NCBI GenBank assembly: GCA_903822595.1
Contig: CAIJPS010000014.1
Location: 1-64,000, forward strand
From: an uncultured Chlorobiaceae bacterium
GTDB taxonomy: Bacteria > Bacteroidota > Chlorobiia > Chlorobiales > Chlorobiaceae
Direction of reading: 5' to 3'
Length of the DNA stretch: 64,000 nt
Positions within the stretch are counted from its first letter, which is position 1. The number at the start of each line of letters is the position of its first letter. Positions 1 to 64,000 of the stretch are shown here, one piece after another. Made by a program: the position numbers and the translations under genes. The notes below the pieces were generated by a model, which was given only the letters and a program-made list of their open reading frames with translations, did not search any database and was not told the origin of the DNA.

Positions 1-72
1 ACGCTTGATTTTTCCAGATGATGTCGTCTTAAACCGTTTGCATGCTCCACGGTGGGATTTCATTTTAGGCAT
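1..72 (-). CDS. rpmI: 50S ribosomal protein L35 (5' part only)
   Basis: The first 24 codons are present and the gene runs off the left edge of the window. The start MPKMKSHRGACKRF and the following GSGKIKR-like stretch are the L35 N-terminal signature. It lies 48 bases downstream of infC in the usual infC-rpmI-rplT order, and an AAAGGA ribosome site sits 6-11 bases before the ATG. The product is a small basic protein of the large ribosomal subunit. Confidence 0.95.
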   Translation of the reverse strand, partial: MPKMKSHRGACKRFKTTSSGKIKR

Positions 73-120
73 GATACGTCCTTTATTTTTTGAATATAAA
101 TTGCTCGAATTTTTCTGTGA

Positions 121-753
121 TTACTCTTCTATCAGATCCTCAGGTGCCAATGGCGCCAGTGGTGCTGCCGGTGGCTGATTTGTTTTCGCCCTGATGCGGT
201 CGTAGGCATCAATCTTCTTTTTGTCGGGCTCGAAATAGACGAAGAGCTTTTTGCCTTCGAATTTCGGGTCGCCGTCGCGGGTGCTTACAACGCTGAGTCG
301 CTCGGTTAAGCGTTCTGCAAGTTCAAGCCCCTTGTCTTTATAGATGATGGAGCGTCCAAGAAAGACGATAGTGGCTCTGACCCGGTTGCCTTTGCGCAGG
401 AACTCTTCAAGATGTGCGCTCTTGAAGTCAAAGTCGTGCTTGTCGGTGTTCGGATGAAAGCGCAGCTCCTTGAGGGTGGTGGTTTTCTGCTTTTTCTTGA
501 GATCCTTGTCCCGCTTGTCCATCTTATAGAGTAACCTGCCGAGGTTGTCGAACTTGCAAACCGGAGGTTCGGCGTTTGGCTGTACCTCGATCAGATCCTG
601 ATTGCGCTCTTCGGCTACCCGCTTGGCGTCAATGGTTTTCATCACCTCCTGTGTTCCGTCCGGAAAAATAATGCGGACTTCCGGAACACGGATCTGCTCA
701 TTGACCCGATAGGTGAGTTTCGGCTTTTGAGTCGTAACCTTTTGTTTCTTCAT
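121..753 (-). CDS. infC: Translation initiation factor IF-3
   Basis: IF-3 binds the 30S subunit and checks start-codon/initiator-tRNA pairing. The 210-residue product carries the family N-domain ([15 protein letters not shown] near residue 15), the basic linker ([23 protein letters not shown], around residues 86-108) and the C-domain ([15 protein letters not shown]). It has an extra Pro/Ala/Glu-rich tail of about 20 residues. The gene starts with ATG, not the rare AUU used for autoregulation in enterobacteria, and no in-frame alternative start exists before an upstream stop. It lies 23 bases after thrS and before rpmI, the conserved thrS-infC-rpmI order. Confidence 0.95.
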
Positions 754-776
754 GCGTTCAGGTTTGTTTTAGATAG

Positions 777-2750
777 TCAGGATTTTCCGATGATCTCTGT
801 CTTGAGTTTTTCGATCAGTCCGCTTACGCTGAAGCGCCCTTCATCACCGACGCGATGACGGCGCAGCGATACTTCGCCGCTCTCCTGCTCTTTTTGTCCG
901 ATGACAATCATGCAGGGGATTTTGCTTACTTCGGCGTCGCGGATTTTTTTGCCGATTTTTTCACTTCTGGTGTCAAGTTCGGCGCGGATTCCTGCTGTGA
1001 GGAGCGCCTGATGTACGCTTTTTGCATAGTCGTGAACATCTTCGGCAATGGGGAGCACAACGGCCTGAACGGGAGCAAGCCAGAGCGGGAAGTTCCCGGC
1101 GGTGTGCTCGATAAGCACGCCGATAAAGCGCTCCATGGAGCCGAAGGGGGCGCGGTGAATGACAACGGGGCGGTGTTTCTGGCCATCGCTGCCGGTGTAG
1201 GTGAGGTCGAACCGTTCCGGCATGACGTAGTCAACCTGGACGGTGCCGAGCTGCCACTTTCTGCCGAGGGCGTCACGCACAATAAAATCAATTTTCGGGC
1301 CGTAAAAGCTTGCTTCGCCAACGCCGATAAAGTAGTCGATGCCCATGCGGTCGGCGGCCTCCTGCACATCTTTCTCTGCCTGCTCCCACACCTCGGCGGT
1401 ACCACCGTACTTCGCCTGGTTTTCGGGGTCGTGCATGGAGAGGCGGGTCTGCACCTCAGTAAAACCGAGTGTTGCAAAAACAAACTGGGTAAGGTCGATG
1501 GCGTCACAAATTTCGTCAACAAGCTGGTCGGGGCGGCAGTAGATATGCGAGTCGTCCTGCGTGAAGCCTCTGGCGCGTACAAGACCGTTGAGCTCGCCTG
1601 ACTGCTCATGGCGGTAGACCGTGCCGAACTCCGTCAGACGGATGGGTAGGTCACGGTAACTGCGCATCTTTGAGCTGTAGATGAGGTGGTGGTGCGGGCA
1701 GTTCATCGGTTTGAGAAGATACTGCTCCTGCTTGCCCTCTTCATCGTGATAGGTCAGCGGCGGAAACTGCGAGTCGCTGTAGTAGGGATAGTGGCCGGAA
1801 CGCTTGTAAAGTTCGATATTGCCAATATGCGGCGTATAGACGGGCAGATAGCCACGCTTGCGCTGCTCCTCTTTGAGAAATGCTTCGAGTTCGTTGCGGA
1901 TGATGGCCCCTTTGGGCAGCCAGATTGGCAGACCGCTTCCAACTTCCGGCGAGAGCATGAAGAGCTCAAGCTCGGTGCCGAGTTTGCGGTGATCGCGTCG
2001 TTTGGCCTCTTCCAGCCTTGCAACATGCTCTTTCAGCAGTTTATCGGAAGGAAAGGTGATGCCGTAGATGCGCTGCATATTCTCTCGTGCCGAATCTCCA
2101 CGCCAGTAAGAGGAGGAGATATTGGTGAGAAGAACAGCTTTCACTTTGCTGGTCGAAGGGATATGCGGCCCGATGCAGAGGTCAGTGAATCCATCCTGAT
2201 GGTAAAGCGAAACACTCTCAACCTCTTTCAGGGTATCTTCAAGAATCTCAACTTTGTAGGGGTCGTTCCGGACGGTTTTGAAAAACTCTATTGCGTCGAT
2301 GCGGTTCATCTCTTCACGCCGGATATGGATATCGCGTTTGCTGATCTCAAGCATCTGCTCTTCGATCTTGCGGAGATCCTCTTCGCGGAAGCGGTGTGTT
2401 GAGGCGATATCGTAGTAGAAGCCCTGCTCGATAGAGGGGCCTGCGCCGAATTTGCTGCCCGGGTAAAGCTCCTCGATGGCCTGGGCCATGAGGTGGCTTG
2501 AGCTGTGCCAGAAAATATCCGGCCCGGCAGGGGAGCTGAAGGTGATGATCTCTATTGCAGCATCAGCCGTAAGGGGTGTTGAGAGGTCAATCGTAACGCC
2601 GTCAACTTTGAGCGCCAAGGCATCCTGTGCCAGTTTGCGTCCGATGGAGAGTGCAACGTCGTTGCCGGTTGTGCCGGTTGGAAAAGTTTTCACACTCCCG
2701 TCCGGAAGGGTAAGGGCTATTACAGCCAGTAAATCCTGATTGTCAGACAT
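777..2750 (-). CDS. thrS: Threonyl-tRNA synthetase
   Basis: Charges tRNA-Thr. The protein (657 residues from the chosen start) shows the TGS domain (LPDGSVKTFP), the editing domain with HSSSHLMAQA, and the class II core with MNCPHHH (zinc ligands) and RLTEFGTVYRHEQSGELNGLVRARGFTQDD (motif 2), followed by the anticodon-binding domain. The open frame extends 21 codons further upstream. The ATG at 2750 (MSDNQDLLAV) is preferred because it matches the usual family N-terminus and has AGGA about 8 bases before it. First gene of the thrS-infC-rpmI group. Confidence 0.95.
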   Translation of the reverse strand: MSDNQDLLAVIALTLPDGSVKTFPTGTTGNDVALSIGRKLAQDALALKVDGVTIDLSTPLTADAAIEIITFSSPAGPDIFWHSSSHLMAQAIEELYPGSKFGAGPSIEQGFYYDIASTHRFREEDLRKIEEQMLEISKRDIHIRREEMNRIDAIEFFKTVRNDPYKVEILEDTLKEVESVSLYHQDGFTDLCIGPHIPSTSKVKAVLLTNISSSYWRGDSARENMQRIYGITFPSDKLLKEHVARLEEAKRRDHRKLGTELELFMLSPEVGSGLPIWLPKGAIIRNELEAFLKEEQRKRGYLPVYTPHIGNIELYKRSGHYPYYSDSQFPPLTYHDEEGKQEQYLLKPMNCPHHHLIYSSKMRSYRDLPIRLTEFGTVYRHEQSGELNGLVRARGFTQDDSHIYCRPDQLVDEICDAIDLTQFVFATLGFTEVQTRLSMHDPENQAKYGGTAEVWEQAEKDVQEAADRMGIDYFIGVGEASFYGPKIDFIVRDALGRKWQLGTVQVDYVMPERFDLTYTGSDGQKHRPVVIHRAPFGSMERFIGVLIEHTAGNFPLWLAPVQAVVLPIAEDVHDYAKSVHQALLTAGIRAELDTRSEKIGKKIRDAEVSKIPCMIVIGQKEQESGEVSLRRHRVGDEGRFSVSGLIEKLKTEIIGKS

Positions 2751-2928
2751 TTTTCTGTTCCTGTCGTTTCTTTCCTGAGCAAAGGGTGTTTTTCCCTTGC
2801 CGGAAAATATCAATGCCGCCTCTTTCTGTTAGTACTGCCGGGCCGGGGGGGCTGCTCAGTTTAAAACTGTTTTCCCCGGTTCCGTAATGTGGACTTCAAC
2901 TATACACATAAAATTAAAATAATCCAAA

Positions 2929-4335
2929 TCAGGTGACCATTCTGAGCAGATCAGGGGTGACGCTCTCCTTGCCCTGGCGGAGGGTGAGCAGCTCCGCTTT
3001 TCGTTTGAGCTCTCGTCCATAGGAGATCTGGCTGATGAAGGGCGCTTTTTTGACCATCTCGTTCAGGAGTGCATTGGCTTCGCTGCTCCATGCAACCTTC
3101 TGTGCAGGCTCCTCAACGGCGGTGCGCCGGTTAAGGGGGAGAAAGTTAAACAGCATATCGTAAAGCGCGTTGACTATCTCCTGGAGGAGGTAGACTGCTC
3201 CGCTGTGGCCCATGAAGGGGGTTCCGAGCGCTCTGCGGACGATCGGGCCGGGGAAGCCTGCCGGAATGAAGCGGGTTTTGGCCTCAAGCTCGGCCAGATA
3301 GATTTTATCGACAATCCGGCCAAAGAGGAACTGCGGCTGTTTCTGCTGAATTTCATCGCGCACAAGGGTGTTGTCGGCCTCCGCGGTATCGTAGCTGAAG
3401 AGGCACTGCATCCCCATCTCGTCCGACAGAAAGGTTTTGAGCCCGAGGGCGTAGCTTTTTGCTGCGGTAACGCCGAAGCGGATGGTCGGGAACCACTCTG
3501 CCTGCGGCCCGCGCCAGAGATCCCAGATCGGTTTCAGCGTGGTGCGTTTCTCCTGCTGCAGGAAGGTCTCGGCCTCTTTTTCTCTCTTTAGAAGGTGGCC
3601 AAGGTCGTGAATGAAGTGCTCTGTTTCGCCCATGCCGAAGGGGGCCTGAAGCACCGGGCGCCCCAGTTTTTCAGCAAGTGCATGACCGAATTCATGGTAC
3701 ATGACGACCAGAACATTGCAGTTTTTCAGGTCGGCAATGTCGTGCAGGGAGCTTTCAAAGGGGTAGACGTGCAGCAGCTCTCCACCTGCTCCCACGATGA
3801 GGCGCTTGATTTCGGCCAGATCGGAGGGGCTGTTGAAGCAGCCGTAGGTGGGACCAATGATGGAGACGGTACCCTCTTTTACGGAGGCGGGGTCGCTGTT
3901 ACCAAAAGTATCGTTGAGCCAGACGAGAGCGCGGTCTCGTCCCTGCCACTCATTCTCGCCAAGGGAGTTTGAGGGAAAAAAGCGGACGTCGGGGTATTTC
4001 ATGGTGAGCATCCGTTCATGGTCGCTGCCGATCATCTCGCTCTCGGCGCTTGAGACCAGAATGAGTTGCCGTCCCGGAGCCTGGAGCTTTTCAATGGTCT
4101 CCCTCACAATTTCCGAGCTGCCAGAGGAGGCGATCTCCTTTTCGGTCAGGCTGGTCGGGGTAAAGTTTTCGAGATAGGGGACGGCATCTGTATAGTCAAT
4201 GACGGCGACCCCCACCAGGTTATAGCAGCCGACCGGTGCGTCGGCAATGACGTGGACATCGCGGAGTGCACAGAAGGTGTTGACTGCCGCCCAGTAGGCG
4301 CTTGCGGTCGATTCGTCCCGAATTGTTTTTCCCAT
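2929..4335 (-). CDS. bchZ: Chlorophyllide a reductase subunit Z
   Basis: BchZ with BchY forms the nitrogenase-like component that, with the BchX iron protein, reduces ring B of chlorophyllide a on the way to bacteriochlorophyll a. The 468-residue protein has the BchZ N-terminus (AYWAAVNTFCALRDVHVIADAPVGCYNL, then IDYTDAVPY), a central cofactor-binding domain (EMIGSDHERM, SIIGPTYGCFN) and the BchZ C-terminal segment (PFISQISYGRELKRKAE, ending VTPDLL). I chose BchZ over BchB/ChlB because the start resembles proteobacterial BchZ and lacks the BchB start. bchX and bchY are not in the window. This gene is the main evidence for a chlorophototroph. Confidence 0.9.
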   Translation of the reverse strand: MGKTIRDESTASAYWAAVNTFCALRDVHVIADAPVGCYNLVGVAVIDYTDAVPYLENFTPTSLTEKEIASSGSSEIVRETIEKLQAPGRQLILVSSAESEMIGSDHERMLTMKYPDVRFFPSNSLGENEWQGRDRALVWLNDTFGNSDPASVKEGTVSIIGPTYGCFNSPSDLAEIKRLIVGAGGELLHVYPFESSLHDIADLKNCNVLVVMYHEFGHALAEKLGRPVLQAPFGMGETEHFIHDLGHLLKREKEAETFLQQEKRTTLKPIWDLWRGPQAEWFPTIRFGVTAAKSYALGLKTFLSDEMGMQCLFSYDTAEADNTLVRDEIQQKQPQFLFGRIVDKIYLAELEAKTRFIPAGFPGPIVRRALGTPFMGHSGAVYLLQEIVNALYDMLFNFLPLNRRTAVEEPAQKVAWSSEANALLNEMVKKAPFISQISYGRELKRKAELLTLRQGKESVTPDLLRMVT

Positions 4336-4372
4336 GTGATTGATAGGCGTTTATTTTGTAATGCTTTTCTGT

Positions 4373-6127
4373 TCAGCGTAAGAGCCCCTGCAGCGAAACG
4401 GGCAGCACTCCCCGGGGCTGAAGCTCACCTTTCAAGGCCTCCACGGCCATCTCTTCACTGGTGTCGCTTGAGGAGTAGGTGCAGAGGTCGGTGGTTATTT
4501 CCGGAAAAGAGTTGATGATGTAAGGGGTGCCGAGCGAGATAAAGATCAGTGGTTTCTCTTTCGGCACAATCCCGGCGAGTGAGTGTATGAACTGCTGCTG
4601 CCGTTCGGTAAGCTTCAGTGTGCCCGAGCCGGAGAGCGCCTTGACGTAGGAGGTGACAAGGAGAGCCGACGCTTTTGTTGCAAGGTCGGTCGCGTATGCA
4701 TAGCCGAGAGAGTCGGTACCGGGGTCAATTCTGATATGGGTGACGCTGAAATAGTGGTCGAGTTGTTCTATATACCCCTTTCCGGTTTCCGGATTGGCTT
4801 TATCCTGGAGGATGATATTGAGGATGCTGCCTGATGACGCATCCCTCTTCAGAGGAATGTAGTGATTTTTGTCGCTTACCAGCGTTACGGCGCGAGAAGT
4901 AATTGTTTTAGCAAGATTGCGGTGTGATTCCGGGTTTATCTCATCCTTGATCCGGTTCAGATCGACAAGTTTCCGGTTTTCGATGTCAAGCCACTTTTTG
5001 ACCTGGAGAATTCTGCGTACCGAGGCATTGATTTGTTCTATCGGAATAACCCCCTCTTCGACCGCTTTGACAATAGAGCTGTGGGCAAGTTCGGGATCGG
5101 GTGAAAAGAGCAGCAGGTCATTACCGGCCTGAACCGCTTTGACAGAAACTTCCGGCACGTTCTGGCCGTCGTAGAGCGCTTTCATGTTCAGGGCATCGGT
5201 AATGATCAACCCTGTGAAACCGAGCTCATTACGGAGCAGGTCGGTGACGATGAGTTTTGAAATGGAGGCGGGCTCCATGGTGCCGGTCAGTTTTGGTACG
5301 GCGATGTGTCCGACCATGACGCTGATGACGCCCTGCTCTATGGCCGCTCTGAAGGGTTTTAGTTCGTAGGCATCGAGCTGCTGGCGGTCAAGCTGGAGAA
5401 TGGGGAGCGAGACGTGGCTGTCGATAATCACATCCCCGTGGCCCGGGAAGTGCTTTGCCGTCGCAATGATCCCGTTCGACTGGAGCCCTTTGATGATCGC
5501 GTTCGACATGCTGATGGTCAGCGGGACGTTGTCGCCGAATGAACGGGTGTTGATGATGGGGTTGAGCGGGTTGATGTTCAGGTCAACCGTCGGGGCATAG
5601 TTTTGGTGGATTCCGATAAGTTGTCCCTCTTCGGCTATGGCTTTTGCCATCTCCTCAGCGAGTCGGGTATCCCCTGTTGCAGCAACGGCCATGTTTGGCG
5701 GGAATTCGGTAGCGCCACTCAGCCGCATGGCCATACCCCTTTCCATATCGGCACTTATCAGGAGTGGGCGTGGTGCGATCGACTGAAAATGGTTGGTGAG
5801 CATGGCGGCGCTGAAAGCATTGCCTTTGAGGAACATGATGCCACCGACCTTGCCCTCCTGCACCAGACGGCTCATAAGCTGGTACTCTTTGTCGTCACTT
5901 CCGCTGTAATGGCCCTCCATTTGGGCGATAAGCATCTCGCCGACCTTTTCGGAGAGCGTCATCTTCTTGAGGCTCTCCTCGATACGGGAGTCTTTATGGC
6001 TAAAAATCTGCTGGGCGCACCACTTCTCCGTGCCGGTTTTTGATTTTGCTGACCCATCCGATGCCGCAGAGGTGATGAGCAGGAGTATAAAGAGGCAAAA
6101 GAGAGTGAGGCTGAATCTTATTTTCAT
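4373..6127 (-). CDS. Secreted glycoside hydrolase family 3 (beta-N-acetylhexosaminidase type)
   Basis: The 584-residue protein begins with a signal peptide (hydrophobic residues 6-22). Its catalytic barrel carries the NagZ-type motif KHFPGHGD followed by DSHVSLP, where Asp/His act as the catalytic pair in NagZ-like family 3 enzymes. ITDALNMKAL, which holds the expected Asp nucleophile, follows. Roughly 200 C-terminal residues form the second (GH3-C) domain that cytoplasmic NagZ lacks. The likely substrate is N-acetylglucosamine-containing peptidoglycan fragments in the periplasm. That is inferred from the motif; a beta-glucosidase is less likely. Confidence 0.85.
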   Translation of the reverse strand: MKIRFSLTLFCLFILLLITSAASDGSAKSKTGTEKWCAQQIFSHKDSRIEESLKKMTLSEKVGEMLIAQMEGHYSGSDDKEYQLMSRLVQEGKVGGIMFLKGNAFSAAMLTNHFQSIAPRPLLISADMERGMAMRLSGATEFPPNMAVAATGDTRLAEEMAKAIAEEGQLIGIHQNYAPTVDLNINPLNPIINTRSFGDNVPLTISMSNAIIKGLQSNGIIATAKHFPGHGDVIIDSHVSLPILQLDRQQLDAYELKPFRAAIEQGVISVMVGHIAVPKLTGTMEPASISKLIVTDLLRNELGFTGLIITDALNMKALYDGQNVPEVSVKAVQAGNDLLLFSPDPELAHSSIVKAVEEGVIPIEQINASVRRILQVKKWLDIENRKLVDLNRIKDEINPESHRNLAKTITSRAVTLVSDKNHYIPLKRDASSGSILNIILQDKANPETGKGYIEQLDHYFSVTHIRIDPGTDSLGYAYATDLATKASALLVTSYVKALSGSGTLKLTERQQQFIHSLAGIVPKEKPLIFISLGTPYIINSFPEITTDLCTYSSSDTSEEMAVEALKGELQPRGVLPVSLQGLLR

Positions 6128-6264
6128 AGGGGTTGTTTTATCCGTGCACTCCGCCTTATTGGTGCCGTGCGTCGGGTTGTCTGCTGAAAAGTAAAAAAAA
6201 TCCCGATAATCCGCTGTTTCGGAATCAGAAGGTGGTTTTGTTATCTCTGGAAATTCCGGTTCTG

Positions 6265-6855
6265 TTATGTTGCCCGACCATTGTAGACGATGCCACGGCG
6301 ATCAAGGTAGAGTTTCAGAACCTCGCAAGCTTCGCTGCGGCAGAGGTCGGTCACCACTTCAATTCCGCGTTTTTCAAGTTCTGCAATCCATTCTTGGGGC
6401 TTTGCTCCTTCATCAAAGCCAGCATCCTCTGCATCGGCGGTGCGGGCTCCGCATACCAGACGGCTCACTCCTGACCAGATGATTGCGCCGAAACACATGG
6501 CGCAGGGCTCCGAGGAGGTGACCAGCTCATAGCGGGGAAAGCCGGGCCGGTTCAGCGTGTATGAGGAGAGTCGCTGCTCGGCTATGGCAAGAGCTACCAT
6601 TTCAGCGTGTGCATGTGAGCAGTTGCTCCCGACAACCCGATTGACCCCGAAAGCCACCGGCACGCCTGTTGAGCGATCAAAAACTGCCGCACCAAAAGGG
6701 CCACCGGTTCCGTGGAGCACATTCTGCCGGGCCAGTTCGATGGCTAACTTCATCCGCTCCTCGTCAGAAGGGAGTGCTCCGCACTTTTCTGCAGAGAGCT
6801 CCCTGAGCCATGAGGGCAGGAGTGCTTCGGGATTATATCTCTCTCTATGCATCAA
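6265..6855 (-). CDS. Zinc-dependent nucleoside/nucleobase deaminase (guanine-deaminase-like)
   Basis: A cytidine deaminase-superfamily enzyme of 196 residues. The zinc site is visible as HAEMVAL (His ligand plus the proton-shuttle Glu) and EPCAMCFGAI (two Cys ligands, PCxxC). The pattern AIxWSGVSRLVCGA after the second motif resembles GuaD-type guanine deaminases and the tRNA adenosine deaminase group. The unusual length of the N-terminal extension, about 40 residues before the core, argues against TadA. Substrate cannot be fixed from sequence. It lies 22 bases downstream of gcvPB and could be cotranscribed with it. Confidence 0.8.
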   Translation of the reverse strand: MMHRERYNPEALLPSWLRELSAEKCGALPSDEERMKLAIELARQNVLHGTGGPFGAAVFDRSTGVPVAFGVNRVVGSNCSHAHAEMVALAIAEQRLSSYTLNRPGFPRYELVTSSEPCAMCFGAIIWSGVSRLVCGARTADAEDAGFDEGAKPQEWIAELEKRGIEVVTDLCRSEACEVLKLYLDRRGIVYNGRAT

Positions 6856-6877
6856 GTGCCCTCATGCCGGATTGTTT

Positions 6878-8326
6878 TCAGAGTGAGCAGCAGATATTCA
6901 ACTGCCTTGAGGCCATCGCGTCATCAAGCCGCTTGACCGGTGTTGTAACCGGGGCTGAGAGTACCAATGCTGGATTGGTTTCCGCTTCATCAGCAATAGC
7001 GAGCAGTGCCCGAGCAAAAACGTCGAGCGTCTCTTTCGATTCGGTCTCTGTCGGCTCAATCATCAATGCTTCGCTGACAATGAGCGGGAAGTAGATGGTC
7101 GGGGCATGAAAGCCGTAGTCGAGCAGCCTTTTTGCAATATCAAGCGTTTTGACGCCGTGAGCCTTTTTCTGTCGATCTCCCGATAGGCAGAACTCGTGCA
7201 GCACTGTTTTCGGGAAGGGGAGGTCGTAGCGCTCGAGCAGAAGACTCAGCAAGTAGTTGGCATTGATGATGGCATTTTCCGAAACCCGGCGCAGCCCCTC
7301 GGGCCCGAGCATACGAATATAGGTATATGCCCTGACCAGCACCGCGAAGTTTCCATAGAAATTCATCATCCTTCCGATACTGTCCGGGCGGTCATAAGAG
7401 AGCTTGTAGGTTGTTCCCTCTTTGACGATAACCGGTACCGGCAAAAAGGGGAGCAGCTTTTCGCTGACGCCGACAGGGCCGCTGCCGGGGCCGCCGCCGC
7501 CGTGGGGGGCGGCAAAGGTTTTATGCAGGTTGTAATGCACCACATCAAAGCCCATATCGCCGGGACGGGCGATGCCGAGCAGGGCATTCATGTTGGCGCC
7601 ATCCATGTAGAGCAGGCTGCCGTTGTCGTGCACCATTTTGGAGATAGCGAGGATCTCTTTTTCAAAGAGGCCGATGGTGTTGGGGTTGGTCAGCATCAGC
7701 GCAGCAACATCGCAGTCAAGCTTGCTCCGAAGGTCATCCAGATCAGTGCGTCCGTCGGCATTGCCTTTGACAGAGATGATATCGTATCCAGCCAGAGCTG
7801 CCGAGGCGGGGTTGGTACCGTGTGCCGAATCGACCACAAGCAGCTTGTGGCGTTTTGATCCAATCGACTCATGGTACTTCTTGATGAGCAGAATGCCGGT
7901 CAGCTCTCCGTGGGCGCCAGCCGCAGGTTGCAGGGTGACTGCGGCCATTCCGGCAATTTCGCGCAGCATTTCGGCCAGTTCATACATGAGCTGGAGTGCT
8001 CCCTGTGTTGTTTTGCCTGGTTGCAGGGGATGAAGGGCGCTGAACCCCGGTAGGTCACAGGTATAGTCATTGATTTTGGGGTTGTACTTCATCGTACAGC
8101 TTCCCAGCGGGTACATGTTTTTGTCGACGTGGTAGTTCAGGTTCGAGAGACGCACAAAGTGACGCACAACCTCGCTCTCAGAGACCTCGGGAAGTTCGGC
8201 AGGCGTAGTGCGCAAAAATTTTGAAGGCAGAATGCTCTCTAGCGGTTGTTCAGGGAAATCGCTGCCTGAGAGGCTGTATCCTTTGCGTCCTTCGCGGGAA
8301 AGTTCAAAAATCAGTTTTTCTCTCAT
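6878..8326 (-). CDS. gcvPB: Glycine dehydrogenase (decarboxylating) subunit 2
   Basis: The PLP-binding subunit of the two-subunit glycine decarboxylase (P-protein) of the glycine cleavage system, 482 residues. The PLP site is in [18 protein letters not shown], where the Lys is the Schiff-base residue, and the start region [24 protein letters not shown] is typical. The first 22 bases of the gene are one copy of the att repeat of the neighbouring integrative element, so everything upstream of the ATG (8327 onward) is element DNA. The present upstream sequence has only a weak purine stretch as ribosome site. The partner gcvPA and the H and T proteins are not in the window. Confidence 0.95.
8305..8326. 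repeat. att repeat, left copy (overlaps gcvPB codons 1-8)
   Basis: Identical over 22 bases to 16012-16033; identity stops immediately on both sides. It covers the gcvPB ATG and the codons for REKLIF. The core AAAAATCAGTTTTT is an imperfect inverted repeat (five A, four bases, five T), the kind of symmetry seen in tyrosine-recombinase core sites. Confidence 0.85.
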
Positions 8327-8355
8327 TGTATTGGCGTGAATTTCTTTATCGTATT

Positions 8356-8361
8356 ATTATA
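8356..8361 (-). promoter_or_regulatory. Candidate -10 box supplied by the element in front of gcvPB
   Basis: Read on the minus strand this is TATAAT, about 30 bases before the gcvPB ATG at 8326. There is no convincing -35 box at the right distance and no strong ribosome site between it and the ATG. It is the only obvious promoter-like element in the DNA that the insertion has placed upstream of gcvPB. Confidence 0.35.
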
Positions 8362-8465
8362 AAACGAATTGATGGGCGGTCTTGTATCTTAAAGTGGGCC
8401 TTAACTTTACCGAAACTTTACAAATTAGTCAATAATGCCGTTTTTTGTCCTTTCTGTATACTTAG

Positions 8466-8644
8466 GGAATATTCTGAAAAGTTACCAAAGATAAGGAAAA
8501 AGAGAGAGTAAATTTTTGAAGTGCAAAATATTATTCTCTTCTGAAAAGGTGCATTTGCTGCATTTACTACATTCGCCAATGGTGGCGCGCCTCTCCGGGG
8601 TGTAGTTTGGAAAAACACCCTACACTTCCTATACGATCTACATG
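8466..8644 (+). repeat. Element subterminal repeat, left copy (inverted relative to 14560-14731)
   Basis: About 170 bases that match, imperfectly, the reverse complement of 14560-14731. Shared blocks in order are GGAATATTCYGAAAAGTTAC, a GA-rich run, TTGAAAAGGTGCATTTGCTGC, GGGGTGTAGT and a final TACATG. The right copy lies directly upstream of the replication operon, so the left copy may be a duplicated promoter/leader or replication-control site. The left copy leads only into a 14-codon frame. The rest of 8327-8734 holds no gene. Confidence 0.6.
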
Positions 8645-8734
8645 AAGAAAACCGGAACCCTGCCCGGCTCCGTATTGTATAACTTACTTTAGCTCTCCCA
8701 TTATTTCGCTGTATCGCCTTCTTAACTCTATAAG

Positions 8735-9154
8735 TTAGCTCTCAAATGTCACTTCATTTTTCTCTGGGTCAAAGTAGAACGTGTCATACCCAGTATACCC
8801 TCCAAAACCATTTTTCGCGTTCACCTCTCCATGAACTATACGCTCCGGCCTTTTCTCTACATAAACATTTTTGAATTTTGCGGAATACGGGTCTTTAAGT
8901 TTTTTCCTCACAATAGCTAAACCCCTTGCAATTATCTGCTTATCGCTTCCGATGATCTTTGCGTGAACAATACCTTTTTTATGGGAACTACTATCGTTAC
9001 CCCCAGCTTCATGCTGTTCTTTTATCTGGGCTTCAAGATTGCATATATGACTTTCTATTTCCTCAAGAAGTCCGCCATCATTCGGAATAGCTCGCGCCTC
9101 AAACGCTGTAAAGAACACACATAGGGCGATAAACACGGTCTTGATCTTCTTCAT
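8735..9154 (-). CDS. Small secreted cargo protein of the element
   Basis: 139 residues with a clear signal peptide (KKIKTVFIALCVFFTAFEARA, residues 2-22) and a good ribosome site (GAAGGTGA). The C-terminal half (VRKKLKDPYSAKFKNVYVE, then GEVNAKNGFGGYTGYDTFYFD) follows a pattern I associate with small periplasmic proteins carried by phages and plasmids: a KDP-SAKF segment followed by GEVNAKN-GGYTG. Function is unknown. It stands apart from the replication operon and is the only obvious accessory (moron-like) gene of the element. Confidence 0.75.
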   Translation of the reverse strand: MKKIKTVFIALCVFFTAFEARAIPNDGGLLEEIESHICNLEAQIKEQHEAGGNDSSSHKKGIVHAKIIGSDKQIIARGLAIVRKKLKDPYSAKFKNVYVEKRPERIVHGEVNAKNGFGGYTGYDTFYFDPEKNEVTFES

Positions 9155-10073
9155 GATTGATTCACCTTCGTTTTAAAGTTGACAATACCGCATTATACGT
9201 AAAATATGATTTGCACTACATCCATGAATAAACCGAAAACTTGCTCGGCTCTATCGTCTGCTTGAAGGGTGAATTTTCCGCCCTCCGCTTATTATGCCTG
9301 AAGGCTCTTTTTTGATCTGTCCGCCCGATCTGCATGAGAGTGCAATTTTTCACCATTGGCAACCGCCACCCCTTTTATGGCTTCCAAAAACTCCGGATGC
9401 TGGACTTCAACCCTTGCCCTAACCTTGCCCTGATTTCAGTATCCACCACTGGCAACCGCTCCGCCGGGGAAGAGGTGTTTTCACTCGAAAAACTGCCTTT
9501 TATTGATGCGTTTCTAATCATCGAAACAGGACGTTTGCCATCACCAACCAAAACAAACAGAATAGCATCAAAGCGAAGCTTTAAAAGGCTTTTACCGCTT
9601 GCAGGCAGATTGTATCAAAGCTCTGTGAACGTGCCGTTACAAGGCATAAAAACTAATCTGGCATGAGATATAAAAATACCTGTATTTGCTCAGGGTGTCG
9701 AGAGCGTACCAACCTGCACAATCCCGCGCCCATCACCATGCAGGCATCAATCAGAACGTATCAAATTGAGTTGCAACCATGATAACCGCATCAATGAACG
9801 CTGCTTTTCATCAAAAGAATATAAATTAATAACGAATTGATATGATAGGAAACAGCCCTTTCTTGCTCATCGAAACAGAACCAATAAAAAACCATCAACG
9901 CCAATCAATAAAAGGCTTTTGCCGTCATCTGGCAGATTGTTTTAGCGTACTGATATAGCATGGTTTTAGATCATTAAAACTCTTCTTTTATGAAATAAAA
10001 AAGCCTTAATTTACTCAGGCTATTGATACTGTTTTTATCTCTGCTTTCGGTCATCCACCGCGCTCTTTTTTGG
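9155..10073. other. Noncoding region of the element with short repeats
   Basis: About 920 bases between the terminase gene and the cargo gene without a convincing gene. Short imperfect repeats are visible. One is TAAAAGGCTTTTRCCG followed by GGCAGATTGT, at 9582-9613 and 9908-9940. Each of these is preceded by TCATCGAAACAG, at 9518-9529 and 9868-9879. The other is CACYAYTGGCAACCGC, near 9351 and 9441. A 110-codon plus-strand frame at 9334-9666 spans these repeats and shows no protein-like features. Confidence 0.5.
9996..10021 (-). terminator. Rho-independent terminator after the terminase gene
   Basis: On the minus strand: AGCCT, a 10-base loop, AGGCT, then a run of six T. It lies about 50 bases beyond the stop of the terminase gene and closes the replication/terminase operon. 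Confidence 0.6.
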
Positions 10074-10547
10074 TCATCCCGTCGCGCCTGTCCGCATCGG
10101 TGTACAAAACTGATCCCATACTGAAGGTTCCGGCTTCTTTGGGACTGCTGGCAACTTCCCTCTGGATATTGGGGAAAGCCCGAAATCTCGCCTCATCCCG
10201 TTGATCTGTGAAAGCATATCCCTGCAAATCTGCCATCCGGGGTGTTTAACCGGCTGGCCCTCACTGCCGATCTGAACGAACTGTCCGTTTATCTCCGACA
10301 TCAGGGCCCTGTAGGCTGCTGTAAGCTCCATCAAATCGGTGAACATTGCGACATCGGCAATAGTCATTATTCCCGCATCAATCAAAGGAACTGCTTCAGC
10401 TCGCCAAAGTTTCACGGCTGCTGCATTCAATCGTTTTGGTGGATTTCGGATATCCTTAACACTCAAGATAACCGGCCCCCCTGAACCGTGCCTGCGCTCT
10501 CTGTAAGTGCCATCAATTTTATGCTGTTGAACTGTTTTTGCTCTCAT
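10074..10547 (-). CDS. Phage terminase small subunit, P27 family
   Basis: 157 residues from the chosen start. The start at 10547 (MRAKTVQQHKIDGTYRERRH) has a strong GAGAGGT ribosome site; the frame extends 43 codons upstream without one. The pattern basic N-terminus, then PPKRLNAAAVKLWRAEAVPLIDAG, DVAMFTDLMELTAAYRAL, HPGWQICRDM and FGLSPISR matches P27-type small terminases (Terminase_4). These bind phage DNA and hand it to the large terminase for packaging. No large subunit gene is present, so any packaging role must use a helper phage. Last gene of the minus-strand operon. Confidence 0.8.
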   Translation of the reverse strand: MRAKTVQQHKIDGTYRERRHGSGGPVILSVKDIRNPPKRLNAAAVKLWRAEAVPLIDAGIMTIADVAMFTDLMELTAAYRALMSEINGQFVQIGSEGQPVKHPGWQICRDMLSQINGMRRDFGLSPISRGKLPAVPKKPEPSVWDQFCTPMRTGATG

Positions 10548-10672
10548 GGTTACCTCTCTGGAAAAAGTTTTAATCATTGGCTCACTAAAAATTGACTCCC
10601 AGCGGTCTATTTGGCGCGCATATGGGAAAATATTCCTTTGCCGCCCCTCCCTTCCGCTTATGCCCGGCTCAC

Positions 10673-11008
10673 TCATTCACCGCCCTCATTGATAGGGTGA
10701 ATCTTACATAGCCCGCCCCTATCCTCTCGCTCTTGGTTCATCCGTTGAAGGGTTTCTGTTATAAAAGCTAATGTTACCGCATCTTCTATAGCTTGGTTCG
10801 TTCTGTCTGTCTGAGCAAGAAATCGATAAAAAGCCCGCTCCAGTGCAAGCAATGATTTGAGCTGTTTAAACACCTCTTTCTTGATTACCATTTCTTCCGG
10901 TGTTGCTCGTGCAATTACTTCCTCTCCTACTTTTATGCGTTCTGCATGGTTTGCTTTCAGCTCCTTCCAGCTATCGAAAACCGTTATTGTAGGGGTTCCC
11001 TCTTTCAT
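10673..11008 (-). CDS. Unknown element protein
   Basis: 111 residues, mostly predicted helical and charged (VGEEVIARATPEEMVIKKEVFKQLKSLLALERAF), with a good ribosome site (AGGAAAAAACA). I recognise no family. It lies between the primase-like gene (80 bases upstream) and the terminase gene. In satellites this slot is often held by packaging-interference or helper-sensing proteins, but nothing in the sequence shows such a role. Confidence 0.65.
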   Translation of the reverse strand: MKEGTPTITVFDSWKELKANHAERIKVGEEVIARATPEEMVIKKEVFKQLKSLLALERAFYRFLAQTDRTNQAIEDAVTLAFITETLQRMNQEREDRGGLCKIHPINEGGE

Positions 11009-11087
11009 TGTTTTTTCCTGTTTGTGGTTAAAAAATGGCCTTCATAAACGGCCCATATTCAACGATCTAAACCCAAGCCTTATCTTT

Positions 11088-11993
11088 CTACCTGTCGAAT
11101 CCGTTCTCTCTCAACAAATAATCTGCCAAGTCAAGCCCTGCGGCTCGGTCTGCATCACTTGCCCGACGCTCCAAGATGTTCGATACGGTAACGCCCGGCA
11201 TTCCTGTGGCCACTGCCTGCCACTTCTCGAAGGCTCCCAAATCAGGAAAGAGCGAAACCTTTCGACTTTGTACCGCCTTCAGCTTCTCTTTTGTGAGATT
11301 ACCTTTACCACCTGTGGCAATCCAAACGAAATCATCAATGAACCCACTGGCGACGATGGCGGTTTTTTCACTTTCGACAATGGCGACCGGCTCACCCGGA
11401 TAAACTGAAAGCAGCTGTTCACCGAATAGACATTGCTGCAGGCTGTAAGACTTCATCTTCATTACCGCATGAACCCATTGAACATGATTGAACGGCTCTT
11501 TCACCCTGCGGCCTGTATCGCTGCTGTAGAGCATGATCTTTCCCGCTTTGATACTTTCGTTCCTGTCGATCTGCCAGAACACACAAGAACCCGGCCAATG
11601 CTTTGATGTGCCGATCTTGTACTCTGCCGTCAACCTGAACGCTTTTTGCTCTCCGAATACTGAACAAAGCCACCGGCAAAAATTGTTTTCATTGTACCGG
11701 TTCAAACTGGCGCGCATGATCTCTGTATCAATGAATGAAGGCTCCGGCTCTGGTATTGGCTCCCGCTTTCTTTCAGGTGTCGTGACGCTGAAAGGATTCT
11801 TGCCGGTCATCTGGAAATATTCTCTCGGTCTTAGGTGATAACTGCAGGAGTGCTCACGGTCACAACGCCCCACTTCATCGGCAACCTGATCCCCTGTGTA
11901 GGTGTCAACGTATCGGACAAAGCGAATCTTCCCACAAGCTGGGCAGGCATATTTCAGCCCGCCCTTTTCGAGTTCAAAACGATGTTCTGCCAT
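11088..11993 (-). CDS. Primase/TOPRIM-like protein with N-terminal zinc finger (DUF6371-like)
   Basis: 301 residues. The N-terminus has a CPACG pair and a second CDREHSCSYH cluster, together a zinc-binding motif as in primase-type DNA-binding domains. The middle region (FCRWLCSVFGEQKAF through GSCVFWQIDRNESIKAGKIMLY) and the segment VAIVESEKTAIVAS, followed by a conserved GGKGNL and a LFPDLGAFEKW stretch, resemble TOPRIM-type primase proteins of Bacteroidota/Chlorobi mobile elements. Its start codon overlaps the stop of the AAA ATPase gene (TAATG), implying coupled translation and a joint role in element replication. Confidence 0.7.
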   Translation of the reverse strand: MAEHRFELEKGGLKYACPACGKIRFVRYVDTYTGDQVADEVGRCDREHSCSYHLRPREYFQMTGKNPFSVTTPERKREPIPEPEPSFIDTEIMRASLNRYNENNFCRWLCSVFGEQKAFRLTAEYKIGTSKHWPGSCVFWQIDRNESIKAGKIMLYSSDTGRRVKEPFNHVQWVHAVMKMKSYSLQQCLFGEQLLSVYPGEPVAIVESEKTAIVASGFIDDFVWIATGGKGNLTKEKLKAVQSRKVSLFPDLGAFEKWQAVATGMPGVTVSNILERRASDADRAAGLDLADYLLRENGFDR

Positions 11994-13132
11994 TAGAACA
12001 GCCTCCCGTCATCGGCTGGTTCTGTCGTCCGTGTTGTACAATCTGGACTATTTCGGACTTCTGGACTTTTGTTTTCAGGCTGTTTTTCATAGTCCAGTTG
12101 TCCAGCTCCTATAGAGGTCTGGATTTCTGGACTAACTTTTTCATACAATCCATGCGCAACCCTTTTAATCATTCCTATGTTTTCGAGAATCTTGATTTTC
12201 TCAAAGCAGGTTGAACGCTTGATGTTCCGCCTTCCTGCGGCATCCTCAAACGATCCTGTTTTGAACTGACTCGGCAACGAATCAAGAATCTCAATCAAAA
12301 CATGGTCTGGCTTTACTTCTGGTTTGTCTGCAAGGGAAAACAAGAAATACCTTTCAGGCTGGCGTATTAAGTGGAGCGTAAATTCTTCACAGTTGCGCCC
12401 GGTAACAGACAATTCAAACAGGCCCTTCTCTTTGGCATTTTTCTGAAATGCTGCTGTTACCTCGGCATCATCTGCAAGCAAGCTCGAACCACGACCACTA
12501 TAAAGCCCATCTTCATTTTGCTTCTTCCCGGTATGGTGAATTATGATTACAGTGAGATTGAACTCTTGCATCAATTTTCTTACGGCTTCCATAAACTCAC
12601 GCATCGAATCAGAACTATTCTCTTCACCACTAAAGAAATTCTTCAGCGGGTCAAGAACAAGTATATCCGGCTTGATTTCCGCAAGATTACCGCGAATCTC
12701 TGCAAATACTTCAGCTTTCTGCAAACGTAGTCCAGCGCTATGGAAGAGGAAATTTTCCCGTATTTTGTTTTCTTCCTCTTCATCAATGCAAAAGTATTCT
12801 CGAAAAAGCTTAAACAGGCTCTGCATCGTGCCCGGACTGTTTTCGCCATTGAGATAAAGAATTTTTCTTGGTTTCGATATTCCGAATCCTAAGACATCCC
12901 GCCCAAGAGCGACACCATAAAGAATGTTAAACAGAAATGTGGTTTTCCCTGCTTTCCCCTTCCCTGTAAGCTGCATTATTCCGCCTGCCATCAATACCGC
13001 ACCATGAATGGAATTCAGAACAACATCACCCTGAATCAACATCTTATCACAGAAATCAAAAGCGTTTTCAACTGACCAGCCATTGAAACCTTTTGCAATT
13101 GATTTTACTTCCCGCAGAATTGATGTTGTCAT
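11993..13132 (-). CDS. RepA-like AAA-family replicative ATPase/helicase
   Basis: 379 residues with a Walker A motif (GKGKAGKTT, about residue 57), a Walker B segment (PDILVLDPLKNFF) and the downstream VIIIHHTGK and GRGSSLLADDAEV motifs of RepA/DnaB-type (AAA_25) ATPases. The C-terminal 110 residues contain a winged-helix-like segment (SFEDAAGRRNIKRSTCFEKIKILENIGMI). Such proteins unwind or initiate replication of plasmids and integrative elements. It overlaps the gene before it by 4 bases (ATGA) and the one after it by one base. A GGAGG ribosome site precedes the start. Confidence 0.85.
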   Translation of the reverse strand: MTTSILREVKSIAKGFNGWSVENAFDFCDKMLIQGDVVLNSIHGAVLMAGGIMQLTGKGKAGKTTFLFNILYGVALGRDVLGFGISKPRKILYLNGENSPGTMQSLFKLFREYFCIDEEEENKIRENFLFHSAGLRLQKAEVFAEIRGNLAEIKPDILVLDPLKNFFSGEENSSDSMREFMEAVRKLMQEFNLTVIIIHHTGKKQNEDGLYSGRGSSLLADDAEVTAAFQKNAKEKGLFELSVTGRNCEEFTLHLIRQPERYFLFSLADKPEVKPDHVLIEILDSLPSQFKTGSFEDAAGRRNIKRSTCFEKIKILENIGMIKRVAHGLYEKVSPEIQTSIGAGQLDYEKQPENKSPEVRNSPDCTTRTTEPADDGRLF

Positions 13133-13404
13133 GCACCGGCCCTCCGCTCTGATCTGGTAACCAGCTTCCCATCAGGCCCTATAAAATAACTGTACCTTAT
13201 GCAAGCTGGCCAACCTGAAAGCGGAACAAAACAATCACTGATTGCCCGCTGTACTTTCTTCATATAGGCATCAATATTGAAAGGTTGATTATCTCGGTAA
13301 CCTCCCCTATATTGAAACTGTGAATGCCCATTCACGCCCAACAAATGCCTGTTCTTGCCCTGTAGCTGCCCGCTGCGGGGCTTTTTTTTGTCTGGTAGTT
13401 TCAT
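13129..13404 (-). CDS. Small basic element protein
   Basis: 91 residues, rich in Lys/Arg at the N-terminus (KKKPRSGQLQGKNRH). I recognise no family. Four-base ATGA overlaps with both neighbours and a strong AGGGGG ribosome site show that it is a real member of the replication operon. The product may be a DNA-binding accessory to the ATPase, but that is guesswork. Confidence 0.65.
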   Translation of the reverse strand: MKLPDKKKPRSGQLQGKNRHLLGVNGHSQFQYRGGYRDNQPFNIDAYMKKVQRAISDCFVPLSGWPACIRYSYFIGPDGKLVTRSERRAGA

Positions 13405-13673
13405 GCCTGGCCCCCTACTGTCTCAACGGCTGCCCGTGCGCTTCCGGTCAACATATAACGGTCAATCTCTGCCGGGTCGAACACAAGCCGCCCGAATGGT
13501 GACCGCCTGCCGGGGAAGGTGTCCGGTTGGGTGCAATGTTTTTTGTAGAGTGTGGCGCGTGCAATCTTCAGCCCGTGAACTTCTTGGAAATACTGAATTG
13601 CTCCTTCGGTGGATAGCGTTTTTTGCTGCCGGGGCTGAATCGATGGGGATAGCTGGGGTGTAGTGGTATTCAT
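13401..13673 (-). CDS. Helix-turn-helix (excisionase/AlpA-like) protein
   Basis: About 90 residues from the MNTTTPQLSP start; the frame extends a further 33 codons upstream. The segment STEGAIQYFQEVHGLKIARATLYKKH, followed by GRLVFDPAEIDRYM, is the layout of MerR/excisionase-type DNA-binding domains: helix-turn-helix, then a wing ending in an FDPAEID-like helix. In integrative elements such proteins direct excision or activate the replication operon. It is the first small gene of the tightly packed group 13673-10074. Confidence 0.7.
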   Translation of the reverse strand: MNTTTPQLSPSIQPRQQKTLSTEGAIQYFQEVHGLKIARATLYKKHCTQPDTFPGRRSPFGRLVFDPAEIDRYMLTGSARAAVETVGGQA

Positions 13674-13775
13674 ATCGCGTAATGTTTTCAGGTTACGAAT
13701 AAACGCTCTCGCGTTCCTGAAATCATTATAAAATATGCTGTAACGGTAGGGAAGAATTGAGAATTGAATCAAACT

Positions 13776-14519
13776 CTAATCAATAATCAATTTGTCCTTC
13801 ATGCGGTTTTTTGCCCTGCTCACTGGGGAACAGAATGTTTTTATTTTATTGTGTCCCGCTTCAGTTAAAATTAGGTTGTAACTCTCCATCCAACTCTTAC
13901 CCCGATCAAAAGTAAGTCCATCACCTCGCCGTGTATCATAAAGAAAGGCTCTCAACTCTTCCTGTTCCATTTGCTTCATCTGCTCGAAACAATAATCTTC
14001 AAAATTCGGCCTCCTTTTTAACGTCTTTGCCTTCGCCGCCTCATTCGACTTGTTACCGCCCTGATCTCCCGCCGAGGCTGGGGTCTGTGGCTGATCTTGC
14101 CTGAACACTTTGAGAAGCCCGTTTTCAAGCTCGTTCAATAGCTCCCATTTCTGATAATCCTCTGAATCCGTGCCATAGACAAGGTTTTTCATATCCCTGT
14201 GAAGAGCTGGTAAACCCGCCGAACTCCTGCGTTTAATAAGCTCTTGTTTTAAAAGAGAAACTCCGTTACAAATCGAATAAGCTAATGCCCGATCTTTTTT
14301 AGCAACAATCTCTTGTAAAGTAGGACTACCACACCTTTTCCAGATAGTAGTAGTAACTCCCGGATAATACATTCTACACTCAGCCTGCAACACTGCAAAA
14401 CTTTCTTCTGTAAGTATATCTCTTATCTGGGGACTTACATAAATGCTGTTCTTTTCGTATTCGAGAAAAGCTAAAACCAACAAGCCACGCTGCCTTATAT
14501 CCTCTTTGATACCGATCAT
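13776..14519 (-). CDS. Unknown element protein
   Basis: 247 residues, no recognised family. The N-terminal half is compact (PQIRDILTEESFAVLQAECRMYYPG), then a low-complexity linker (QPQTPASAGDQGGNKSNEAAKAK) leads to a C-terminal domain with NFEDYCFEQMKQMEQEEL. No good ribosome site precedes the ATG, so the true start could differ. The upstream region holds the right-hand subterminal repeat (14560-14731), which may be its promoter and leader. A regulatory role is possible by position only. Confidence 0.6.
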   Translation of the reverse strand: MIGIKEDIRQRGLLVLAFLEYEKNSIYVSPQIRDILTEESFAVLQAECRMYYPGVTTTIWKRCGSPTLQEIVAKKDRALAYSICNGVSLLKQELIKRRSSAGLPALHRDMKNLVYGTDSEDYQKWELLNELENGLLKVFRQDQPQTPASAGDQGGNKSNEAAKAKTLKRRPNFEDYCFEQMKQMEQEELRAFLYDTRRGDGLTFDRGKSWMESYNLILTEAGHNKIKTFCSPVSRAKNRMKDKLIID

Positions 14520-14559
14520 GTTCTGTCCATGTTATAATGAACTCTGCCCGATTCTTGCC

Positions 14560-14731
14560 CATGTACTGAATGTAGGGTCATATAGGGTAGTTTCTCAGAC
14601 TACACCCCTGCAAGGCCTGCCCCTGTTGAATAATGCAGCAAATGCACCCTTTTCAAAAGAGTAAAATATTTACCATTAAAAACCTGTTCCCTCTCTCTTT
14701 CTTTATGCTCTGTAACTTTTCGGAATATTCC
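14560..14731 (-). repeat. Element subterminal repeat, right copy (upstream of the replication operon)
   Basis: The reverse complement resembles 8466-8644 with the same blocks in the same order. In the direction of transcription it ends about 40 bases before the first operon gene (ATG at 14519). The GGGTGTAGT block can pair with the following ACTACCC block into a small hairpin. A promoter/leader, replication origin or recombinase arm site are all possible. Confidence 0.55.
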
Positions 14732-14752
14732 TTATAAAGTAAACGGGAATAT

Positions 14753-15820
14753 TTACCAACTGGGTAGTTTATCCATCGCCGCCGTTTTCGTCTCATCAAC
14801 AACCTTCGCGTAAACCTGAGTTATGGCAATAGTCGAATGGCCCATCAATTTACTTAAGGTGTAAAGGTCAACGCCATTTTGAAGGCTCATAACTGCGAAC
14901 GAATGCCGCGCGCAATGAGGGGAGAGGTTGAACGGAATGCCCGCCGCCACGCCCCAAGCTCGGAGAACATCCAAACAACGTGTTGCTCCCGGTAAAAGAA
15001 AAACCCGGTCATCATCGGCTGATCTGTTGTTGTGAAAGGCTTTTGCTTCTTTAAGATATTTCAACGCCTGCGCGCCCAACGTCAGATATTGTACTTTCTG
15101 GGTTTTCTGCATCTTGAAACAAATTTTCACCCTGTCGCCGTCCTGCTGAATGTCAGAATCACGCAACGCCCGAAGGTCTGAAATTCTTAATCCAGTGAGG
15201 CAAGCAAACAAAAAAGCGTTCCTTATTGCCGGGTGCACGCATGGTGTCGCCTCAAGGGTTTTGATCTGCTCAAGAGTCAGATATTTCAGGGAAACATCAT
15301 TCTTTTTGAACGGCTTTATTTTTCTGGTAAAATCAGATACAAGGCCCTCCCTTGCTGCTTGATTTAAAATGACTTTCAGCCCGTGAATGTAATTGCCCTT
15401 TGTTGTTTCCTTCAGCTTCAGGGTGTCGATATATGCCCGAAACTGCTCAGCCCATGACTGGCAAATATTATCCATCGGTAACGGCTTTTTCCCGTTGAAG
15501 TCTTGAAGGTGCTTCAATGTGTTTTTATAAAGAGGCTCTCCGTTCTTCTCTTGAAGTATTACCCTCTCGAAATACTCAAGAAAATCAGTGCTTTGCCTCT
15601 CTTTTCCAAGAAATACCGCTGCCGGGTCGATCTTCAACTGTGCTTCAATGTCTGCCGCCCTCGCTTCAGCCTGTCGCCTCGCTTTCTGGTACTCCCTGCC
15701 TGCTGGTTTCTCTGCCTGAATCTCGGTTTTAACCTGTTGCCTCCGGCCCTTGTGGTAGATATCAAGAGAGAAGGAAATGCCGCCTTTTTTCAGTGGAATT
15801 TCACGAACCGAAACGCCCAT
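14753..15820 (-). CDS. int: Site-specific tyrosine recombinase (integrase) of the element
   Basis: 355 residues. An N-terminal arm-binding domain with basic patches (HKGRRQQVKTEIQ) is followed by a SAM-like core-binding domain (about 85-175) and the catalytic domain. The catalytic set is visible: Arg in LTGLRISDLRAL, His-x-x-Arg in SPHCARHSFAVM, His in LMGHSTIAIT and the Tyr nucleophile in TQVYAKV. It reads leftward from just inside the right att copy, the usual position. It should catalyse integration at, and with the HTH protein excision from, the gcvPB start site. Confidence 0.92.
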   Translation of the reverse strand: MGVSVREIPLKKGGISFSLDIYHKGRRQQVKTEIQAEKPAGREYQKARRQAEARAADIEAQLKIDPAAVFLGKERQSTDFLEYFERVILQEKNGEPLYKNTLKHLQDFNGKKPLPMDNICQSWAEQFRAYIDTLKLKETTKGNYIHGLKVILNQAAREGLVSDFTRKIKPFKKNDVSLKYLTLEQIKTLEATPCVHPAIRNAFLFACLTGLRISDLRALRDSDIQQDGDRVKICFKMQKTQKVQYLTLGAQALKYLKEAKAFHNNRSADDDRVFLLPGATRCLDVLRAWGVAAGIPFNLSPHCARHSFAVMSLQNGVDLYTLSKLMGHSTIAITQVYAKVVDETKTAAMDKLPSW

Positions 15821-15982
15821 ATTAACCCCGTTTTTTCTTGTAAACTTTGCAGAAACTTTACAAATATAACGGAATATTACAGAAAAGTAATGACAAATAT
15901 GGAAGAAAAGGGGAGAGGAGAAGGAATATAGAACCTGTTAAAATGTTATTTTAAAAAGTTTTTACGAGAACTTTTGAAAATC

Positions 15983-16033
15983 AGGGAGAAATAAAGAAAA
16001 TAAGGTCTGCAAAAATCAGTTTTTCTCTCATGA
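15983..16033 (-). other. Orphan 16-codon frame at the right att, cut-off start of gcvPB
   Basis: Reading leftward from the ATG in the right att copy gives the gcvPB codons MREKLIF, then nine element-derived codons (ADLIFFISP) and TGA at 15983-15985. It is preceded by what looks like the original gcvPB ribosome site (16034-16043). The frame is what remains, on this side, of the gcvPB translation start after integration. Confidence 0.7.
16012..16033. repeat. att repeat, right copy
   Basis: Second copy of the 22-bp repeat at 8305-8326. It marks the right boundary of the element. Sequence to its right (16034 onward) is host DNA and presumably the original upstream region of gcvPB. Confidence 0.85.
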
Positions 16034-16043
16034 TCCTTTCTAT
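16034..16043 (-). promoter_or_regulatory. Probable original gcvPB ribosome binding site, now separated from the gene
   Basis: On the minus strand the bases before the right-hand ATG read AGAAAGGATC, a normal AAAGGA site 4-9 bases before the start. The corresponding bases before the present gcvPB start (8327 onward) lack such a site. Confidence 0.6.
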
Positions 16044-16140
16044 AAAACCTGATAGAGTGTTGTTCTTAAATACTTTGGATGATAAAATCGCTTTGGTGTA
16101 ATACAAGAACTTTATAAACCGGGGAAAGTTCTGCTTACTG

Positions 16141-16195
16141 CGAAAATATTACAAAAACTCAAGATAAGGAAAGTATACTCTTCTGAATGGTGAAT
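16141..16195 (+). repeat. Partial copy of the element's left-end sequence outside the element
   Basis: GAAAATATTACAAAAACT, AAGATAAGGA and CTCTTCTGAA occur here in the same order as GGAATATTCTGAAAAGTT, AAGATAAGGA and CTCTTCTGAA at 8466-8545, with the sequence between them shortened. It lies 110 bases beyond the right att copy. Confidence 0.4.
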
Positions 16196-16289
16196 TATTT
16201 TTCCGTATGGTTAACCTTAGACCGTGCAGAGCGCTGATGACAGGTTGTTGATGGCAGTTCAGTTAGCAATACTATTCGGTCTCCCAGAC

Positions 16290-16316
16290 AATTTTGCCAC
16301 ATCCTGTGGCAAAATT
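16290..16316. other. Perfect 12-bp inverted repeat
   Basis: AATTTTGCCACA, loop TCC, TGTGGCAAAATT. It is a stable hairpin without a T-run on either strand, so it is not a canonical terminator. It sits at the start of the YhcG remnant. Confidence 0.6.
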
Positions 16317-16527
16317 ACCGGAGCAGGCCTTGCTTGCTGGTATTCTCTTGGGTTATCACAGCTTATTGATTGAAAAAATAAAGGATGTATCGCTTCGATT
16401 CTGGTACATGAAGCAAACTGCAACAAACGGTTGGAACCTCGACACCTTTGCCGCAACGATTAAAACCGATCTGTATAACCGCCAGAGCTTGCTGGCCAGA
16501 GACAACAGAAAGGCCGGTTCGCAGTGA
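16294..16527 (+). pseudogene. Fragment of YhcG/DUF1016-type nuclease
   Basis: The reading frame contains HSLLIEKIKDVSLRFWYMKQTATNGWNLDTFAATI and KTDLYNRQ. This follows the DUF1016 N-terminal pattern (LLDKVKD, then RLWYxxxxxxNGWSRxxLxxQI, then LYxRQ). Only about 75 codons remain; the PDDEXK nuclease half is absent and a convergent gene follows at once. The characteristic Trp-Ser-Arg is changed to WNLD. It is a decayed defence- or mobile-element-associated gene with no expected function. Confidence 0.6.
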
Positions 16528-16534
16528 TCCGGAT

Positions 16535-16777
16535 TTACGCAGGCACAGATCGGTTCCAGAGCGTTTCCGGTGCAATATCGAGATTTCCTGGCCAGACTAC
16601 AGTGCCATATTGCACAGAAGCCTTGAAGAAGAGTGGAGAGTTGCAGAGTTTGGTAAAGGGTTTTTTGTCTAAAAATGGCTTCATGTCAAATATTCTCCTC
16701 TCTCCGTTTTCAAAAACAAGTTCCAGGGTGTAGTTGGTATGAGTTGTTACCTTTATAACATCAAGAAGTTGTTCCAT
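16535..16777 (-). CDS. DUF2442 domain protein
   Basis: 80 residues: DVIKVTTHTNYTLELVFENGERRIFDMKPFLD near the start and YGTVVWPGNLDIAPETLW near the end are the DUF2442 signature. These small proteins normally occur as the downstream partner of a DUF4160 protein, the arrangement here: the decayed DUF4160 gene ends 11 bases upstream. A GGAGGATATT ribosome site precedes the ATG. The pair is often regarded as toxin-antitoxin-like; function is unproven. Confidence 0.8.
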   Translation of the reverse strand: MEQLLDVIKVTTHTNYTLELVFENGERRIFDMKPFLDKKPFTKLCNSPLFFKASVQYGTVVWPGNLDIAPETLWNRSVPA

Positions 16778-16788
16778 AATATCCTCCT

Positions 16789-17058
16789 TTATTGAAGTGG
16801 TGCGATCCGAAATGGCTCTTCACCGGCGCATGCAAGTTCCCAGTCAGCCATAAGCTCTTCTCTGTGAATGTCTATCCATACTTGAACCATCCGAAGCTGC
16901 CGATGAGGGATATTTCCAGCAAGAAGACTCCCATCCTAAATGGCTATCGAGACACTTTTTCCCTGGTATCGTGCATGAACGTGCGGAGTATGGTGTTGTT
17001 CATCGTCGCCATAAAAAATTGAAATCAGGATTCCGAAAAACATTGAGATAGTTGGCAT
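16789..17058 (-). pseudogene. DUF4160 domain protein interrupted by an amber codon
   Basis: The conceptual 89-residue product starts MPTISMFFGI, contains HTPHVHARYQG, and after the break has DGSLLAGNIPHRQLRMVQVWIDIHREELMADW. That is the complete DUF4160 pattern. Codon 41 (16936-16938, minus strand) is TAG, exactly before DGSLL. The rest of the frame is intact, so this is a recent single-base loss. It lies immediately upstream of the DUF2442 gene. Confidence 0.85.
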
Positions 17059-17224
17059 CTGTTCATCCTTTTATTGAATACGGACCATAGATGTCCAATA
17101 CATCTTAATGGAAAAGAGTTATGGTGACGCTTCTCGTCATGGTGTTTGTTAGAAAGAAAGTACTACTTAACGAAGATAATCTAACGTTATTACGCAAAAG
17201 TAGTCCTACTGATAGAGAAGATTT

Positions 17225-18067
17225 TTAGCTCAGGGTGAGATGAATGCGCTCCATAGCCTCTTTGGCGGCGAGTTGTTCTGCATCTTTTTTCCGTTGGGCG
17301 GTGCCTGTTCCGAGGAGCTCACCGGAGCAGCTTACCCCTACGGTGAAGCTCTTTTCGTGCTCTGCGCCGGTTTCGGTTATCACCGTGTAGAGGGGAGGGG
17401 GCAGATGGTTCGACTGGGTGTATTCGATGAGGCGGCTTTTGTAGTTATGTTCAGCGGCTACAATGGTATTGAAATTGACATGCTCAATGATGTTGCGGAT
17501 GACAAAATCGAAAGCTGTTTTGATCCCTTTGTCGAGATAGATGGCGCCGATGAGTGATTCGAAGGCGTCGGCAAGGGCGGACTCGCTGCTCCGGATTTTA
17601 TGATGGTCAGCCGATTCGCCGAGGATGAGGTGGTCGCCGAGGCCAAGGCTGCGGGCAAAACCGGCAAGTGATTTGCTGTTGACAATTTTTGCGCGGTTGC
17701 TTGAAAGCTCTCCTTCGGCACTTTCGGGAAAGCCTTTAAAAAGGTATTCGGAAATCAACATGCCGAGCACCGAGTCGCCGAGAAATTCAAGGCGCTGGTT
17801 GGATTCGATGAGGCTGGTTGTGGCCGGGTCATGAACGACGGAGCGGTGGGTTAACGCGGTCTGATAAAGTGGCAGGTTACTGATGGGCTCTCCGACAAGC
17901 CGCTGCAGATAGGCCACCGTTTCAGCCGAAAGAGCAGTACCCGTTTCGCAAGTTCCAGAAGTCGCATGTGTACGATCACTTCCATTTTCCGAATCGTTGC
18001 AACAATCCCCTGACCGATGCAACGCTAACGTTTTCAGCTTTTGCCAGAATTGCTCCACAGGCAGCAA
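17225..18067 (-). CDS. rnc: Ribonuclease III
   Basis: Cleaves double-stranded RNA in rRNA maturation and regulation. 280 residues: an extra, Ser/Thr-rich N-terminal stretch of about 45 residues, then the catalytic domain with the signature NQRLEFLGDSVLGMLISEYLF (Glu/Asp metal ligands) and ALADAFESLIGAIYLD, then a double-stranded RNA-binding domain (YKSRLIEYTQ through GTGTAQRKKDAEQLAAKEAMERI). It follows fabF by 8 bases, the usual GSB and Bacteroidota arrangement fabF-rnc. Confidence 0.95.
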   Translation of the reverse strand: MLPVEQFWQKLKTLALHRSGDCCNDSENGSDRTHATSGTCETGTALSAETVAYLQRLVGEPISNLPLYQTALTHRSVVHDPATTSLIESNQRLEFLGDSVLGMLISEYLFKGFPESAEGELSSNRAKIVNSKSLAGFARSLGLGDHLILGESADHHKIRSSESALADAFESLIGAIYLDKGIKTAFDFVIRNIIEHVNFNTIVAAEHNYKSRLIEYTQSNHLPPPLYTVITETGAEHEKSFTVGVSCSGELLGTGTAQRKKDAEQLAAKEAMERIHLTLS

Positions 18068-18075
18068 TGGTTGTG

Positions 18076-19329
18076 TCAGAGCGATGAACCGTTTCTGAAA
18101 ATGATTGAGCCGTTGTGTCCTCCAAAGCCAAAACCGTTGTTGAGTGCGTACTCAATGGTGCGTTGTTTTGGAGTGTTTGGTGTTACATCCAGGTCAACCA
18201 GCGGGTCAAGATTGTCAAGGTTGATGGTTGGTGGAACGGTCTGGTGCTGCATGGCAAGCAGGCAGGCAATCGATTCAACAACTCCCGCCGCGCCGAGCAG
18301 GTGGCCGGTCATGGATTTTGTTGCACTGATGCTGAGCTGGTAGGCGTGCTCACCAAAGGTGGTCTTGATGGCAGCGATTTCTGCCACATCACCGAGCGGC
18401 GTGGAGGTGCCGTGGGTATTGATGTAGTCGATTTTGTCGGGTGTAATGCCTGCCATGGCGAGTGCTGTTTTCATGGCATTCACGGCTCCTATCCCTTCAG
18501 GGTGCGGCGCAGTCAGGTGATAGGCATCGGCGGTTGCCCCTACACCGACGATTTCGCCGTAGATTTTTGCTCCACGGGCTTTTGCTGAATCGAGTGATTC
18601 AAGAATGAGTGATCCACCACCTTCTCCCATGACAAAGCCGTCACGGTCGCGGTCGTAAGGACGGGATGCCTGCTGTGGCCGGTCGTTGGCCGTAGAGAGC
18701 GCCCTAGCAGAGTTAAAGCCTCCAACACTCATCTGCGTAATCGGTGCTTCCGATCCGCCACAAACCATGTAGTCAGCCATACCTGCCTGAATGAGCATGT
18801 ACGAGTCAATAATGGCATGAAGCGACGTTGCACAGGCTGATGCTGTTGCATAGTTTGGACCCCGGAGTCCATTGCGGATTGAAATCTGCCCGGCAGCAAT
18901 GTCGGGGATAAGCATGGGAATAAAGAAGGGGCTGATTCGTTTCGGTCCTCGTTCCAGAAAATTCTTGAACTGTTGTTCGTAGGTGGTCATCCCCCCGATT
19001 CCCGATCCATGCACCACGCCGATTCTCAGCGGGTCAATCTCCTTCAGATCAAGTCCTGAATCCGCAAGTGCCTGACCTGCAGCGATAACTGCATACTGGC
19101 AAAAAGGATCCATGCGGTCGGCAGATTTCCTGTCGATATGATCCGAAGCGGTAAATCCCTTAAGTTCGCAGGCAAAGGTTGTTGCAAAATCAGTTGTATC
19201 GAAATAGGTTATGGGTGCGGCACCACTTTTACCTGCATAGAGGGCCTCCCAGAACGCCTCTTTGGTAAGACCTACAGGAGTCAAAACCCCTATTCCTGTT
19301 ACAACTATTCTTTTGCGCTCCTGATCCAT
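18076..19329 (-). CDS. fabF: 3-oxoacyl-ACP synthase II
   Basis: Elongating beta-ketoacyl-ACP synthase of type II fatty-acid synthesis. 417 residues with the active-site Cys in [11 protein letters not shown] and the two His residues in [11 protein letters not shown] and [15 protein letters not shown]. Lies between acpP and rnc. Confidence 0.96.
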
Positions 19330-19380
19330 CTGTTATGATTTAACTGGTTTTCCGTTTGCCTGCTTTCCTGCCGGTACTGG

Positions 19381-19617
19381 TTACTTTTTGACGATATAAT
19401 CGATTGCCTGCTGGACGGTGCCGATTTTTTCAGCATCTTCATCAGGAATCTGTACGCCGAACTCGCTTTCAAGCTCCATGATCAGTTCAACGGTATCAAG
19501 TGAATCTGCACCAAGATCATCGGAAAATTTTGATTCCATCTTGATCTGATCTTTGTTGACGCCCATCTTGCTGACGATAATATCGAATACCTTATCTTTG
19601 ATTTCTGCTTCAGTCAT
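19381..19617 (-). CDS. acpP: Acyl carrier protein
   Basis: 78 residues, acidic, with the phosphopantetheine-bearing Ser in [13 protein letters not shown]. The frame is open for 36 codons further upstream, but the ATG at 19617 ([13 protein letters not shown]) gives the normal ACP length and has a GGGAGA ribosome site. Carries the growing acyl chain for FabF, FabG, FabD, FabH and PlsX encoded around it. Confidence 0.96.
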
Positions 19618-19705
19618 TGCAATGTTCTCCCGATTAAAAAGTTGGTTGTAGATAAAAAAAATTGAAAAAGTCAGACAATATACAAAGAAAAGAGGGTTGC
19701 CCAAA

Positions 19706-20443
19706 TTACATAACCATACCGCCATTGACGCTGATGACCTGGCCGGTGATGTATGAGGATTGGTCGCTTGCCAGGAATGCCACGGTATTGGCTACATCCT
19801 GCGGCGTACCGAAGCTGGAGAGCGGTATGGCATCGAGCATTTTCTGGCGAACTTCATCGGAAAGCGCGTCGGTCATCTTTGAGGAGATGAAGCCTGGTGC
19901 GACGGCATTGGCCCTGATGTTGCGGGATGAGAGCTCTTTTGCGACCGACTTGGTGAAGGCAATGACGCCACCCTTTGATGCAGCATAGTTGGCCTGGCCG
20001 GCATTGCCCATGAGTCCGACGACCGAAGCGATGTTGATGATTGAGCCCGAACGCTGCTTCATCATGATGCGGCTGACCGCCTTGGTGCAGACAAACGTCC
20101 CTTTCAGGTTGACCGTAAGGACGGCATCCCAGTCCTCTTCGCTCATTCTCATCAGGAGCCCGTCGCGGGTGATCCCGGCATTGTTGACAAGGATGTCGAT
20201 TCTTCCCGTTGCGGCAGCAATGTCGTTGACAACCTTCTGCACAGCATCGGCGTTGGTGACGTCGAGTTCAAAGCAGTAGGCCTTTTTGCCAAGCTTCTCA
20301 ACACCTTCGGCTGTTTCCGTGAGCCATTCGGCCTTGATATCGCACACGACAATATCGGCGCCTCTCGCAGCCAGATCAAAAGCGATCGCCTGTCCTATTC
20401 CTCTGGCAGCTCCGGTGATAAGAGCAATTTTTCCTTCAAACAT
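19706..20443 (-). CDS. fabG: 3-oxoacyl-ACP reductase
   Basis: NADPH-dependent short-chain dehydrogenase, 245 residues. Visible are the cofactor-binding [23 protein letters not shown], the Ser of [24 protein letters not shown] and the Tyr-x-x-x-Lys (YAASK) catalytic pair. Reduces 3-oxoacyl-ACP in each elongation cycle. Confidence 0.96.
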
Positions 20444-20495
20444 GGTTTTTGTCGGTTGATGTTAATGGCTTCGTATACACAAATGAATACAATTC

Positions 20496-21404
20496 TTAAA
20501 CGAGAGGCAAAAGATCTGCTGCCGTGTCGATGCCTCGAATGGCGACGGTTTTATCGATACGCTTGATCAGTCCCTGCAACACTTTTTGCGGACCGATTTC
20601 AACAAACTCCCTTATTCCGCCTTGTACCATCGCTTCAACCGATTGTGACCAGAGCACCGAGCTGGTCAGTTGCAGAAGCAGGTTTTTGCGGATTTCTGTG
20701 GCGTCTGTTACCAGTGCGGCAACAGCGTTCATGCAGACCGGTATTTCAGCATCTTTTATCTCAATCTCTGCAAGCGCCGCTGCAAGCTCCTCTTCAACCG
20801 GTTTCATGAGAGGGGAGTGGAAGGCGCCTGAAACGACAAGCTCTTTTGCCATACGGGCGCCTTTGGATGGAGCCAGCTCTATGGCTTTTTTGACTGCGGC
20901 AATATCTCCGGAAAGAACAACCTGCCCGGGCGAGTTGAAATTGGCCGCCTGAACGATCCCCTCTTTGCTAGCTTCTGCCAGGAGTGCTTCAAGGGCGCTG
21001 TCGGGCATACCGATAATGGCGGCCATGGTTCCGGGATGTACTTTGCCTGCATTCTGCATCAATTCGCCTCGTTTTGCCACAATTCGGACGGCATCATCAA
21101 AGCCAATGGCACCGGCGAAGCAGAGCGCACTGTATTCACCAAGACTGTGGCCGGCACTCATGGCCGTATCTCCTCTGCCGAGGAGGGTTGCCGCAGCAAC
21201 GCTGTGCAAAAATATGGCTGGCTGGGTATAACGAGTCTGACGCAACTCCTCTTCGTTACCCGAAAACATGATGTCGGTGATACGGTAGCCGAGAATGGTG
21301 TTTGCCCGCTCCATCATCTCGCGGGCAGCCGGAAATGTTTCAAAAATATCCCGGCCCATGCCGCAATACTGTGAACCCTGTCCTGGAAAAACAAATGCCT
21401 TCAT
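20496..21404 (-). CDS. fabD: Malonyl-CoA:ACP transacylase
   Basis: 302 residues. FPGQGSQY at the N-terminus and the nucleophile elbow [12 protein letters not shown] (Ser), with Arg in RGELMQ and His in GAFHSPLM, are diagnostic of FabD. Loads malonyl units onto ACP. Confidence 0.96.
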
Positions 21405-21442
21405 GAATGCGATGGTTCAAAAAAGAGGTGAAATATTCAACA

Positions 21443-22432
21443 TTACTGCCATTTTATGTAGGTGCCGCCCCAGGTATAGCCAGCGCCGAAACTGACCAGC
21501 ACCAGGTTTGATCCGGTGTGAAGTTTTTGCTCTTCGTCAAGTTCGGCTAAACAAATCGGGATGGTTCCTGCTGTTGTATTGCCATAGAGGGCTACATTTG
21601 AGACAACTTTTTTATCATCCACACCCATGCGTTCTGCTGTGGCGTTGATGATCCGCTGATTGGCCTGGTGGGGAACAAGGTAGTCGACATCATCAGCCGT
21701 AAGGTTGTTGCGGCTCATGATTTCACCAGCAACCTCAGCCATGGCGATGACCGCGGCCTTGAAAACCTGGCGTCCGTCCTGGTAGATATAGTGCATTTTT
21801 TTATCGACCGTCTCATGGCTTGCCGGATGGCGGCTGCCACCCCCAGTCATGAGAAGATGATCCTTGCCGTTCGCTCCATCGGCATAGAGTCGGGTATCGA
21901 GAATGCCGTATCCCTCCTCTTTTGCCGGTTCAAGGATGACACCGCCAGCTCCATCTCCAAAAAGAATGGCTGTCGAGCGATCGGTATAGTCAATAACCGA
22001 CGACATCTTGTCGGCACCAATGACCATCACTTTTTTGTGGGTTCCGGTTTCAATAAAGCGCGATGCGACGTTCAGGGCGTAGAGAAAGCCGGAGCAGGCA
22101 GCATTGAGGTCAAAGGCCCAGGCGTTGCTGGCTCCGATGATACTCTGTGTAAAACATGCTGTAGAAGGGAAGAGCATGTCCGGGGTCATGGTAGCCACAA
22201 TGATCAACTCGATCTCACTGGCATCTATCTGCCTTTTTTCAAGAAGCTGCCTTGCAACTTCCCCACACATATATGATGTTGGTTTTTCCGGATCCTTGAG
22301 TATCCTGCGTTCGCTGATTCCTGTTCTTGAACGAATCCACTCATCGTTGGTGTCAAGCATGAGCTCGAGGTCATGATTGCTCAGAATATCGGGAGGTAAA
22401 TATTTGGCTGTCGCCGTAATTGCAGCTTTCAT
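21443..22432 (-). CDS. fabH: 3-oxoacyl-ACP synthase III
   Basis: Initiating condensing enzyme, 329 residues, with the Cys-His-Asn triad visible as [22 protein letters not shown] and [10 protein letters not shown]. Joins acetyl-CoA (or a branched primer) to malonyl-ACP. Adjacent to plsX, as commonly found. Confidence 0.96.
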
Positions 22433-22528
22433 GCTTTCTATGCAGTTATTTCATGCAGGATAATACAAAAATTGCCTTGCAGCCGTGTGCTTCTCTCTTG
22501 GCTGCAGAGGGGTGCGGTTGGAAAAGTA

Positions 22529-23554
22529 CTACTTTTCGGACAGGACTTCCGCAATATGTTCGTTGACTCGTTTTTCGATCATGTGCTCAGCCATGTAGAT
22601 CATGTTCTTGATCGCCCTCGAAGAGGAGCGGCCATGACCGACAATGGAGATGCCATCAACGCCGAGAAAGGGGACTCCTCCAAATTTTTCGACATCAAAA
22701 GGCTCAAACATTCCCTTGAACAGGCCGGTTGTCAATGTTGCGATCTCCTTGTCCATCTGGCCGGATGTGACCAGCTTTTCGAGGGATCGCTTGAACAGGG
22801 TTCCCAGAAATTCCGGAATGCTTTCACCGAATTTCAGGATGGTGTTGCCGACAAGTCCATCGCAAACCACGATGCTTACCTTTCCTTTCAGGATGTCGTG
22901 TCCCTCGATGTTTCCAAGGAAGGTTATTTTGCCCTTGTTATGGGTCTCTTTCAAAAGCCAATAAGCCTGCTTGAGCATCTCGGATCCCTTGCCCTCCTCC
23001 TCTCCGATATTCAGCAGTCCTGTCAGTGGCTCTTCTATTCCTGCACCATAGCGCTGGTAAATGGTCAGCATTTCGGCAAACTGGACAAGATGTTCAGGTT
23101 TGCAGTCAACATTTGCCCCCACATCAACAATATTGGTCAGACCCTCAGCAAGACGAGGAAAATAGGCGTAAATGGTCGGACGAAGCACACCGGGAATTCT
23201 GCCAAGCACAAAAAGCGATGCCGCCATCTGTGCACCGGTATTGCCTGCACTGACAAAGGCATCTGCCTCTTTAGCCTTGCAGAGCTGCAAGCCCTTGACA
23301 AGCGATGATTCCTGCTTTGTCTTGACTGCGGTGGCTGGAATATCCTCCATCGTGACCACTTCCTGGGCGTGCAGAAACCGCAGGTTAAGCGCACTGGTAT
23401 CGTATTCGGCAAGCAGCGGTTCAACTTTTTCCGACTGGCCGATCAACACAATTTCAAACCTGTTGCCGCTCTCCTGCAAAGCCTGAACCGTTCCCTCTAT
23501 CACACAGGCGGGAGCGTGGTCTCCGCCCATGGCGTCAACAACAATGGTCAACAT
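22529..23554 (-). CDS. plsX: Phosphate acyltransferase
   Basis: 341 residues starting with the PlsX hallmark [13 protein letters not shown] and containing [13 protein letters not shown]. Makes acyl-phosphate from acyl-ACP, the first step towards phospholipid. Encoded in rpmF-plsX-fabH order. Confidence 0.96.
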
Positions 23555-23582
23555 GATGGGGTTTTTGTCTTGTTTTAGTTAA

Positions 23583-23774
23583 TCAGCTTTTTGCCAGCTT
23601 ATTGACAACACATCTACCCTTGTAGTGTCCGCAATGGCGGCATGCACGGTGGGGAAGAGTCGGCTCACCGCAATTTGGACAGTTGACCGTAGTTGCCGGT
23701 TTTGTGCGGGCATTGAACTGGGCTCGTCTTTTATCCCTGCGGGATTTGGACATTTTGGCTTTAGGATTTGCCAT
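23583..23774 (-). CDS. rpmF: 50S ribosomal protein L32
   Basis: 63 residues, [20 protein letters not shown] start and two CxxC pairs ([18 protein letters not shown]), the zinc-binding L32 form. Sits between the yceD-type gene and plsX, the conserved bacterial arrangement. Confidence 0.97.
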
Positions 23775-23796
23775 GGCGGTACTCTTTTATAGTCAG

Positions 23797-24333
23797 TTAA
23801 CGATACTTGTTTTTCAGCTTTTCAAGAGACTCCTGCCACGACGCTACATTGCCGGGCTGAGGCTCTTCATGTTCATCAATGCTTTCTGTGCTGCTGTAAA
23901 TCTTGCAGTCAGGGTTATCCGTACAGGTTACCTTCATTGGCAACGAGAGCAGCAGAGTCTCGCAAACCTCTCCGGTAATATCAATGGATTCAGCACTTCT
24001 GTCGAGGCAAATGTACTCTTTCTCTCCCTCACGATCATCATCAAGAACTTCACCGAAGAGATACGAGAGTACCAGCGTTCCTGCCAGGTTTTTCGATACC
24101 GGTGCAAGACAGATGTCGCAGGTAAAATCAGCCAGCGTCGATGTGTTGATCGTGATGGTTATTTCATCATCACTTTTTTCGGCAACCACATTGATCACGA
24201 TCTCCCTTGTAAAACCGGCTTCAGCTAACTGCCTCCCCACAAAATCAGAGGCTTTACAGTTAAAATTGAATTCATTGGCTCCCTCTGCGAGAGCACCCAA
24301 GCCAATCTCTATCAGCGATTTTTCTTTATGCAT
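23797..24333 (-). CDS. YceD/DUF177 family protein
   Basis: About 178 residues from the MHKEKSLIEIGL start (the frame opens 12 codons earlier; neither start has a strong ribosome site). The centre has the family zinc-ribbon-like pair CDICLAPV and a later CTDNPDCKIY. DUF177 proteins are encoded next to rpmF across bacteria and are linked to 23S rRNA maturation or accumulation in some species. Position upstream of rpmF supports the call. Confidence 0.85.
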   Translation of the reverse strand: MHKEKSLIEIGLGALAEGANEFNFNCKASDFVGRQLAEAGFTREIVINVVAEKSDDEITITINTSTLADFTCDICLAPVSKNLAGTLVLSYLFGEVLDDDREGEKEYICLDRSAESIDITGEVCETLLLSLPMKVTCTDNPDCKIYSSTESIDEHEEPQPGNVASWQESLEKLKNKYR

Positions 24334-24506
24334 AGACCATCTTTTCAGTAAAAGAGAACCAATGTACAAAAATTATTATGGAAAATGAAAAGCGCTTGTG
24401 GCACAACTTTGTACAAAATGCACAAAAAAAGCTTATGATGATTTGTATTTCAAAAAAACCGGTGTATATTATCACCCCATCAGCGGAAATATATGCTGAT
24501 TCAGAT

Positions 24507-24578
24507 TCCGTGGTAGCTCAATGGTAGAGCATGCGACTGTTAATCGCAGGGTTGCAGGTTCGAGTCCTGCCCGCGGAG
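24507..24578 (+). tRNA. tRNA-Asn (anticodon GTT)
   Basis: Cloverleaf of 72 bases: acceptor TCCGTGG/CCGCGGA (one T-G pair), D arm GCTC/GAGC, anticodon arm TGCGA-CTGTTAA-TCGCA with GTT, five-base variable loop, T arm GCAGG-TTCGAGT-CCTGC, discriminator G. The CCA end is not encoded. Confidence 0.97.
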
Positions 24579-24581
24579 CAC

Positions 24582-24622
24582 AAAAAAGGCAGTACACTTG
24601 ATCGGTGTAGTGCCTTTTTTTA
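24582..24622 (+). terminator. Terminator of the tRNA-Asn gene
   Basis: GGCAGTACAC, loop TTGATCG, GTGTAGTGCC (one mismatch) followed by a run of seven T, starting about 10 bases after the tRNA. Confidence 0.85.
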
Positions 24623-24729
24623 TTGTTAACCCCATCCTCTGAAGGCATGGAGAGATCCCAGGTACAGCAGAACTGTCCGATCACAACGGGGGAAGCTATA
24701 ATGTGACAACTCTTGGCGAATTCTTCTGC

Positions 24730-25011
24730 TCAAGAGTCGCCATAATGACCACGAGCTGAGATAACGAAGACCGATAGAGTGTTTTCACTGATTTCGTAGA
24801 CAATCCGGTGTTGCTTGTTTACTCTTCTTGACCAGCATCCAGCCAGATTACCTCGCAACGGTTCGGCTTTACCGGTACCTGTCTCAGGATGAAGAGCCAA
24901 CTCCTGAAAAATTCGATCAATTTTTCGAAGAATGGATTTGTCGCCAAGTTTTTGCCAATGCAGGAGGTCTTCCTTTGCCTCTTCAGCGATTATTACCGAA
25001 TACTGTCCCAT
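24730..25011 (-). CDS. Txe/YoeB-type mRNA interferase toxin
   Basis: 93 residues with the RelE-superfamily YoeB pattern: KEDLLHWQKLGDKSILRKIDRIFQEL, PLRGNLAGCWSRRVNKQHRIVYEI and a C-terminal SARGHYGD. The family cuts mRNA at the ribosome. It overlaps the antitoxin gene by 19 bases, so the two are co-translated. Confidence 0.9.
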   Translation of the reverse strand: MGQYSVIIAEEAKEDLLHWQKLGDKSILRKIDRIFQELALHPETGTGKAEPLRGNLAGCWSRRVNKQHRIVYEISENTLSVFVISARGHYGDS

Positions 25012-25250
25012 ATATTATTGGGATCAGTTATTTTTGTGACTCTTCCAGCCTTGATATCCTCTTTGCCTCGCTCAATGGCTTCGATGACCTTGGGGTTAGC
25101 GAAATAGTTGTCAGTCTCGCTTCTTTTTTTTGCGGATAATGCCTCCGGCTTGTTTTTTTTCTTTAAAAATTCCGCAAAATCAAGCACTTCACGAAGCACG
25201 GGCTCCGGCAGTTCTTTGACGGTACGATATATTTTTTCTGCGGTTGTCAT
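24993..25250 (-). CDS. DUF2281-type antitoxin
   Basis: 85 residues. MTTAEKIYRTVKELPEPVLREVLDFAEFLKKK is the DUF2281 N-terminal domain, followed by a disordered, charged tail (IERGKEDIKAGRVTKITDPNNIWDSIR) of the sort that wraps a RelE-fold toxin. It neutralises the YoeB-type toxin encoded downstream and probably represses the operon. Confidence 0.85.
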   Translation of the reverse strand: MTTAEKIYRTVKELPEPVLREVLDFAEFLKKKNKPEALSAKKRSETDNYFANPKVIEAIERGKEDIKAGRVTKITDPNNIWDSIR

Positions 25251-25641
25251 CGGCTCTCCTTGTGCGGAAGATGGTAAGAGAAAACTCTGTTCAACAATTT
25301 AACGAATTTTCATGAATCCGGCGTTTGGAGGTGATGAAATTTTGGCTTGCTGGGAAGCAGGGATTTCTCGAAAGCGTCGATTATCATCCGTTTTGATTGA
25401 TGTGTTTCGTGACTTTGTTCAACAACTTTTTTTGTTCCTTGCTGACCAATTGAGAGTCTGTTGGTAATCCATGAGTACCCAGTTTTGTGTTTGGTATTAT
25501 AACTGGTGTCTTTTTGATGTTGTCGGGAAAATTCCCTCATAAACCGATGCTTCCCCCGTATTTGGCATTAACCTGATTATGCGTGATATTTGAGGATAGG
25601 CGAGGAAAGCAGTACTAACTACGTTTGCAGGGAAATACCCT
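25251..25641. other. Intergenic region without recognised features
   Basis: About 390 bases between the divergent antitoxin and response-regulator genes. No gene, terminator or sigma-54 motif is convincing. The promoters of both genes must lie here. Confidence 0.5.
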
Positions 25642-26973
25642 ATGCTCAATGTCCTCATTGTTGATGATGAAATTAATATCCGCAAGACACTTTCGGTTTT
25701 TATGGAATCGCGCGGCTATAGTGTCAAAGCGGTAAGCAGCTCCCGTGATGCATTTGCGGAGGCTGAGTTGCGGGTTTTTGACCTTGCCTTTGTCGATTTG
25801 CGTTTAGGAACCGAAAACGGTCTTGATCTGGTGCAGTCGCTCCAGGATGCCTGTCCATGGATCAAAGTTGTTGTTATCACTGCTTATGCCTCTATCGATA
25901 CGGCTGTTGAAGCCATGAAGAGGGGCGCAGCAGACTATATTCCAAAGCCATTTACACCTGATCAGCTTGAGCTGGTTATCAAGCGTCTTTCCGCAGTGTG
26001 CGGTATGGAGCAGCGCATTGCTTCGTTGCAGGAGGATCTCAGCCGCATGCATCCGGAAGTAACGTTCAATTCCCGTTATCCTGCCATGCAGCGGGCTGTC
26101 GAACTGGCCCGAAAAGTAGCCTCTTCTGAAGCTGTTGTGCTGTTACGGGGTCCGAGTGGTACGGGAAAAACGGTTCTTGCCCGAGCAATTCATAACTGGA
26201 GCCGCAGGGCAGAAAAACCATTTGGGGTGATTTCATGCCCGTCATTAAGTCAGGAGCTTCTTGAAAGTGAGCTTTTCGGTCATGTCAAAGGCTCATTTAC
26301 CGGGGCGGTCAGGGATAATCCGGGAAGGGTATCCTCCTGCGAAGGGGGCTCACTGTTTCTTGATGAAATCGGAGACCTTCCCCTTGCAATACAGCCCAAA
26401 TTTCTTCGTTTTCTTCAGGATCGGGAGTATGAGCGGATCGGTGATTATCAGACACGCAAAGCGGATGTACGGATCATTGCTGCAACCAATATGGATCTTG
26501 AGACGGCGGTCAGGGATGGGCGTTTTCGTGAAGACCTTTTGTACCGGCTGAATGTTATCCAGATTGACTTGCCGCCCCTTGCGGGCAGACCGGATGATGT
26601 TGAGCAGCTTGCAGGGAACATGCTGAAGTTTTTTGCTTCCCAGAACCATAAAAACCTTGATGGATTTATGGAGAGTGCCCTTCTTGCACTCAGGACGTAT
26701 TCCTGGCCGGGTAATGTCCGGGAGTTGCGCAATGTTGTTGAGCGTGCAGTGATTCTGAGCAAAGCAGATCGAATCGGTGTGGAACTTCTGCCCGAACAGA
26801 TTTTTTCAAAAGCGCATCCTGTGCGCATTGGAGATCCCTTGACTCTTGATGTGATTGAAGAAAACCATATCCGTCGTATTCTTGCGTCTTCAAAATCCCT
26901 TCAGGAAGCTGCCGATCTTCTTGGTATCGACCAGGCCACCCTCTGGAGAAAACGGAAACAATACCGGATTTAA
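25642..26973 (+). CDS. Sigma-54-dependent response regulator (NtrC/AlgB type)
   Basis: 443 residues. The receiver domain (1-120) has the acidic pair near the N-terminus and the phospho-acceptor Asp in FVDLRLG. The AAA+ domain (about 140-375) has Walker A GPSGTGKT, the sigma-54 contact loop GSFTGA (in place of the usual GAFTGA), Walker B GGSLFLDEIGDL and the arginine-finger region. The C-terminal Fis-type helix-turn-helix reads SLQEAADLLGIDQATLWRKRK. It should activate -24/-12 promoters; a good candidate lies at 29302 in front of the nearby sensor kinase and kdp genes. Confidence 0.92.
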   Translation: MLNVLIVDDEINIRKTLSVFMESRGYSVKAVSSSRDAFAEAELRVFDLAFVDLRLGTENGLDLVQSLQDACPWIKVVVITAYASIDTAVEAMKRGAADYIPKPFTPDQLELVIKRLSAVCGMEQRIASLQEDLSRMHPEVTFNSRYPAMQRAVELARKVASSEAVVLLRGPSGTGKTVLARAIHNWSRRAEKPFGVISCPSLSQELLESELFGHVKGSFTGAVRDNPGRVSSCEGGSLFLDEIGDLPLAIQPKFLRFLQDREYERIGDYQTRKADVRIIAATNMDLETAVRDGRFREDLLYRLNVIQIDLPPLAGRPDDVEQLAGNMLKFFASQNHKNLDGFMESALLALRTYSWPGNVRELRNVVERAVILSKADRIGVELLPEQIFSKAHPVRIGDPLTLDVIEENHIRRILASSKSLQEAADLLGIDQATLWRKRKQYRI

Positions 26974-27167
26974 TTGTCAATACCTCCTTGCAAAATTCAA
27001 TGAGTGCGCTTTTCGACCCTTGTGTTTTGCACGATATCCTTTTTCTCACTTTCCCTATGTTGGTGATTTTAAGGCAGGTTGCAACCGTTTTGTTGCTGCA
27101 CCTGTTTTGATCCGGACGTAAAATGAGGCAGCCTCATCCGGGTATTAATTATTTCGGATTGTTAACT

Positions 27168-29162
27168 ATGGCAGTGAATAACGTACTCAGGCAGATAAAA
27201 ACGTTTTTTCTTGGGGGCGCGAGGGATTTTCGGGATCAAAATATTTTTCACAAGCTGGCACTCTCAGCCTTTCTTGCATGGGTTGGACTTGGTTCAGACG
27301 GTCTCTCCTCCTCCTGTTATGGCCCTCCCGAAGCGTTCAAGGCTCTTCAAGGACATCCTACCCTTGGGATTTTTGTTGCTATTGGAACAGGAATTACCAT
27401 TCTCATTATTGCTACCAGTTATTCGCATATCATCGAGCTGTTCCCTCATGGCGGCGGCGGATACCTTGTTGCCAGCAAATTGCTTTCTCCCAAAATGGGG
27501 GTTATTTCAGGCAGTGCGCTTCTTATCGATTATGTGCTTACCATTACGATATCGATTGCCAGTGGCGCAGATGCGATTTTCAGCTTTCTCCCTATTGGAT
27601 TCATAGGTTATAAACTGTGGTTTGCTGTTTTCGGGGTTACTGTTTTACTGATTCTGAACCTTAGGGGTATCAAAGAGGCTGTGATGCCTCTTGTTCCGGT
27701 TTTTCTTCTGTTTGTCGTGACCCACTTGATTGTCATAGTCTATGCGGTGTTTACCCATATGATGGACTTTGGTGCGGTTTATCATGCGACCGGTCGTGAG
27801 CTCACCAGTTCATTTCATACTCTGGGCATTTTCGGAGTGATCTTTCTTGTTTTGAAAGCATACAGTCTTGGTGCTGGTACTTTCACTGGTATTGAAGCGG
27901 TCAGTAACGGCCTTCCTGTCCTTCGGGACCCGAAAGTCGAGACGGCAAAAAAAACCATGAAATACATGGCCATCTCTCTTTCTGTGACAGTCATGGGTCT
28001 CATGTTGGCCTATATTCTTTTTGATGTGCATGATTCGCCCGGCAAAACCTTGAATGCCATTTTGTTTGAGAGTGTAACGTCATCCTGGGGCGGGTATTCG
28101 GGTGTTGCGTTTGTCTGGGTAACGCTGTTTTCGGAAGCAGTTCTGCTCTTTATTGCCGCACAGACCGGCTTTCTTGACGGACCGAGGGTGCTGGCTAATA
28201 TGGCGCTCGACAAGTGGCTGCCCACGCGCTTTGCCATGCTGAGCGACAGGCTGGTGACGGAGAAGGGAATTCTTGTCATGGGCTTCGCATCACTTGTTAT
28301 GATGCTGGCATCAAATGGATCGGTTGATTTTCTGATTGTTCTTTACAGTATCAATGTCTTTATAACGTTTTCTCTCTCCCAGCTTGGTATGGTGAGGCAC
28401 TGGTGGGCAAAAAGAGGATCAGAAAAACAGTGGGCTCGAAAACTGGTTATCAATGGCATCGGCCTTACTCTGACGACTTTTATTTTGATTTCTGTATTGA
28501 TTCTCAAGTTTAATGAGGGTGGCTGGGTTACCATACTGATTACTGGCTTACTGGTTATTGGTGCTTTTTTTATCAAGGATCACTACAACAAGACCTATGT
28601 CACCCTTAAGCGGCTCGATGTTATTGTTGAAGCTGCGGTGCTGACCGGTTCTGATGTGCACGACAAGGAGAGCGAACACTCTACTCCGGTTCCGGCTTTT
28701 GATACCAAAGCTAAAACGGCAGCTATTCTGGTGAACGGTTTTAACGGCTTGGGTCTTCATACCCTGTTCAGCGTATTCCGTCTTTTCGGCAATAGTTATA
28801 AAAATTATGTTTTTGTTGAGATTGGTTCGATTGATGCCGGAAACTTCAAAGGGGCTGATGAAATCGATAACCTTGGCAGCTTTGTGCGCAACGAGACCTC
28901 CAAGTATGTTGAATACATGACGGAGCATGGGTACTATTCTGAGGCGTACTTTTCTCTTGGAACCGATGTGGTTGATGAGGTGAACAAACTTGTTCCAGCC
29001 ATCAGGGAAAAATATCCGGATATTGTGTTTTTTGGCGGGCAGCTTGTTTTTACAAAAGAGTCTCTCATGGATCGCTGGCTGCACAATTATACGGTTTTTG
29101 CCATACAGCGGAACCTCTATGTGTATGGCATTCCTTTTGTAATCTTGCCAATCAAGGTTTGA
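27168..29162 (+). CDS. APC-family potassium transporter, KimA/YdaO-like
   Basis: 664 residues from the MAVNNVLRQIK start; an ATG 15 codons upstream (27123) is equally possible because neither has a clear ribosome site. About 12 membrane segments fill residues 30-500. WVGLGSDGLSSSCYGPPEAF and SYSHIIELFPHGGGGYLVASKLL near the N-terminus are characteristic of the KimA-like high-affinity K+ importer group rather than amino-acid permeases. A soluble C-terminal domain of about 150 residues follows. Lying between a two-component regulator gene and its probable kinase, next to kdp, supports a K+ role. No frameshift or lost motif is seen. Confidence 0.8.
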   Translation: MAVNNVLRQIKTFFLGGARDFRDQNIFHKLALSAFLAWVGLGSDGLSSSCYGPPEAFKALQGHPTLGIFVAIGTGITILIIATSYSHIIELFPHGGGGYLVASKLLSPKMGVISGSALLIDYVLTITISIASGADAIFSFLPIGFIGYKLWFAVFGVTVLLILNLRGIKEAVMPLVPVFLLFVVTHLIVIVYAVFTHMMDFGAVYHATGRELTSSFHTLGIFGVIFLVLKAYSLGAGTFTGIEAVSNGLPVLRDPKVETAKKTMKYMAISLSVTVMGLMLAYILFDVHDSPGKTLNAILFESVTSSWGGYSGVAFVWVTLFSEAVLLFIAAQTGFLDGPRVLANMALDKWLPTRFAMLSDRLVTEKGILVMGFASLVMMLASNGSVDFLIVLYSINVFITFSLSQLGMVRHWWAKRGSEKQWARKLVINGIGLTLTTFILISVLILKFNEGGWVTILITGLLVIGAFFIKDHYNKTYVTLKRLDVIVEAAVLTGSDVHDKESEHSTPVPAFDTKAKTAAILVNGFNGLGLHTLFSVFRLFGNSYKNYVFVEIGSIDAGNFKGADEIDNLGSFVRNETSKYVEYMTEHGYYSEAYFSLGTDVVDEVNKLVPAIREKYPDIVFFGGQLVFTKESLMDRWLHNYTVFAIQRNLYVYGIPFVILPIKV

Positions 29163-29173
29163 CCCTTCTTCTG

Positions 29174-29211
29174 ATTTTTCAATCCTCTTTTTCTGAAGAG
29201 GATTGAAAAAT
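29174..29211. terminator. Strong hairpin after the KimA-like gene
   Basis: Perfect 16-bp stem ATTTTTCAATCCTCTT / AAGAGGATTGAAAAAT with a six-base loop, 12 bases after the transporter stop. There is no separate T-run after it, but the outer A/T pairs could serve as one. It probably separates the transporter transcript from the sigma-54-driven genes. Confidence 0.65.
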
Positions 29212-29301
29212 GCAATCACTTTTTTGCTTCTTCATTGATTTTTACAAGGTTGCGCTGTCCGGCATCCCTGTTTATCCTTGATTATTCCGGGGTTGTTGCC
29301 G

Positions 29302-29317
29302 TGGTACGGTATTTGCC
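29302..29317 (+). promoter_or_regulatory. Candidate sigma-54 (-24/-12) promoter
   Basis: TGGTAC, five bases, TTGCC: it matches the consensus TGGCAC-N5-TTGCA with the invariant GG and GC exactly ten bases apart. It lies 26 bases before the kinase ATG and is followed by a strong AGGAGG ribosome site. The adjacent NtrC-type regulator is the obvious activator. Confidence 0.75.
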
Positions 29318-29342
29318 AATAAAGATCAGGAGGTAAAAAAAT

Positions 29343-31169
29343 ATGGTTGGTATACGACAAAAACTTTTGCTGGGGTTTGGTGGCCTGCTTCTTATTGTTG
29401 CAGCCATGGGTGTTCTCACCATCAGGCAGATCGATTTACTTGGCGGAGCTATCGATGTCATGCTCAAGCAGAACTATCGCAGCGTTGTTGCCTGCCAGAA
29501 TATGACAGCATCTCTTGAGCGTATTGACAGCGGAGTATTGTTTACCTTTGCAGGTCATTACCAGGAAGGTGTGAACGCTATTCGGCAGCATGAAGAGCAT
29601 TTTTATAATGCGCTGCAAGTTGAACTCGGCAATATCACCTTGCTTGGTGAAGATCAGAAAGCCTTGCGGATTCGGAAGCTGTTTCTGGAGTCTTCAAGAG
29701 TCCTTGAGCAGGTTACTGACTCGTCTGCACCTCTCTCCCTGAGGCAGAAACGATATTTTTCTTCCCTGTTACCGATTTTTCAGGAAATCAAGCAGCTATC
29801 CGGTGAGGTTCTTGAAATGAACCAATCCAATATGCATCATGCAAATAATAATGCCCGCATTATGGCTGCATCGGCACACAATACTATGCTTGTTACGATT
29901 TTTGCCAGTGCCGTTATTGCCCTTTTGTTCAGCTATCAGTCACATCGATGGATTCTCCTGCCGATTAAAAAGCTTATTGCTTCGGCAGAAGAGATCAGAA
30001 AGGGAAATCTTGATCTTGTGCTTGATACCACTTCCAATGATGAAATCGGACGGCTTTCAAGGTCATTTAACGATATGGCCTCTACTCTGCGCAAAATGCG
30101 TAAAACTGATACGGATACTCTGCTCCGGACGCGAAGTGCAACACAGGAGGTGTTCAAGGTACTTCCCTCACCCATAGCGGTGCTCGATCAGAACGGTGAA
30201 GTTGAAGTAGCAACTGAAACCGCAGAAAGCTATTTCGGTCTGAAACCGGGAGTTAATGTTCGCGATCTTGGGCACGAGTGGCTGAGGAAATTGCTTCAGA
30301 AAGCTTATCGCCAGGATTATGCAACTGAAAGCGGTGAGGGAAATGGCTTTATTCAGCATTTTGTCGGGAATCACGAATACTTTTTTCAGCCTCAGGTAGT
30401 TCTTGTTCCAGCCGGAACAGCGCTGATTCTCAGGGATGTAACGCAGGTTTTCGAACAGCTCGAACTGAAGCGTAGCGTTATTGCAACCGTTTCCCATCAA
30501 CTGAAGACTCCTTTAACCTCTTTGAGGATGTCGATCCATCTGTTGCTTGAGGAGCGTGTCGGCAACCTGAACGAACAACAGTCAGATCTGCTCTTTGCCG
30601 CGCGGGATGAAAGTGAACGACTGGTGCATATCCTTGATGATCTTCTGGACCTCAACCGGATAGAATCCGGAAAAGCACATCTGAATGTTCATCCGGTATC
30701 TCTTTCTCGTATCGGTAGCGAAGGAATAGAACTTTTTGCTCTGCATGCCCGAGATCATGGAGTAACTCTTGTCAATACCATAGCGGAAGGGCTTCCGGAA
30801 GTCATGGCAGATCCTGAACGTATCCGCCATGTGTTTGCTAATCTCTTGTCCAATGCCTTGCGGTTTACTCCCCCTGGTGGCACCGTTACGTTAAGTGCCG
30901 TTAAAGAGCAGGATAACATCCGGTTTTCCATTGAAGATACCGGAAAAGGAATTTCAGAAGAACATCTCGCACATCTTTTTGAACAATTTTACCGGGTTCC
31001 CGGACAACCGGCAGAAAGCGGTATCGGGCTCGGACTCTCCATTGTCAAGGAGATCATAGACGCACATGGCGGAAGCGTTGGAGCCGAAAGCGATTCGGGA
31101 AGTGGTTCGGTTTTTTGGTTTACCATACCTATACAAAAGAATACCGGTGAAAATCAAACCACTATATAA
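29343..31169 (+). CDS. Membrane sensor histidine kinase (HAMP-PAS-HisKA-HATPase)
   Basis: 608 residues: TM1 (about 8-25), a periplasmic helical domain of about 145 residues, TM2 (about 178-198), HAMP (200-252), a PAS-like segment (275-365), HisKA with the phospho-acceptor His in ATVSHQLKTPLTSLRMS (about residue 386), and HATPase with NLLSNALRFTPP, DTGKGI and GIGLGLSIVKEI. The layout resembles KinB, the partner of the NtrC-type regulator AlgB. It is probably the partner of the response regulator at 25642. First gene of the sigma-54-driven kdp group. Confidence 0.9.
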   Translation: MVGIRQKLLLGFGGLLLIVAAMGVLTIRQIDLLGGAIDVMLKQNYRSVVACQNMTASLERIDSGVLFTFAGHYQEGVNAIRQHEEHFYNALQVELGNITLLGEDQKALRIRKLFLESSRVLEQVTDSSAPLSLRQKRYFSSLLPIFQEIKQLSGEVLEMNQSNMHHANNNARIMAASAHNTMLVTIFASAVIALLFSYQSHRWILLPIKKLIASAEEIRKGNLDLVLDTTSNDEIGRLSRSFNDMASTLRKMRKTDTDTLLRTRSATQEVFKVLPSPIAVLDQNGEVEVATETAESYFGLKPGVNVRDLGHEWLRKLLQKAYRQDYATESGEGNGFIQHFVGNHEYFFQPQVVLVPAGTALILRDVTQVFEQLELKRSVIATVSHQLKTPLTSLRMSIHLLLEERVGNLNEQQSDLLFAARDESERLVHILDDLLDLNRIESGKAHLNVHPVSLSRIGSEGIELFALHARDHGVTLVNTIAEGLPEVMADPERIRHVFANLLSNALRFTPPGGTVTLSAVKEQDNIRFSIEDTGKGISEEHLAHLFEQFYRVPGQPAESGIGLGLSIVKEIIDAHGGSVGAESDSGSGSVFWFTIPIQKNTGENQTTI

Positions 31170-31185
31170 AAAGAGGATAACCATT

Positions 31186-31284
31186 ATGGATGTTTATCAT
31201 TACCTGTTTGCCGCCATACTCATTTTTCTGCTTCTGGCAGGTTTGGCAGCATTCTTGGGTGTCATTTTTCATATCGGAGGTTAA
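31186..31284 (+). CDS. 32-residue single-pass membrane peptide
   Basis: Starts MDVYHYLFAAILIFLLLAG and ends FHIGG: one membrane helix with a short polar head, preceded by GAGGATAACC. It lies one base before the kdpF start and 16 bases after the kinase gene, so it is translated within the same operon. It resembles KdpF in size but not in sequence. Possibly a second small stabilising peptide; function unknown. Confidence 0.65.
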   Translation: MDVYHYLFAAILIFLLLAGLAAFLGVIFHIGG

Positions 31285-31285
31285 C

Positions 31286-31366
31286 ATGGACATTGTCGTA
31301 TTACTCACTTTTTTGGGCTGTATGGTTTATCTGGTCTATGCCATTGTCAATCCTGAGAAATTTTAA
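31286..31366 (+). CDS. kdpF: K+-transporting ATPase subunit F
   Basis: 26 residues, one membrane helix, ending in CMVYLVYAIVNPEKF, closely like the KdpF tail GYLVYALINAEAF of E. coli. A GGAGG ribosome site precedes it and kdpA follows 12 bases later. KdpF stabilises the KdpABC complex. Confidence 0.9.
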   Translation: MDIVVLLTFLGCMVYLVYAIVNPEKF

Positions 31367-31378
31367 AATTATCAACTC

Positions 31379-33049
31379 ATGATACTGCTGTTTTTATTAG
31401 TGCTTCTTGGTCCAGCACTCTTGTCGTGGCCTCTCGGTCATGCAATGGCACTTTTGATAGACCCTGCTCAGACATCGAACTATGGTCGCTGGACTTCAGG
31501 GATTTTCAGCAAAACAGGAGGGGTTGCTGCCGTTGAAGAGCAGGATTGGAAAGGATATCTTTTTTCCATGCTGATATGCAATGTCGTCATGTTTGTTTTT
31601 GTGGCCATTGTTCTTGCCCTGCTGCAATGGATGCCGCTCAATCCCGACGGAAAGGGGCCGCTTGAGGCAAGCCTTATCTTTAATACGGTCTTCTCGTTTG
31701 TAACGAACACCAACCTTCAGCATTACTCTGGAGAGGTGTCCATGAGCTATTTTTCCCAGCTTTTTGGTTTGATGTGGCTGCAGTTTGTTTCGGCTGCGAC
31801 AGGGATTGCCTGCCTTGCTGCTCTTGCCAGAGCGCTGGGCGGGAGAGAGACGGTCGGCAACTTTTACTCCGATCTGATGCGGACCACTCTTTTTATTTTG
31901 CTGCCGCTTGCTCTGCTTGTTGCCCTTCTTCTTCTTGCTGGAGGAGTTCCGATGACCTTGAATGGTGCCGTAATTGCCCATACTCTTGAACATGCAACAC
32001 AGACCATAGCCCGAGGCCCGGTAGCAGCCATGGAGGCCATCAAACAGCTCGGAACAAACGGCGGAGTTTTTTTCGGGCCGAATTCAACCCATCCTTTCGA
32101 GAACCCATCTTTCTTTACCAATATCATAGAGTGTACCAGTATTGTTTTGATTCCAATGGGCGCGGTATGGATGTTCGGGCGCATAACGGGCCGAATACGC
32201 GATGCAGCGGTTATTTTTACGGTTATGATGGTGCTGCTTCTGTTGAAAGGAGCTGCAGCCGTATGGCTTGAAGGTGATCCAACAGCCGCATTTTCAGGAC
32301 TTCCTGTCGAGCTGTCATCGAATCTCGAAGGCAAGGAGCTTCACTTTGGGTCTGGTGCCGGTGCTCTTTGGGCGGCAGTGACGACAGCTACCAGCAACGG
32401 TTCGGTCAACTGCATGCACGATAGCCTTAATCCGCTGACCGGACTTGTCCCTCTTGCCGGCATGTGGATGAATGTCGTTTTTGGCGGGGTTGGCGTTGGT
32501 CTTATCAACATGTTCATTTTTATCATCGTCGGTGTATTTATCTGTGGCATGATGGTTGGTCGTACCCCGGAATATTTTGGGCGTAAAGTTGAAACCCGGG
32601 AAATGACGCTTGCACTTCTTGCGCTACTCGTTCATCCTGCACTGATTCTCGGCGGTACGGCACTTTTTGCGGCTACTCCCGCAGGTGCTTCAACCGTACT
32701 CAACACCGGGGTTCACGGTTTTACAGAAATTCTTTACGAGTTTACATCGGCAGCGGCTAACAACGGTTCAGGCTTCGAAGGGCTTGGAGATAACACGGTT
32801 CCCTGGAATGTTGCAACCGGAATCGTTATGCTGCTTGCCCGATATATTCCAATCATTCTGCCTCTTGCCATTGCCGGTTCTCTCGCTGCGAAAAAACCGG
32901 TTCCGGAAACTGCCGGTACTCTCCGGACCGATACCTTGCTTTTTACCGTCATTATTTTCGGCAGCGTTGTTTTTATCGGAGCACTGCTTTTTCTGCCGGT
33001 AGCTGTGCTTGGTCCTGTAGCTGATCATCTTGCAGCATTAAGGTATTGA
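31379..33049 (+). CDS. kdpA: K+-transporting ATPase subunit A
   Basis: 556 residues, about ten membrane helices, the channel-like subunit that binds K+. The selectivity-filter segments are present: FNTVFSFVTNTNLQHYSGE, LGTNGGVFFGPNSTHPFENP, ATSNGSVNCMHDSLNPLTG and FTSAAANNGSGFEGL. The reading frame is complete. No ribosome site is obvious before the ATG, so it probably depends on coupling to kdpF. Its partner subunit KdpB is truncated (next entry). Confidence 0.95.
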   Translation: MILLFLLVLLGPALLSWPLGHAMALLIDPAQTSNYGRWTSGIFSKTGGVAAVEEQDWKGYLFSMLICNVVMFVFVAIVLALLQWMPLNPDGKGPLEASLIFNTVFSFVTNTNLQHYSGEVSMSYFSQLFGLMWLQFVSAATGIACLAALARALGGRETVGNFYSDLMRTTLFILLPLALLVALLLLAGGVPMTLNGAVIAHTLEHATQTIARGPVAAMEAIKQLGTNGGVFFGPNSTHPFENPSFFTNIIECTSIVLIPMGAVWMFGRITGRIRDAAVIFTVMMVLLLLKGAAAVWLEGDPTAAFSGLPVELSSNLEGKELHFGSGAGALWAAVTTATSNGSVNCMHDSLNPLTGLVPLAGMWMNVVFGGVGVGLINMFIFIIVGVFICGMMVGRTPEYFGRKVETREMTLALLALLVHPALILGGTALFAATPAGASTVLNTGVHGFTEILYEFTSAAANNGSGFEGLGDNTVPWNVATGIVMLLARYIPIILPLAIAGSLAAKKPVPETAGTLRTDTLLFTVIIFGSVVFIGALLFLPVAVLGPVADHLAALRY

Positions 33050-34851
33050 GTCAGAATGAAATATCTGAAAGCATTAATCATAACATCATGATGAACAGTA
33101 ATTCCTTTCCGAGCGCCTATGATCAGGCAAAATCCGTGCGCCGTCAGGCGAGAAAAGCATCTATTTTTGAAAAAAAACTGGTGCAGAATGCTCTCAGCCG
33201 ATCAATAATGATGCTTGATCCGAGGGCAATGGTAAAAAATCCGGTCATGTTTGTCACTGAAGCTGGAGCTTTTCTGACAACGCTTATCGCGGTTTCAAAT
33301 GCACTGACCGGAGCCGGGCACCAGCTCTATACCGTTGCAGTCATGCTTATCCTGTGGCTTACGGTGATGTTTTCCAATTTTGCTGAAGCTTTGGCGGAAG
33401 CTCGTGGCAAAGCACAGACTGACACTCTCAAGAGAACACGACAGAGCACGGTCGCCCGAAGAGTAATAAATGGCAAGGAAGAGTCCGTAAGTTCTGACAA
33501 TCTGCAGGAGGGCGATCGGGTTATTGTTTTGACAGGCGAAATTATTCCGGGAGATGGAGAGGTAGTCGAGGGTGCCGCCATGGTCGACGAATCGGCTATT
33601 ACCGGTGAATCAGCGCCGGTTGTGAGAGAGGCTGGCGGCGACCGATCGGGTGTTGTTGGCGGAACAAGAGTCATCTCTGATCATATTGTCGTGCGTATTT
33701 CTGTTTCAGCCGGGCACTCTTTTCTTGATAAAATGATCGCTCTTGTTGAAGGGGCCGTTCGGCAGAAAACTCCGAATGAGCTGGCGCTGACCGTTACTCT
33801 CGCCGGTCTTACCCTTGCATTTTTGATGGTAACCGGTACGCTCTGGCCTATCGGCAGATATTTTGGGATAATGCTGCCTGTACCGACGCTGGTTGCTCTT
33901 CTTGTCTGTCTTATTCCAACAACTATCGGAGCCCTTCTCTCCGCCATAGGGCTGGCCGGTATGGACCGGGCACTTTCAGCCAATGTGCTGGCAAAGAGCG
34001 GCAAAGCGGTTGAACTTGCAGGCGATATCGATACCCTTCTGCTCGACAAGACCGGCACGATCACCATAGGTAACCGTCAGGCAACGGACTATTTCCCGCT
34101 GCCGGGTATCCAGAGGGAGCGCCTTGCTTTGGTCGCAATGAAGGCATCATTCGGTGATCAGACCCCTGAAGGAAAATCAATTATTGCCCTTGCTGAAGAG
34201 ATGCTGGGCATAAAGGCTCCTGCCGAAGTTGATGGAAACGTAGTGCCCTTTTCTGCGCAATCCCGAATGAGCGGCATTGATCTTCCTGATGGTCAGAGTC
34301 TGCGCAAGGGTGCGCCGGATACCCTCATCAGTTTTTGTGAAAAACAGGGTGGGAGTGTTTCGGAAAAGCTGCAGGGGCTGGTTGACGACGTTGCTCGCAA
34401 AGGCATGACACCAATTGTCGTTGCGGAAGGAGGTGAACTTCTTGGCAGTGAACTGATTGCCCAGCAGTTTACCCGACCGGAATATTTCTGGTCTCGTCCT
34501 TCGGCAGTGTCATGGAACGCCGCAGGAGCAGGAGGCAGCAATCTGTCGCCCGCATCGATGGCGGCACGCCAGAGAACGGAAAAACTGCTTGCTGAACTGG
34601 CACTGAAAAAAGGTGAAAAGGTACCTGCTGATCTTGTTACAGCTTCAGGTAGCGGTCTTGACCCCCACATTTCACTTGCAGCAGCCAAATTTCAGGTGCC
34701 GAGAGTTGCTTTTGCGAGGGGCCTCTCCATTGACCAGGTGCTGAGGGTTCTTGATAAACCGGCAAATGGAAAATCTATCCTCCCATTTACCAGTGAGTTT
34801 CTGGTCAATGTGCTGCAACTCAACAGATCGCTTGACCGACTGAAAAAATAA
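33046..34851 (+). CDS. kdpB: In-frame fusion of truncated KdpB and truncated KdpC
   Basis: 601 residues in one open frame. Residues 1 to about 467 are KdpB: actuator TGES (AITGESAPV), KLIPTTIGALLSAIGLAGMDR-like segment, phosphorylation site DKTGTITIGNRQ and most of the nucleotide-binding domain, ending VVAEGGELLG. From about 468 (SELIAQQFTRPEYFWSRPSA, SGGSNL-like AGGSNLSP, VTASGSGLDPHIS) the sequence is KdpC to its normal end. Missing are the last ~220 residues of KdpB (GDGxNDAPA hinge motif and the final membrane helices) and the first ~50 of KdpC including its membrane anchor. The pump should be inactive. TTG start chosen (AAGG ribosome site, TTGA overlap with kdpA); ATG at 33088 is the alternative. 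Confidence 0.92.
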   Translation: MSQNEISESINHNIMMNSNSFPSAYDQAKSVRRQARKASIFEKKLVQNALSRSIMMLDPRAMVKNPVMFVTEAGAFLTTLIAVSNALTGAGHQLYTVAVMLILWLTVMFSNFAEALAEARGKAQTDTLKRTRQSTVARRVINGKEESVSSDNLQEGDRVIVLTGEIIPGDGEVVEGAAMVDESAITGESAPVVREAGGDRSGVVGGTRVISDHIVVRISVSAGHSFLDKMIALVEGAVRQKTPNELALTVTLAGLTLAFLMVTGTLWPIGRYFGIMLPVPTLVALLVCLIPTTIGALLSAIGLAGMDRALSANVLAKSGKAVELAGDIDTLLLDKTGTITIGNRQATDYFPLPGIQRERLALVAMKASFGDQTPEGKSIIALAEEMLGIKAPAEVDGNVVPFSAQSRMSGIDLPDGQSLRKGAPDTLISFCEKQGGSVSEKLQGLVDDVARKGMTPIVVAEGGELLGSELIAQQFTRPEYFWSRPSAVSWNAAGAGGSNLSPASMAARQRTEKLLAELALKKGEKVPADLVTASGSGLDPHISLAAAKFQVPRVAFARGLSIDQVLRVLDKPANGKSILPFTSEFLVNVLQLNRSLDRLKK

Positions 34852-34863
34852 TTCCGTAAACGA

Positions 34864-36564
34864 ATGGTATCAAGGGCAGAGAGAGCTATGGATAGCAACA
34901 ACAGAGCCGACAGTTTTTTGCGTCTCATCCAGCGGTCGCAACGGGGTAAACTCAAGATTTATGTCGGGTACTGCGCTGGTGTGGGGAAAACCTGGCAGAT
35001 GCTGCAGGAAGCAAGGCGCCTTAAGGAGAGTGGCATCGACGTGGTTGTCGGCCTTGTAGAAACCCATAAAAGAAAAGAGACAGAAGCCCTCCTTTCCGGT
35101 CTCGACATCATGGCGCGTAAAATCCTGGTTTATCGCGGAATCGAAATTACAGAAATGGATATCGATGCGATTCTTCAGCGCCGTCCATTTGTTGTGCTTG
35201 TCGATGAACTTGCGCATACAAACATTCCCGGAAGCAGGAATTCCAAGCGTTATGAAGATGTTGAAGAAATTCTTGCTGCCGGTATTCATGTGATTTCGAC
35301 CATGAACATCCAGCATATCGAGAGCCTTTATGAAACAGTAGAACATGCAACTGGTGTGAAGGTCAAGGAAAGGGTGCCCGATCGTATGTTGTCGTTGGCC
35401 GATCAGCTTGTCAATGTCGATATTACCACCGATGATCTGCGGCAGCGTCTGAGAGAAGGAAAGGTCTATCTTCCCGGTCATTCGGGAGCTGCACTATCCA
35501 ACTTTTTCCAACCGGAAAACCTTGAGCAGCTTCGTGAACTTACTCTCAGGGAACTTGCGGCACAGCTTGATTCGAGGCGTCGTAACCAGTTTCATGATGA
35601 ATCTGTTTCGAATCCCGACCAGCTTATGGTTTGTCTCAGTTCAAAAACCCGGAATTGTGAAGCAATCCTGCGCTACGCATCTCGTATAGCAGGACGACTG
35701 AACAGAAACTGGTATGCAGTCTATGTTCAAACCCTTTCCGACAATCCAGCCAATATCGATGCGAGGGTACAACGGTTACTCTCCAATACCCTTGCCCTTG
35801 CCCAGCAACTCGGAGCTACCGTATTTACCTACAAGGGAGATGATGTGGTGAAGACCATTCTGCAGTTTGCAAGGGAGTATCGTGTCGGACATATCATTAT
35901 CGGTAATTCAGGACGAAAACTTTTATTTTGGCAGCGCCTTATGGGTCGGCAAACCGTTGTTGAGCAATTAATCAGTGAATGCCGGGGCATCAGCGTGATT
36001 GTCCTTGATACAAGAGAAGAGGATGCTGTGAAAGAACCAAAAACGCCTGCGCAACTTTTTTCCGGTATTAAGGAGACTTTTTCGACATCAAAGCAGTTGC
36101 AGAATGAATGGAAGGAACCGATTCGGAATGCAAGGGTCCTTTTATGGGAGCGTGTTCTGGAAAAGGAGGATGCTTTTCGTGAGCTTCTTCACGAATGTTG
36201 CTTGGCAAATCCTGGAATTGATGAGGCAAGCGCATTCCAGAGTCTCCTTGAACGGGAAAAACAGGGGGGTACATTTGTCGGGGATGAAATTGCTATTCCT
36301 CATGCAAGACTCCATAATCTGAACAAACCGGTTGTTGCTATTGGTGTCAACAAAATTGGTATTTATGATCGGGAATCAAGCAAAACCGCCAGGATAATCT
36401 TCCTGATGCTCTCTCCACTGTCAGATCCGAACAGTCATATCAGGCTTCTTGGAGCTATCAGTAAAATGGCTGCTGACAGCCAGTGGCGCAGTATGATGCT
36501 TCGAGCCGGGAACACAAAAGAGATTCTCCGGATTATAAGGAGCCGCTTGATTTTGTCTCGTTGA
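34864..36564 (+). CDS. KdpD-type sensor without kinase, fused to USP and PTS EIIA domains
   Basis: 566 residues. Residues ~20-235 are the cytoplasmic KdpD domain: Walker A GYCAGVGKTWQML, then GIDVVVGLVETHKRKETEALL, Walker B FVVLVDELAHTN and HVISTMNIQHIESL. Residues ~250-385 form a universal-stress-type domain (HIIIGNSGRKLLF). Residues ~420-560 are a type-2 PTS EIIA (PtsN-like) domain with its phospho-His in VGDEIAIPHARLHN (His480) and the tail HIRLLGAISKM. The four membrane helices, GAF, HisKA and HATPase of full KdpD are absent. It is therefore a K+/PTS signal integrator, not a kinase. ATG at 34888 is an alternative start. Confidence 0.88.
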   Translation: MVSRAERAMDSNNRADSFLRLIQRSQRGKLKIYVGYCAGVGKTWQMLQEARRLKESGIDVVVGLVETHKRKETEALLSGLDIMARKILVYRGIEITEMDIDAILQRRPFVVLVDELAHTNIPGSRNSKRYEDVEEILAAGIHVISTMNIQHIESLYETVEHATGVKVKERVPDRMLSLADQLVNVDITTDDLRQRLREGKVYLPGHSGAALSNFFQPENLEQLRELTLRELAAQLDSRRRNQFHDESVSNPDQLMVCLSSKTRNCEAILRYASRIAGRLNRNWYAVYVQTLSDNPANIDARVQRLLSNTLALAQQLGATVFTYKGDDVVKTILQFAREYRVGHIIIGNSGRKLLFWQRLMGRQTVVEQLISECRGISVIVLDTREEDAVKEPKTPAQLFSGIKETFSTSKQLQNEWKEPIRNARVLLWERVLEKEDAFRELLHECCLANPGIDEASAFQSLLEREKQGGTFVGDEIAIPHARLHNLNKPVVAIGVNKIGIYDRESSKTARIIFLMLSPLSDPNSHIRLLGAISKMAADSQWRSMMLRAGNTKEILRIIRSRLILSR

Positions 36565-36740
36565 AATTTTTTTTTGTTTTGTCTCGGCACTGACCTGGCG
36601 ATTTGTCTTTGATAGCGGATAAATTTCATGAGACTTTGTGGTAACAGAAAATATTTCGGCTTGCATTGTATTGCTTGTACAATTTTTTATATTTTGAGCT
36701 ACGAGTTGTTTGATGAATTATTGAATTTCTGTGCTGACCC
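36565..36740. other. Upstream region of the leu leader
   Basis: Short gene-free stretch; a promoter for the leader-leuA transcript must lie here but I could not single one out. Confidence 0.4.
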
Positions 36741-36827
36741 ATGCGTGTAACGAGCCTGAATAACCTTCTGTCTGTATTGGCCCTGCTGCTTCTTAGCATA
36801 GTGGCCCAGGAGGGAGGTGTCTTTTAG
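36741..36827 (+). CDS. leuL: Leucine-rich leader peptide of leuA
   Basis: A 28-codon frame, eight of them Leu, with four consecutive Leu codons (CTG CTG CTT CTT, codons 15-18) and further Leu at 6, 9, 10 and 13. It starts MRVTSLNNLLSV and ends AQEGGVF. It lies 180 bases before leuA and 30 bases before a terminator hairpin. The end of the frame contains GGAGGTG (36813-36819), which can pair with CACCTTC (36866-36872) in the terminator's left arm. Ribosome stalling at the Leu codons would leave that pairing free and block termination. No strong ribosome site is visible. Confidence 0.75.
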   Translation: MRVTSLNNLLSVLALLLLSIVAQEGGVF

Positions 36828-36857
36828 TTCGTTTTTCAGCCAAAGTGAACATTGTTA

Positions 36858-36892
36858 AAGCCGCCACCTTCGCAGGGTAGGTGGCTTTTTTC
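36858..36892 (+). terminator. Attenuator terminator upstream of leuA
   Basis: AAAGCCGCCACC, loop TTCGCAG, then GGT-A-GGTGGCTTT (one bulged A) followed by T residues: a 12-bp stem with T-run, 30 bases before the leuA start. With the leader peptide it forms the expected Leu-responsive attenuator. Confidence 0.8.
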
Positions 36893-36922
36893 GTTTAAAG
36901 GATACAAAAAGAAAAAGGTGTC

Positions 36923-38605
36923 ATGAAAAAAATGAAGTATCAAAAATACGCAGCGTACCCTTCAGTTACTATTTCAGCAAGGAGTTGGCCTGACAAGAGC
37001 ATTACGAAAGCACCGATATGGTGCAGTGTCGATCTTCGTGACGGTAACCAGGCGCTTCCGGTACCAATGAGCGTGGAAGAAAAAGTCTCCATGTTTCAGC
37101 TTCTTGTTTCCATTGGTTTCAAGGAGATCGAGGTGGGCTTTCCTTCAGCTTCAGCTACGGAGTTTGCGTTTGTTCGGCGGCTGATAGAAGAACATCTTAT
37201 TCCTGATGATGTTACGATTCAGGTGCTGACCCAGGCGCGGGAGCACCTTATTCGCAAGACGTTTGATGCCATAGACGGAGCGAAACATGCGATAGTTCAC
37301 CTTTATAATTCGACGTCGACTCTGCAGCGGAATGTGGTCTTTCGTAAAAACCGGGAGGAGATCAAGGCTATTGCTGTTGAGGGAACAGCGCTTGTCCGAC
37401 GCCTGAAGGATGAGTGTCGTAATGCGGGTATCCGTTTCGAGTACAGCCCTGAAAGCTTTACTGGTACGGAGCTCGATTATGCGCTGGATGTCTGTCATGC
37501 GGTTTTGGATACCTGGGGAGCCACGGCGGATGAAAAAATCATTCTGAACCTGCCTTCAACGGTTGAAATGTCGTCACCGAATATGTACGCCGACCGGATC
37601 GAGTGGTTCTGCCACAACATCAAGGCGAGGGATGCCGTCCTGATCAGCGTTCATGCCCATAATGACCGCGGAACTGCCGTTGCTACTGCTGAATTGGCTT
37701 TGATGGCCGGTGCCGACCGTGTTGAGGGGGCCTTGTTTGGCAATGGTGAGCGGTGTGGTAATATGGATATCGTGACTATGGCGCTGAACCTCTTTACTCA
37801 GGGTATTGATCCTGAACTTGATTTTTCTGATCTTCCCCGCATACGCGAGGTCTATCGCCGTTGTACCCGCATGGATATTCATTCCCGTCATCCTTATGCA
37901 GGGGAGCTGGTTTATACGGCTTTTTCCGGTTCGCACCAGGATGCAATCAGCAAGGGGATGAAAGCGCAGCCACTTTCGCCGGGTGGCTTGTGGGCGGTTC
38001 CCTATCTGCCGATTGACCCACGGGATGTTGGTTGCAACTATGAGGCTATTGTGCGTATCAACAGTCAGTCTGGCAAGGGTGGTGTGGCCTATGTGCTTGA
38101 TCAGGAGTATGGCCTCCAGATACCGAAATGGATGCAGCCTGATTTTGCTGAATCGGTACAGGCTGTTGCGGATACCACTGGTGTGGAGTTGTCGGTGGAG
38201 CAGATCAATGAGCTGTTTCATGCAGAATATGTGAAACTGCGCGAGCCGGTTACCCTCAAGAAGTGCCATATCAGTTGGGATGACGAGGAGCCGCGGCGTC
38301 AAGATGAAGAGGATACCACCATAAACTGCGTTGTGCAGACCAGAGAGCGGGAGTTCAGCTTTGAGGCACAGGGAAACGGCCCTCTTGATGCATTTGTGAA
38401 GGGATTTATCAGGGAGAGTGGTCTTGATTTCAGTGTTGACGAGTATGCCGAACATGCTATCGGGCGCAGTGCCGGAGCTCTTGCCATAGCTTATATCAAA
38501 ATTGGCTGTGCCGATGGACGGGTTTCTTTTGGAGCCGGTATCGATTCGAATATTAGTCTTGCCTCAATCAAGGCAACGGTCAGTGCGCTGAACAGACTGC
38601 CGTAA
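36923..38605 (+). CDS. leuA: 2-isopropylmalate synthase
   Basis: First committed step of leucine synthesis: acetyl-CoA plus 2-oxoisovalerate. 560 residues, the longer LeuA type. Catalytic-domain motifs: WCSVDLRDGNQAL (metal Asp and catalytic Arg), HAHNDRGTAVA and GNGERCGN (metal His residues and loop). The C-terminal ~130 residues (from about 430) form the leucine-binding regulatory domain. Preceded by an attenuator and followed by a terminator, so it is a single-gene transcript here. The ATG is chosen at AAGAAAAAGGTGTC ATG. Confidence 0.95.
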   Translation: MKKMKYQKYAAYPSVTISARSWPDKSITKAPIWCSVDLRDGNQALPVPMSVEEKVSMFQLLVSIGFKEIEVGFPSASATEFAFVRRLIEEHLIPDDVTIQVLTQAREHLIRKTFDAIDGAKHAIVHLYNSTSTLQRNVVFRKNREEIKAIAVEGTALVRRLKDECRNAGIRFEYSPESFTGTELDYALDVCHAVLDTWGATADEKIILNLPSTVEMSSPNMYADRIEWFCHNIKARDAVLISVHAHNDRGTAVATAELALMAGADRVEGALFGNGERCGNMDIVTMALNLFTQGIDPELDFSDLPRIREVYRRCTRMDIHSRHPYAGELVYTAFSGSHQDAISKGMKAQPLSPGGLWAVPYLPIDPRDVGCNYEAIVRINSQSGKGGVAYVLDQEYGLQIPKWMQPDFAESVQAVADTTGVELSVEQINELFHAEYVKLREPVTLKKCHISWDDEEPRRQDEEDTTINCVVQTREREFSFEAQGNGPLDAFVKGFIRESGLDFSVDEYAEHAIGRSAGALAIAYIKIGCADGRVSFGAGIDSNISLASIKATVSALNRLP

Positions 38606-38616
38606 CTTTATGCATT

Positions 38617-38658
38617 CAAGCGGTAACACCTTTTTTTTGAGTTGTTACCGCTTGTTTT
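38617..38658 (+). terminator. Terminator of leuA
   Basis: Perfect 12-bp stem CAAGCGGTAACA / TGTTACCGCTTG around a 14-base T-rich loop, followed by TTTT, starting 12 bases after the leuA stop. Confidence 0.85.
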
Positions 38659-38752
38659 CCATCGTTGGAACGGCGCAAACCTTTTTGAATCTTTTAAAAG
38701 AGAGGCTCACCATCGCTATTGTTGCCGGCTATTCTTTTCTCGTGATGGATTG

Positions 38753-38923
38753 TCAGGCTTTTGCCTGTCGCTGTTCCTGAAGTATCATAAAGATTGCAAA
38801 AGCAGCACCGGGTAACCATCCGAGCAGTGTCAGAAGCCCGGTCAGCATCACCGTTCCGGCCTCTTTGTTCGTAACTGATGCGGGAGGAAGAATAACAGCA
38901 AGAATCCATCTGCGAATATCCAT
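38753..38923 (-). CDS. YqaE/Pmp3-family small membrane protein
   Basis: 56 residues: MDIRRWILAVILPPASV and then LTLLGWLPGAAFAIFMIL, two hydrophobic helices separated by a short loop, the UPF0057 (Pmp3) layout. The family is tied to membrane stress and salt tolerance in other organisms. A longer out-of-frame open frame overlaps it and is a shadow. Single gene, divergent from its left neighbour's terminator. Confidence 0.85.
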   Translation of the reverse strand: MDIRRWILAVILPPASVTNKEAGTVMLTGLLTLLGWLPGAAFAIFMILQEQRQAKA

Positions 38924-39110
38924 TGTCGTGCTCCATTTTTTTTATGAAATATTCTGAATTTAATACTTAAACTGACAACAAGCAATGCAAAAACTGCATC
39001 TGGAAGTTCTGTTTGTATCGTTTTGCGATGGTATTTCTTGTATTTTAATTCTAAAATTGTAAATTGAAATCCCTTCAGAAATAATCCTGAGTAAAAAGTG
39101 TGCTCTTGAT

Positions 39111-39443
39111 TTGTTGAACATAAATAGAAAAAACTTGCTTAATAAAGTTCATCCCGACGTGGTTTTGGATGATGTTGATGAGGTCATTGACGAGCCGAAT
39201 TTTAATAACCACAATACCTCTCCAGATCCACCCAGTCCGTATGCCGACCTTGAAAAAAAGTATCGCAAGAATCGGTTTAACAAAAACAGAAGCAAAACTC
39301 CTTCCGATCTTTTCGGCGTAAACGGTGCTGGTAAGCATCCTGTTTCGAAAAGTGCGGACGGAAACAGACTGCAGAAAAGAAAACCGAAAAAGAAGGCTTT
39401 TTCAAAGGTCTCCCGAGTTACTTCCGGCAAACGCAACCCTTAG
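39111..39443 (+). CDS. Uncertain charged hypothetical protein
   Basis: A 110-codon frame beginning with TTG, no ribosome site. The N-terminal half is acidic (VHPDVVLDDVDEVIDE) and the C-terminal half strongly basic (LQKRKPKKKAFSKVSR). Such a bipolar composition could be a real small protein, but overlapping open frames exist on the other strand and I recognise no family. The rest of 38924-39599 holds nothing else I can support. Confidence 0.3.
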   Translation: MLNINRKNLLNKVHPDVVLDDVDEVIDEPNFNNHNTSPDPPSPYADLEKKYRKNRFNKNRSKTPSDLFGVNGAGKHPVSKSADGNRLQKRKPKKKAFSKVSRVTSGKRNP

Positions 39444-39599
39444 AGTTTCAGGTAGTGCGCTGTTTTCGAAATTTTTTGCCGGCAAGGTAACGTTGCTGGT
39501 GGTGTTGAGGTTTTGCGTTTTTTTTGAACAACAGTGATTGCTCAAAGACGGTATTGTTGTGCAATACGGTTGTGTGATGGCGGTAAAACCGGACTCTTT

Positions 39600-40430
39600 A
39601 TGGCGTTTGAAATACAGGCCCATCGCGGAGGAAGGACGCAGTTTCCTGAAAATTCCCTGCAGGCCTTCTGTCATGCGGTTGCTCTTGGTATCAGGGTTCT
39701 GGAGCTTGATGTTGTGGTCTCGAAAGATCATCAGATTGTTGTTTCTCATGATCCCTGGCTTTCCGCACCTCTTTGTTCTGACCCTCACGGTCACCCTCTG
39801 AGCACGGAAGATCGATTCCGTTATATTTTGTACGATATGGTGTATGCCGATATTGCCACATTTGATTGCGGTTTGCCCCATACATCTTTTCCCGGACAGG
39901 TGCGTGTTGCCACCATCAAGCCTCTTCTTTCAACGGTATTCAGGGAGTTAGAGGGATATATGGTATCAATGGGCATGAAGGGCAGTGTTACCTATAATCT
40001 TGAAATAAAGTCGTGGCCTGACAAGACGGGGATTTTTCATCCACCGCCAGCGCGATATGCGGCGCTTGTTCTTCAGCTTGTTGAAGCTGCGGGGTTATCG
40101 TTACGTGTCAGGATACAGTCTTTTGATTATTTGCTGCTTCGAGAGGCGTGGAGGCTGAACCCGTTGCTTTGCTACGGCTTTTTGATTGACGAAGCGAAAG
40201 ATATGGATCGGATTTTGTGTGAACTCGACTTTCTTCCTCGCTATGTCAATCCCCATTTTTCTCTTGTTGACCGAGAGATGAGGGACGCTCTTCATGAGCA
40301 GGGCATCGGGATGATACCCTGGACGGTGAACAGGACGGAAGAGATGCTGGCCATGGAACAAATTGGTGCAGAAGGCATTATCACCGATTATCCGGAACGT
40401 GCCATTGCTCTTTTTGGTGTGCCTGAGTAA
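39600..40430 (+). CDS. Glycerophosphodiester phosphodiesterase
   Basis: 276 residues from MAFEIQAHRGG; the frame is open for 22 codons upstream but the family motif begins right after this ATG. GDPD signature: AHRGGRTQFPENSLQAF, ELDVVVSKDHQIVVSHD and YNLEIKSWP give the catalytic His pair and the metal-binding Glu/Asp residues; WTVN and GIITDYPE close the barrel. Releases glycerol-3-phosphate from deacylated phospholipids. No signal peptide, so it acts in the cytoplasm. Confidence 0.88.
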   Translation: MAFEIQAHRGGRTQFPENSLQAFCHAVALGIRVLELDVVVSKDHQIVVSHDPWLSAPLCSDPHGHPLSTEDRFRYILYDMVYADIATFDCGLPHTSFPGQVRVATIKPLLSTVFRELEGYMVSMGMKGSVTYNLEIKSWPDKTGIFHPPPARYAALVLQLVEAAGLSLRVRIQSFDYLLLREAWRLNPLLCYGFLIDEAKDMDRILCELDFLPRYVNPHFSLVDREMRDALHEQGIGMIPWTVNRTEEMLAMEQIGAEGIITDYPERAIALFGVPE

Positions 40431-40455
40431 TATTGTTGTGGTTTTTTTTCCTGTT

Positions 40456-41808
40456 TCAGCGTGAAGTACCAGCTTTTTTCAAAGCACGGAGCAGAGCATC
40501 AACCTTTGCCCCAATCCACTCAGGGATTCGATTCTCTTTTGTTCCGGCGGGGCTGTACAGGATTCCGTCGAGCGAGTCAAGCACAGCCGGGAGTTCTGAC
40601 CGGGTTTCATCAGGAATTTTGATCTCCTGCAGCGCATCTTTCAACTCTATTCTTGTCATACTTCCTGGGCTCTTTATCCCAGCCTCTTCCAGTAAGGCAA
40701 AAAGCTGCTGTTTCATGTTTTTTGCAGATTTTCCGCTCTCGGGAGGAGGTTCGGTCGAGCCCTCAGGCACTGTTTTTATTGTCTCCGTAACGCGTTTTTT
40801 TCTGACGCGTACTATCGTCGCAATACTTATGAGCAGCAGTAGTGTGATGGCGATAGTTGTAATGATCAGGTGGAGGCTCGTTACCTTTTTTTCTAAGGAT
40901 GTATCGAGAGGCTCTGCTTCGCCCCCTTTTGCTTTGTGTGCTGCAGGAGCAACTGTTATGGTTAAGGGTTTCGAATGGAGAGTGCTGAATTGTTTTGTTT
41001 CTGGGTTGAAAACAACGAGAGCTACTGCCGGGATCTGAAAATCACCCTCTGATTGAGGCCAGGCCAGCACTGTTGCTGTTACGGAACCGGATGTCGGCTC
41101 TGACTCTTTTGTCAGGGTTGTTGTTTTTTCTGGAGGGTTACAGCGGAAGTTTTCGGGGAGTTGAAGGTTGGGAAGTTCAAGTGTAAGCAGGCTTCCTGTT
41201 CCTGTTAGTATGAGTTTCAGTGATAATTGTTCTCCGATGTTGATGTTTTGTTTATCGGCCATGAGGGTGAGCGAAAAGCTGCCCACGGCACCGGAGAGTT
41301 TTTCTGGAATCGGTTCAGGAAGGGAACGGGCAGATATGGTAATGGCGGGTGCAGTGATGCGTAAACTGCTTTCAGGAAGCTCGTTACTATTTATTGCAAC
41401 CTGTTCCTGTGGCACAGTGCAGAGCGTGCTGTATCCTGAAATAGTGATTCTGCCACTCTGGATGGGTACCAGCCTGAACTGTTTGACAACGGCGCTTCTG
41501 AAGTGTTCTCCATGAACCGTTGATGGCATGCTTTTGATAAAGCGATCAGATCCGGTCTCCTTTGCCCATAAACCTTGAAACAAAGGTGCCTTTTCATAGG
41601 ATATTTTGGGTGCGACATCCCTGAAATAGAGTCTGTAGGTCAAGAGCACCTCCTCTCCTACGAATGGATGATTGTTGTTTATTGAGGAGGTGAGAAACGG
41701 TTTATTTCCTTGAATCACTGAAGCTTTGGCAATTGCCGGAGCGCAAAGTGCAACAATGATGAGCATGAAAAAAGTGCGGTACCGGTAATGAGCAAAGCCT
41801 TTAGTCAT
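40456..41808 (-). CDS. batD: BatD-family membrane protein
   Basis: 450 residues: signal peptide (about 13-30), BatD ectodomain (NNNHPFVGEEVLLTYRLYFRD, FRLVPIQSGRITISGY, MADKQNINIGEQLSLKLIL), one membrane helix (about 318-338) and a cytoplasmic tail with a helical domain. BatD occurs with BatA/B/C/E and MoxR ATPases in Bacteroidota and spirochaetes, where it is linked to oxygen or stress tolerance. Here it is away from the moxR operon (51023) and close to proC. Confidence 0.75.
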   Translation of the reverse strand: MTKGFAHYRYRTFFMLIIVALCAPAIAKASVIQGNKPFLTSSINNNHPFVGEEVLLTYRLYFRDVAPKISYEKAPLFQGLWAKETGSDRFIKSMPSTVHGEHFRSAVVKQFRLVPIQSGRITISGYSTLCTVPQEQVAINSNELPESSLRITAPAITISARSLPEPIPEKLSGAVGSFSLTLMADKQNINIGEQLSLKLILTGTGSLLTLELPNLQLPENFRCNPPEKTTTLTKESEPTSGSVTATVLAWPQSEGDFQIPAVALVVFNPETKQFSTLHSKPLTITVAPAAHKAKGGEAEPLDTSLEKKVTSLHLIITTIAITLLLLISIATIVRVRKKRVTETIKTVPEGSTEPPPESGKSAKNMKQQLFALLEEAGIKSPGSMTRIELKDALQEIKIPDETRSELPAVLDSLDGILYSPAGTKENRIPEWIGAKVDALLRALKKAGTSR

Positions 41809-41813
41809 ATCGG

Positions 41814-42614
41814 TTATTTCATGAGTTCCCTGGAGCGAGCTGCAGCCGCAGCAACGGTTTCTATCAGAATCTGCCGAATATTTTTTTCATCCATGACCTT
41901 CAGCCCGGCCTCTGTTGTTCCGCCCGGTGTCGTGACCTCGTGCTTAAGCTCTTCCGGGCTTTTCTTTCCGGAGAGCACCATTGTTGCCGCTCCGATCATG
42001 GTTTGTGCACCAAGAATCAGAGCTTCATCGCGTGAAAGTCCGCATTGCACCCCCCCCTCGGCCAGAGAGTCAAGGATATGAAACATATATGCCGGGCCAC
42101 TGCCTGAAAGCGCGGTAGCGGCATCCATTTGCAATTCATCAAGAAGAGTAACCTGCCCAATGGAACTGAAAAGTTCAGAGGCAAGGAGGACGTCTGCGTC
42201 TGCAGCCATTTTTCCCCGACAAAGAGCCGTCATTCCTTCTCCAACAAAGGCCGGGGTATTGGGCATTACCCTGATTACTCTCGTACTCTCTCTTGAGTTC
42301 TTCCTGATAAACTCCGAAGAAATTCCTGCAGCAACGCTGATAAGCAGGTGATTTGCTGTGAGTGAGGGTTTCAGCTCCCCGAGTACCTCCTCCATCTGGT
42401 AGGGTTTGACTGCAAGGATGATGACCTGCGCCCCCAAGGCAACCTCTTCAATCGAGAGACAGGGCTGAACAGGGTAATCGGCAGAAATGGATGCAAGGGC
42501 AATGGGTTCCTTGTCAAAGCCGACAAAAGTGGTGTGTTCTCTCTGGCTGAGTCCAGCAATAAGCGCTCTGGCAATTCTTCCTGTTCCGACAAAGCCAAGA
42601 TGAAGATGGTTCAT
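41814..42614 (-). CDS. proC: Pyrroline-5-carboxylate reductase
   Basis: 266 residues from MNHLHLGFVGTGRIARALI, which begins the Rossmann fold; the frame continues 84 codons upstream without family similarity. LSGSGPAYMFHI, EALILGAQTMIGAATM and VTTPGGTTEAGL are the ProC dimer and active-site motifs. Last step of proline synthesis. Starts 6 bases from the end of the batD gene on the same strand. Confidence 0.93.
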   Translation of the reverse strand: MNHLHLGFVGTGRIARALIAGLSQREHTTFVGFDKEPIALASISADYPVQPCLSIEEVALGAQVIILAVKPYQMEEVLGELKPSLTANHLLISVAAGISSEFIRKNSRESTRVIRVMPNTPAFVGEGMTALCRGKMAADADVLLASELFSSIGQVTLLDELQMDAATALSGSGPAYMFHILDSLAEGGVQCGLSRDEALILGAQTMIGAATMVLSGKKSPEELKHEVTTPGGTTEAGLKVMDEKNIRQILIETVAAAAARSRELMK

Positions 42615-42782
42615 TACAGACAAATTTTTGTGTATAAACGGACTATCCCCATATTTACACTTTTTTGGCCTATTTTCCATCCAGCGGGATCTCTTCTGCT
42701 TGTCGGTAGCTTCGTTGTTACTGATTGTTCTGAATGGGCAGGAAAGTGCGATGTGTTTCGTTTCGAATAGCCGGGGGGAAAC

Positions 42783-42808
42783 GGAAAAGGTGGGAGTTCC
42801 CCACCTTT
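42783..42808 (-). terminator. Terminator of the 42.8-kb cytochrome gene
   Basis: AAAGGTGGG, five-base loop, CCCACCTTT; on the minus strand followed by TTCCGTTTCC. Lies about 25 bases after the stop of the cytochrome at 42832. Confidence 0.7.
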
Positions 42809-42831
42809 CAACCGCTGTAACAATATAAATT

Positions 42832-43164
42832 TTATTTTCCCTGCTCAGCAATGTAAGCGACTGCATTGCCGATTTCAGCGGTGGTCAGCTTCGAATTTCC
42901 ACCTTTTGCCGGCATGGCTCCAACTTTTCCGGAAAATCCATTGTCGGCATGAGAGATCAGCACGTCAAGTCCCTGAGCGATACGGGGTGCCCAAGCAGCC
43001 TTGTCGCCCAGTTTCGGTGCACCAAGAAGTCCGGTTTTGTGGCATGCAGAACAACTGGCATCGAAAAGGGCCTTGCCTGCGGCGAGGTCATGTGCTGAAG
43101 CGACAGAAGAACAGATTGAACAGACGAAGAGAGCACAAATTGCGGTTGAAATAATACGAGACAT
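42832..43164 (-). CDS. Periplasmic c-type cytochrome, c555-like (copy A)
   Basis: 110 residues with signal peptide (cleavage near ASA-HD, residue 24), one heme site CSACHKTG and the Met ligand in KVGAMPAKGG, ending AYIAEQGK. Size and spacing fit the small soluble cytochromes c555 of green sulfur bacteria, which carry electrons to the reaction centre. It is closely similar along its whole length to the gene at 43360, including the signal peptide and upstream region, so the two arose by tandem duplication. Confidence 0.9.
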   Translation of the reverse strand: MSRIISTAICALFVCSICSSVASAHDLAAGKALFDASCSACHKTGLLGAPKLGDKAAWAPRIAQGLDVLISHADNGFSGKVGAMPAKGGNSKLTTAEIGNAVAYIAEQGK

Positions 43165-43215
43165 AGATTACTCCTTTTAATAGGTTTGGTATGATGGGGT
43201 GGAAGTTGATGTGCT

Positions 43216-43260
43216 AAAGGAAACACAATTGTTAATACGAATTAAATGTAATCAATCCAA
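43216..43260. repeat. Duplicated upstream region, copy A (with 43787-43838)
   Basis: AACACAATTGTTAATACGA and TTAATGTAAT-like blocks match 43787-43838 in the same order (AACACAATCCTCTTAATACA, TTAATGTAATGAATCC). The segment precedes each of the two related cytochrome genes by about 55-65 bases, so the duplication took the promoter region as well. Confidence 0.65.
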
Positions 43261-43359
43261 ATGGATCAAGAAAAAATTTGCCGTTATCACTATTCCATGG
43301 CAAAAGAGAGTGGGAGCCGATGTTTTCAGCCCCCGCTCGAAGAAAAGATGTGCGCGTCC

Positions 43360-43722
43360 TTATTTTGCGCTTTTGACAAGATAAGCAACTGCGTTGCCGA
43401 TTTCAGCAGTAGTCAGCTTGGCATTACCACCCTTTGCTGGCATTGTGCCTTTTTTGCCGGTGAATCCTTTGTCGGCATGGCTGACAAGTACCTCAACTCC
43501 CTGCTTGATGCGGGGTGCCCAATCCACTTTGTCGCCAAGTTTAGGCGCTCCCATAAGGCCTGTTTTGTGGCATGATGTACAACTGGCATCAAAAGTAGCT
43601 TTACCTGCAGCGGCGTTGTATGCTGGCGCTGGAGCCGGTTTGCCTTTAGCTGCGGATGCTTCGGTAGAACAAATTGAACAGACAAAGAGCGCACAAAGTG
43701 CGGTTGAAATAAAGCGAGACAT
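43360..43722 (-). CDS. Periplasmic c-type cytochrome, c555-like (copy B)
   Basis: 120 residues from MSRFISTALCALFVC; the frame runs 25 codons further without signal-peptide logic. One heme site CTSCHKTG, Met ligand in KKGTMPAKGG. It differs from copy A mainly by an Ala/Pro/Lys insertion after the signal peptide (AKGKPAPAPAYNAAAG) that makes the N-terminus basic and flexible. Likely an electron carrier with a different partner or docking mode from copy A. Confidence 0.9.
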   Translation of the reverse strand: MSRFISTALCALFVCSICSTEASAAKGKPAPAPAYNAAAGKATFDASCTSCHKTGLMGAPKLGDKVDWAPRIKQGVEVLVSHADKGFTGKKGTMPAKGGNAKLTTAEIGNAVAYLVKSAK

Positions 43723-43878
43723 AGGCGTTACTCCTCTTTTTGTGGGTTTGGTATGATGTGCTCTGGTATTTGTTGCTGAGTGTTGTAGAAAACACAATCC
43801 TCTTAATACAAATTTAATGTAATGAATCCAAATTTATCAGGCAATATCTACTCTGATTATGGGATTATGGTTTTAGGG

Positions 43879-43915
43879 AAAACCAACAGGAGCTGAGCGC
43901 ATCAGTTCCTGTTGG
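43879..43915 (-). terminator. Terminator of the diheme cytochrome gene
   Basis: CCAACAGGA-G-CTGA, loop GCGCA, TCAG-T-TCCTGTTGG: a 14-bp stem with one G-T pair, followed on the minus strand by TTTTCCC. It lies 25 bases after the stop at 43940. Confidence 0.8.
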
Positions 43916-43939
43916 TGAAAAAAGATTGAGGGGTGGTGG

Positions 43940-44674
43940 TTACTTTGATTTGTCGGCCATATAACTGACGATGCTCGTTATCTCTTCTCCGCTAAGTGTC
44001 GCTTTTCCCCCTTTGGCTGGCATCATACCAACTTTTCCCTTGAATCCATTGGTGGCATGGCTGACAAGCACGGCTTTCCCTTGCGCGATACGTGGTGCCC
44101 ATGCAGCTTTGTCTCCAGGTTTTGGAGCGCCCATCATACCCGATTCGTGACATGAGGCACAGGTGGCGTCATAGAGTGCTTTGCCGTCAGCCAGTGCCGG
44201 GGCCGGAGCTGTTGCTGCCGCAGGGGCTTCAGCTTTTGCTGTTGCTCCCTTTGATTTGTCAGCCATGAAGGCAACAGCATTGGTTACCTCTTCGTCGGTC
44301 AAACTGGCGTTACCACCTTTTGCTGGCATAGCGCCTACTTTGCCTGTGAAGCCCGCAATTGACTTTTTCGCCATTGCGTCTACACCCTGAGCAATACGTG
44401 GGGCCCATGCGGTAAGGTCTCCTGGTTTTGGTGCACCCATCATCCCTGCTTCGTGACATGCGCCACAGTTGGCATCATAGACGGTTTTTCCTGCGGCCAA
44501 TTTCGGATCTGCCGGCACGTCAGCCTTTGCTGGTGCAGCAGCGGGTGTAACAGCCGGTGCGCCATCACTCTTTGCAACAGGAAATTTAAGAGAGGCAGGT
44601 GGTTTTTCAAGGCCGCAAGCACCGAGAAAAAAGAGACCGACGGTCAAAAAAGGCAGGAACGGCTTGATGGTCAT
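43940..44674 (-). CDS. Diheme c-type cytochrome lipoprotein (two c555-like domains)
   Basis: 244 residues. Lipobox LGAC at about residue 20, an Ala/Pro linker, then two homologous heme domains: CGACHEAG with GAMPAKGG, and CASCHESG with GMMPAKGG. A second Ala/Pro-rich linker (about 145-165) joins them. Each domain resembles the single-heme cytochromes encoded next door. A membrane-anchored two-heme relay between the quinol-oxidising complex and soluble c555 is plausible. Confidence 0.88.
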   Translation of the reverse strand: MTIKPFLPFLTVGLFFLGACGLEKPPASLKFPVAKSDGAPAVTPAAAPAKADVPADPKLAAGKTVYDANCGACHEAGMMGAPKPGDLTAWAPRIAQGVDAMAKKSIAGFTGKVGAMPAKGGNASLTDEEVTNAVAFMADKSKGATAKAEAPAAATAPAPALADGKALYDATCASCHESGMMGAPKPGDKAAWAPRIAQGKAVLVSHATNGFKGKVGMMPAKGGKATLSGEEITSIVSYMADKSK

Positions 44675-44739
44675 TTTTGATTGATGTTTAGATTGTTGTG
44701 CCGGGTGTGGTTCAGAAACATTGATTAGCAGTTTAAAAA

Positions 44740-46185
44740 TTATTCAGCGTATGGCAAAATGGTTTTTTCTAGGGGCTTTTTTTCAAGCTGACGTTGCAAA
44801 TCATGACGCGAGAGGCTGTAGAGGTGGGCGTAGAAAAGATTGAAAAGCATTACAGCACTTTTTGCTCTTGGAGCTGCAAAACCTCTGATGATAGCATTTC
44901 TCATGCTGAACACTTGCCGGGTAAGAGTGGAGTAACTTTCGATAAATGAATCAAGCGGAATGTTTTTTGGCGTGTAAAGCATCTCCTGACCGAACGAATA
45001 ACGGTATGCGGTAACGTCGAGCGGATCGAAGAGCAGTCGTCCCTCCTCTCTAAGCCGTTCAAAAACCTGTGTTCCTGGAATGGGTCGCAGAATATTGATG
45101 CCAGGGACGTCAAGCTTTGTTTCGTTGATGAAATCAAGGATGGCAGCAGGTGTATCGAGTGTATCACCGTCAAGGCCGTAAATGAAACTTCCGTAAAGGC
45201 TGATGCCAGCATCTCTGATGCTTGAAATGGCACGAACAAGTTCCCCTGCCTTATTTTGGTTTTTTTTATGAACACTTCGGCTTTTTGCTTCGATGCTTTC
45301 TATCCCGACAAGGAGCGCCTGACAACCTGAGCGGGCGAAGGTTTCAAGCAGCTCATGTTGTTGGCCGAGGGTTGTTGTGGCTTGCCCGAACCATCGGATA
45401 TTAAGGGGAGTAAGTTTCCTAAAAAGTTCGAGGGCATAGAGGGGGTCAGCGTTGATGGAGTCGTCGACAAAAAAGAATATTCTTCTGTCATGCTGCTGAA
45501 ACCGTGCAACTTCAATGACAACGTCAGCGACGGCTCTTCTGCGCAGGGTATGGCCATTGAGGAGGTGTACATTGCAAAAGTCGCAATTGTACTGGCACCC
45601 CCTTCCTGTCTGGATCAGGTTCGTCGTAAAATAGCGGCTTTTTACCAGTGAGCTTTTACTGACAGGCCGTGACAGTCCGAGATCGGGGAAGCGGTTGGAT
45701 TGGTAGAGTGGCTTGAGCGTGCGTGTTGCAAGGTCGGTAAGCAGCTCCTTCCAAAGGTCGTCAGCCTCTCCGAGTACCAGAACATCTGCATGGGGCTTGC
45801 ATGAATCGGCAAAGAGCGTTACATGCGCTCCCCCGAGAACAACAGGGATTCCGGCGGAACGGAGTTTGTCGGCAAGGGCGAAGGCTTTTCTTGCCATTCC
45901 GGTCTGGACGCTGATGCCGACCAAATCCCATGTGTCATGAAAGGGAAACTCATCGAACCGCATGTCGCAGATTGACTGCTCAACTCCCGGTACTTCGATG
46001 GAGCTGAGGATCATGAGCGAGAGCGGTGGAATAGCAAACTGGCTCCGTTTGATCATGGTTCTGAGCGAACGGTTGAACCATTTTGAGAAAAGGGTAATCT
46101 CTTTTTCGGCATAAAGCGAACGGGCACCATCAACACCGCTTTCCGATGGAAGAAAAACCAGCAGTACCTTTTTTGTCGAACGCAT
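44740..46185 (-). CDS. B12-binding-type radical SAM protein
   Basis: 481 residues. An N-terminal cobalamin-binding-type domain (VVLGGAHVTLFADSCKPHADVLVLGEA) precedes the radical SAM core with the CxxxCxxC cluster (TGRGCQYNCDFCNV, about residue 210) and LVGIESI. The C-terminus is unassigned. In green sulfur bacteria several such proteins modify bacteriochlorophyll (BchE cyclase; BchQ/BchR methylases of C-8 and C-12). This gene could be one of those, but hopanoid or lipid-modifying members look similar and the sequence alone does not decide. Confidence 0.75.
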   Translation of the reverse strand: MRSTKKVLLVFLPSESGVDGARSLYAEKEITLFSKWFNRSLRTMIKRSQFAIPPLSLMILSSIEVPGVEQSICDMRFDEFPFHDTWDLVGISVQTGMARKAFALADKLRSAGIPVVLGGAHVTLFADSCKPHADVLVLGEADDLWKELLTDLATRTLKPLYQSNRFPDLGLSRPVSKSSLVKSRYFTTNLIQTGRGCQYNCDFCNVHLLNGHTLRRRAVADVVIEVARFQQHDRRIFFFVDDSINADPLYALELFRKLTPLNIRWFGQATTTLGQQHELLETFARSGCQALLVGIESIEAKSRSVHKKNQNKAGELVRAISSIRDAGISLYGSFIYGLDGDTLDTPAAILDFINETKLDVPGINILRPIPGTQVFERLREEGRLLFDPLDVTAYRYSFGQEMLYTPKNIPLDSFIESYSTLTRQVFSMRNAIIRGFAAPRAKSAVMLFNLFYAHLYSLSRHDLQRQLEKKPLEKTILPYAE

Positions 46186-46193
46186 TGCGGGCC

Positions 46194-46859
46194 TTACCAG
46201 TCCTGGTTGTTTTTGCGGCTTCCCGCAGCGGATGTGCCTGCACGGGGAAGGTGCTGCATCAAATTGGACTCATCATGTTGAGCCTGCTCAAGCAGGCGTT
46301 CTGTAGTATTGTGGCTGATGCTGGATGCTGGCTGTATGGGACTCTTTTTTTTTGAGCTTGACGAAGATGCGTGCTCTGATTGATCAAGTTCATCAAGGTA
46401 ACGGCGGACAATTTCATAATTGATTTTTGCATCACCCTCACCGGGATCGCTTAGGAGTACCGTTTTGAAGCGATTGAGCGATTGGCGGAAAAGTATCCGT
46501 TTTTGTGTTTTTCCATCGATTCCGATTGCTCGCATGGCAAGCGAATTGCCTTCGTTGAATATCGCTTTAAGCCTGATTTCCCGGTTATTGCTGTCGGGTT
46601 TTGTCCTGAGAGCAAAGAGTGTGGCGGCGTCAGGATATTTTCCCTGCATGTAGAGGGTGCAGGCAAGATTAAAGTCGGTGGAAGCCCTTTGTGTTTGTTC
46701 CGGAAGGGCTGCAAGTTGACGAAAAGCGGTTTCCGCTTCGCTGTATGCACGCTGTTCATAGAGTGCATTGGCTTTGAGCTGCAAACGGTATTCCCCGAGC
46801 ATCTCCTGCATTGAAGGTGCGAGTGCAAAAACAAGCAGGAGAGTGTGCAGGAAAATCAT
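46194..46859 (-). CDS. batC: TPR protein, BatC-like
   Basis: 221 residues, hydrophobic N-terminus, then two to three tetratricopeptide-like repeats (KANALYEQRAYSEAETAFRQLA; NLACTLYMQGKYPDAATLFAL; IFNEGNSLA). A Ser/Lys-rich linker leads to a tail with TTERLLEQAQHDESNLMQ, as in BatC/BatE-type proteins. It is probably part of the Bat complex with the batD product at 40456 and the moxR operon at 51023. Confidence 0.65.
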   Translation of the reverse strand: MIFLHTLLLVFALAPSMQEMLGEYRLQLKANALYEQRAYSEAETAFRQLAALPEQTQRASTDFNLACTLYMQGKYPDAATLFALRTKPDSNNREIRLKAIFNEGNSLAMRAIGIDGKTQKRILFRQSLNRFKTVLLSDPGEGDAKINYEIVRRYLDELDQSEHASSSSSKKKSPIQPASSISHNTTERLLEQAQHDESNLMQHLPRAGTSAAGSRKNNQDW

Positions 46860-46879
46860 GGTGAAAGCACTCCCGTGGC

Positions 46880-48019
46880 TCAGTTGCCCAGAAACGCTTT
46901 CTGTACAGCGCTGACACCAGCACCGATCTCAAAAGCAAAGTTGATCTCTTTCAGTGCCCGTTCAATACCGCCGATGACGGTAAGCATGTCGAGCTCATCG
47001 TAGAAGCCGAGATGAGAGATACGGAAAATCTTGTCTTTATACTCATCCTGGCCCGCGGCAACCGTAATGCCGTTGCTGTTTTTCAGTGCTTTGTTGAATG
47101 CCGACCACTTTACTCCTTCGGGGAGCCATACCGGAGTAACGGCAAATGATGGTGAGTTGCTGAAGAGTTTCATGCCAAGCGCATTACATCCTTGACGGCA
47201 GGCACTTGAGAGGCTTTCATGCCGTTTCCAGATATTCTCAATACCTTCTGCCTTGATCATCTGCAGCGCCTCATCAAGTCCTATAACCAGCGAAACTGCT
47301 GGAGTGAAAGGAGTATCGTCACCGGCATGGGCTTTCAGTGCGTGTTTCAGACTCAGGTAGTACTGTGGCATACCGCTTTGGCCCTTGATAATATCCTGCG
47401 CCCTTTCTGAAACGGCTACCAGTGCGAGCCCGGGTGGCATCATGAGCCCTTTTTGAGAACCGGTGATGCAGATATCGACTCCCCAGTCGTCAAAATGGAA
47501 CTCATGTGCTCCGACTGCAGTAATGCCGTCAACCAACACCAGCGCATCTGACTGTTCGCGAATCAGGGCACTCAGAGCCTTGATATCAGCAGCAGTGCCG
47601 GTTGATGTTTCCGAATGGGTCAGGCAGATACCCTTGGCATCCGGATGTTCCTTGAGCAGCTCCGCCACTCTTTCTGGCTGAATGGCGGAACCCCACGCGA
47701 CCTTTTCCTCAACGCAGTTACCGGTGAAGATGCGTACAAGCTCACCCCATCGTTCGCCAAACTTGCCGGCATTGACGGTGATGACCTTGTCGCCCTGTTT
47801 GAAAAGGCTTGAAATTGTTGCCTCCATGCCTCCAGTACCCGAACAACTGAGAACAACAACAGGCTGGGTTGTTCTGAAGAGATACTTGAGATCTGCGTGA
47901 ACCCTGGTCAAAATCTCCATGAACTCAGGGTTCCTGTGATGGATAATCGGAGCCGCCATGCGAAGCATGACATTTTCAGGAACAGGGGTAGGTCCTGGTG
48001 TGAATAATCTTTTTTTCAT
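46880..48019 (-). CDS. Class V aminotransferase (SerC/alanine-glyoxylate type)
   Basis: 379 residues, PLP-dependent. N-terminus KRLFTPGPTPVPENV, PLP-site Lys in CITGSQKGLMMPPGLAL, and DGITAVGAHEF before it. These match the group annotated variously as serine-pyruvate aminotransferase, phosphoserine aminotransferase-like or soluble hydrogenase 42-kDa subunit. A role in serine/glycine metabolism is likeliest. Follows carA after 4 bases. Confidence 0.85.
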   Translation of the reverse strand: MKKRLFTPGPTPVPENVMLRMAAPIIHHRNPEFMEILTRVHADLKYLFRTTQPVVVLSCSGTGGMEATISSLFKQGDKVITVNAGKFGERWGELVRIFTGNCVEEKVAWGSAIQPERVAELLKEHPDAKGICLTHSETSTGTAADIKALSALIREQSDALVLVDGITAVGAHEFHFDDWGVDICITGSQKGLMMPPGLALVAVSERAQDIIKGQSGMPQYYLSLKHALKAHAGDDTPFTPAVSLVIGLDEALQMIKAEGIENIWKRHESLSSACRQGCNALGMKLFSNSPSFAVTPVWLPEGVKWSAFNKALKNSNGITVAAGQDEYKDKIFRISHLGFYDELDMLTVIGGIERALKEINFAFEIGAGVSAVQKAFLGN

Positions 48020-48023
48020 CTCG

Positions 48024-49154
48024 TCAGAGAATAATGGGTTGAGTTAAATCCATAAGTGAGGTGAACTCTTGAAAGAGGTAATGTGAGTCGTGCGGTCCTG
48101 GCGCAGCTTCGGGGTGGTACTGCACCGAAAAGCAAGGCAGCTTTTTGTGTTTTACTCCCTCAACGGTATTATCATAAAGGTTAAGATGGGTCATTTCCAG
48201 TTGTTCGGGCAGTGACTCCATGTTCACTGCAAAACCGTGGTTCTGTGACGTGATCTCTATCTTCTTGCTGATAAGGTTTTTAACCGGGTGATTGCTGCCG
48301 TGGTGGCCGAATTTCAGTTTGTAGGTTTCGGCACCGAAAGCGAGAGAAAGCAGTTGATGTCCCAGGCAAATACCGAAGATTGGTAATGGTCTTGTTGTGC
48401 GGTTATACTCGACAAGCTGCTGGATGGTTTCGATTGCATAACCGACAGCCGAAGGATCGCCAGGCCCGTTCGAAAGAAAGACACCGTCCGCGTTGAGCTT
48501 GAGCACCTCGTCGGCTGTTGTTCCAGCCTTGAGGACGGTGACCCTGCATCCTGCATCCTGCAGCATTCTCAGGATATTTGTCTTGATGCCGTAATCGAAT
48601 GCCGCAACATGGTAGCGGGCGTTCTCTTTTTCAAGGGTATAATTTTCGCTGACAGTAACGGTTTTGACCAGGTCACGTCCACTCATTTCAGGGCTCTGAA
48701 GGGCCATCTCTCTCAACTTTTCGTCGCTGGTTTCAAGAGCGGAAATAACGCCTCTCATAGCCCCTTTTTCACGGATTTCGCGCACAAGCTTGCGGGTATC
48801 AATACCGGCAAGACCCATGACACCGGCTCTCTTGAGACAAGAGTCAAGACTTTCAGTGGCCTCAAAGTTGCTGTGGACGCGCGACACTTCATGGACAATA
48901 AAGGCAGACGCCCATATTTTTTCCGATTCGTTATCGGCCAGATTAATGCCGTAGTTTCCCATCAGCGGATAGGTCATCATCACCATCTGGCCAGCATACG
49001 AAGGGTCAGTAAGAATTTCCTGGTATCCGGTATGCGAGGTATTGAAAACCACTTCGCCGGTTGTTTCCCCAATGTGGCCGAATGCTGTTCCGTTATAGAC
49101 AGATCCGTTTTCCAGTACCAATTTTGCTGCTGCTGGTTGCATGATGCTTCTCAT
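48024..49154 (-). CDS. carA: Carbamoyl-phosphate synthase small chain
   Basis: Glutaminase subunit that feeds ammonia to CarB for arginine and pyrimidine synthesis. 376 residues; class I amidotransferase nucleophile Cys in [10 protein letters not shown], His-x-Glu in [13 protein letters not shown]-terminal [17 protein letters not shown]. Start overlaps the yajC stop (ATGA). carB is not in the window. Confidence 0.95.
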
Positions 49155-49507
49155 TCCTTGGTCGTGAGTTTGTCGCCCGTTTCCTGTTTTTCGATATTGG
49201 CGATAGCGGTGCGGTCGAACTTGATTTTTGTGGTATCACTTACCTGGACAAGAACGGTTTTCTTTTCCGTATCGATTCCTGCAACGGTACCATGAGCGCC
49301 ACCTATAGTGACAACCTTGTCTCCCCTTTTCAGGCTGTCGAGTACTTTTTCGCGGTCTTTTTGCTTTTTCTGCTGTGGGCGGATCATGAAAAAGTAAAAA
49401 ACAACAAAGATAAGTACCAGTGGGACAATTTGAATGAGTGGATTTGGTGCCGCCTGGCCTGCGACGGGAGGCGCAAAGAGTAACAGTGACAGTAGAGTAT
49501 TGTGCAT
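49151..49507 (-). CDS. yajC: Preprotein translocase subunit YajC
   Basis: 118 residues: one membrane helix (about 27-45) followed by [15 protein letters not shown] and a soluble domain ([20 protein letters not shown]), the YajC pattern. Accessory to SecDF. Four-base overlap with carA indicates coupled translation. Confidence 0.92.
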
Positions 49508-49587
49508 AGTATTGTCGTGATATTAAAAAAACGTAACAGCTTTTTTTTTGAGAGGAGCAATGTAATGTATTTATGCAACTATTTCAA

Positions 49588-50640
49588 TCATGCCTTCCGT
49601 CTTCCAGCGGCAAAGCTGGCATAGGGTGCAATATTATAGCAGCGTTCAGCCCTCATGCCCCGGGAGAGTTTCAGGCTCGCAAGGGTTGCGATCATGGCGG
49701 CATTATCAGTTGAATAGACCGTGCCTGGTACATGGAGAGTCATGCCCGCTTTATCACAAGCCTCTTTCATGGACTTTCTCAACGCCGAATTAGCGCTGAC
49801 ACCACCGGCAATTGAAACCGCCTTGACTTTGCGGCTGCGTGCGCATGCAATGGTTTTTTCGACTAACACACTGACGATGGCATACTGGATTGATGCTGCG
49901 ATATCGGCTTTATGGCTATCAATAATCGCTGGCGTCTGTTTTTGCAGCCAGGTGAGCACAGATGTTTTCAGGCCTGAAAAGCTGAAATCAAAATTTCCAT
50001 GATAGTTTTTACTGGTTTGTGAGTGCGATGTGAGAGCTTGCGGAAAGAGGTAAAAGGCAGGATCGCCTCTCTCTGACAGCTTGTCAATCACTGGGCCTGC
50101 CGGATAGGGGAGCCCGAGCATCTTGCCGGTTTTGTCGAATGCCTCACCAGCAGCATCGTCGAGTGTCCGGCCGATAACGTTATAGGTGAGATCAGGTTCA
50201 ACAACAGAGAGGAGGGTATGGCCACCGGAAGCGGTCAGCGAAACAAAGGCACCTTCAGGGGCGGGGTGAGACCTACTATCTTCAATAAAAGGAGAAAATA
50301 TATGGGCTTCGATGTGATTGACCGGTATAAAAGGGATTCTGAGTGCGTAGGCCATGCCCTGGGCAAAACAGAGTCCTACCATGACGGCACCAATTAATCC
50401 CGGACCGGCGGTCGCCGCTATGACATCAAGTTCATTTTTTGTTATATTGGCTTCTGTTATGGCAGCATCCACAATTGAGACAATAAGCCGTTCGTGTTCT
50501 CGTGAAGCCAGTTCCGGCACAACGCCGCCAAAGAGGGTGTGACAGCGTTGCGAACTGACAACATTCGAGCGTACCTGTCCGTTACAAAGCACGGCGCCTG
50601 ATGTTTCGTCACAACTGGTTTCAATGCCTAAAATATTCAT
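49588..50640 (-). CDS. tsaD: tRNA N6-adenosine threonylcarbamoyltransferase
   Basis: 350 residues; [14 protein letters not shown] start, metal-binding VNHIEAH (HxxxH) and the [16 protein letters not shown]-site loop are diagnostic. Transfers threonylcarbamoyl to A37 of ANN-decoding tRNAs. Divergent from the small membrane gene at 50667. Confidence 0.96.
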
Positions 50641-50666
50641 CGGTATAATTTTTTTCTGAAGAGTCC

Positions 50667-50894
50667 ATGGGCAAAGCTAACAATCCAGGAAATAATAGCA
50701 AACCGCGCGGGAAGGTAAGCGCCTTCCATGTGCTTATGATTCTTGTAGGCGCAAACCTCATGTTTCTTTTTGCTCCTGATTTTGGTCTTCTCAACAGCAT
50801 TCTTTACATCCCTGATCTTTACACATGGTCGGCGACTGTTGGAGGTTTTTTGCTTTTGGTTCTTGGTTTCAGGGGCTTTTTCAAGAAACTTTAA
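50667..50894 (+). CDS. Small membrane protein of unknown function
   Basis: 75 residues: a basic N-terminal arm ([16 protein letters not shown]), two membrane helices (about 19-37 and 52-70) and a basic end (FFKKL). No family recognised. Starts 26 bases from the divergent tsaD start and may be cotranscribed with moxR, 128 bases downstream; a perfect 16-base palindrome (50896-50911) lies between. Confidence 0.6.
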
Positions 50895-51022
50895 GCTCCG
50901 TCCGGACGGAGGATGGAATTGCAATAACTTATAACGATCTTTCGGTTACCGCCTGCCGGCGGAATAAGTGAGCGTAACAGACCAGGGGAGGCTCCCTTAA
51001 CAAGCACAAGAGAGGAGGCACC

Positions 51023-52021
51023 ATGCAGCATGCAGTAGAACTGGAGGAGCTTGGAGTACAGATAAAGGAGGCCTCCTGTTTTCTTGAAAAAACGAGGGAA
51101 CAGCTTTCGCAACGGATTATAGGCCAGCATGAAGTGATCAGGAGGATCTTCATTGCAATTCTGGTTAATGGTCATATTCTTCTTGAGGGTGTTCCTGGAC
51201 TTGCCAAGACACTCATCATCCGGACTTTTGCGGCCGCAATGAACCTGAAATTTCAGCGCATCCAGTTTACCCCGGATATGTTGCCAGCCGACCTTATCGG
51301 AACCATGATCTATAATCCGAAGGACATGGAGTTCTATCCCCGCAAGGGGCCAGTTTTTGCCAATATTATTCTTGCTGACGAAATAAACCGTTCACCAGCC
51401 AAAGTACAGTCTGCTCTGCTTGAGGCCATGCAGGAGCATCAGGTAACGATTGGCAGCCAGACCTTCCCCTTGCAGGAGCCTTTTATGGTGCTGGCGACCC
51501 AGAACCCCATCGAGCATGAAGGAACCTACATCCTCCCGGAAGCTCAGGTAGACCGGTTTATGATGAAGGTTCTTGTTGATTATCCTTCATACGATGAGGA
51601 GCTTGAAATTATGCTGCAATCAGCCTCTACTACCAATGAGTTTTCGGTGATACCGGTAGTGCAGCCTCACGATATTTCCAGGGCAAGAGTTCTGATTGAT
51701 CGTATTTACGTCGACCCCAGAGTGCAGCGCTATATTGTTGATCTCGTTGTTGCTACCAGAAAACCGGCGCAGTATGGCATGGCAGAGCTTGAAGCAATGA
51801 TTGAGTATGGTGCATCTCCCAGAGCATCGATATTTTTGCTCCTTGCAGCTAAAGCCCAGGCTTTCCTGCAACATCGGGCATATATAACGCCGGAGGATGT
51901 CAAGGCAATCGCTTATGATACCCTCCGGCATCGTATCAGGCCGGGCTATGAAGCCGAGGCAGACAACATCAAGCCCGACGACATAATCAGGCAGATTTTG
52001 CAGCATGTGCAGGTTCCGTAA
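51023..52021 (+). CDS. MoxR-family AAA ATPase
   Basis: 332 residues. Walker A LLEGVPGLAKT, Walker B ILADEINRSPAKVQSALLEAMQE, sensor 1 VLATQNPIEHEGTYILPEAQVDRF, and a C-terminal lid domain with GASPRASIFLL. Chaperone-like ATPase that works with von Willebrand-type proteins encoded next to it (DUF58, BatA). Strong GAGAGGAGG ribosome site. First gene of a three-gene operon. Confidence 0.93.
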   Translation: MQHAVELEELGVQIKEASCFLEKTREQLSQRIIGQHEVIRRIFIAILVNGHILLEGVPGLAKTLIIRTFAAAMNLKFQRIQFTPDMLPADLIGTMIYNPKDMEFYPRKGPVFANIILADEINRSPAKVQSALLEAMQEHQVTIGSQTFPLQEPFMVLATQNPIEHEGTYILPEAQVDRFMMKVLVDYPSYDEELEIMLQSASTTNEFSVIPVVQPHDISRARVLIDRIYVDPRVQRYIVDLVVATRKPAQYGMAELEAMIEYGASPRASIFLLLAAKAQAFLQHRAYITPEDVKAIAYDTLRHRIRPGYEAEADNIKPDDIIRQILQHVQVP

Positions 52022-52054
52022 CTTTTGCGGCAGAACATGAGCGCGGAGAGGGCA

Positions 52055-52945
52055 ATGGAAAAGAGTGAAGAACATCTGAAGGAACTCCAGACGATCATCA
52101 GGCGGGTTGAAATCCGATCGAAGCGCATGGCCAGCGAGCTGTTCAGCGGCGAATATCACTCCTCGTTCAAAGGCAAAGGCATCGAGTTCAGTAATGTTCG
52201 TGAATACCAGTATGGCGATGATGTCCGATCTATTGACTGGAATACCTCTGCACGAAAGCACGAACTGTACGTTAAACTCTTTACCGAGGAGCGGGAACGG
52301 AGTATGCTTCTTGTTGTGGACGCATCGGCTTCAATGCTTTTCGGTAGCCGGAAGCAGAGTAAAAAAGATCTTGCTCTTGAAGTGAGCGCAGTGCTTGCTT
52401 TCAGCGCTCTCCAGAACAACGACAAGGTTGGACTTCTGGTTTTTACTGATCGTGTTGAAACCTATATTCCACCCCGAAAAGGGCGCCATCATGTGCTGAT
52501 TATTCTCGAAGAACTTGTTCGCCTGAAGCCTCAAAGCCGTGCTACCAATATCGGCGCGGCGCTCTCCTTTATCCGATATACCCGCAAGCGGCAGGAGATC
52601 ATTTTTCTTTTGACGGACCTGGTAGACAGTGATTATGAAAAAGGGATGAAGCTGCTCAATACCCGTCACGATTTTATTCTTGTGCATATCAGTGACCCGC
52701 TCGATAAAGCACTGCCCCTCAGCAGCCTGCTTGACCTCAACGACCCTGAAACCGGTCAGCGGCTCACGCTTGATGGCGGTAGCCGACGCGAAATTGAGCG
52801 TTACAGGCAGGTGCAGTCGAAACAGCATGATGAGCTTCGCCATCGGCTTCGGCGGATGCTCATCGACGCGGTTTTTCTTGATAGCGATCGCTCTTTTATT
52901 GGCGATCTCAACTCTTTTTTTCGGCACCGTGAACGCAAGGTATGA
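52055..52945 (+). CDS. DUF58 von Willebrand-type protein
   Basis: 296 residues from the ATG at 52055, chosen for its GGAGAGG ribosome site; the open frame begins ten codons earlier. GIEFSNVREYQYGDDVRSIDWNTSAR is the DUF58 signature; the VWA-like domain has a MIDAS-type DASASM. Such proteins are MoxR partners. The next gene starts inside its last codons. Confidence 0.9.
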   Translation: MEKSEEHLKELQTIIRRVEIRSKRMASELFSGEYHSSFKGKGIEFSNVREYQYGDDVRSIDWNTSARKHELYVKLFTEERERSMLLVVDASASMLFGSRKQSKKDLALEVSAVLAFSALQNNDKVGLLVFTDRVETYIPPRKGRHHVLIILEELVRLKPQSRATNIGAALSFIRYTRKRQEIIFLLTDLVDSDYEKGMKLLNTRHDFILVHISDPLDKALPLSSLLDLNDPETGQRLTLDGGSRREIERYRQVQSKQHDELRHRLRRMLIDAVFLDSDRSFIGDLNSFFRHRERKV

Positions 52946-53894
52946 GAGGCTCATCTCCGGGCTTCACAAGAGGTATCTTTTCCTGCTGCTTCTGCTTCTC
53001 CCGATGATGTTATTGCAGGTTTCCCGTGCAGAAGGGGGAGTTCAGCCTGATATATCGGTGAGGGTTACTCCTGACAGCGTTTTTGTCGGTGACCGTATTC
53101 GCTGTACGATCACGGTTCATCATGCGGAGAGAGAAGTTGCTGCACTTGAGGGGTTCGAGAAGAGTGATACGCTTTTGGAGCATCCTTTCGAGTTGATCAG
53201 CCGAAAACGCTCCTCTTCTCTTCTTTTTTCCGGTGCAGGAAAGGAGTCGTTTGAGTTTGAACTTGCCGTGTTCGGCAACGGTCTACAACCCCTTCCACCC
53301 TTCACTGTAGTTTTTCGTGATACTGGCGGAAAGATAACAAAAAAAATACCTTGCAGGCCCTCTACGGCTGTTTTTGTTCGAGCGCTTACCGACTCTTCCA
53401 TGCATGATCTCAGGCCTATCAAGCCAACCCTGAAACCGTCTATTCCCTCTCTTTTGATTATTTCCGTTATTGTTGGAGTGTTTGGCATTGCCTTTATGGT
53501 GCTCCTGCTTCTCTTTCTGCTCAAACGGATGGTGCGCAAAAGCGCCGAAGGGGTCGATTCCGGACAGGTTGCCCAGAGAAAGCTTCGCAAACTTGGTTCA
53601 AGTCTTTCAGCAGGAATGCCTCCGCATGAATGTTATGAAGAACTCAGCAACATCATGCGCACCTTTCTTGAACATCACTACCGAATCAGTGCACTCGAAG
53701 CGGTAACGCAAGAGATTGAGCGAGACTTGAAAAAGATCGGTGTTGCAGGATTTGAAAGCATCATGAACCTCCTTAAACAGGCTGATCTCGTCAAATTTGC
53801 CGATAGTCGTCCCGATGTTGAAGAGTCTCGCCAGTCACTCAAGAAAGCTACCGAAGTGATCCGCTCTACGCGTACACCAAAGGGAGAAGGCTAA
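52929..53894 (+). CDS. BatD/DUF4381-like membrane protein
   Basis: About 321 residues starting at a GTG that overlaps the DUF58 gene by 17 bases; no ATG fits before the signal peptide (YLFLLLLLLPMMLLQVSRAEG). An immunoglobulin-like ectodomain (DISVRVTPDSVFVGDRIRCTI, GNGLQPLPPFTVVF) is followed by one membrane helix (about 173-195) and a cytoplasmic helical domain (MPPHECYEELSNIMRTFLEHHY), as in BatD/DUF4381 proteins of MoxR operons. Confidence 0.8.
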   Translation: MNARYERLISGLHKRYLFLLLLLLPMMLLQVSRAEGGVQPDISVRVTPDSVFVGDRIRCTITVHHAEREVAALEGFEKSDTLLEHPFELISRKRSSSLLFSGAGKESFEFELAVFGNGLQPLPPFTVVFRDTGGKITKKIPCRPSTAVFVRALTDSSMHDLRPIKPTLKPSIPSLLIISVIVGVFGIAFMVLLLLFLLKRMVRKSAEGVDSGQVAQRKLRKLGSSLSAGMPPHECYEELSNIMRTFLEHHYRISALEAVTQEIERDLKKIGVAGFESIMNLLKQADLVKFADSRPDVEESRQSLKKATEVIRSTRTPKGEG

Positions 53895-53912
53895 TTGTCA
53901 AGTTTGTTGCTT

Positions 53913-53943
53913 AAAAAGGGCATACCATCGTAACGGTGTGCCC
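53913..53943 (-). terminator. Terminator between convergent genes
   Basis: GGGCATACC, loop of eight, GGTGTGCCC (one G-T pair). On the minus strand it is followed by TTTTT, so it terminates the Pal-type gene; on the plus strand it lacks a T-run. Confidence 0.75.
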
Positions 53944-53969
53944 CTGTTAGTTGTTGGCGAAACATCTTT

Positions 53970-54425
53970 TTATTCAGCAACAAAGTGAGCCCTTCTGTTC
54001 TGAGCCCAGGCCTCTTCAGTACTGCCAGCGGCAAATGGTTTTTCCTCGCCATAACTGAGAGTCTTCATGCGGGCTGGAGCAACACCAAGATTCACGATAT
54101 AATCCTTGGCACTGTTGGCCCGGCGCTCACCAAGAGCCAGATTATACTCACTTGTGCCTCGCTCATCGCAATGGCCTTCGATGATGACATTTGCTGTATT
54201 TGTCTGTATCCAGTTTGCATTAGTCTTCAGTTGTGCGACAGCATCCGTGCGCAACTCTGATTTATCATAATCATAGAAGATATCACCGAGACCAGGCGCA
54301 ACAACCTGAACCGGAGTTGGAGGCGGGGGTGGTGGTGCAGAAACTACAACTGCATCCTCACAGCAACCGCAGGCTCCAAGGAAGAGCAAGGCCGGAATGA
54401 ATATGCTTCTGACAAACGGTTTCAT
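53970..54425 (-). CDS. pal: Pal/OmpA-type peptidoglycan-associated lipoprotein
   Basis: 151 residues. Lipobox LGAC at about residue 19, a Pro-rich linker (APPPPPPTPVQVV) and an OmpA domain with FYDYDKSELRTDA, IIEGHCDERGTSEYNLALGERRA and RRAHFV, the peptidoglycan-binding signature. Anchors the outer membrane to the cell wall. tolQRAB are not in the window. Confidence 0.9.
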   Translation of the reverse strand: MKPFVRSIFIPALLFLGACGCCEDAVVVSAPPPPPPTPVQVVAPGLGDIFYDYDKSELRTDAVAQLKTNANWIQTNTANVIIEGHCDERGTSEYNLALGERRANSAKDYIVNLGVAPARMKTLSYGEEKPFAAGSTEEAWAQNRRAHFVAE

Positions 54426-54514
54426 GGTTTCTCCTTTTTCATTGTTATTTCCAGTTCAAAAATGATAGGAACAAGGATGTTTGCAATCCTTGTTCCCTGA
54501 ATTACAAGCTAATG

Positions 54515-55246
54515 TTAGAACCCGACTCTCAAACCAATCAGAGCGCTGTGACTGACGACGTTGGTTGTTATATCAGTTTTGCCTGCAGTGCCAAACCAGT
54601 CGTTTCCATAGCTAAAGTCTGTGGTAGCAAAGTAGCGGTAGCGGAGGTCAAGCTTGATGTTGTGGGTAACAGGAAAAGCAAGGCCAGCACCAACCTGGTA
54701 GGCAAGTGTGGTCGCGTGATCGTTGTATCCCGGATTAGGGTTGTCATATAAGACATCATACACCGGGTCGTAATTATGTACTGAATTCATATCCTTGAAT
54801 GAAACCTGCGCTACACCAATGCCAGCCGTTGCATAAAAGTCAATACCACTGCCAAGATGGAAATCGTAGTAACCGTTACCCATGAGTGACAGTACGGAAA
54901 CATCCCCTCTCATTTCATAGCGGGATCCCTCAAGAGGATAATACTGTACCACCCCATCGATACTGTCGACACCTGATCTCAGTTTATTCTGCTGATAACC
55001 GATTTCAGCTTCAAGCCTGTAATTTCCATAGTCGCAGCCAACAGCCCCTAAAGCGTTAATACCCGATTTAAGGTCGAAATTTGCAGCTTGATTGCCGCTG
55101 CTAGCCTGATAGCTTTCTGAAGGGGTTATATTGTTCATCCAAGAAACACCAGCCATGCCACTCACATAGTGATTTGCTGCTTGTGTCGGATTGCTTGCAA
55201 AACCGATAACAACGAAAACAGCGATAAGCGAGAGAGATTTTTTCAT
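54515..55246 (-). CDS. Outer-membrane beta-barrel protein
   Basis: 243 residues from MKKSLSLIAVFVVIG, chosen for its AAGGA ribosome site; an ATG four codons earlier is weaker. A signal peptide ends near TQAA. The remainder alternates hydrophobic and polar residues (YRLEAEIGYQ, DFYATAGIGVAQVSF, HNIKLDLRYRYFATTDF) and ends in Phe (IGLRVGF), the typical eight-stranded OmpW/OmpA-like porin-family end. Function unknown. Confidence 0.8.
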   Translation of the reverse strand: MKKSLSLIAVFVVIGFASNPTQAANHYVSGMAGVSWMNNITPSESYQASSGNQAANFDLKSGINALGAVGCDYGNYRLEAEIGYQQNKLRSGVDSIDGVVQYYPLEGSRYEMRGDVSVLSLMGNGYYDFHLGSGIDFYATAGIGVAQVSFKDMNSVHNYDPVYDVLYDNPNPGYNDHATTLAYQVGAGLAFPVTHNIKLDLRYRYFATTDFSYGNDWFGTAGKTDITTNVVSHSALIGLRVGF

Positions 55247-56234
55247 TTCATCCTTCATATTTTTTCTGTTTTAATGGAAATCCATCACAACTAAACCAAC
55301 TTTTTTAATAGTACACTTTATTTATTAAAGAAGCGTTTTATTTTCTTTCTTTTCTTTTTCGTTATTTTTTTTGTTCCGGTTTTAATTATTTCGCTTCATT
55401 TTAATACTTGATTTAATCAAGGGTATAGTTTATTAAAAAAATGAGTTATAGAGTTATTTGAAAAATGCCTTTCAGCTCATGATGATGGAAAGGTTGATAG
55501 TGTTGCCGGTAAATGGTATTAATTATTAAACGTTTTATTCCTTTTCTTTGTTTTTTAAAGATTGAACGATTGAAAGCAAATAATGGTGATTTTTTTTGCA
55601 GTAAAAAGAGCTTTTATGGAATCAATAGTATAGGATGTATGCTCGAAATCATCGCAATTACCTAGTTTGTTCTCGGGCTCGCTGGCCTTATTCCTTCTTG
55701 TTACTGTGGGGGAATTTATTCCTGGACTTTTTGTTGTCGCGGTCATGATCGTTATGATTCATGTCAAAAAGTTGTTACAGCCTGAAGCACAGGGGATCGA
55801 GGGCTTGTTCTCTGATGTGCCATTTTGGATTTTTATTTGCTCAAACAAACTCCCTGTCAAAAATCAGAAGAGATCAGATCGTGGTAAGGAGTCTTCAGGA
55901 GGCTGAGTATCAATAGAACATGTTTGCCGGTAACGCTGTAAAAGGAGGGCTTCCGCTGGTATTCGGCTGACTGAAATCGACATATGATCATTGCCGATAG
56001 ACAGTTAATAAACATGAGGACTGAAGTAAAGGCGCACATCGATTTTGAGCAGCATGTTTTTGATCAAAAAAAGCAATATATCTTCGGGCTCATCCCGGAT
56101 AGTCGCAGATGCCAGAGAAAACCTTTTATGAAAAAGAACTGAGCTCCTTCAGAAAAATATACAGAATTGCGCAGTCAGGCTTAAGAACACCTCCGGATGG
56201 GGTTTAGGAAAATTCCTGATCTGACGGCTTCACA
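55247..56234. other. AT-rich gene-poor region
   Basis: Nearly 1 kb with no gene I can support. Open frames of 60-79 codons on both strands overlap each other and lack ribosome sites and family similarity. It is probably decayed DNA continuous with the pseudogene that follows. Confidence 0.5.
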
Positions 56235-56870
56235 TGAAGAAATGCAACCGATTATCCATGAACTGGCGGTTCATCAGATAGAGCTTAAGATTTGACGATG
56301 TTCTGTCGAGGTATAGAGGTGCGTTGCATAATCGTACGGTTCACATTGACGCTGTCGTCAGCAATGGTGGTCAGGAGTGCCATGCTGCCGTCTCGGATAT
56401 CAGCATACAAAAGCATGTAGAAAAAGAGAATGCCGCACTTCAGTCCAGTCTGGCTCTTGTACGGAGACGGTTTCCGAAATGCTGAACATGCTCAGGCGCC
56501 TTCTTGGTGGAGTTATCGATCTTGTATTTCCATCAAGGAATGATCTCTGGCCGGTGAAGATGGATCCTTCACAAATCGACCCGATCATGGTCAATCTTGC
56601 ACTCAATGCGCGGGATGCCATTCAGGGAGCAGGAACGTTTGCTGTCAAAACCGGTAATGTTATCGGTGACGCCTGCACATACTCGGAGCTATCCCGAATT
56701 TTCGGCTGGCGAGTATGTTCGGTTTGTCGTGCATGATGATGGTCGTGGCATTTTCATATCCGGCTACACGGTGGATGTTTTCGAGCATAATGGCGCATGT
56801 GACAAGGTGTATTCCTTTCCTTGGAAAACACTTCTCTCGTTTTGATTCTTGCACGCAAAGTTCGTGAAGT
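56235..56870 (+). pseudogene. Decayed PAS-histidine kinase, paralogue of the gene at 60347
   Basis: Three blocks survive in different frames. 56235-56295 matches 60462-60515 (IIHELAVxQIEL coding), 56320-56440 matches 60826-60945 (NRTVHIDAVVSNGG through SDISIQK), then a kinase ATPase domain follows: MLRRLLGGVIDLVFPS, WPVKMDPSQIDPIMVNLALNARDAI (N-box) and, after a frameshift, GEYVRFVVHDDGRGI (G-box). Stop codons and at least two frameshifts interrupt it and the PAS core is deleted. The conserved pieces show the ancestor was a PAS-histidine kinase. Confidence 0.75.
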
Positions 56871-56963
56871 GGTTGACATGGCTCCCGAGCTGGTCTTATG
56901 AAATGAGATTATGCTCTATATTACCCGGAGCTTTTACTTACACTGGGTGTTAAATAGTCAATT

Positions 56964-59900
56964 ATGAAGAAGAATGAGCCATCCCGGTCCTTGAAAACAA
57001 AAAAGCATGAAGGAGTACCCCTGAAAGCAGCGGAGAATTTTTTTCCTGTTATTGGTATCGGCGCTTCTGCCGGAGGGCTGGAGGCGCTGGAGATTTTTCT
57101 TAAAAATGTTCCCGACCCGTGCGGTGTCGCCTTCGTGATTGTTCAGCATCTTGACCCGACACACAAGGGTATGATGGTGGGGTTGCTTCAGCGGGTTACC
57201 ACCATACCGGTCGTCGAGGTAAGTGATCGCCTGATAATTGAGCCGGACCATGTCTATGTCATTCCGCCAAACAAGGACATGTTACTGCTCCACGGAATCT
57301 TGCATTTGCTTGATCCTGTAGAGCCAAGGGGGTTGCGTCTCCCCATTGATTTATTTTTCCGCTCGCTTGCTGATGACCTGCAACATCGAAGTGTCGGTGT
57401 TATTCTTTCTGGCATGGGTTCAGACGGAAGCCATGGCTTGCTTGCTATCAAAGAGAAAGGCGGTGGTGTTTTTGTGCAGGATCCCGTATCAGCCAAGTTT
57501 GACGGCATGCCGCGCAGCGCCATTGGTGCCGGTCATGTTGACCTCATAGCCCCTGTCGAGGAACTTCCCGTCAAAATCCTTGCCTATCTCAGGCACTTTC
57601 ACCCGTTATTAAAACAGGATCTTCTACTTGAAGAGAGATCACAGAGTGGTTTGGAAAAAGTGATCATTCTTTTGCGTCTTCAGACCGGTCAGGATTTTTC
57701 GCTCTATAAAAAAAGTACTATCTATCGCCGTATTGAGCGACGTATGGGTATTCACCAGATTGAAAAAATCGCTGACTATGTCCGCTTTCTGCAGGAGAAT
57801 CCCAATGAGATCGATCTACTCTTCAAAGAGCTTCTGATAGGAGTGACAAGTTTTTTCCGCGATCCGGTTGTGTGGGAAGCTTTGCAACTCAGAGCAATCC
57901 CGTTACTTCTGGCGGCCCGGCCAGCCGGTGGTGTTCTGCGGGCTTGGGTAGTCGGTTGTTCTACCGGTGAGGAAGCCTATTCCCTTGCAATCGTTTTCAG
58001 GGAGGCTATCGAAGCGGTCAAGCCTTCAAGAAATTTCAGATTGCAGATATTTGCAACTGACCTCGATAAAGATGCTATCGACAAGGCCCGTGCAGGATGC
58101 TATCCCTTGCACAGTGCAACTGACGTCTCTCCGGAACGGTTGCGACGCTTCTTTGTGCGCGATGATCATGGCTACAGGATATCGAGGGAGATTCGTGAAA
58201 CGGTGGTCTTTGCACCTCAGAATGTGATCATGGATCCTCCATTCACCAAACTCGACATTCTGGTTTGCCGGAATCTGCTGATCTATATGGAGCCAGAGCT
58301 GCAGAAAAAGCTTTTTCCGCTTTTTCATTACAGCCTTAATCCTGGAGGCCTTCTTTTTCTGGGGAGTGCCGAGAGTGTAAGTTCATTTACCACTCTTTTT
58401 AAGCCGCTTGACGGTAAAACACGGCTTTTCAGCAAGCTTCAACGGGTTCGTTCAGAGTCAATTGCTCTTCCCTTTTCGTTCGCTCAAGCCCTGCCCGCTC
58501 TTCAGGATGTCGCGTTCGATCAACCAAAATCAAGAACATCTGCAATCAATCTGCAGACCATGACCGAACAGCTCCTTCTTGAGCATTATACTCCTGCATC
58601 GGTGCTGACCAACGACAAAGGTGATATCATCTATATCAGTGGTCATACGGGTAAGTACCTTGAGCCGGCGGCAGGAAAGGCCAACTGGAATATTTTTGCC
58701 ATGGCTCGCGAAGAGCTCCGCTATGAACTGAATATCGCTTTCGGGTGTGTACTTCGTCAAAAGGGATTGGTTACCAAAAGAGGGTTGCATGTCAGTTCTC
58801 ACGGATCAACACAGGTGCTTAATCTGACGATTGAACTTCTTGAAAAGCCTGATGCGTTGCGGGATATGGTATTGATTGTTTTTACCGATGTTGAATGCGT
58901 TGCGGTTGGAACCATACAGGAACAGGTTTCCCCGGAAGTCACCGGCGGAAAGCGGCAGGCATTGCTTGAGCAGGAACTGAGTCAGGCCCGCGATGAGATT
59001 CTGAGCATTCGTGAAGAGATGCAGACTTCACAGGAGGAGCTCAAGTCAACCAATGAAGAGATGCTGTCGGCCAATGAAGAGCTGCAGAGCACCAATGAGG
59101 AGCTGACCACCTCCAAGGAGGAGATGCAGTCCATGAACGAGGAGTTGCAGACGGTTAATCACGAACTCCAGTCGAAGGTGAGTGACCTGTCGCAGGCAAA
59201 CAACGATATGAAAAACCTGCTGAACAGCACTGATATCGCTACCCTTTTTCTTGATGATGCGCTCAATATCCGCCGCTTCACCACACGGACCGCAACGATT
59301 ATCAAGCTGATTGCAAGCGATGTTGGCCGACCGATAACCGATATTGTGACTGATTTGCACTATCCTGCGCTTCTTGACGACGCAAGGGAGGTTCTGCATA
59401 CGCTTGTGTTCAGTGAAAAAGAGGTTACAGCAAGTGATGGTCGCTGGTTTAAAGTAAAGATCATGCCATACCGCACCCAGGAAAACCGGATTGTCGGGTT
59501 GGTGATCACCTTCAGCGATATCAGTGTTGCAAAAAAGCTCGAAGAGAGTCTGCGGGAGAGTGAAGAGCGTTTCCGGGCAGCAATTGAAAGTTCAGGTATT
59601 CTCGTTGCTGCTGTTGACAGAGAACTCCGTTATATCTGGTTTTACGATCCTCGTCATGAGTTCTATGCTTCTGGTTTGATCGGACTGCGTGATGATGAGC
59701 TGCATGATATGCAGAACGCTCTTGAATTAATGGAGGTTAAGCGACAAGTCTTTGCGACAGGGGAGAGTGTAGAGAGGGATTTGACGGTTAAATTCTTGAA
59801 CGGCAGCTCCCGCGTTTATAAACTTATCGCCAAAGCGCTGAGAGGTGCCAGTGGTGAAATATTTGGTGTGATAACGGTTGCAGCCGATAATGCCGCCCGC

Positions 59901-60350
59901 ACAGAGGCTGAGATCGCCCGGAAAGAGAGTGAAGATCGTTTATGCTTTTTGTTTGAAGCAATATCCGAGGGTGCACTGCTTCTTGATGCTGAAGGAAAAA
60001 TTCTCATGGAGAATCGCGCGGCGGAACGTATTTTAGAGTTTTCCAGGGAAGAGATGCTCGGTCAAACATTTCGGGAGCTTCGCTGGAAAACCGTTCGGGA
60101 GGATGGTTCCGATTTTCCGTTTGAAGAGCATCCTGTATTTGTTGCGTTGCGTACCGCCGAACCCGTCAGAGGTGTTGTCACAGGTGTTTTTCATCCTGGG
60201 CACAATCGTTGCCGATGGATCAGAATCAACGCACTGCCTTGGTTTCGGGCAGGAATTGCTGCGCCTTTTCAGGTTTACATGACGTTTGTCGATATCAAAT
60301 CTTTCCGGTCTCGTCCGGACACCTGCATTAAAGAGAAAAAAACTTCATGA
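56964..60350 (+). CDS. CheB-CheR-PAS fusion protein
   Basis: 1128 residues. CheB methylesterase (about 30-215): Ser in GIGASAGGLEAL, His in VQHLDPTHKG and Asp in SGMGSDGSHG, with no receiver domain. CheR methyltransferase (about 225-490): KKSTIYRRIERRM, LIGVTSFFRD, SAM site VVGCSTGEEAYSLA, ATDLDKDAIDKAR, VCRNLLIYM. A heptad coiled coil of about 80 residues (SQEELKSTNEEMLSANEEL and onward, 675-755) leads to three PAS segments (about 755-865, 870-985, 990-1115). No chemoreceptor or CheA is nearby. Overlaps the next gene by 4 bases. Confidence 0.92.
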   Translation: MKKNEPSRSLKTKKHEGVPLKAAENFFPVIGIGASAGGLEALEIFLKNVPDPCGVAFVIVQHLDPTHKGMMVGLLQRVTTIPVVEVSDRLIIEPDHVYVIPPNKDMLLLHGILHLLDPVEPRGLRLPIDLFFRSLADDLQHRSVGVILSGMGSDGSHGLLAIKEKGGGVFVQDPVSAKFDGMPRSAIGAGHVDLIAPVEELPVKILAYLRHFHPLLKQDLLLEERSQSGLEKVIILLRLQTGQDFSLYKKSTIYRRIERRMGIHQIEKIADYVRFLQENPNEIDLLFKELLIGVTSFFRDPVVWEALQLRAIPLLLAARPAGGVLRAWVVGCSTGEEAYSLAIVFREAIEAVKPSRNFRLQIFATDLDKDAIDKARAGCYPLHSATDVSPERLRRFFVRDDHGYRISREIRETVVFAPQNVIMDPPFTKLDILVCRNLLIYMEPELQKKLFPLFHYSLNPGGLLFLGSAESVSSFTTLFKPLDGKTRLFSKLQRVRSESIALPFSFAQALPALQDVAFDQPKSRTSAINLQTMTEQLLLEHYTPASVLTNDKGDIIYISGHTGKYLEPAAGKANWNIFAMAREELRYELNIAFGCVLRQKGLVTKRGLHVSSHGSTQVLNLTIELLEKPDALRDMVLIVFTDVECVAVGTIQEQVSPEVTGGKRQALLEQELSQARDEILSIREEMQTSQEELKSTNEEMLSANEELQSTNEELTTSKEEMQSMNEELQTVNHELQSKVSDLSQANNDMKNLLNSTDIATLFLDDALNIRRFTTRTATIIKLIASDVGRPITDIVTDLHYPALLDDAREVLHTLVFSEKEVTASDGRWFKVKIMPYRTQENRIVGLVITFSDISVAKKLEESLRESEERFRAAIESSGILVAAVDRELRYIWFYDPRHEFYASGLIGLRDDELHDMQNALELMEVKRQVFATGESVERDLTVKFLNGSSRVYKLIAKALRGASGEIFGVITVAADNAARTEAEIARKESEDRLCFLFEAISEGALLLDAEGKILMENRAAERILEFSREEMLGQTFRELRWKTVREDGSDFPFEEHPVFVALRTAEPVRGVVTGVFHPGHNRCRWIRINALPWFRAGIAAPFQVYMTFVDIKSFRSRPDTCIKEKKTS

Positions 60351-61300
60351 CAAGGAAAAGATCCTCATTGGCGGATTTTACCATATTGCGACAGCAAGCT
60401 GAAGCGCAACTCAGAGCAACAAAGAAAAAAAATCCGGATATTTCCAATTCGCCTGAGGAAATGCAGAGGATTATCCATGAACTGGCGGTTTTCCAGATCG
60501 AGCTTGAAATGCAGCAGGATGAACTGCTTCAGACAAGGCTGGAGCTGGAGGAGAGTCTGGATTGCTATACCGAACTTTATGACTTTGCACCACTTGGTTA
60601 TGTGACGCTTGACCGGGAGGGGAGGATACGCAAGGTAAATCTGAGTGCGTCAAAGATTCTTGGTGTCGATAGATCCCATTTGACTGGCGATCGTTTGGGA
60701 GGGTTTATTGCAACCGAAGAGCTGCCGATTTTTAATGCGATGCTGACGCGGGTGTTCAGCACCAGAGATCATGGTTCTTGCGATGTGAGACTTCAGCGTG
60801 ATGAAACATCTTCTTTGGCTGAGGTTTTACAAAACCGCACCGTTCGTATTGATGCTGCCCTCAGCAATGATGGCGAGGAGTGCCGAGCAGTTTTGTCGGA
60901 TATCAGTATGCAAAAGCAGGTCGAACGAGAGCATAACGCACTTATGGATCGTTTGATTCAGGCAAGAAGGGCAAAGTCCATCGGCCAGCCCAACGGCACT
61001 GCTCTTGCCGACTTTAACCATCAGTTGATTGATAAAGTTATTCATTCAAGGATACGCTTTGCAGCCCTTTCCTATCTTTATACCGTCGAGCAGGCAGGCT
61101 TTGTTGAAATCAAAAAGCAGGTCAGGACAACAGACGGTAATTTAAGCGTTCACATGCGGATGCTTGAAATGGCAGGGTATGTCAGTGGCGACAAGGAGGT
61201 TCAGTCACGCAAGCCGCAAACCATATACTCTCTAACGCCGAAGGGTCATGATGCGTTTATACAGTACAAGGAATTACTTGGCACTTTTCTTGGAACGTAA
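60347..61300 (+). CDS. PAS-winged-helix regulator with a degenerate kinase H-box
   Basis: 317 residues. A helical start (IIHELAVFQIELEMQQDELLQTRLELEE) is followed by a PAS domain (about 75-200, YDFAPLGYVTLDREGRI). Then comes LIQARRAKSIGQPNGTALADFNHQL, which aligns with the histidine-kinase H-box ([21 protein letters not shown] type) but has Ala where the phospho-His should be. The last ~90 residues are an HTH_34-type winged helix (HSRIRFAALSYLY, TTDGNLSVHMRMLEMAGYV, RKPQTIYSLTPKGHDAF). It starts inside the CheB-CheR gene (ATGA), so the two act together. Confidence 0.88.
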   Translation: MTRKRSSLADFTILRQQAEAQLRATKKKNPDISNSPEEMQRIIHELAVFQIELEMQQDELLQTRLELEESLDCYTELYDFAPLGYVTLDREGRIRKVNLSASKILGVDRSHLTGDRLGGFIATEELPIFNAMLTRVFSTRDHGSCDVRLQRDETSSLAEVLQNRTVRIDAALSNDGEECRAVLSDISMQKQVEREHNALMDRLIQARRAKSIGQPNGTALADFNHQLIDKVIHSRIRFAALSYLYTVEQAGFVEIKKQVRTTDGNLSVHMRMLEMAGYVSGDKEVQSRKPQTIYSLTPKGHDAFIQYKELLGTFLGT

Positions 61301-61368
61301 TCCGGCACCAGTATAGGGTGCCAGTGCTTATTGATGCTCAACAGCAGTCCTGTGAGTCCAGCTCTTTT

Positions 61369-61599
61369 TCATGGTTTCTTGTGCCAGTTTTTTCCTGCTT
61401 CGACCAATTGAGGGCTATTCCTGCACCAGTCATCAATGATAAGCAGTTCGGTTCTCGCGAGCTTGTCCAACTGTTTCTTGTACGAGCCCTCAGCGCTGCC
61501 AATCCCCAGGTCATGCAAGAGCCGGGAAAGCTGGACAGAGGTCGTGTCATTCAGTCGTTGTGAGCCAGATCCATCACCATCGATTTGGCAAGCACCCAC
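61369..61599 (-). pseudogene. Fragment of an IS21-type ATPase (IstB)
   Basis: The frame keeps QLSRLLHDLGIGSAEGSYKKQLDKLARTELLIIDDW, the IstB Walker-B region, then becomes unrelated. Both ends of the gene are missing. Its orientation matches the IstA fragment at 62597-62770. Confidence 0.6.
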
Positions 61600-61650
61600 A
61601 TTGTGGTGTTGTATAAGTTTCTGGACTTTTTTATTAACTCCTTATAAAAA

Positions 61651-62541
61651 TTGTTGTTACAAAAAAGCCCGAAAAATGTAGTCATCAAAGTTGACGCGGG
61701 ATTTCATTACATCACCTCACTCTCAAAATCGGAAATCAGAACCCTGCTGAAGACAGAGGTACTGCAAATGGATTTTTTTGATTCAGAGCTGTATGAGGTT
61801 GAAAATAAAGCAGATGGTGTTCGATATGTGCTGAGAAGAAATCCTGTTCGAGAGGCCGAGATGGCAACGAATTGCCAGGAACGGGTTAAAAAAATCCAGC
61901 GTGACGTCGAAGAGAAAAACAGTTGCTTCGCCGATTCCCTCAAGCGTGACAAGGATGTTGCACAACGCTCTCTTCAGAAAAAGATCAGCCAGTACAAGCT
62001 CAACGATGTGCTGGAACTGACCCATCAGGAGAGTGTCTTCACCGTAACGGTCAATGAAGAGATCCTGAAAGGAGCCGCTCTTCTTGACGGCTGTTATGTG
62101 ATCAAAACCGATGTCAAGAAAGAGATACTTTCGACCGAACAAGTCCATGACCGGTACAAAGATCTGGCCAAAGTGGAGCATGCATTTCGGGCGTTCAAAC
62201 AAAGTCATCTTGATATCAGGCCAGTTCATGTGCGAACCCAAGCCAGTACTCGTGGCCAGGTTTTTGCAGTCATGCTTGCCTATAAAATCGAGAGGCTGTT
62301 ATCAGAGCTCTGGAAAAAATGTGAATGCTCGGTGCCGGAAGGAATTGATGGACTTGCTGCCATACGCAGTACCACCGTCACCCTCAAAGAGTCAAGCTGT
62401 CAGAAAATTCCCCAGTCGAAAGGACTTGCCGGGGAGTTCCTTGCCGCTGCCGGGATTACCCTGCCCTCAATCATTGATGCCAAAAATGTCGCTGTAGTCA
62501 CAAGGAAAAAACTTGCGCTAAAGTTTAAGTATTTTTTATAG
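61651..62541 (+). pseudogene. C-terminal part of an IS1634/IS4-type transposase
   Basis: 296 codons without a proper start: the N-terminal part with the first catalytic Asp is gone. The remaining sequence has DAGFHYITSLSKSEIRTLL, DGCYVIKTDV, YKDLAKVEHAFRAFKQSHLDIRPVHVRT and GQVFAVMLAYKIERLL. These are the Y(2)R(3)E(6)K-like region and tail of IS1634-type DDE transposases. No terminal repeats were identified. It lies between two IS21 fragments on the opposite strand. Confidence 0.75.
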
Positions 62542-62596
62542 GATTTTACAGATTTTTTGGCGCTTTTTTTCTGGAACTTCCGTTGTGGGCGCTCCG

Positions 62597-62770
62597 CTAA
62601 TGCCTTGTGTGGCATTGCGGTGATGTCCTCATATCCCGCAGGCCGAGCGCATCGCTCTTTTTTCCATAACCATGCACGGTTGAGACCGACAGGTTGCAGC
62701 CTCCGGAGATGGCCCGCAAACTCAGTTGCCTTGTAAAATGCAGCCGGACGATTTCACGGATTATTCTCAT
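62597..62770 (-). pseudogene. N-terminal fragment of an IS21-type transposase (IstA)
   Basis: MRIIREIVRLHFTRQLSLRAISGGCNLSVSTVHGYGKKSDALGL is the IstA N-terminal helix-turn-helix region. It is cut off at about residue 58, where the IS1634-type sequence begins. Confidence 0.65.
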
Positions 62771-63166
62771 AGTTTTTCTTCTGCCTTGTTGTTGCATAGC
62801 CCTCCATTTTGGTTCAGAAAAACGATCAGTCTACAGGATACGTCAACTTGCAGAAGAATGATGAATGGGTTTCCGGAGACTTCGAACATCTTTTCCGCTC
62901 AGAACAAAAAAGGTTTCGATCTTTTGCGGAAGTACTGTTCAACCTTTTCTGGAATGAGTGTTCGAAGTTTGCTGGAATATGCACTTGTGGCAGAGAGCAT
63001 AAGATGCTGATCATGAAAGAGCACGATGGATTTCTTTGAAAATTGTTTCGAGTAATGAACTCTTTGTGTTATCACTTTGTTTATTAAAGCATAGTCAGGA
63101 TGGTGCTGGCAGGTAAAAGTTTTAGTGCAGAAACAAAAGGTCTTTTCAATTAAACGGGGGGCTGAT
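62771..63166. other. Region without recognised features
   Basis: About 400 bases. Overlapping frames of 60-95 codons on both strands have no ribosome site or family similarity. It probably includes the outer end of the IS21-type element, but I could not locate its terminal repeats. Confidence 0.4.
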
Positions 63167-63313
63167 ATGCTCGAAACCATTGTAGTTATTCTGATTGTCC
63201 TCTGGTTGCTGGGTGTTGTTACATCCTATACCATGGGAGGGCTCATTCATGGGCTGCTTGTCATCGCGATTGTAGTCGTTCTGATTCGCGTTATTCAGGG
63301 TCGACGCATTTAA
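63167..63313 (+). CDS. Lmo0937-family small membrane protein
   Basis: 48 residues, MLETIVVILIVLWLLGVVTSYTMGG, then LIHGLLVIAIVVVLIRVIQGRR: two membrane helices around a Gly-Gly-x-x-His turn, the Lmo0937-type layout. A GGGGGG run 6-11 bases upstream acts as ribosome site and decides this start over one 14 codons earlier. Family members are stress-inducible in other bacteria. Confidence 0.8.
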   Translation: MLETIVVILIVLWLLGVVTSYTMGGLIHGLLVIAIVVVLIRVIQGRRI

Positions 63314-63430
63314 TTTTTAATAATCCGGTCAATCCGGAAAAAGCGGTGAGACTACTGATCTGCTGTCGGATTTCGGGAGCAGGAAGGTGTTTTCATTATT
63401 CTGAACAACATGTTAACAAGGAAAATAACA

Positions 63431-64000
63431 ATGAAAAAATCCATCTGGCTTGCTGCAGGTGTTGCTGGAATGCTTCTCGGTAGTCCTGCTATTGATGTTC
63501 AAGGCGCAGTCAACGTTCAAATTCACTCACCCGACGGGCGCTCGTTTGTGATTGATTCACGGCCAAGTTTTATCAATTTGCCGGAACAAGGGTTTTCTGT
63601 AGCAGTGGGGAGTCCTTATGATATAGTCTATTATGATAACCGCTACTACATCAACCAGAATGGATCTTGGTATCGCTCCAAAAGCTATCGCGGACCATGG
63701 ACGGTTATCCGGGAGAGGAATCTTCCTGGCAAGATAAGAAGGCATAACCTGGCGGATATCAAGAGGTATAGAGACACCGAGTATAACAGGATCGGTAACC
63801 GCAGAACCCTCGAACAGCAGCGCAGCGACGAAAACAACCGCAGGACTCTTGAGCAGCAGCGCAGTGACGAAAACAACCGGAGAACCCTGGAGCAGCAGCG
63901 CAGCGACGAAAACAACCGCAGGACTCTTGAGCAGCAGCGCAGTGACGAAAACCACCGGAGAACCCTGGAGCAGCAGCGTAGCGACCAGAATCACAAATAA
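63431..64000 (+). CDS. Secreted protein with C-terminal 13-residue repeats
   Basis: 189 residues from MKKSIWLAAGVAGMLLG (AAGGA ribosome site); an ATG seven codons earlier is weaker. A signal peptide of about 25 residues precedes a beta-rich domain (VQIHSPDGRSFVIDSR, YDIVYYDNRYYINQNGSWYRSKSYRGPW) typical of small periplasmic or envelope proteins. Five tandem copies of NRRTLEQQRSDEN end the protein exactly at the last base of the window (TAA). The repeats alternate basic and acidic residues and should form a charged helix. Confidence 0.8.
   Translation: MKKSIWLAAGVAGMLLGSPAIDVQGAVNVQIHSPDGRSFVIDSRPSFINLPEQGFSVAVGSPYDIVYYDNRYYINQNGSWYRSKSYRGPWTVIRERNLPGKIRRHNLADIKRYRDTEYNRIGNRRTLEQQRSDENNRRTLEQQRSDENNRRTLEQQRSDENNRRTLEQQRSDENHRRTLEQQRSDQNHK
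63797..63991 (+). repeat. Five tandem 39-bp coding repeats
   Basis: Units start at 63797, 63836, 63875, 63914 and 63953. Units 2 and 4 are identical over all 39 bases, and units 3 and 5 share the AGAACCCTGGAGCAGCAGCG variant, so the array also has a 78-bp period. All units stay in frame. Confidence 0.95.

Follow-up and report, generated by a model that had tools for sequence, protein, structure and literature searches.

We consider it very likely that the kdp operon in the window is a young set of pseudogenes, in which a recent deletion has fused kdpB to kdpC and left a dead pump in a cell that keeps a Kup homologue and a KimA-like transporter. The window is the whole 64,000-nt stretch of DNA analysed, positions 1-64000 of contig C14 of draft genome G000 (3.04 Mb, 109 contigs, estimated 97.6% complete). 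We compared it with Chlorobium and uncultured Chlorobiaceae metagenome-assembled genomes, of which Chlorobium sp. L227-S-6D (G003) carries the closest intact kdp operon.

The fused kdpB-kdpC frame and the deletion

A single open reading frame occupies positions 33046-34851. It encodes 601 residues when counted from the mechanical TTG start; the probable start is the ATG at 33088 (MMNSNSFP...), where the intact kdpB of G003 also begins, which gives 587 residues. The N-terminal part of the product matches the KdpB profile TIGR01497 (E 3e-161, profile positions 3-440 of 675) and the C-terminal part matches KdpC (PF02669 positions 40-181; NF001454 positions 43-190). Counted from the ATG, KdpB residues 1-453 are followed directly, in one frame, by KdpC from GSELI, the sequence at the switch reading GAACTTCTTGGC on the KdpB side and AGTGAACTGATTGCC on the KdpC side. 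The frame and its profile matches bear out the preliminary description, in which KdpB continued unbroken into KdpC; the switch that it placed at about residue 467 is correct from the TTG but falls at residue 453 from the ATG. The features of the operon and its neighbours are as follows.

25642-26973, + strand: NtrC-type sigma-54 response regulator, frame intact.
27123-29162, + strand: KimA-like APC-type transporter, frame intact; named by resemblance, with a profile match to AA_permease_2 only.
29343-31169, + strand: histidine kinase (HAMP, HisKA, HATPase_c) upstream of kdpA, frame intact (domain profile matches).
31379-33049, + strand: kdpA, full length, with missense G230V at 32066-32068 in the filter motif TNGGG (E. 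coli G234), from alignment with E. coli and relatives.
33088-34446, + strand: 5' part of kdpB, codons 1-453, in frame with kdpC; TIGR01497 to position 440 of 675, with 91.5% nucleotide identity and dS 0.31 to intact G003 kdpB.
34442-34446, + strand: deletion junction, 5-bp microhomology TTGGC, 926 bp absent relative to G003 (overlapping HSPs; both parental sequences in G003).
34447-34851, + strand: 3' part of kdpC including the stop codon, soluble domain without the N-terminal membrane anchor (PF02669 40-181; hydrophobic segment 14-45 of G003 KdpC absent).
34864-36564, + strand: KdpD-type sensor domain without a kinase domain, then a PTS EIIA-2 domain, frame intact (domain profile matches).

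Relative to G003, exactly 926 bp are missing, slightly more than the 0.8-0.9 kb estimated beforehand. The pentanucleotide TTGGC is present at both joined points in G003, and the two alignments overlap by these 5 bp at 34442-34446, confirming the earlier suggestion of a short matching sequence at the junction; the chance of at least 5 bp being shared at a random junction is ~0.005. In G003, kdpB (~695 residues) and kdpC (~192 residues) are separate genes in different frames. The fused frame is open because 926 mod 3 = 2, which is also the offset between the kdpB and kdpC frames. Thus, the deletion had been called in-frame, and the fused frame is indeed open, but the 926-bp loss aligned two differing frames by chance. 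An open frame after such a deletion is a one-in-three event and is explicable without selection.

We propose that 926 bp were lost recently in a spontaneous deletion, with slippage or end joining at the direct repeat TTGGC in kdpB and kdpC as the probable route. This event would have taken out the 3' third of kdpB together with the 5' end of kdpC, the frame staying continuous by chance. Deletion-fusion pseudogenes at short direct repeats have the same short repeat at their ends, the same removal of indispensable portions from two neighbouring genes and the same chance retention of frame, and the fused kdpBC shows no essential difference from them. It is an ordinary member of that class and raises no new question.

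Separate, intact kdpB and kdpC were found in the Chlorobium relatives G003, G023, G036 and G027, which share the gene order and 80-95% amino-acid identity across the retained part of KdpB and, unlike the window, retain the 926 bp. A query for the KdpB/KdpC junction region matched 28 of 65 genomes of the genus, with a KdpB-KdpC frame running across the junction only in G000. Across the phylum, KdpC was found in 106 of 394 genomes; G000 alone has it in a 608-codon frame, the next longest being 397 codons, and none of the 106 carries an independent KdpB-KdpC fusion. Among the titles and abstracts listed, we found no description of such a fusion. In two genomes, G110 (contig C26) and G176 (contigs C19 and C20), an open frame of ~350-376 codons in which the KdpC profile is matched in two separate halves lies beside a normal KdpC.

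Within G000, profile searches of the assembly with kdpB and kdpC revealed no second copy of either gene. The lost 926 bp had no match as DNA in the rest of the assembly, in a search made without a positive control. The lost part of KdpB, searched as protein, matched only other P-type ATPases, and an intact copy elsewhere in G000 was rejected as a candidate. The comparisons proposed in the preliminary description therefore gave intact separate genes in sister strains, no second copy in this genome by profile, DNA or protein search, and no relative with the same fusion among the 106 KdpC-bearing genomes of the phylum.

An alternative is that the cell holds intact kdpB and kdpC and that the assembly, or its consensus, was joined across the 926 bp. 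The genome is a draft in 109 contigs and a second P-type ATPase, on contig C10, has likewise lost an internal segment at a short repeat. However, the 5 bp shared at the junction are far below typical short-read assembler k-mers, the junction lies within a 96.8-kb contig, the lost segment matches nothing else in the assembly, and KdpA has a lesion of its own. An assembly error behind the fusion is thus unlikely, and a minor allele in the population might also be the source of the fused sequence.

The P-type ATPase remnant on C10 (971-1761, loci L128 and L149) is a degenerate second copy, with an intact 841-residue paralogue on C23. It has an internal deletion of ~0.88 kb between two copies of GATGCTGACCGG (TGES and TGDN sites) and, in addition, a 20-bp tandem duplication.

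Lesions in the pump subunits

The fusion product retains the A-domain motif TGES (residue 172) and the phospho-acceptor motif DKTGT (residue 320). It lacks the P-domain motifs TGDN and GDGTNDAP, which G003 KdpB has at 483 and 529. A hydropathy scan, which merged or missed some KdpB membrane segments, indicated that the hydrophobic segments beyond residue 595 of G003 KdpB, the last three of that subunit, and the hydrophobic anchor 14-45 of G003 KdpC are absent as well. The losses first described, of part of the P domain, the last KdpB helices and the KdpC anchor, are thereby upheld. No P-type ATPase can complete catalysis once the second half of the P domain is gone. Because TGDN, GDGTNDAP, the last helices of KdpB and the anchor of KdpC are all missing, the fusion product would almost certainly not function as a P-type pump.

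KdpB has seven transmembrane segments, and KdpC, which crosses the membrane once, is oriented towards the periplasm (PMC6255902). On this topology, KdpB is cut within the cytoplasmic P domain, past the first four membrane segments, and so the KdpC domain of the fusion should be cytoplasmic instead of periplasmic.

The preliminary description took the flanking genes to be intact, and their frames are indeed open and KdpA is full length, but KdpA carries the substitution G230V. Val230 aligns with E. coli Gly234 of the selectivity filter motif T230-N231-G232-G233-G234, which reads TNGGV in the window. All the other fetched KdpA loci in which the motif occurs have glycine here, and among the 24 KdpA sequences of the genus that were compared this residue does not vary otherwise. 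In the same motif of E. coli KdpA, G232D lowers affinity and selectivity (PMC12629597). This second lesion supports decay of the operon over a lone odd junction and, together with the lost motifs, it agrees with the earlier expectation that the pump should be dead.

Comparison with E. coli KdpFABC (structures 5MRW and 6HRA) indicates what is shared, namely a full-length KdpA, the A domain, N domain and first part of the P domain of KdpB including DKTGT, and the soluble domain of KdpC. Unlike in E. coli, KdpB and KdpC form one chain here, the second half of the P domain, the last KdpB helices and the KdpC anchor are gone, and the KdpA filter is altered at the position of E. coli G234.

Selection, age and the recombination tract

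We counted polarised amino-acid and synonymous changes against G003. The KdpB part gave 3 versus 1 amino-acid changes and 22 versus 28 synonymous changes (p 0.33), and the KdpC part showed no excess of amino-acid change (p 1.0). In KdpA there was a weak excess, with 6 versus 1 amino-acid and 27 versus 43 synonymous changes (p ~0.04). The simplest reading of these counts is a recent inactivation: neither the KdpB nor the KdpC remnant bears a detectable trace of relaxed selection, and so the deletion probably happened recently.

The open frame and the absence of an amino-acid excess fit recency, but they also fit selection on the fused protein for a new, non-pumping role, as might be the case if it partnered KdpA in a regulatory or dominant-negative way or modulated the KdpD-type sensor. 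We regard such a role as very improbable, since the fusion is seen once among 106 KdpC-bearing genomes, retention of frame is the one-in-three event described above, the KdpC domain is expected on the wrong side of the membrane and KdpA has a changed filter.

Synonymous divergence from G003 is far lower in kdpA (dS 0.47) and the kdpB remnant (0.31) than in the flanking response regulator (1.03), histidine kinase (1.36) and LeuA (1.13) genes, and the genome backbone, unlike kdpA-kdpB, is closest to G023. We infer from this that kdpA-kdpB was exchanged with a relative of G003. A change-point analysis of synonymous sites placed the best right boundary of this tract at 34,924, with a 2-log-unit interval of 34,549-34,936; the G003-like tract thus runs ~100-490 bp beyond the junction, and we rejected the junction as the tract edge. 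This places the deletion within the tract, and recombination is therefore no explanation for it. That the fusion arose where a tract from an L227-S-6D relative ended illegitimately in the recipient kdpC, by homology-facilitated illegitimate recombination, is scarcely credible: the low dS of kdpA-kdpB against flanks above 1 and the shift near the junction fit it, but the right end falls at 34.55-34.94 kb and a boundary at the junction is ~6 log units worse than the best. More broadly, the kdp operon at 31400-34900 is a mosaic, with short G076-like stretches (33.86-34.45 kb and 34.85-35.03 kb) accompanying the G003-like kdpA-kdpB tract.

Other potassium transport and the surrounding window

Members of the genus can do without the kdp operon, and about half of their genomes lack such a pump. 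The KimA-like transporter had been put forward as a backup, and its gene is present in the kdp cluster, but the clearest remaining potassium uptake system is the single Kup homologue of G000, on contig C33; TrkH was not found in G000 in a search with positive controls. Because other potassium transporters are kept and about half of the relatives lack the pump, we read the fusion as ordinary gene decay. With its short-repeat deletion and its selectivity-filter missense, the operon is a clean young example of the loss of an optional transporter. It is also a warning for annotation, as two above-threshold domain matches in one long frame can belong to a non-working fusion.

The KimA-like gene is flanked by those for the response regulator and the histidine kinase; it is present in G003 and absent from this location in G023 and G036. 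The KdpD-type sensor domain with PTS EIIA-2, the separate histidine kinase and the NtrC-type regulator form an unusual kdp regulatory set that relatives also have.

Elsewhere in the window, positions 8330-17248 hold an insert of ~8.9 kb that is absent from G003 and G036, near which no tRNA gene was found. It encodes an integrase, an AAA_25 ATPase, a DUF6371/zinc-ribbon protein and a phage terminase small subunit and, from this gene content, looks like an integrative, phage-satellite-like element.

What the first reader, a model, noticed from the sequence alone, without database searches (positions are those of the whole stretch)
34864..36564. KdpD sensor domain fused to USP and a PTS EIIA(Ntr)-like domain
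The protein has the KdpD ATP-binding domain, a universal-stress domain and a PtsN-like EIIA domain with its His (480), but no membrane or kinase part. In E. coli the unphosphorylated PtsN protein binds KdpD and raises kdp expression. Here the two partners are one chain, a natural fusion that supports that interaction and suggests a kinase-free adaptor acting on the separate kinase at 29343.
Basis: partly seen in the sequence, partly recalled or inferred. Interest (0 to 1): 0.75.

Follow-up and report, generated by a model that had tools for sequence, protein, structure and literature searches.

The report
PTS-linked KdpD regulator of potassium uptake
A green sulfur bacterium carries a protein that joins the nucleotide-binding half of a potassium sensor to a phosphate-receiving switch of the sugar/nitrogen signalling system; relatives in many bacterial groups sit beside potassium-uptake genes, and it probably ties potassium import to the cell's energy state.

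Summary
In detail: 34864-36564 encodes KdpD domain + USP + EIIA (PF00359) with His480, without membrane or histidine-kinase part. It is not a one-off. The three-domain protein ("KDE") occurs in 76 of 80 relatives fetched, from about a dozen phyla by record title; His480 is invariant in 77 of 77. It usually ends a conserved module: NtrC-type regulator (RR) - histidine kinase (HK) - kdpABC - KDE. The genome has EI, HPr and a separate PtsN, so a phosphodonor exists. No diadenylate cyclase was found in 86 Chlorobiaceae genomes, so c-di-AMP, the known input of short KdpDs, seems unavailable there, leaving the EIIA as the obvious input. An RR operator learned from other phyla marks, in this window, the promoters of KimA (a second K+ importer) and of HK-kdp-KDE. 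Several relatives lost Kdp but keep RR-KimA-HK-KDE under purifying selection. Here kdpB and kdpC are joined by a 926-nt in-frame deletion, so the pump is probably dead. Phosphorylation and the HK contact are inferred.

The parts
25642..26973 (+). NtrC-type response regulator (RR): receiver, sigma-54 AAA+, Fis HTH
   Evidence: Pfam PF00072, PF00158, PF02954; gene order kept in relatives
26986..27002 (.). predicted RR operator 1 upstream of KimA, CCTTGCAAAATTCAATG
   Evidence: score 21.4 with a matrix trained on non-Chlorobiaceae kdp promoters only; best hit in 64 kb
27018..27034 (.). predicted RR operator 2 upstream of KimA, 32 bp from operator 1
   Evidence: score 11.5 in window, 14-20 in relatives at the same spacing in most
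27123..29162 (+). KimA-type K+ importer
   Evidence: PDB 6s3k KimA, E 2.7e-66
29201..29217 (.). predicted RR operator upstream of HK, GATTGAAAAATGCAATC
   Evidence: score 14.4
29233..29249 (.). predicted RR operator upstream of HK, CATTGATTTTTACAAGG
   Evidence: score 15.5
29302..29317 (+). predicted sigma-54 promoter TGGTACGGTATTTGCC, 41 nt before the HK ATG
   Evidence: same position in most kdp-bearing loci
29343..31169 (+). histidine kinase: periplasmic sensor, HAMP, HisKA, HATPase; no KdpD/USP/GAF
31379..33049 (+). kdpA, intact
   Evidence: PF03814 E 9.8e-210
33046..34851 (+). kdpB-kdpC single ORF made by a 926-nt deletion; lacks the KdpB C-terminal part and the KdpC N-terminus
34864..36564 (+). 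KDE: KdpD domain (26-234), USP (about 250-380), linker, EIIA (424-559); likelier start 34888
36301..36303 (+). codon of EIIA His480
   Evidence: invariant in 77 of 77

Best explanation
KDE is a soluble three-part regulator of potassium uptake. (1) Its KdpD domain is an atypical serine kinase module which, where KdpB exists, marks the pump for shut-down (shown for E. coli and D. geothermalis KdpD, inferred here). (2) Its USP domain is a nucleotide/c-di-AMP site in lineages that make c-di-AMP, probably idle or re-used in Chlorobiaceae (inferred). (3) Its EIIA domain takes phosphate at His480 from PEP through EI and HPr (donors present; transfer inferred). The phosphorylation state sets how KDE acts on the HK encoded beside it and on its own serine kinase. 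HK then phosphorylates the RR, which binds CCTTGCAAAATGCAAGG-type operators: upstream of a sigma-54 promoter it drives HK-kdpABC-KDE, and at a second promoter it controls KimA (predicted from sequence). By analogy with E. coli and S. fredii, unphosphorylated EIIA should favour HK activation (inferred; P. putida is reported with the opposite sign). The module thus ties K+ import to PEP/PTS state. In Chlorobiaceae that lost Kdp it persists for KimA.
For: Architecture and His480; serine-kinase residues kept: Walker A G-x5-GKT, D114/E115, R195; donors EI, HPr, PtsN in the genome, EI in 20 of 20 KDE genomes tested; HK+RR beside KDE in 45 of 50 EIIA-bearing loci with at least 7.8 kb upstream; KDE-HK co-occurrence 43/2/8/33 in 86 genomes; no diadenylate cyclase in 86 of 86 Chlorobiaceae while 49 of 57 other genomes tested have one; operators and sigma-54 site; two KDE copies, one per K+ transporter module, in five genomes; purifying selection on all domains without Kdp; three EIIA-only ORFs, sister to a KimA-linked KDE clade, keep the active-site His.
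Against: No experiment on any KDE was found. Many KimA-HK-RR modules have no KDE or EIIA nearby (13 loci), so the HK can do without it. EIIA is the least conserved domain and can be absent (4 of 80 relatives). In one KimA-linked clade the aromatic residue for adenine is Leu (7 of 7), so serine kinase activity may be lost there. The three EIIA-only genes do not lie beside K+ genes. KimA's own promoter does not look sigma-54-like, so the sign of RR action there is open.
Confidence: 0.55

Rival explanations
1. KDE is only a short KdpD/Usp serine kinase of KdpB; the EIIA gates that kinase and nothing touches the HK.
For: PMC11018627 shows short KdpDs acting on KdpB; Walker A, D/E and R195 are kept in 88 of 88 kdp-linked rows; TGES target motif in 71 of 77 KdpB rows.
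Against: KDE persists under purifying selection in genomes without KdpB and stays linked to HK there.
Confidence: 0.2
2. KDE is a c-di-AMP sensor of the D. geothermalis type and the EIIA is a passive or structural add-on.
For: USP fold matches 7ji4; C-x-S...N...Y part of the published c-di-AMP motif is largely kept; 49 of 57 non-Chlorobiaceae genomes tested have a diadenylate cyclase.
Against: 0 of 86 Chlorobiaceae have a diadenylate cyclase; the second Ser of the motif is Lys/Arg/His in most rows; the two Fibrobacteria without the cyclase have CLDARGPE; His480 is invariant. On the other side: L078 has a cyclase and yet a changed Ser, and L053, L054, L057, L061, L074, L075 lack a detected cyclase with the motif core kept (draft genomes).
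Confidence: 0.15
3. The EIIA acts directly on a transporter (KimA or Kdp), as E. coli PtsN does on TrkA and YcgO, and not on a kinase.
For: Precedents in PMC13104625 (passages); KDE next to KimA in Kdp-less genomes.
Against: KDE follows HK with or without either transporter; co-occurrence with HK is strong.
Confidence: 0.15
4. In this window KDE is a leftover of a decaying kdp operon with no present function.
For: kdpBC is broken here; close relatives lack Kdp.
Against: Pairwise dN/dS between window and L005/L006 is 0.07-0.16 in the three domains; reading frame and all key residues intact.
Confidence: 0.08

Closest known systems
Short KdpD/Usp serine kinase (Deinococcus geothermalis DgKdpD; NCBIfam NF038185 'KdpD-like non-kinase potassium sensor')
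   Same: KdpD + USP, no TM, no GAF, no histidine kinase; Walker A/B and Arg kept
   Different: C-terminal EIIA with invariant His; occurs where no diadenylate cyclase is found; scores 346.6 against NF038185 cut-off 550
E. coli KdpD/KdpE with PtsN (EIIANtr)
   Same: Same parts list: KdpD domain, USP, EIIA, histidine kinase, regulator, Kdp pump
   Different: EIIA fused to the input half; HK on its own chain and of PhoR/WalK/PnpS type; NtrC/sigma-54 regulator instead of the OmpR-type KdpE (class of KdpE recalled)
Desulfovibrio vulgaris DVU3334-3339 (PMC3333781, passages read)
   Same: RR regulates its own kdp operon; HK split into DVU3335 (kinase) and DVU3336 (K+ sensor domain + UspA)
   Different: No EIIA domain is mentioned for DVU3336; no KimA; its sequence was not compared here
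PtsN / EIIA fructose-mannitol superfamily
   Same: Fold (TM by target about 0.8 to PtsN) and active-site His
   Different: Covalently tied to KdpD-USP; not assignable to PtsN by NCBIfam cut-off

Membership tests
Short KdpD/Usp atypical serine kinase | KdpD domain with G-x5-GKT and Walker B Asp/Glu | tested here: met
   G35-x5-G41K42T43, D114/E115; GKT and Asp kept in all rows with that part, Glu in all but one (Asp in L027)
Short KdpD/Usp atypical serine kinase | Adenine pair W39/R190 (E. coli numbering) | tested here: inconclusive
   R195 kept in all rows with that part; W44 here, Tyr/Trp/Phe in most rows, Leu in 7 of 14 KimA-linked rows
Short KdpD/Usp atypical serine kinase | Phosphorylates KdpB Ser of TGES | not testable with these tools
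   TGES present in window KdpB and 71 of 77 KdpB rows; the other 6 were not resolved by the pattern; activity not assayed
Short KdpD/Usp atypical serine kinase | c-di-AMP as input | tested here: not met
   no DAC domain in own genome or in 86 of 86 family genomes; a cyclase of another family is not excluded. Possible in other phyla: 49 of 57 genomes tested have a DAC
NF038185 KdpD_non_kinase | curated score cut-off 550 | tested here: not met
   346.6 bits
KdpD sensor histidine kinase | TM, GAF and DHp/CA parts in the chain | tested here: not met
   no HisKA, HATPase or GAF match; 566 aa
PTS EIIA (PF00359) | profile above gathering score and active His | tested here: met
   76.4 bits against 27; His480 in 77 of 77
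PTS EIIA (PF00359) | PEP donors EI and HPr in the genome | tested here: met
PtsN (TIGR01419 equivalog) | curated score cut-off 138.7 | tested here: not met
   51.9 bits
KimA (gene 27123-29162) | sequence relation to solved K+ importer KimA | tested here: met
   6s3k E 2.7e-66 over 45-499; transport not testable

The most novel reading that the evidence does not exclude
KDE is a PEP-gated switch that controls two different potassium importers through one shared regulon. Its EIIA is the main input in a whole family that lacks c-di-AMP; its serine-kinase domain has acquired a substrate other than KdpB in Kdp-less species; and the RR turns Kdp on from sigma-54 while acting with the opposite sign on KimA, whose operators lie at a sigma-70-like promoter. 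Chlorobiaceae show the steps of re-use: Kdp with KDE, KimA with KDE, altered kinase site, then EIIA alone.
Probability: 0.3. Interest if true: 0.8.

Novelty: new variant of a known kind. Interest (0 to 1): 0.6.

Why it matters
PtsN control of potassium uptake is known mostly from separate proteins in Proteobacteria, with conflicting signs (unphosphorylated form active in E. coli and rhizobia, phosphorylated in P. putida). A natural fusion kept across about a dozen phyla, by record title, says the PTS-potassium link is old and selected, and gives a one-chain protein on which the sign and target can be tested. It also offers an answer to how short KdpD proteins can be controlled in bacteria without c-di-AMP. 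The shared operator predicts a regulon joining KdpABC and KimA that can be tested directly.

Tried and rejected
Chance or artefact: rejected, since 76 of 80 relatives carry the same architecture. That set is biased: the search patterns included two peptides of the linker/EIIA region, so it gives no frequency of EIIA among short KdpDs. A sigma-54 scan of the window alone was uninformative (45 matches, 41.8 expected); only position across relatives made it meaningful. Sigma-54 control of KimA: not supported. 'KDE always needed by the HK': rejected, 13 KimA-HK(-RR) modules have no KDE/EIIA within the fetched stretch. 'Kdp-less' status was corrected for G090 (kdpBC pieces on its contig, L120) and left open for G061 (KDE fragment at a contig end); L007's genome has kdpA elsewhere. 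A strict link between a broken c-di-AMP motif and absence of the cyclase is not perfect: L078 has a cyclase and a changed Ser; six draft genomes have no detected cyclase and the motif core kept. Window hit 58105 to the operator matrix lies inside a coding gene and is taken as chance. Literature: 10 full-text searches listed no paper that I recognised as describing a KdpD-EIIA fusion; the main texts of PMC11018627 and PMC8214093 hold 'EIIA' 0 times. Supplements and subscription papers were not searchable.

Full report
THE OBSERVATION. The ORF at 34864-36564 is real and open. It holds PF02702 KdpD (26-234, E 3.5e-91) and PF00359 EIIA_2 (424-559, E 2.9e-21); PF00582 Usp is sub-threshold in this sequence but passes E 0.001 in 24 of 39 homologues, all 39 of which match KdpD and EIIA. 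An AlphaFold model from 39 sequences gives a confident EIIA (pLDDT 86-94), a fair USP and a poor KdpD domain; Foldseek finds the KdpD N-domain 2r8r (TM by target only 0.5), PtsN structures (0.75-0.80) and the c-di-AMP-bound KdpD USP 7ji4 (0.85). No HisKA or HATPase domain matches. I call the protein KDE.

HOW WIDESPREAD. A scan of 84,980 species genomes returned 80 relatives (134 found, best 80 kept). 76 reach into the EIIA; L072, L080, L081, L082 stop after the USP. Record titles name Chlorobiaceae, deltaproteobacterial groups (Syntrophaceae, Desulfobacteraceae and others), Hydrogenedentota, Aminicenantes, Acidobacteria, Verrucomicrobia, Planctomycetes/Phycisphaerales, Fibrobacteres, Riflebacteria, Dadabacteria, Krumholzibacteriia and Oligoflexus. 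His480 is His in 77 of 77 (window + 76), Walker A GKT in 76 of 76 with that part. The set is biased towards EIIA carriers because two search peptides lie in the linker/EIIA region.

NEIGHBOURHOOD. Of 50 EIIA-bearing loci with at least 7.8 kb upstream, 45 have both HK and RR in the locus, 48 have HK, 43 have kdp genes. The usual order is RR - HK - kdpA - kdpB - kdpC - KDE. The HK is a HAMP-HisKA kinase scoring best with PnpS, WalK and PhoR models and has no KdpD, USP or GAF part. A related split is in print: in D. vulgaris, RR DVU3334 regulates its own kdp operon, with DVU3335 (kinase part) and DVU3336 (K+ sensor + UspA) as separate ORFs (PMC3333781, passages read); no EIIA is mentioned there.

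SERINE KINASE, NOT KINASE-FREE. PMC11018627 (abstract, passages and section 8 read) shows that the KdpD domain is an atypical serine kinase that phosphorylates KdpB Ser162, needing Walker A, D109/E110 and W39/R190, and that a short KdpD/Usp protein is stimulated by c-di-AMP. In KDE, GKT, D114 and R195 are kept in every row that has the region, E115 in all but L027 (Asp), and position 44 is mostly aromatic. So 'no kinase part' is right for histidine kinase and probably wrong for kinase activity. That KDE phosphorylates KdpB is inferred.

THE PTS SIDE. The own genome (3.04 Mb, 109 contigs, 97.6% complete) has one EI (597 aa, L004), one HPr (L003, with the His and Ser sites visible in the sequence), and one separate PtsN-like protein (L001) besides KDE. 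EI is in 20 of 20 KDE genomes tested. EIIB/EIIC components were not searched for.

c-di-AMP. No DAC domain was found in 86 of 86 Chlorobiaceae genomes. Outside the family, 6 of 7 and 43 of 50 genomes have one. The published c-di-AMP motif (PMC8214093, passages) is partly kept: C, first S, N and Y are nearly constant, the second S is mostly K/R/H; the following G-P of other phyla is replaced in Chlorobiaceae; both Fibrobacteria rows (L077, L083), whose genomes show no DAC, read CLDARGPE. Exceptions: L078 (DAC present, S to A) and six draft genomes without a detected DAC but the motif core kept. I read this as: c-di-AMP is a likely input in most phyla, not in Chlorobiaceae, while the EIIA His is kept in both.

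PROMOTERS AND OPERATOR. A sigma-54-like site lies 41 nt before the HK ATG in the window (29302-29317). In loci ordered RR-HK-kdpA, 30 of 46 score at least 18 of 21.5, nearly all 39-46 nt before HK; several Chlorobiaceae have the same site with GC changed to GT. In KimA-HK-kdpA loci 5 of 8 score at least 18 (window included). In 19 KimA-HK-KDE rows (13 distinct loci) two score 18.3, both at -108, and none has a GG-N10-GC site at -39 to -46; decayed remnants are visible (L005, L019, L024). Upstream of the site I found a palindrome, consensus CCTTGCAAAATGCAAGG: 42 of 55 HK-kdpA promoters hold at least one TTG-N7-CAA core (71 sites), and 50 of 55 exceed the 95% point of shuffles (2.8 expected); 20 of 21 KimA upstream regions do so too (1.1 expected), while the stretches upstream of kdpA (5 of 45) and RR (5 of 44; 0 of 13) do not stand out. 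With a matrix trained on 30 non-Chlorobiaceae promoters only, the 64-kb window gives four hits of at least 12: 26986 (before KimA), 29201 and 29233 (before HK), and 58105 (inside a gene); five shuffles gave 1, 2, 0, 0, 0. KimA upstream regions show a tandem pair, mostly 32 bp apart, in 27 of 28 rows (20 of 21 distinct), followed by a conserved TTATGTTT that could be a -10 element. Among 18 further KimA genes, 13 have a site; the five without are three with no RR beside them (L160, L164, L165) and two whose RR ends about 500 bp or more away, beyond the 320 bp scanned (L146, L159). So the RR very probably controls KimA as well as the kdp operon; the sign at KimA is unknown, and overlap with a sigma-70-like promoter would allow repression.

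LOSS OF KDP, RETENTION OF KDE. Whole-genome scans find no KdpA in the genomes of L005, L006, L017, L019, L020, L024 and L077; L007's genome has it elsewhere. In the family (86 genomes), KdpB/C pieces are in 35, KDE or its EIIA in 45, KimA in 46, the HK in 51. KDE vs HK: both 43, KDE only 2, HK only 8, neither 33 (Fisher p 6.5e-14, not corrected for kinship). Five genomes carry two modules, RR-HK-kdpABC-KDE and KimA-HK-KDE (RR seen beside the second in two of the five; two are cut by a contig end, in one RR was not matched). KimA-linked KDEs arose several times (at least 6 changes on the tree); one clade of seven has Leu at the adenine position and a long stem (0.47) in KdpD-USP. Three genomes (G043, G047, G061) have 206-221-aa EIIA-only ORFs that are the sister group of that clade in the EIIA tree (99, starred), keep the IPHAR His and are under purifying selection (dN/dS 0.11-0.20 in EIIA); their neighbours are not K+ genes. 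Pairwise dN/dS in Kdp-less or Kdp-broken pairs: KdpD domain 0.07-0.15, EIIA 0.02-0.47; in Kdp-bearing pairs 0.03-0.23 and 0.07-0.33 (13 pairs each). Thus KDE is maintained without KdpB. Against a strict need: 13 KimA-HK modules, most with RR, have no KDE nearby.

THIS WINDOW. kdpB and kdpC form one ORF (33046-34851): KdpB model positions 3-440 of 675, then KdpC from position 40. Against L014 and L008 the difference is a clean 926-nt deletion. No other of the 86 family genomes showed such a joined protein. The pump should be dead; an assembly error cannot be excluded. KDE is intact, and the window's nearest KDE relatives (L005, L006) belong to Kdp-less genomes.

MECHANISM AND ITS STANDING. Shown by computation: architecture, invariant His, kept kinase residues, donors, conserved module, shared operator, sigma-54 site, retention without Kdp. 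Shown by others for relatives: serine kinase activity, c-di-AMP control of a short KdpD, PtsN binding to KdpD, to PhoR, TrkA and YcgO (PMC11018627, PMC9239096, PMC13104625, PMC8534201; passages). Inferred: phosphate transfer to His480, contact with the HK, effect on the serine kinase, sign of control.

NOVELTY. The parts and the short KdpD are known; I found no description of the KdpD-USP-EIIA protein in ten searches of the open-access library, which cannot show that none exists. I file it as a new variant of a known kind.

Noticed in passing
33046-34851: kdpB and kdpC are joined in frame by a 926-nt deletion against relatives; unique among 86 family genomes searched; real deletion or assembly error not settled.
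   Followed up: partly
L123:6308-6928(+), L124:8487-9152(+), L125:8275-8940(-): EIIA-only proteins of 206-221 aa, sister to the KimA-linked KDE clade, near a cysteine synthase-like gene in three Chlorobiaceae genomes.
   Followed up: partly
86 Chlorobiaceae genomes: No DAC (diadenylate cyclase) domain in any genome of the family searched, although KdpD-USP and KimA relatives, c-di-AMP targets elsewhere, are present.
   Followed up: yes
L146-L158 (13 loci): RR-KimA-HK or KimA-HK modules without any KDE or EIIA nearby, mostly still with the operator before KimA.
   Followed up: partly
24730-25250 (-): Small two-gene pair just upstream of the RR: a 93-aa ORF that looks RelE/YoeB-like (my reading of the sequence) and an 85-aa DUF2281/DUF2683 protein, resembling a toxin-antitoxin pair.
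   Followed up: no
42832-44674 (-): Three small c-type cytochrome-like ORFs with CxxCH stretches close together, one of them with the unit repeated (reading of the sequence).
   Followed up: no
56964-60350 (+): 1128-aa protein that looks like a CheB-CheR-PAS fusion (reading of the sequence).
   Followed up: no
L006, L007, L019, L024, upstream of RR: A tRNA 3'-end-like sequence (AGGTTCGAGTCCTGC) precedes the RR gene, perhaps an insertion point of the module.
   Followed up: no

Follow-up and report, generated by a model that had tools for sequence, protein, structure and literature searches.

The leuA gene of an uncultured Chlorobiaceae bacterium (assembly GCA_903822595.1, contig CAIJPS010000014.1) is preceded by a Leu-rich leader ORF, a set of competing RNA pairings and an intrinsic terminator, and this element is very probably a ribosome-mediated transcription attenuator that would let transcription proceed into leuA when the cell is short of charged leucyl-tRNA. 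Leader and terminator were present together in 65/70 Chlorobiaceae leuA upstream regions. Computation showed the parts of the element and that they are conserved, as well as the alternative pairing and the bias toward a rare Leu codon. The window referred to below is the whole 64,000-nucleotide stretch of DNA that was analysed (positions 1 to 64,000 of the contig).

Organization of the leuA upstream region

The features of the window region are collected in Table 1. The leader ORF starts with the ATG at 36741 and has 28 codons, eight of them for Leu (codons 6, 9, 10, 13 and 15–18) with four consecutive, in full agreement with the preliminary description; there are no CTA codons among them. Inspection by eye gave no clear Shine-Dalgarno sequence 5' of the leader, and a consensus scan gave no promoter on the + strand near it; blocks resembling the promoter-like block of Table 1 sit about 40–80 nt 5' of the leader ATG in relatives (by eye). 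Helix P1 (AACGAAC with GUUCGUU in most loci) encloses the leader ORF, and segment 1 is able to pair with 36812–36818 in the free transcript (minimum-energy fold); both P1 and the segment 1:segment 2 pairing were absent from the preliminary description.

Table 1. Features of the leuA leader region in the window
Feature	Position	Strand	Basis or remark
Promoter-like block (TTG..., A/T-rich spacer, TATATT)	36661..36693	+	by eye; putative
Leader peptide ORF MRVTSLNNLLSVLALLLLSIVAQEGGVF	36741..36827 (stop TAG 36825-36827)	+	Leu columns conserved in 65 leaders
Regulatory Leu codons 9, 10, 13, 15-18	36765..36794	+	additional Leu codon 6 at 36756-36758
P1 5' arm (enclosing helix)	36749..36755	+	AACGAGC in window, AACGAAC in most
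P1 3' arm GUUCGUU	36827..36833	+	first base is last base of stop codon
Segment 1, ACCUUCU, over Asn8-Leu9-Leu10 codons	36763..36769	+	minimum-energy fold
Segment 2, GCCC-A-GGAGGG-A-GGUG, antiterminator 5' side	36804..36819	+	folding, conservation
Segment 3, terminator left arm and loop, antiterminator 3' side	36862..36878	+	folding, conservation
Intrinsic terminator	36857..36891 (stem 36857-36888, T-run 36886-36891)	+	folding, conservation
leuA, 2-isopropylmalate synthase, yeast-type family, 560 aa	36923..38605	+	TIGR00970

The terminator, AAAGCCGCCACCUU-CGC-AGGGU-a-GGUGGCUUU followed by the T-run, was found by folding and was not reported by a simple terminator scan, probably because of its bulge. 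A terminator with a T-run had been described here as a 12-bp stem; both are present, but folding gives a stem of 14 pairs interrupted by one bulge. Likewise, the two segments of the GGAGGTG:CACCTTC pairing proposed earlier do occur (36813–36819 and 36865–36871), but the best antiterminator duplex is longer, about 14 pairs, and lies in another register (36804–36807, 36809–36814 and 36816–36819 with 36862–36878). The 157-nt leader folded better than 200/200 dinucleotide shuffles (z −4.04). An equally good Leu-dense short ORF was obtained in 23/2000 dinucleotide shuffles of the 360 nt upstream in the window; taken alone, without its relatives, the Leu-rich ORF is only moderately unusual, and it is secure because it is conserved in those relatives.

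Conservation of the leader in Chlorobiaceae

A scan of genome contigs provided 80 loci, of which ten were from other phyla (L078, without a gene start, was not used); 69 loci together with the window made up the 70 Chlorobiaceae upstream regions. Five regions were dropped before counting: L010, with 28 nt upstream; L067, whose leader is truncated where the contig stops; L025 and L038, which have the terminator without a Leu leader; and L031, which has neither. Each of the 65 loci counted has a Leu-rich ATG ORF of 18–32 codons 5' of the terminator, with 4–10 Leu codons (median 7). The longest Leu run was 3 in 42 leaders, 4 in 20, 2 in two, and 1 in one. At least five Leu within 12 codons were found in 63/69 Chlorobiaceae upstreams, and 50/69 were at p≤0.05 in a Leu-ORF shuffle test (100 shuffles each). 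A tRNA gene stands directly before the leader, upstream of leuA, in L025, L028 and L032; that of L025 is apparently for Asn (by eye), and in this locus the leader is gone and the terminator alone remains.

Leucine leaders are known to use rare regulatory codons. The rare codon CTA accounted for 72/473 leader Leu codons vs 10/2525 in the leuA genes of the same loci, i.e., 72 observed vs 1.8 expected, and was present in 43/65 leaders; when the comparison was confined to 18 representatives (LeuA identity below 88%) the counts were 20/130 in leaders vs 3/707 in leuA. These data bear on whether the ORF might instead encode a small hydrophobic peptide (membrane or signal-like) with a function of its own, the RNA folds being secondary, as the resemblance of LALLLLSIVA to a short membrane segment would allow. 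We consider this most improbable: the hydrophobic positions are Leu, not Ile, Val or Phe (of the 1722 leader residues that follow Met, 473 are Leu vs 190 for those three combined), the CTA enrichment has no protein-level reason, and six loci (L018, L023, L024, L056, L057, L059) have lost the ORF's 3' end through frame changes or early stops yet retain the G-rich motif of segment 2.

Conservation of the competing RNA pairings

Pairing was assessed in an alignment of 56/65 sequences, from which nine divergent ones (L050, L052, L053, L056–L060, L064) were excluded. The antiterminator had 85.0% of its cells paired vs 41.7–62.3% when slid (1/500 shuffles was as high), the terminator 90.1% vs at most 65.2% when slid, and P1 88.2% vs at most 46.4%. 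When each arm was compared with its own vs a swapped partner (n=65), z was −4.43 for P1, −2.78 for the antiterminator and −6.84 for the terminator, with −0.64 and 0.02 for two negative controls; partner-specificity was absent from the segment 1:2 pairing (z −0.32). In the 18 representatives the effect was weaker: P1 gave z −2.55 and the terminator z −3.18, and the antiterminator was not significant in this divergent set (z −1.25, 2176/20000 permutations). The comparison with relatives that had been suggested at the outset found that the run of Leu codons persists throughout the Chlorobiaceae, as do the terminator and the pairing that competes with it, with pair-keeping changes.

The hairpin could also be read as a constitutive terminator, or insulator, between the kdp genes and leuA, with the Leu-rich ORF incidental; inter-operon terminators are common, and L025 and L038 keep the terminator in spite of having no Leu leader. 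This we regard as improbable, since the Leu run, the CTA bias and the ORF:terminator pairing are conserved jointly in 65 loci, and since the promoter-like block identified by eye is 5' of the leader, so that the terminator sits between this block and leuA.

Folding of the leader transcript and the proposed mechanism

The switch was modelled on a truncated transcript, in which the terminator left arm is out and the right arm is not yet made, because full-length equilibrium folding favours the terminator almost everywhere; P(terminator) dropped by more than 0.3 under a stalled ribosome in 19/65 loci only. As the terminator wins at full-length equilibrium, the switch must be kinetic, resting on the order of synthesis. 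Textbook attenuators likewise depend on the order of synthesis.

Constrained folding of the truncated transcripts of the 65 loci ranked antiterminator pairing as Leu stall > free > ribosome at stop. The share of segment 3 that paired with segment 2 was 0.30 in the free transcript and 0.13 with the ribosome at the stop codon, and over the Leu stalls its mean was 0.58 and its maximum 0.69, vs a stall mean of 0.36–0.39 for codon-order shuffles; 61/65 loci exceeded 0.4 in some stall. The response in the window was nearly all-or-none (0.01 free, 0.00 at stop, 0.52–0.61 when stalled at Leu codons 6–16); with Leu codon 18 in the A site the ribosome would cover segment 2, and the antiterminator was 0.01. 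Antiterminator pairing in the free transcript was below 0.2 in 36/65 loci, and some already forms in 29/65, about half of them, so that a protector state is not general. The claim, made from the letters of the window, of a leucine attenuator before leuA is thus supported by both the family-wide conservation and the three-state constrained folding.

We propose that when leucine is plentiful the leading ribosome would reach the stop codon and cover segment 2, and the terminator would form. When leucine is scarce the ribosome would stall on Leu codons 9–16, leaving segment 2 free to capture the left arm of the terminator while its right arm is still to be synthesized; the polymerase would then read through. 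If there is no translation, segment 1 and helix P1 would hold segment 2, and the terminator would again form. Translation of the leader, stalling that follows leucyl-tRNA charging, a changed efficiency of termination, and the response to leucine are what we infer for the living cell.

Control by leucine through a T-box, a ligand-binding RNA, or the translation of leuA, instead of termination, appears very improbable. There is precedent in the actinobacterial leuA element, which has a Leu leader and for which classical attenuation was judged unlikely in the portion of PMC1262725 drawn upon here. Against this, the window matched no leader family of Rfam (Leu_leader included) and no T-box at gathering score, and no match below that score was credible, the sub-threshold ones being weak and unrelated with Leu_leader not among them; furthermore, the antiterminator targets the stem of a T-run-bearing terminator, not the leuA ribosome site.

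The leuA gene and its neighbours

The product of the window leuA scored 736.1 bits against TIGR00970, above the curated cut-off of 697.4, and the closest leuA relatives of this genome are from Chlorobiaceae. A second LeuA, of bacterial type, is encoded on another contig of the same genome within an ilvD-ilvB ... ilvN-ilvC-leuB-leuA-leuC-leuD-cimA cluster (leuA and cimA named by NCBIfam, the rest by reading translations), from which it follows that the window leuA is a stand-alone isozyme. Visual inspection of the sequence leading up to ilvD showed no Leu leader for the ilv-leu operon. The prediction is that, of the two LeuA enzymes of this genome, the stand-alone one would be leucine-responsive.

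Upstream in the window (33046–34848), kdpB is joined in frame to kdpC, with an internal loss: residues 36–468 match positions 3–440 of the 675 in the KdpB profile, and residues 458–600 match 43–190 of the 193 in KdpC. The KdpB and KdpC parts are about 900 nt further apart in the relative L168. The potassium pump is here without the rest of its P-type ATPase, which may represent a real deletion or an assembly fault. The next gene (34864–36561) encodes a KdpD-like sensor that lacks the kinase and carries a fused PTS IIA-like domain (by NCBIfam, KdpD_non_kinase at 15–380 and PTS IIA-like at 426–558, both below cut-off), and it adjoins leuA in three relatives too.

Distribution of the element and possible co-transfer

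A covariance model, R1, was built from the 56 aligned sequences, and it recovered the nine left-out sequences at 31.0–89.3 bits. Within the genome of the window R1 gave one strong match only (E 1.3e-30; next 0.3). Matches were obtained in 81/86 Chlorobiaceae genomes (two of the 81, G806 and G810, being weak) and in 0/12 genomes from other families of the same order. Of the genomes covered by both the leuA search and the R1 search, 31 carry this leuA, and in 31/31 the match was directly upstream of the gene (positions compared by eye). Second, weaker matches away from leuA were seen in three Chlorobiaceae genomes (G814:C100:22939-23056, G797:C67:21446-21547 and G010:C13:69489-69650; E 6.6e-6 to 2.3e-4), and these could be further attenuators or chance terminators. 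Outside the Chlorobiaceae, in a phylum sample of 148 genomes, there were no LeuA relatives above about 31% identity among the matches listed.

Two loci from other phyla gave clear R1 matches before leuA: L072 of Elusimicrobia (50.2 bits, whole-genome E 1.8e-8, leader MKQKLTNLNLLLLNLLLQLKTAADGVF) and L073 of Omnitrophota (42.9 bits, whole-genome E 9.7e-7). The L072 element is about 580 nt before leuA; this spacer (266–849 of L072) contains a direct repeat of some 47 nt and is perhaps a later insertion. L074, L077 and L079 scored 30.8–33.8 bits in a small search; whole-genome searches (G152, G153, G154) gave equally strong matches elsewhere and did not report the L074 site, and for this reason the claim for these three loci rests on position together with the Leu leader (shuffle p 0.005, 0.070 and 0.035, respectively). 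The R1 element was absent before leuA of L080.

In the leuA tree, L072, L073, L074, L077, L079 and L080 formed one clade with the Chlorobiaceae (support 100/97), and the Elusimicrobia gene adjoined the Chlorobiaceae (98/81). The distribution of this leuA was patchy at E≤1e-120: 2/145 genomes of Omnitrophota, 1/149 of Elusimicrobiota, 10/52 of SAR324, 39/149 of spirochaetes, and 12/149 in a sample of the phylum containing Clostridiales. As the leuA genes that carry the element fall in a single clade, the switch was probably inherited along with this leuA lineage and probably travelled with the gene between phyla; this is the simplest reading of the sequences, under thin sampling. We give about even credence to the broader proposal that the attenuator (leader, P1, antiterminator and terminator) and the yeast-type leuA constitute a mobile unit across Chlorobiaceae, Elusimicrobiota, Omnitrophota and FCPU426, whereby a recipient would gain, in addition to the leuA it already has, another isopropylmalate synthase under leucine gating; the transferred unit would work at once, needing only the host ribosome and polymerase.

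Leu-rich ORFs were also detected before leuA in 5/6 tested SAR324 loci at p≤0.025 (L081, L121, L122, L123 and L126, not L125; 200 shuffles), with terminators present by eye, and in 3/10 tested spirochaete loci at p 0.005 (L075, L133, L144). As R1 matches in both groups were at chance level, these leaders are called analogous, not homologous, and they may be independent. Nine yeast-type leuA loci from the phylum of the Clostridiales locus were shuffle-tested and L151 alone was low (p 0.02), but 311 nt separate the end of its ORF from the gene and it was not counted; L148, one of the nine, had a score without a null.

Comparison with known systems

The mechanism proposed is known, being that of a classic leader-peptide attenuator; its lineage and distribution are apparently undescribed in the literature searched, and its distinctive properties appear to be the enclosing helix and the apparently mobile unit of gene plus switch. 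Leader-peptide leucine attenuation would thereby reach an entire family of photosynthetic bacteria and, less firmly, several candidate phyla in which little is known of how amino-acid genes are regulated. The element offers a clean comparative test for the co-evolution of a codon run, an enclosing helix and competing stems, and is a possible case of regulation transferred with its gene.

The leu operon attenuators of proteobacteria (Rfam Leu_leader) have a Leu-rich leader with rare Leu codons, 1:2, 2:3 and 3:4 pairings, and an intrinsic terminator, and control leuA. The Chlorobiaceae element resembles them in its short Leu-rich leader, rare Leu codons, competing pairings, intrinsic terminator and proposed control of leuA, but differs in having no Rfam match (likeness was compared through Rfam only), a stand-alone yeast-type leuA in place of a leuABCD operon, and helix P1 around the leader ORF.

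No description of a leu attenuator in Chlorobi was found in the literature searched; the 2010 comparative survey of Lopatovskaya and others (PubMed 20198868) may cover it. In the parts of a 2010 survey used here (PMC2965389), the authors knew of demonstrated systems of this kind in Proteobacteria and Actinobacteria only, to which they added Firmicutes; the same source gives a hisS T-box, a different device, in Chlorobia. In the sections consulted of another paper, the sole mention of Chlorobia is as a group whose genomes were too few for its statistics (PMC4833913). The earlier remark that Leu attenuation is best known from proteobacteria and actinobacteria was incomplete: experiments support a Leu-rich attenuator for ilvD of Staphylococcus aureus, where, according to the portion of that report used, mutations relieve repression (PMC5794164), and the actinobacterial leuA element was argued to be non-classical (PMC1262725, in part).

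The S. aureus ilvD system is like the present one in pairing a Leu-rich leader peptide with a terminator outside the proteobacteria; as described in the portion used, it governs an ilv-leu operon, and its proposed antiterminator sequesters the poly-U and leaves the terminator stem intact, whereas here the left arm would be captured (PMC5794164). The actinobacterial LEU element likewise has, ahead of leuA, a leader ORF that contains a Leu codon run; the extracts relied upon present it as a candidate pseudoknot in whose base stem that run pairs with the Shine-Dalgarno box of leuA, with classical attenuation judged unlikely, whereas the target here is an intrinsic terminator (PMC1262725).
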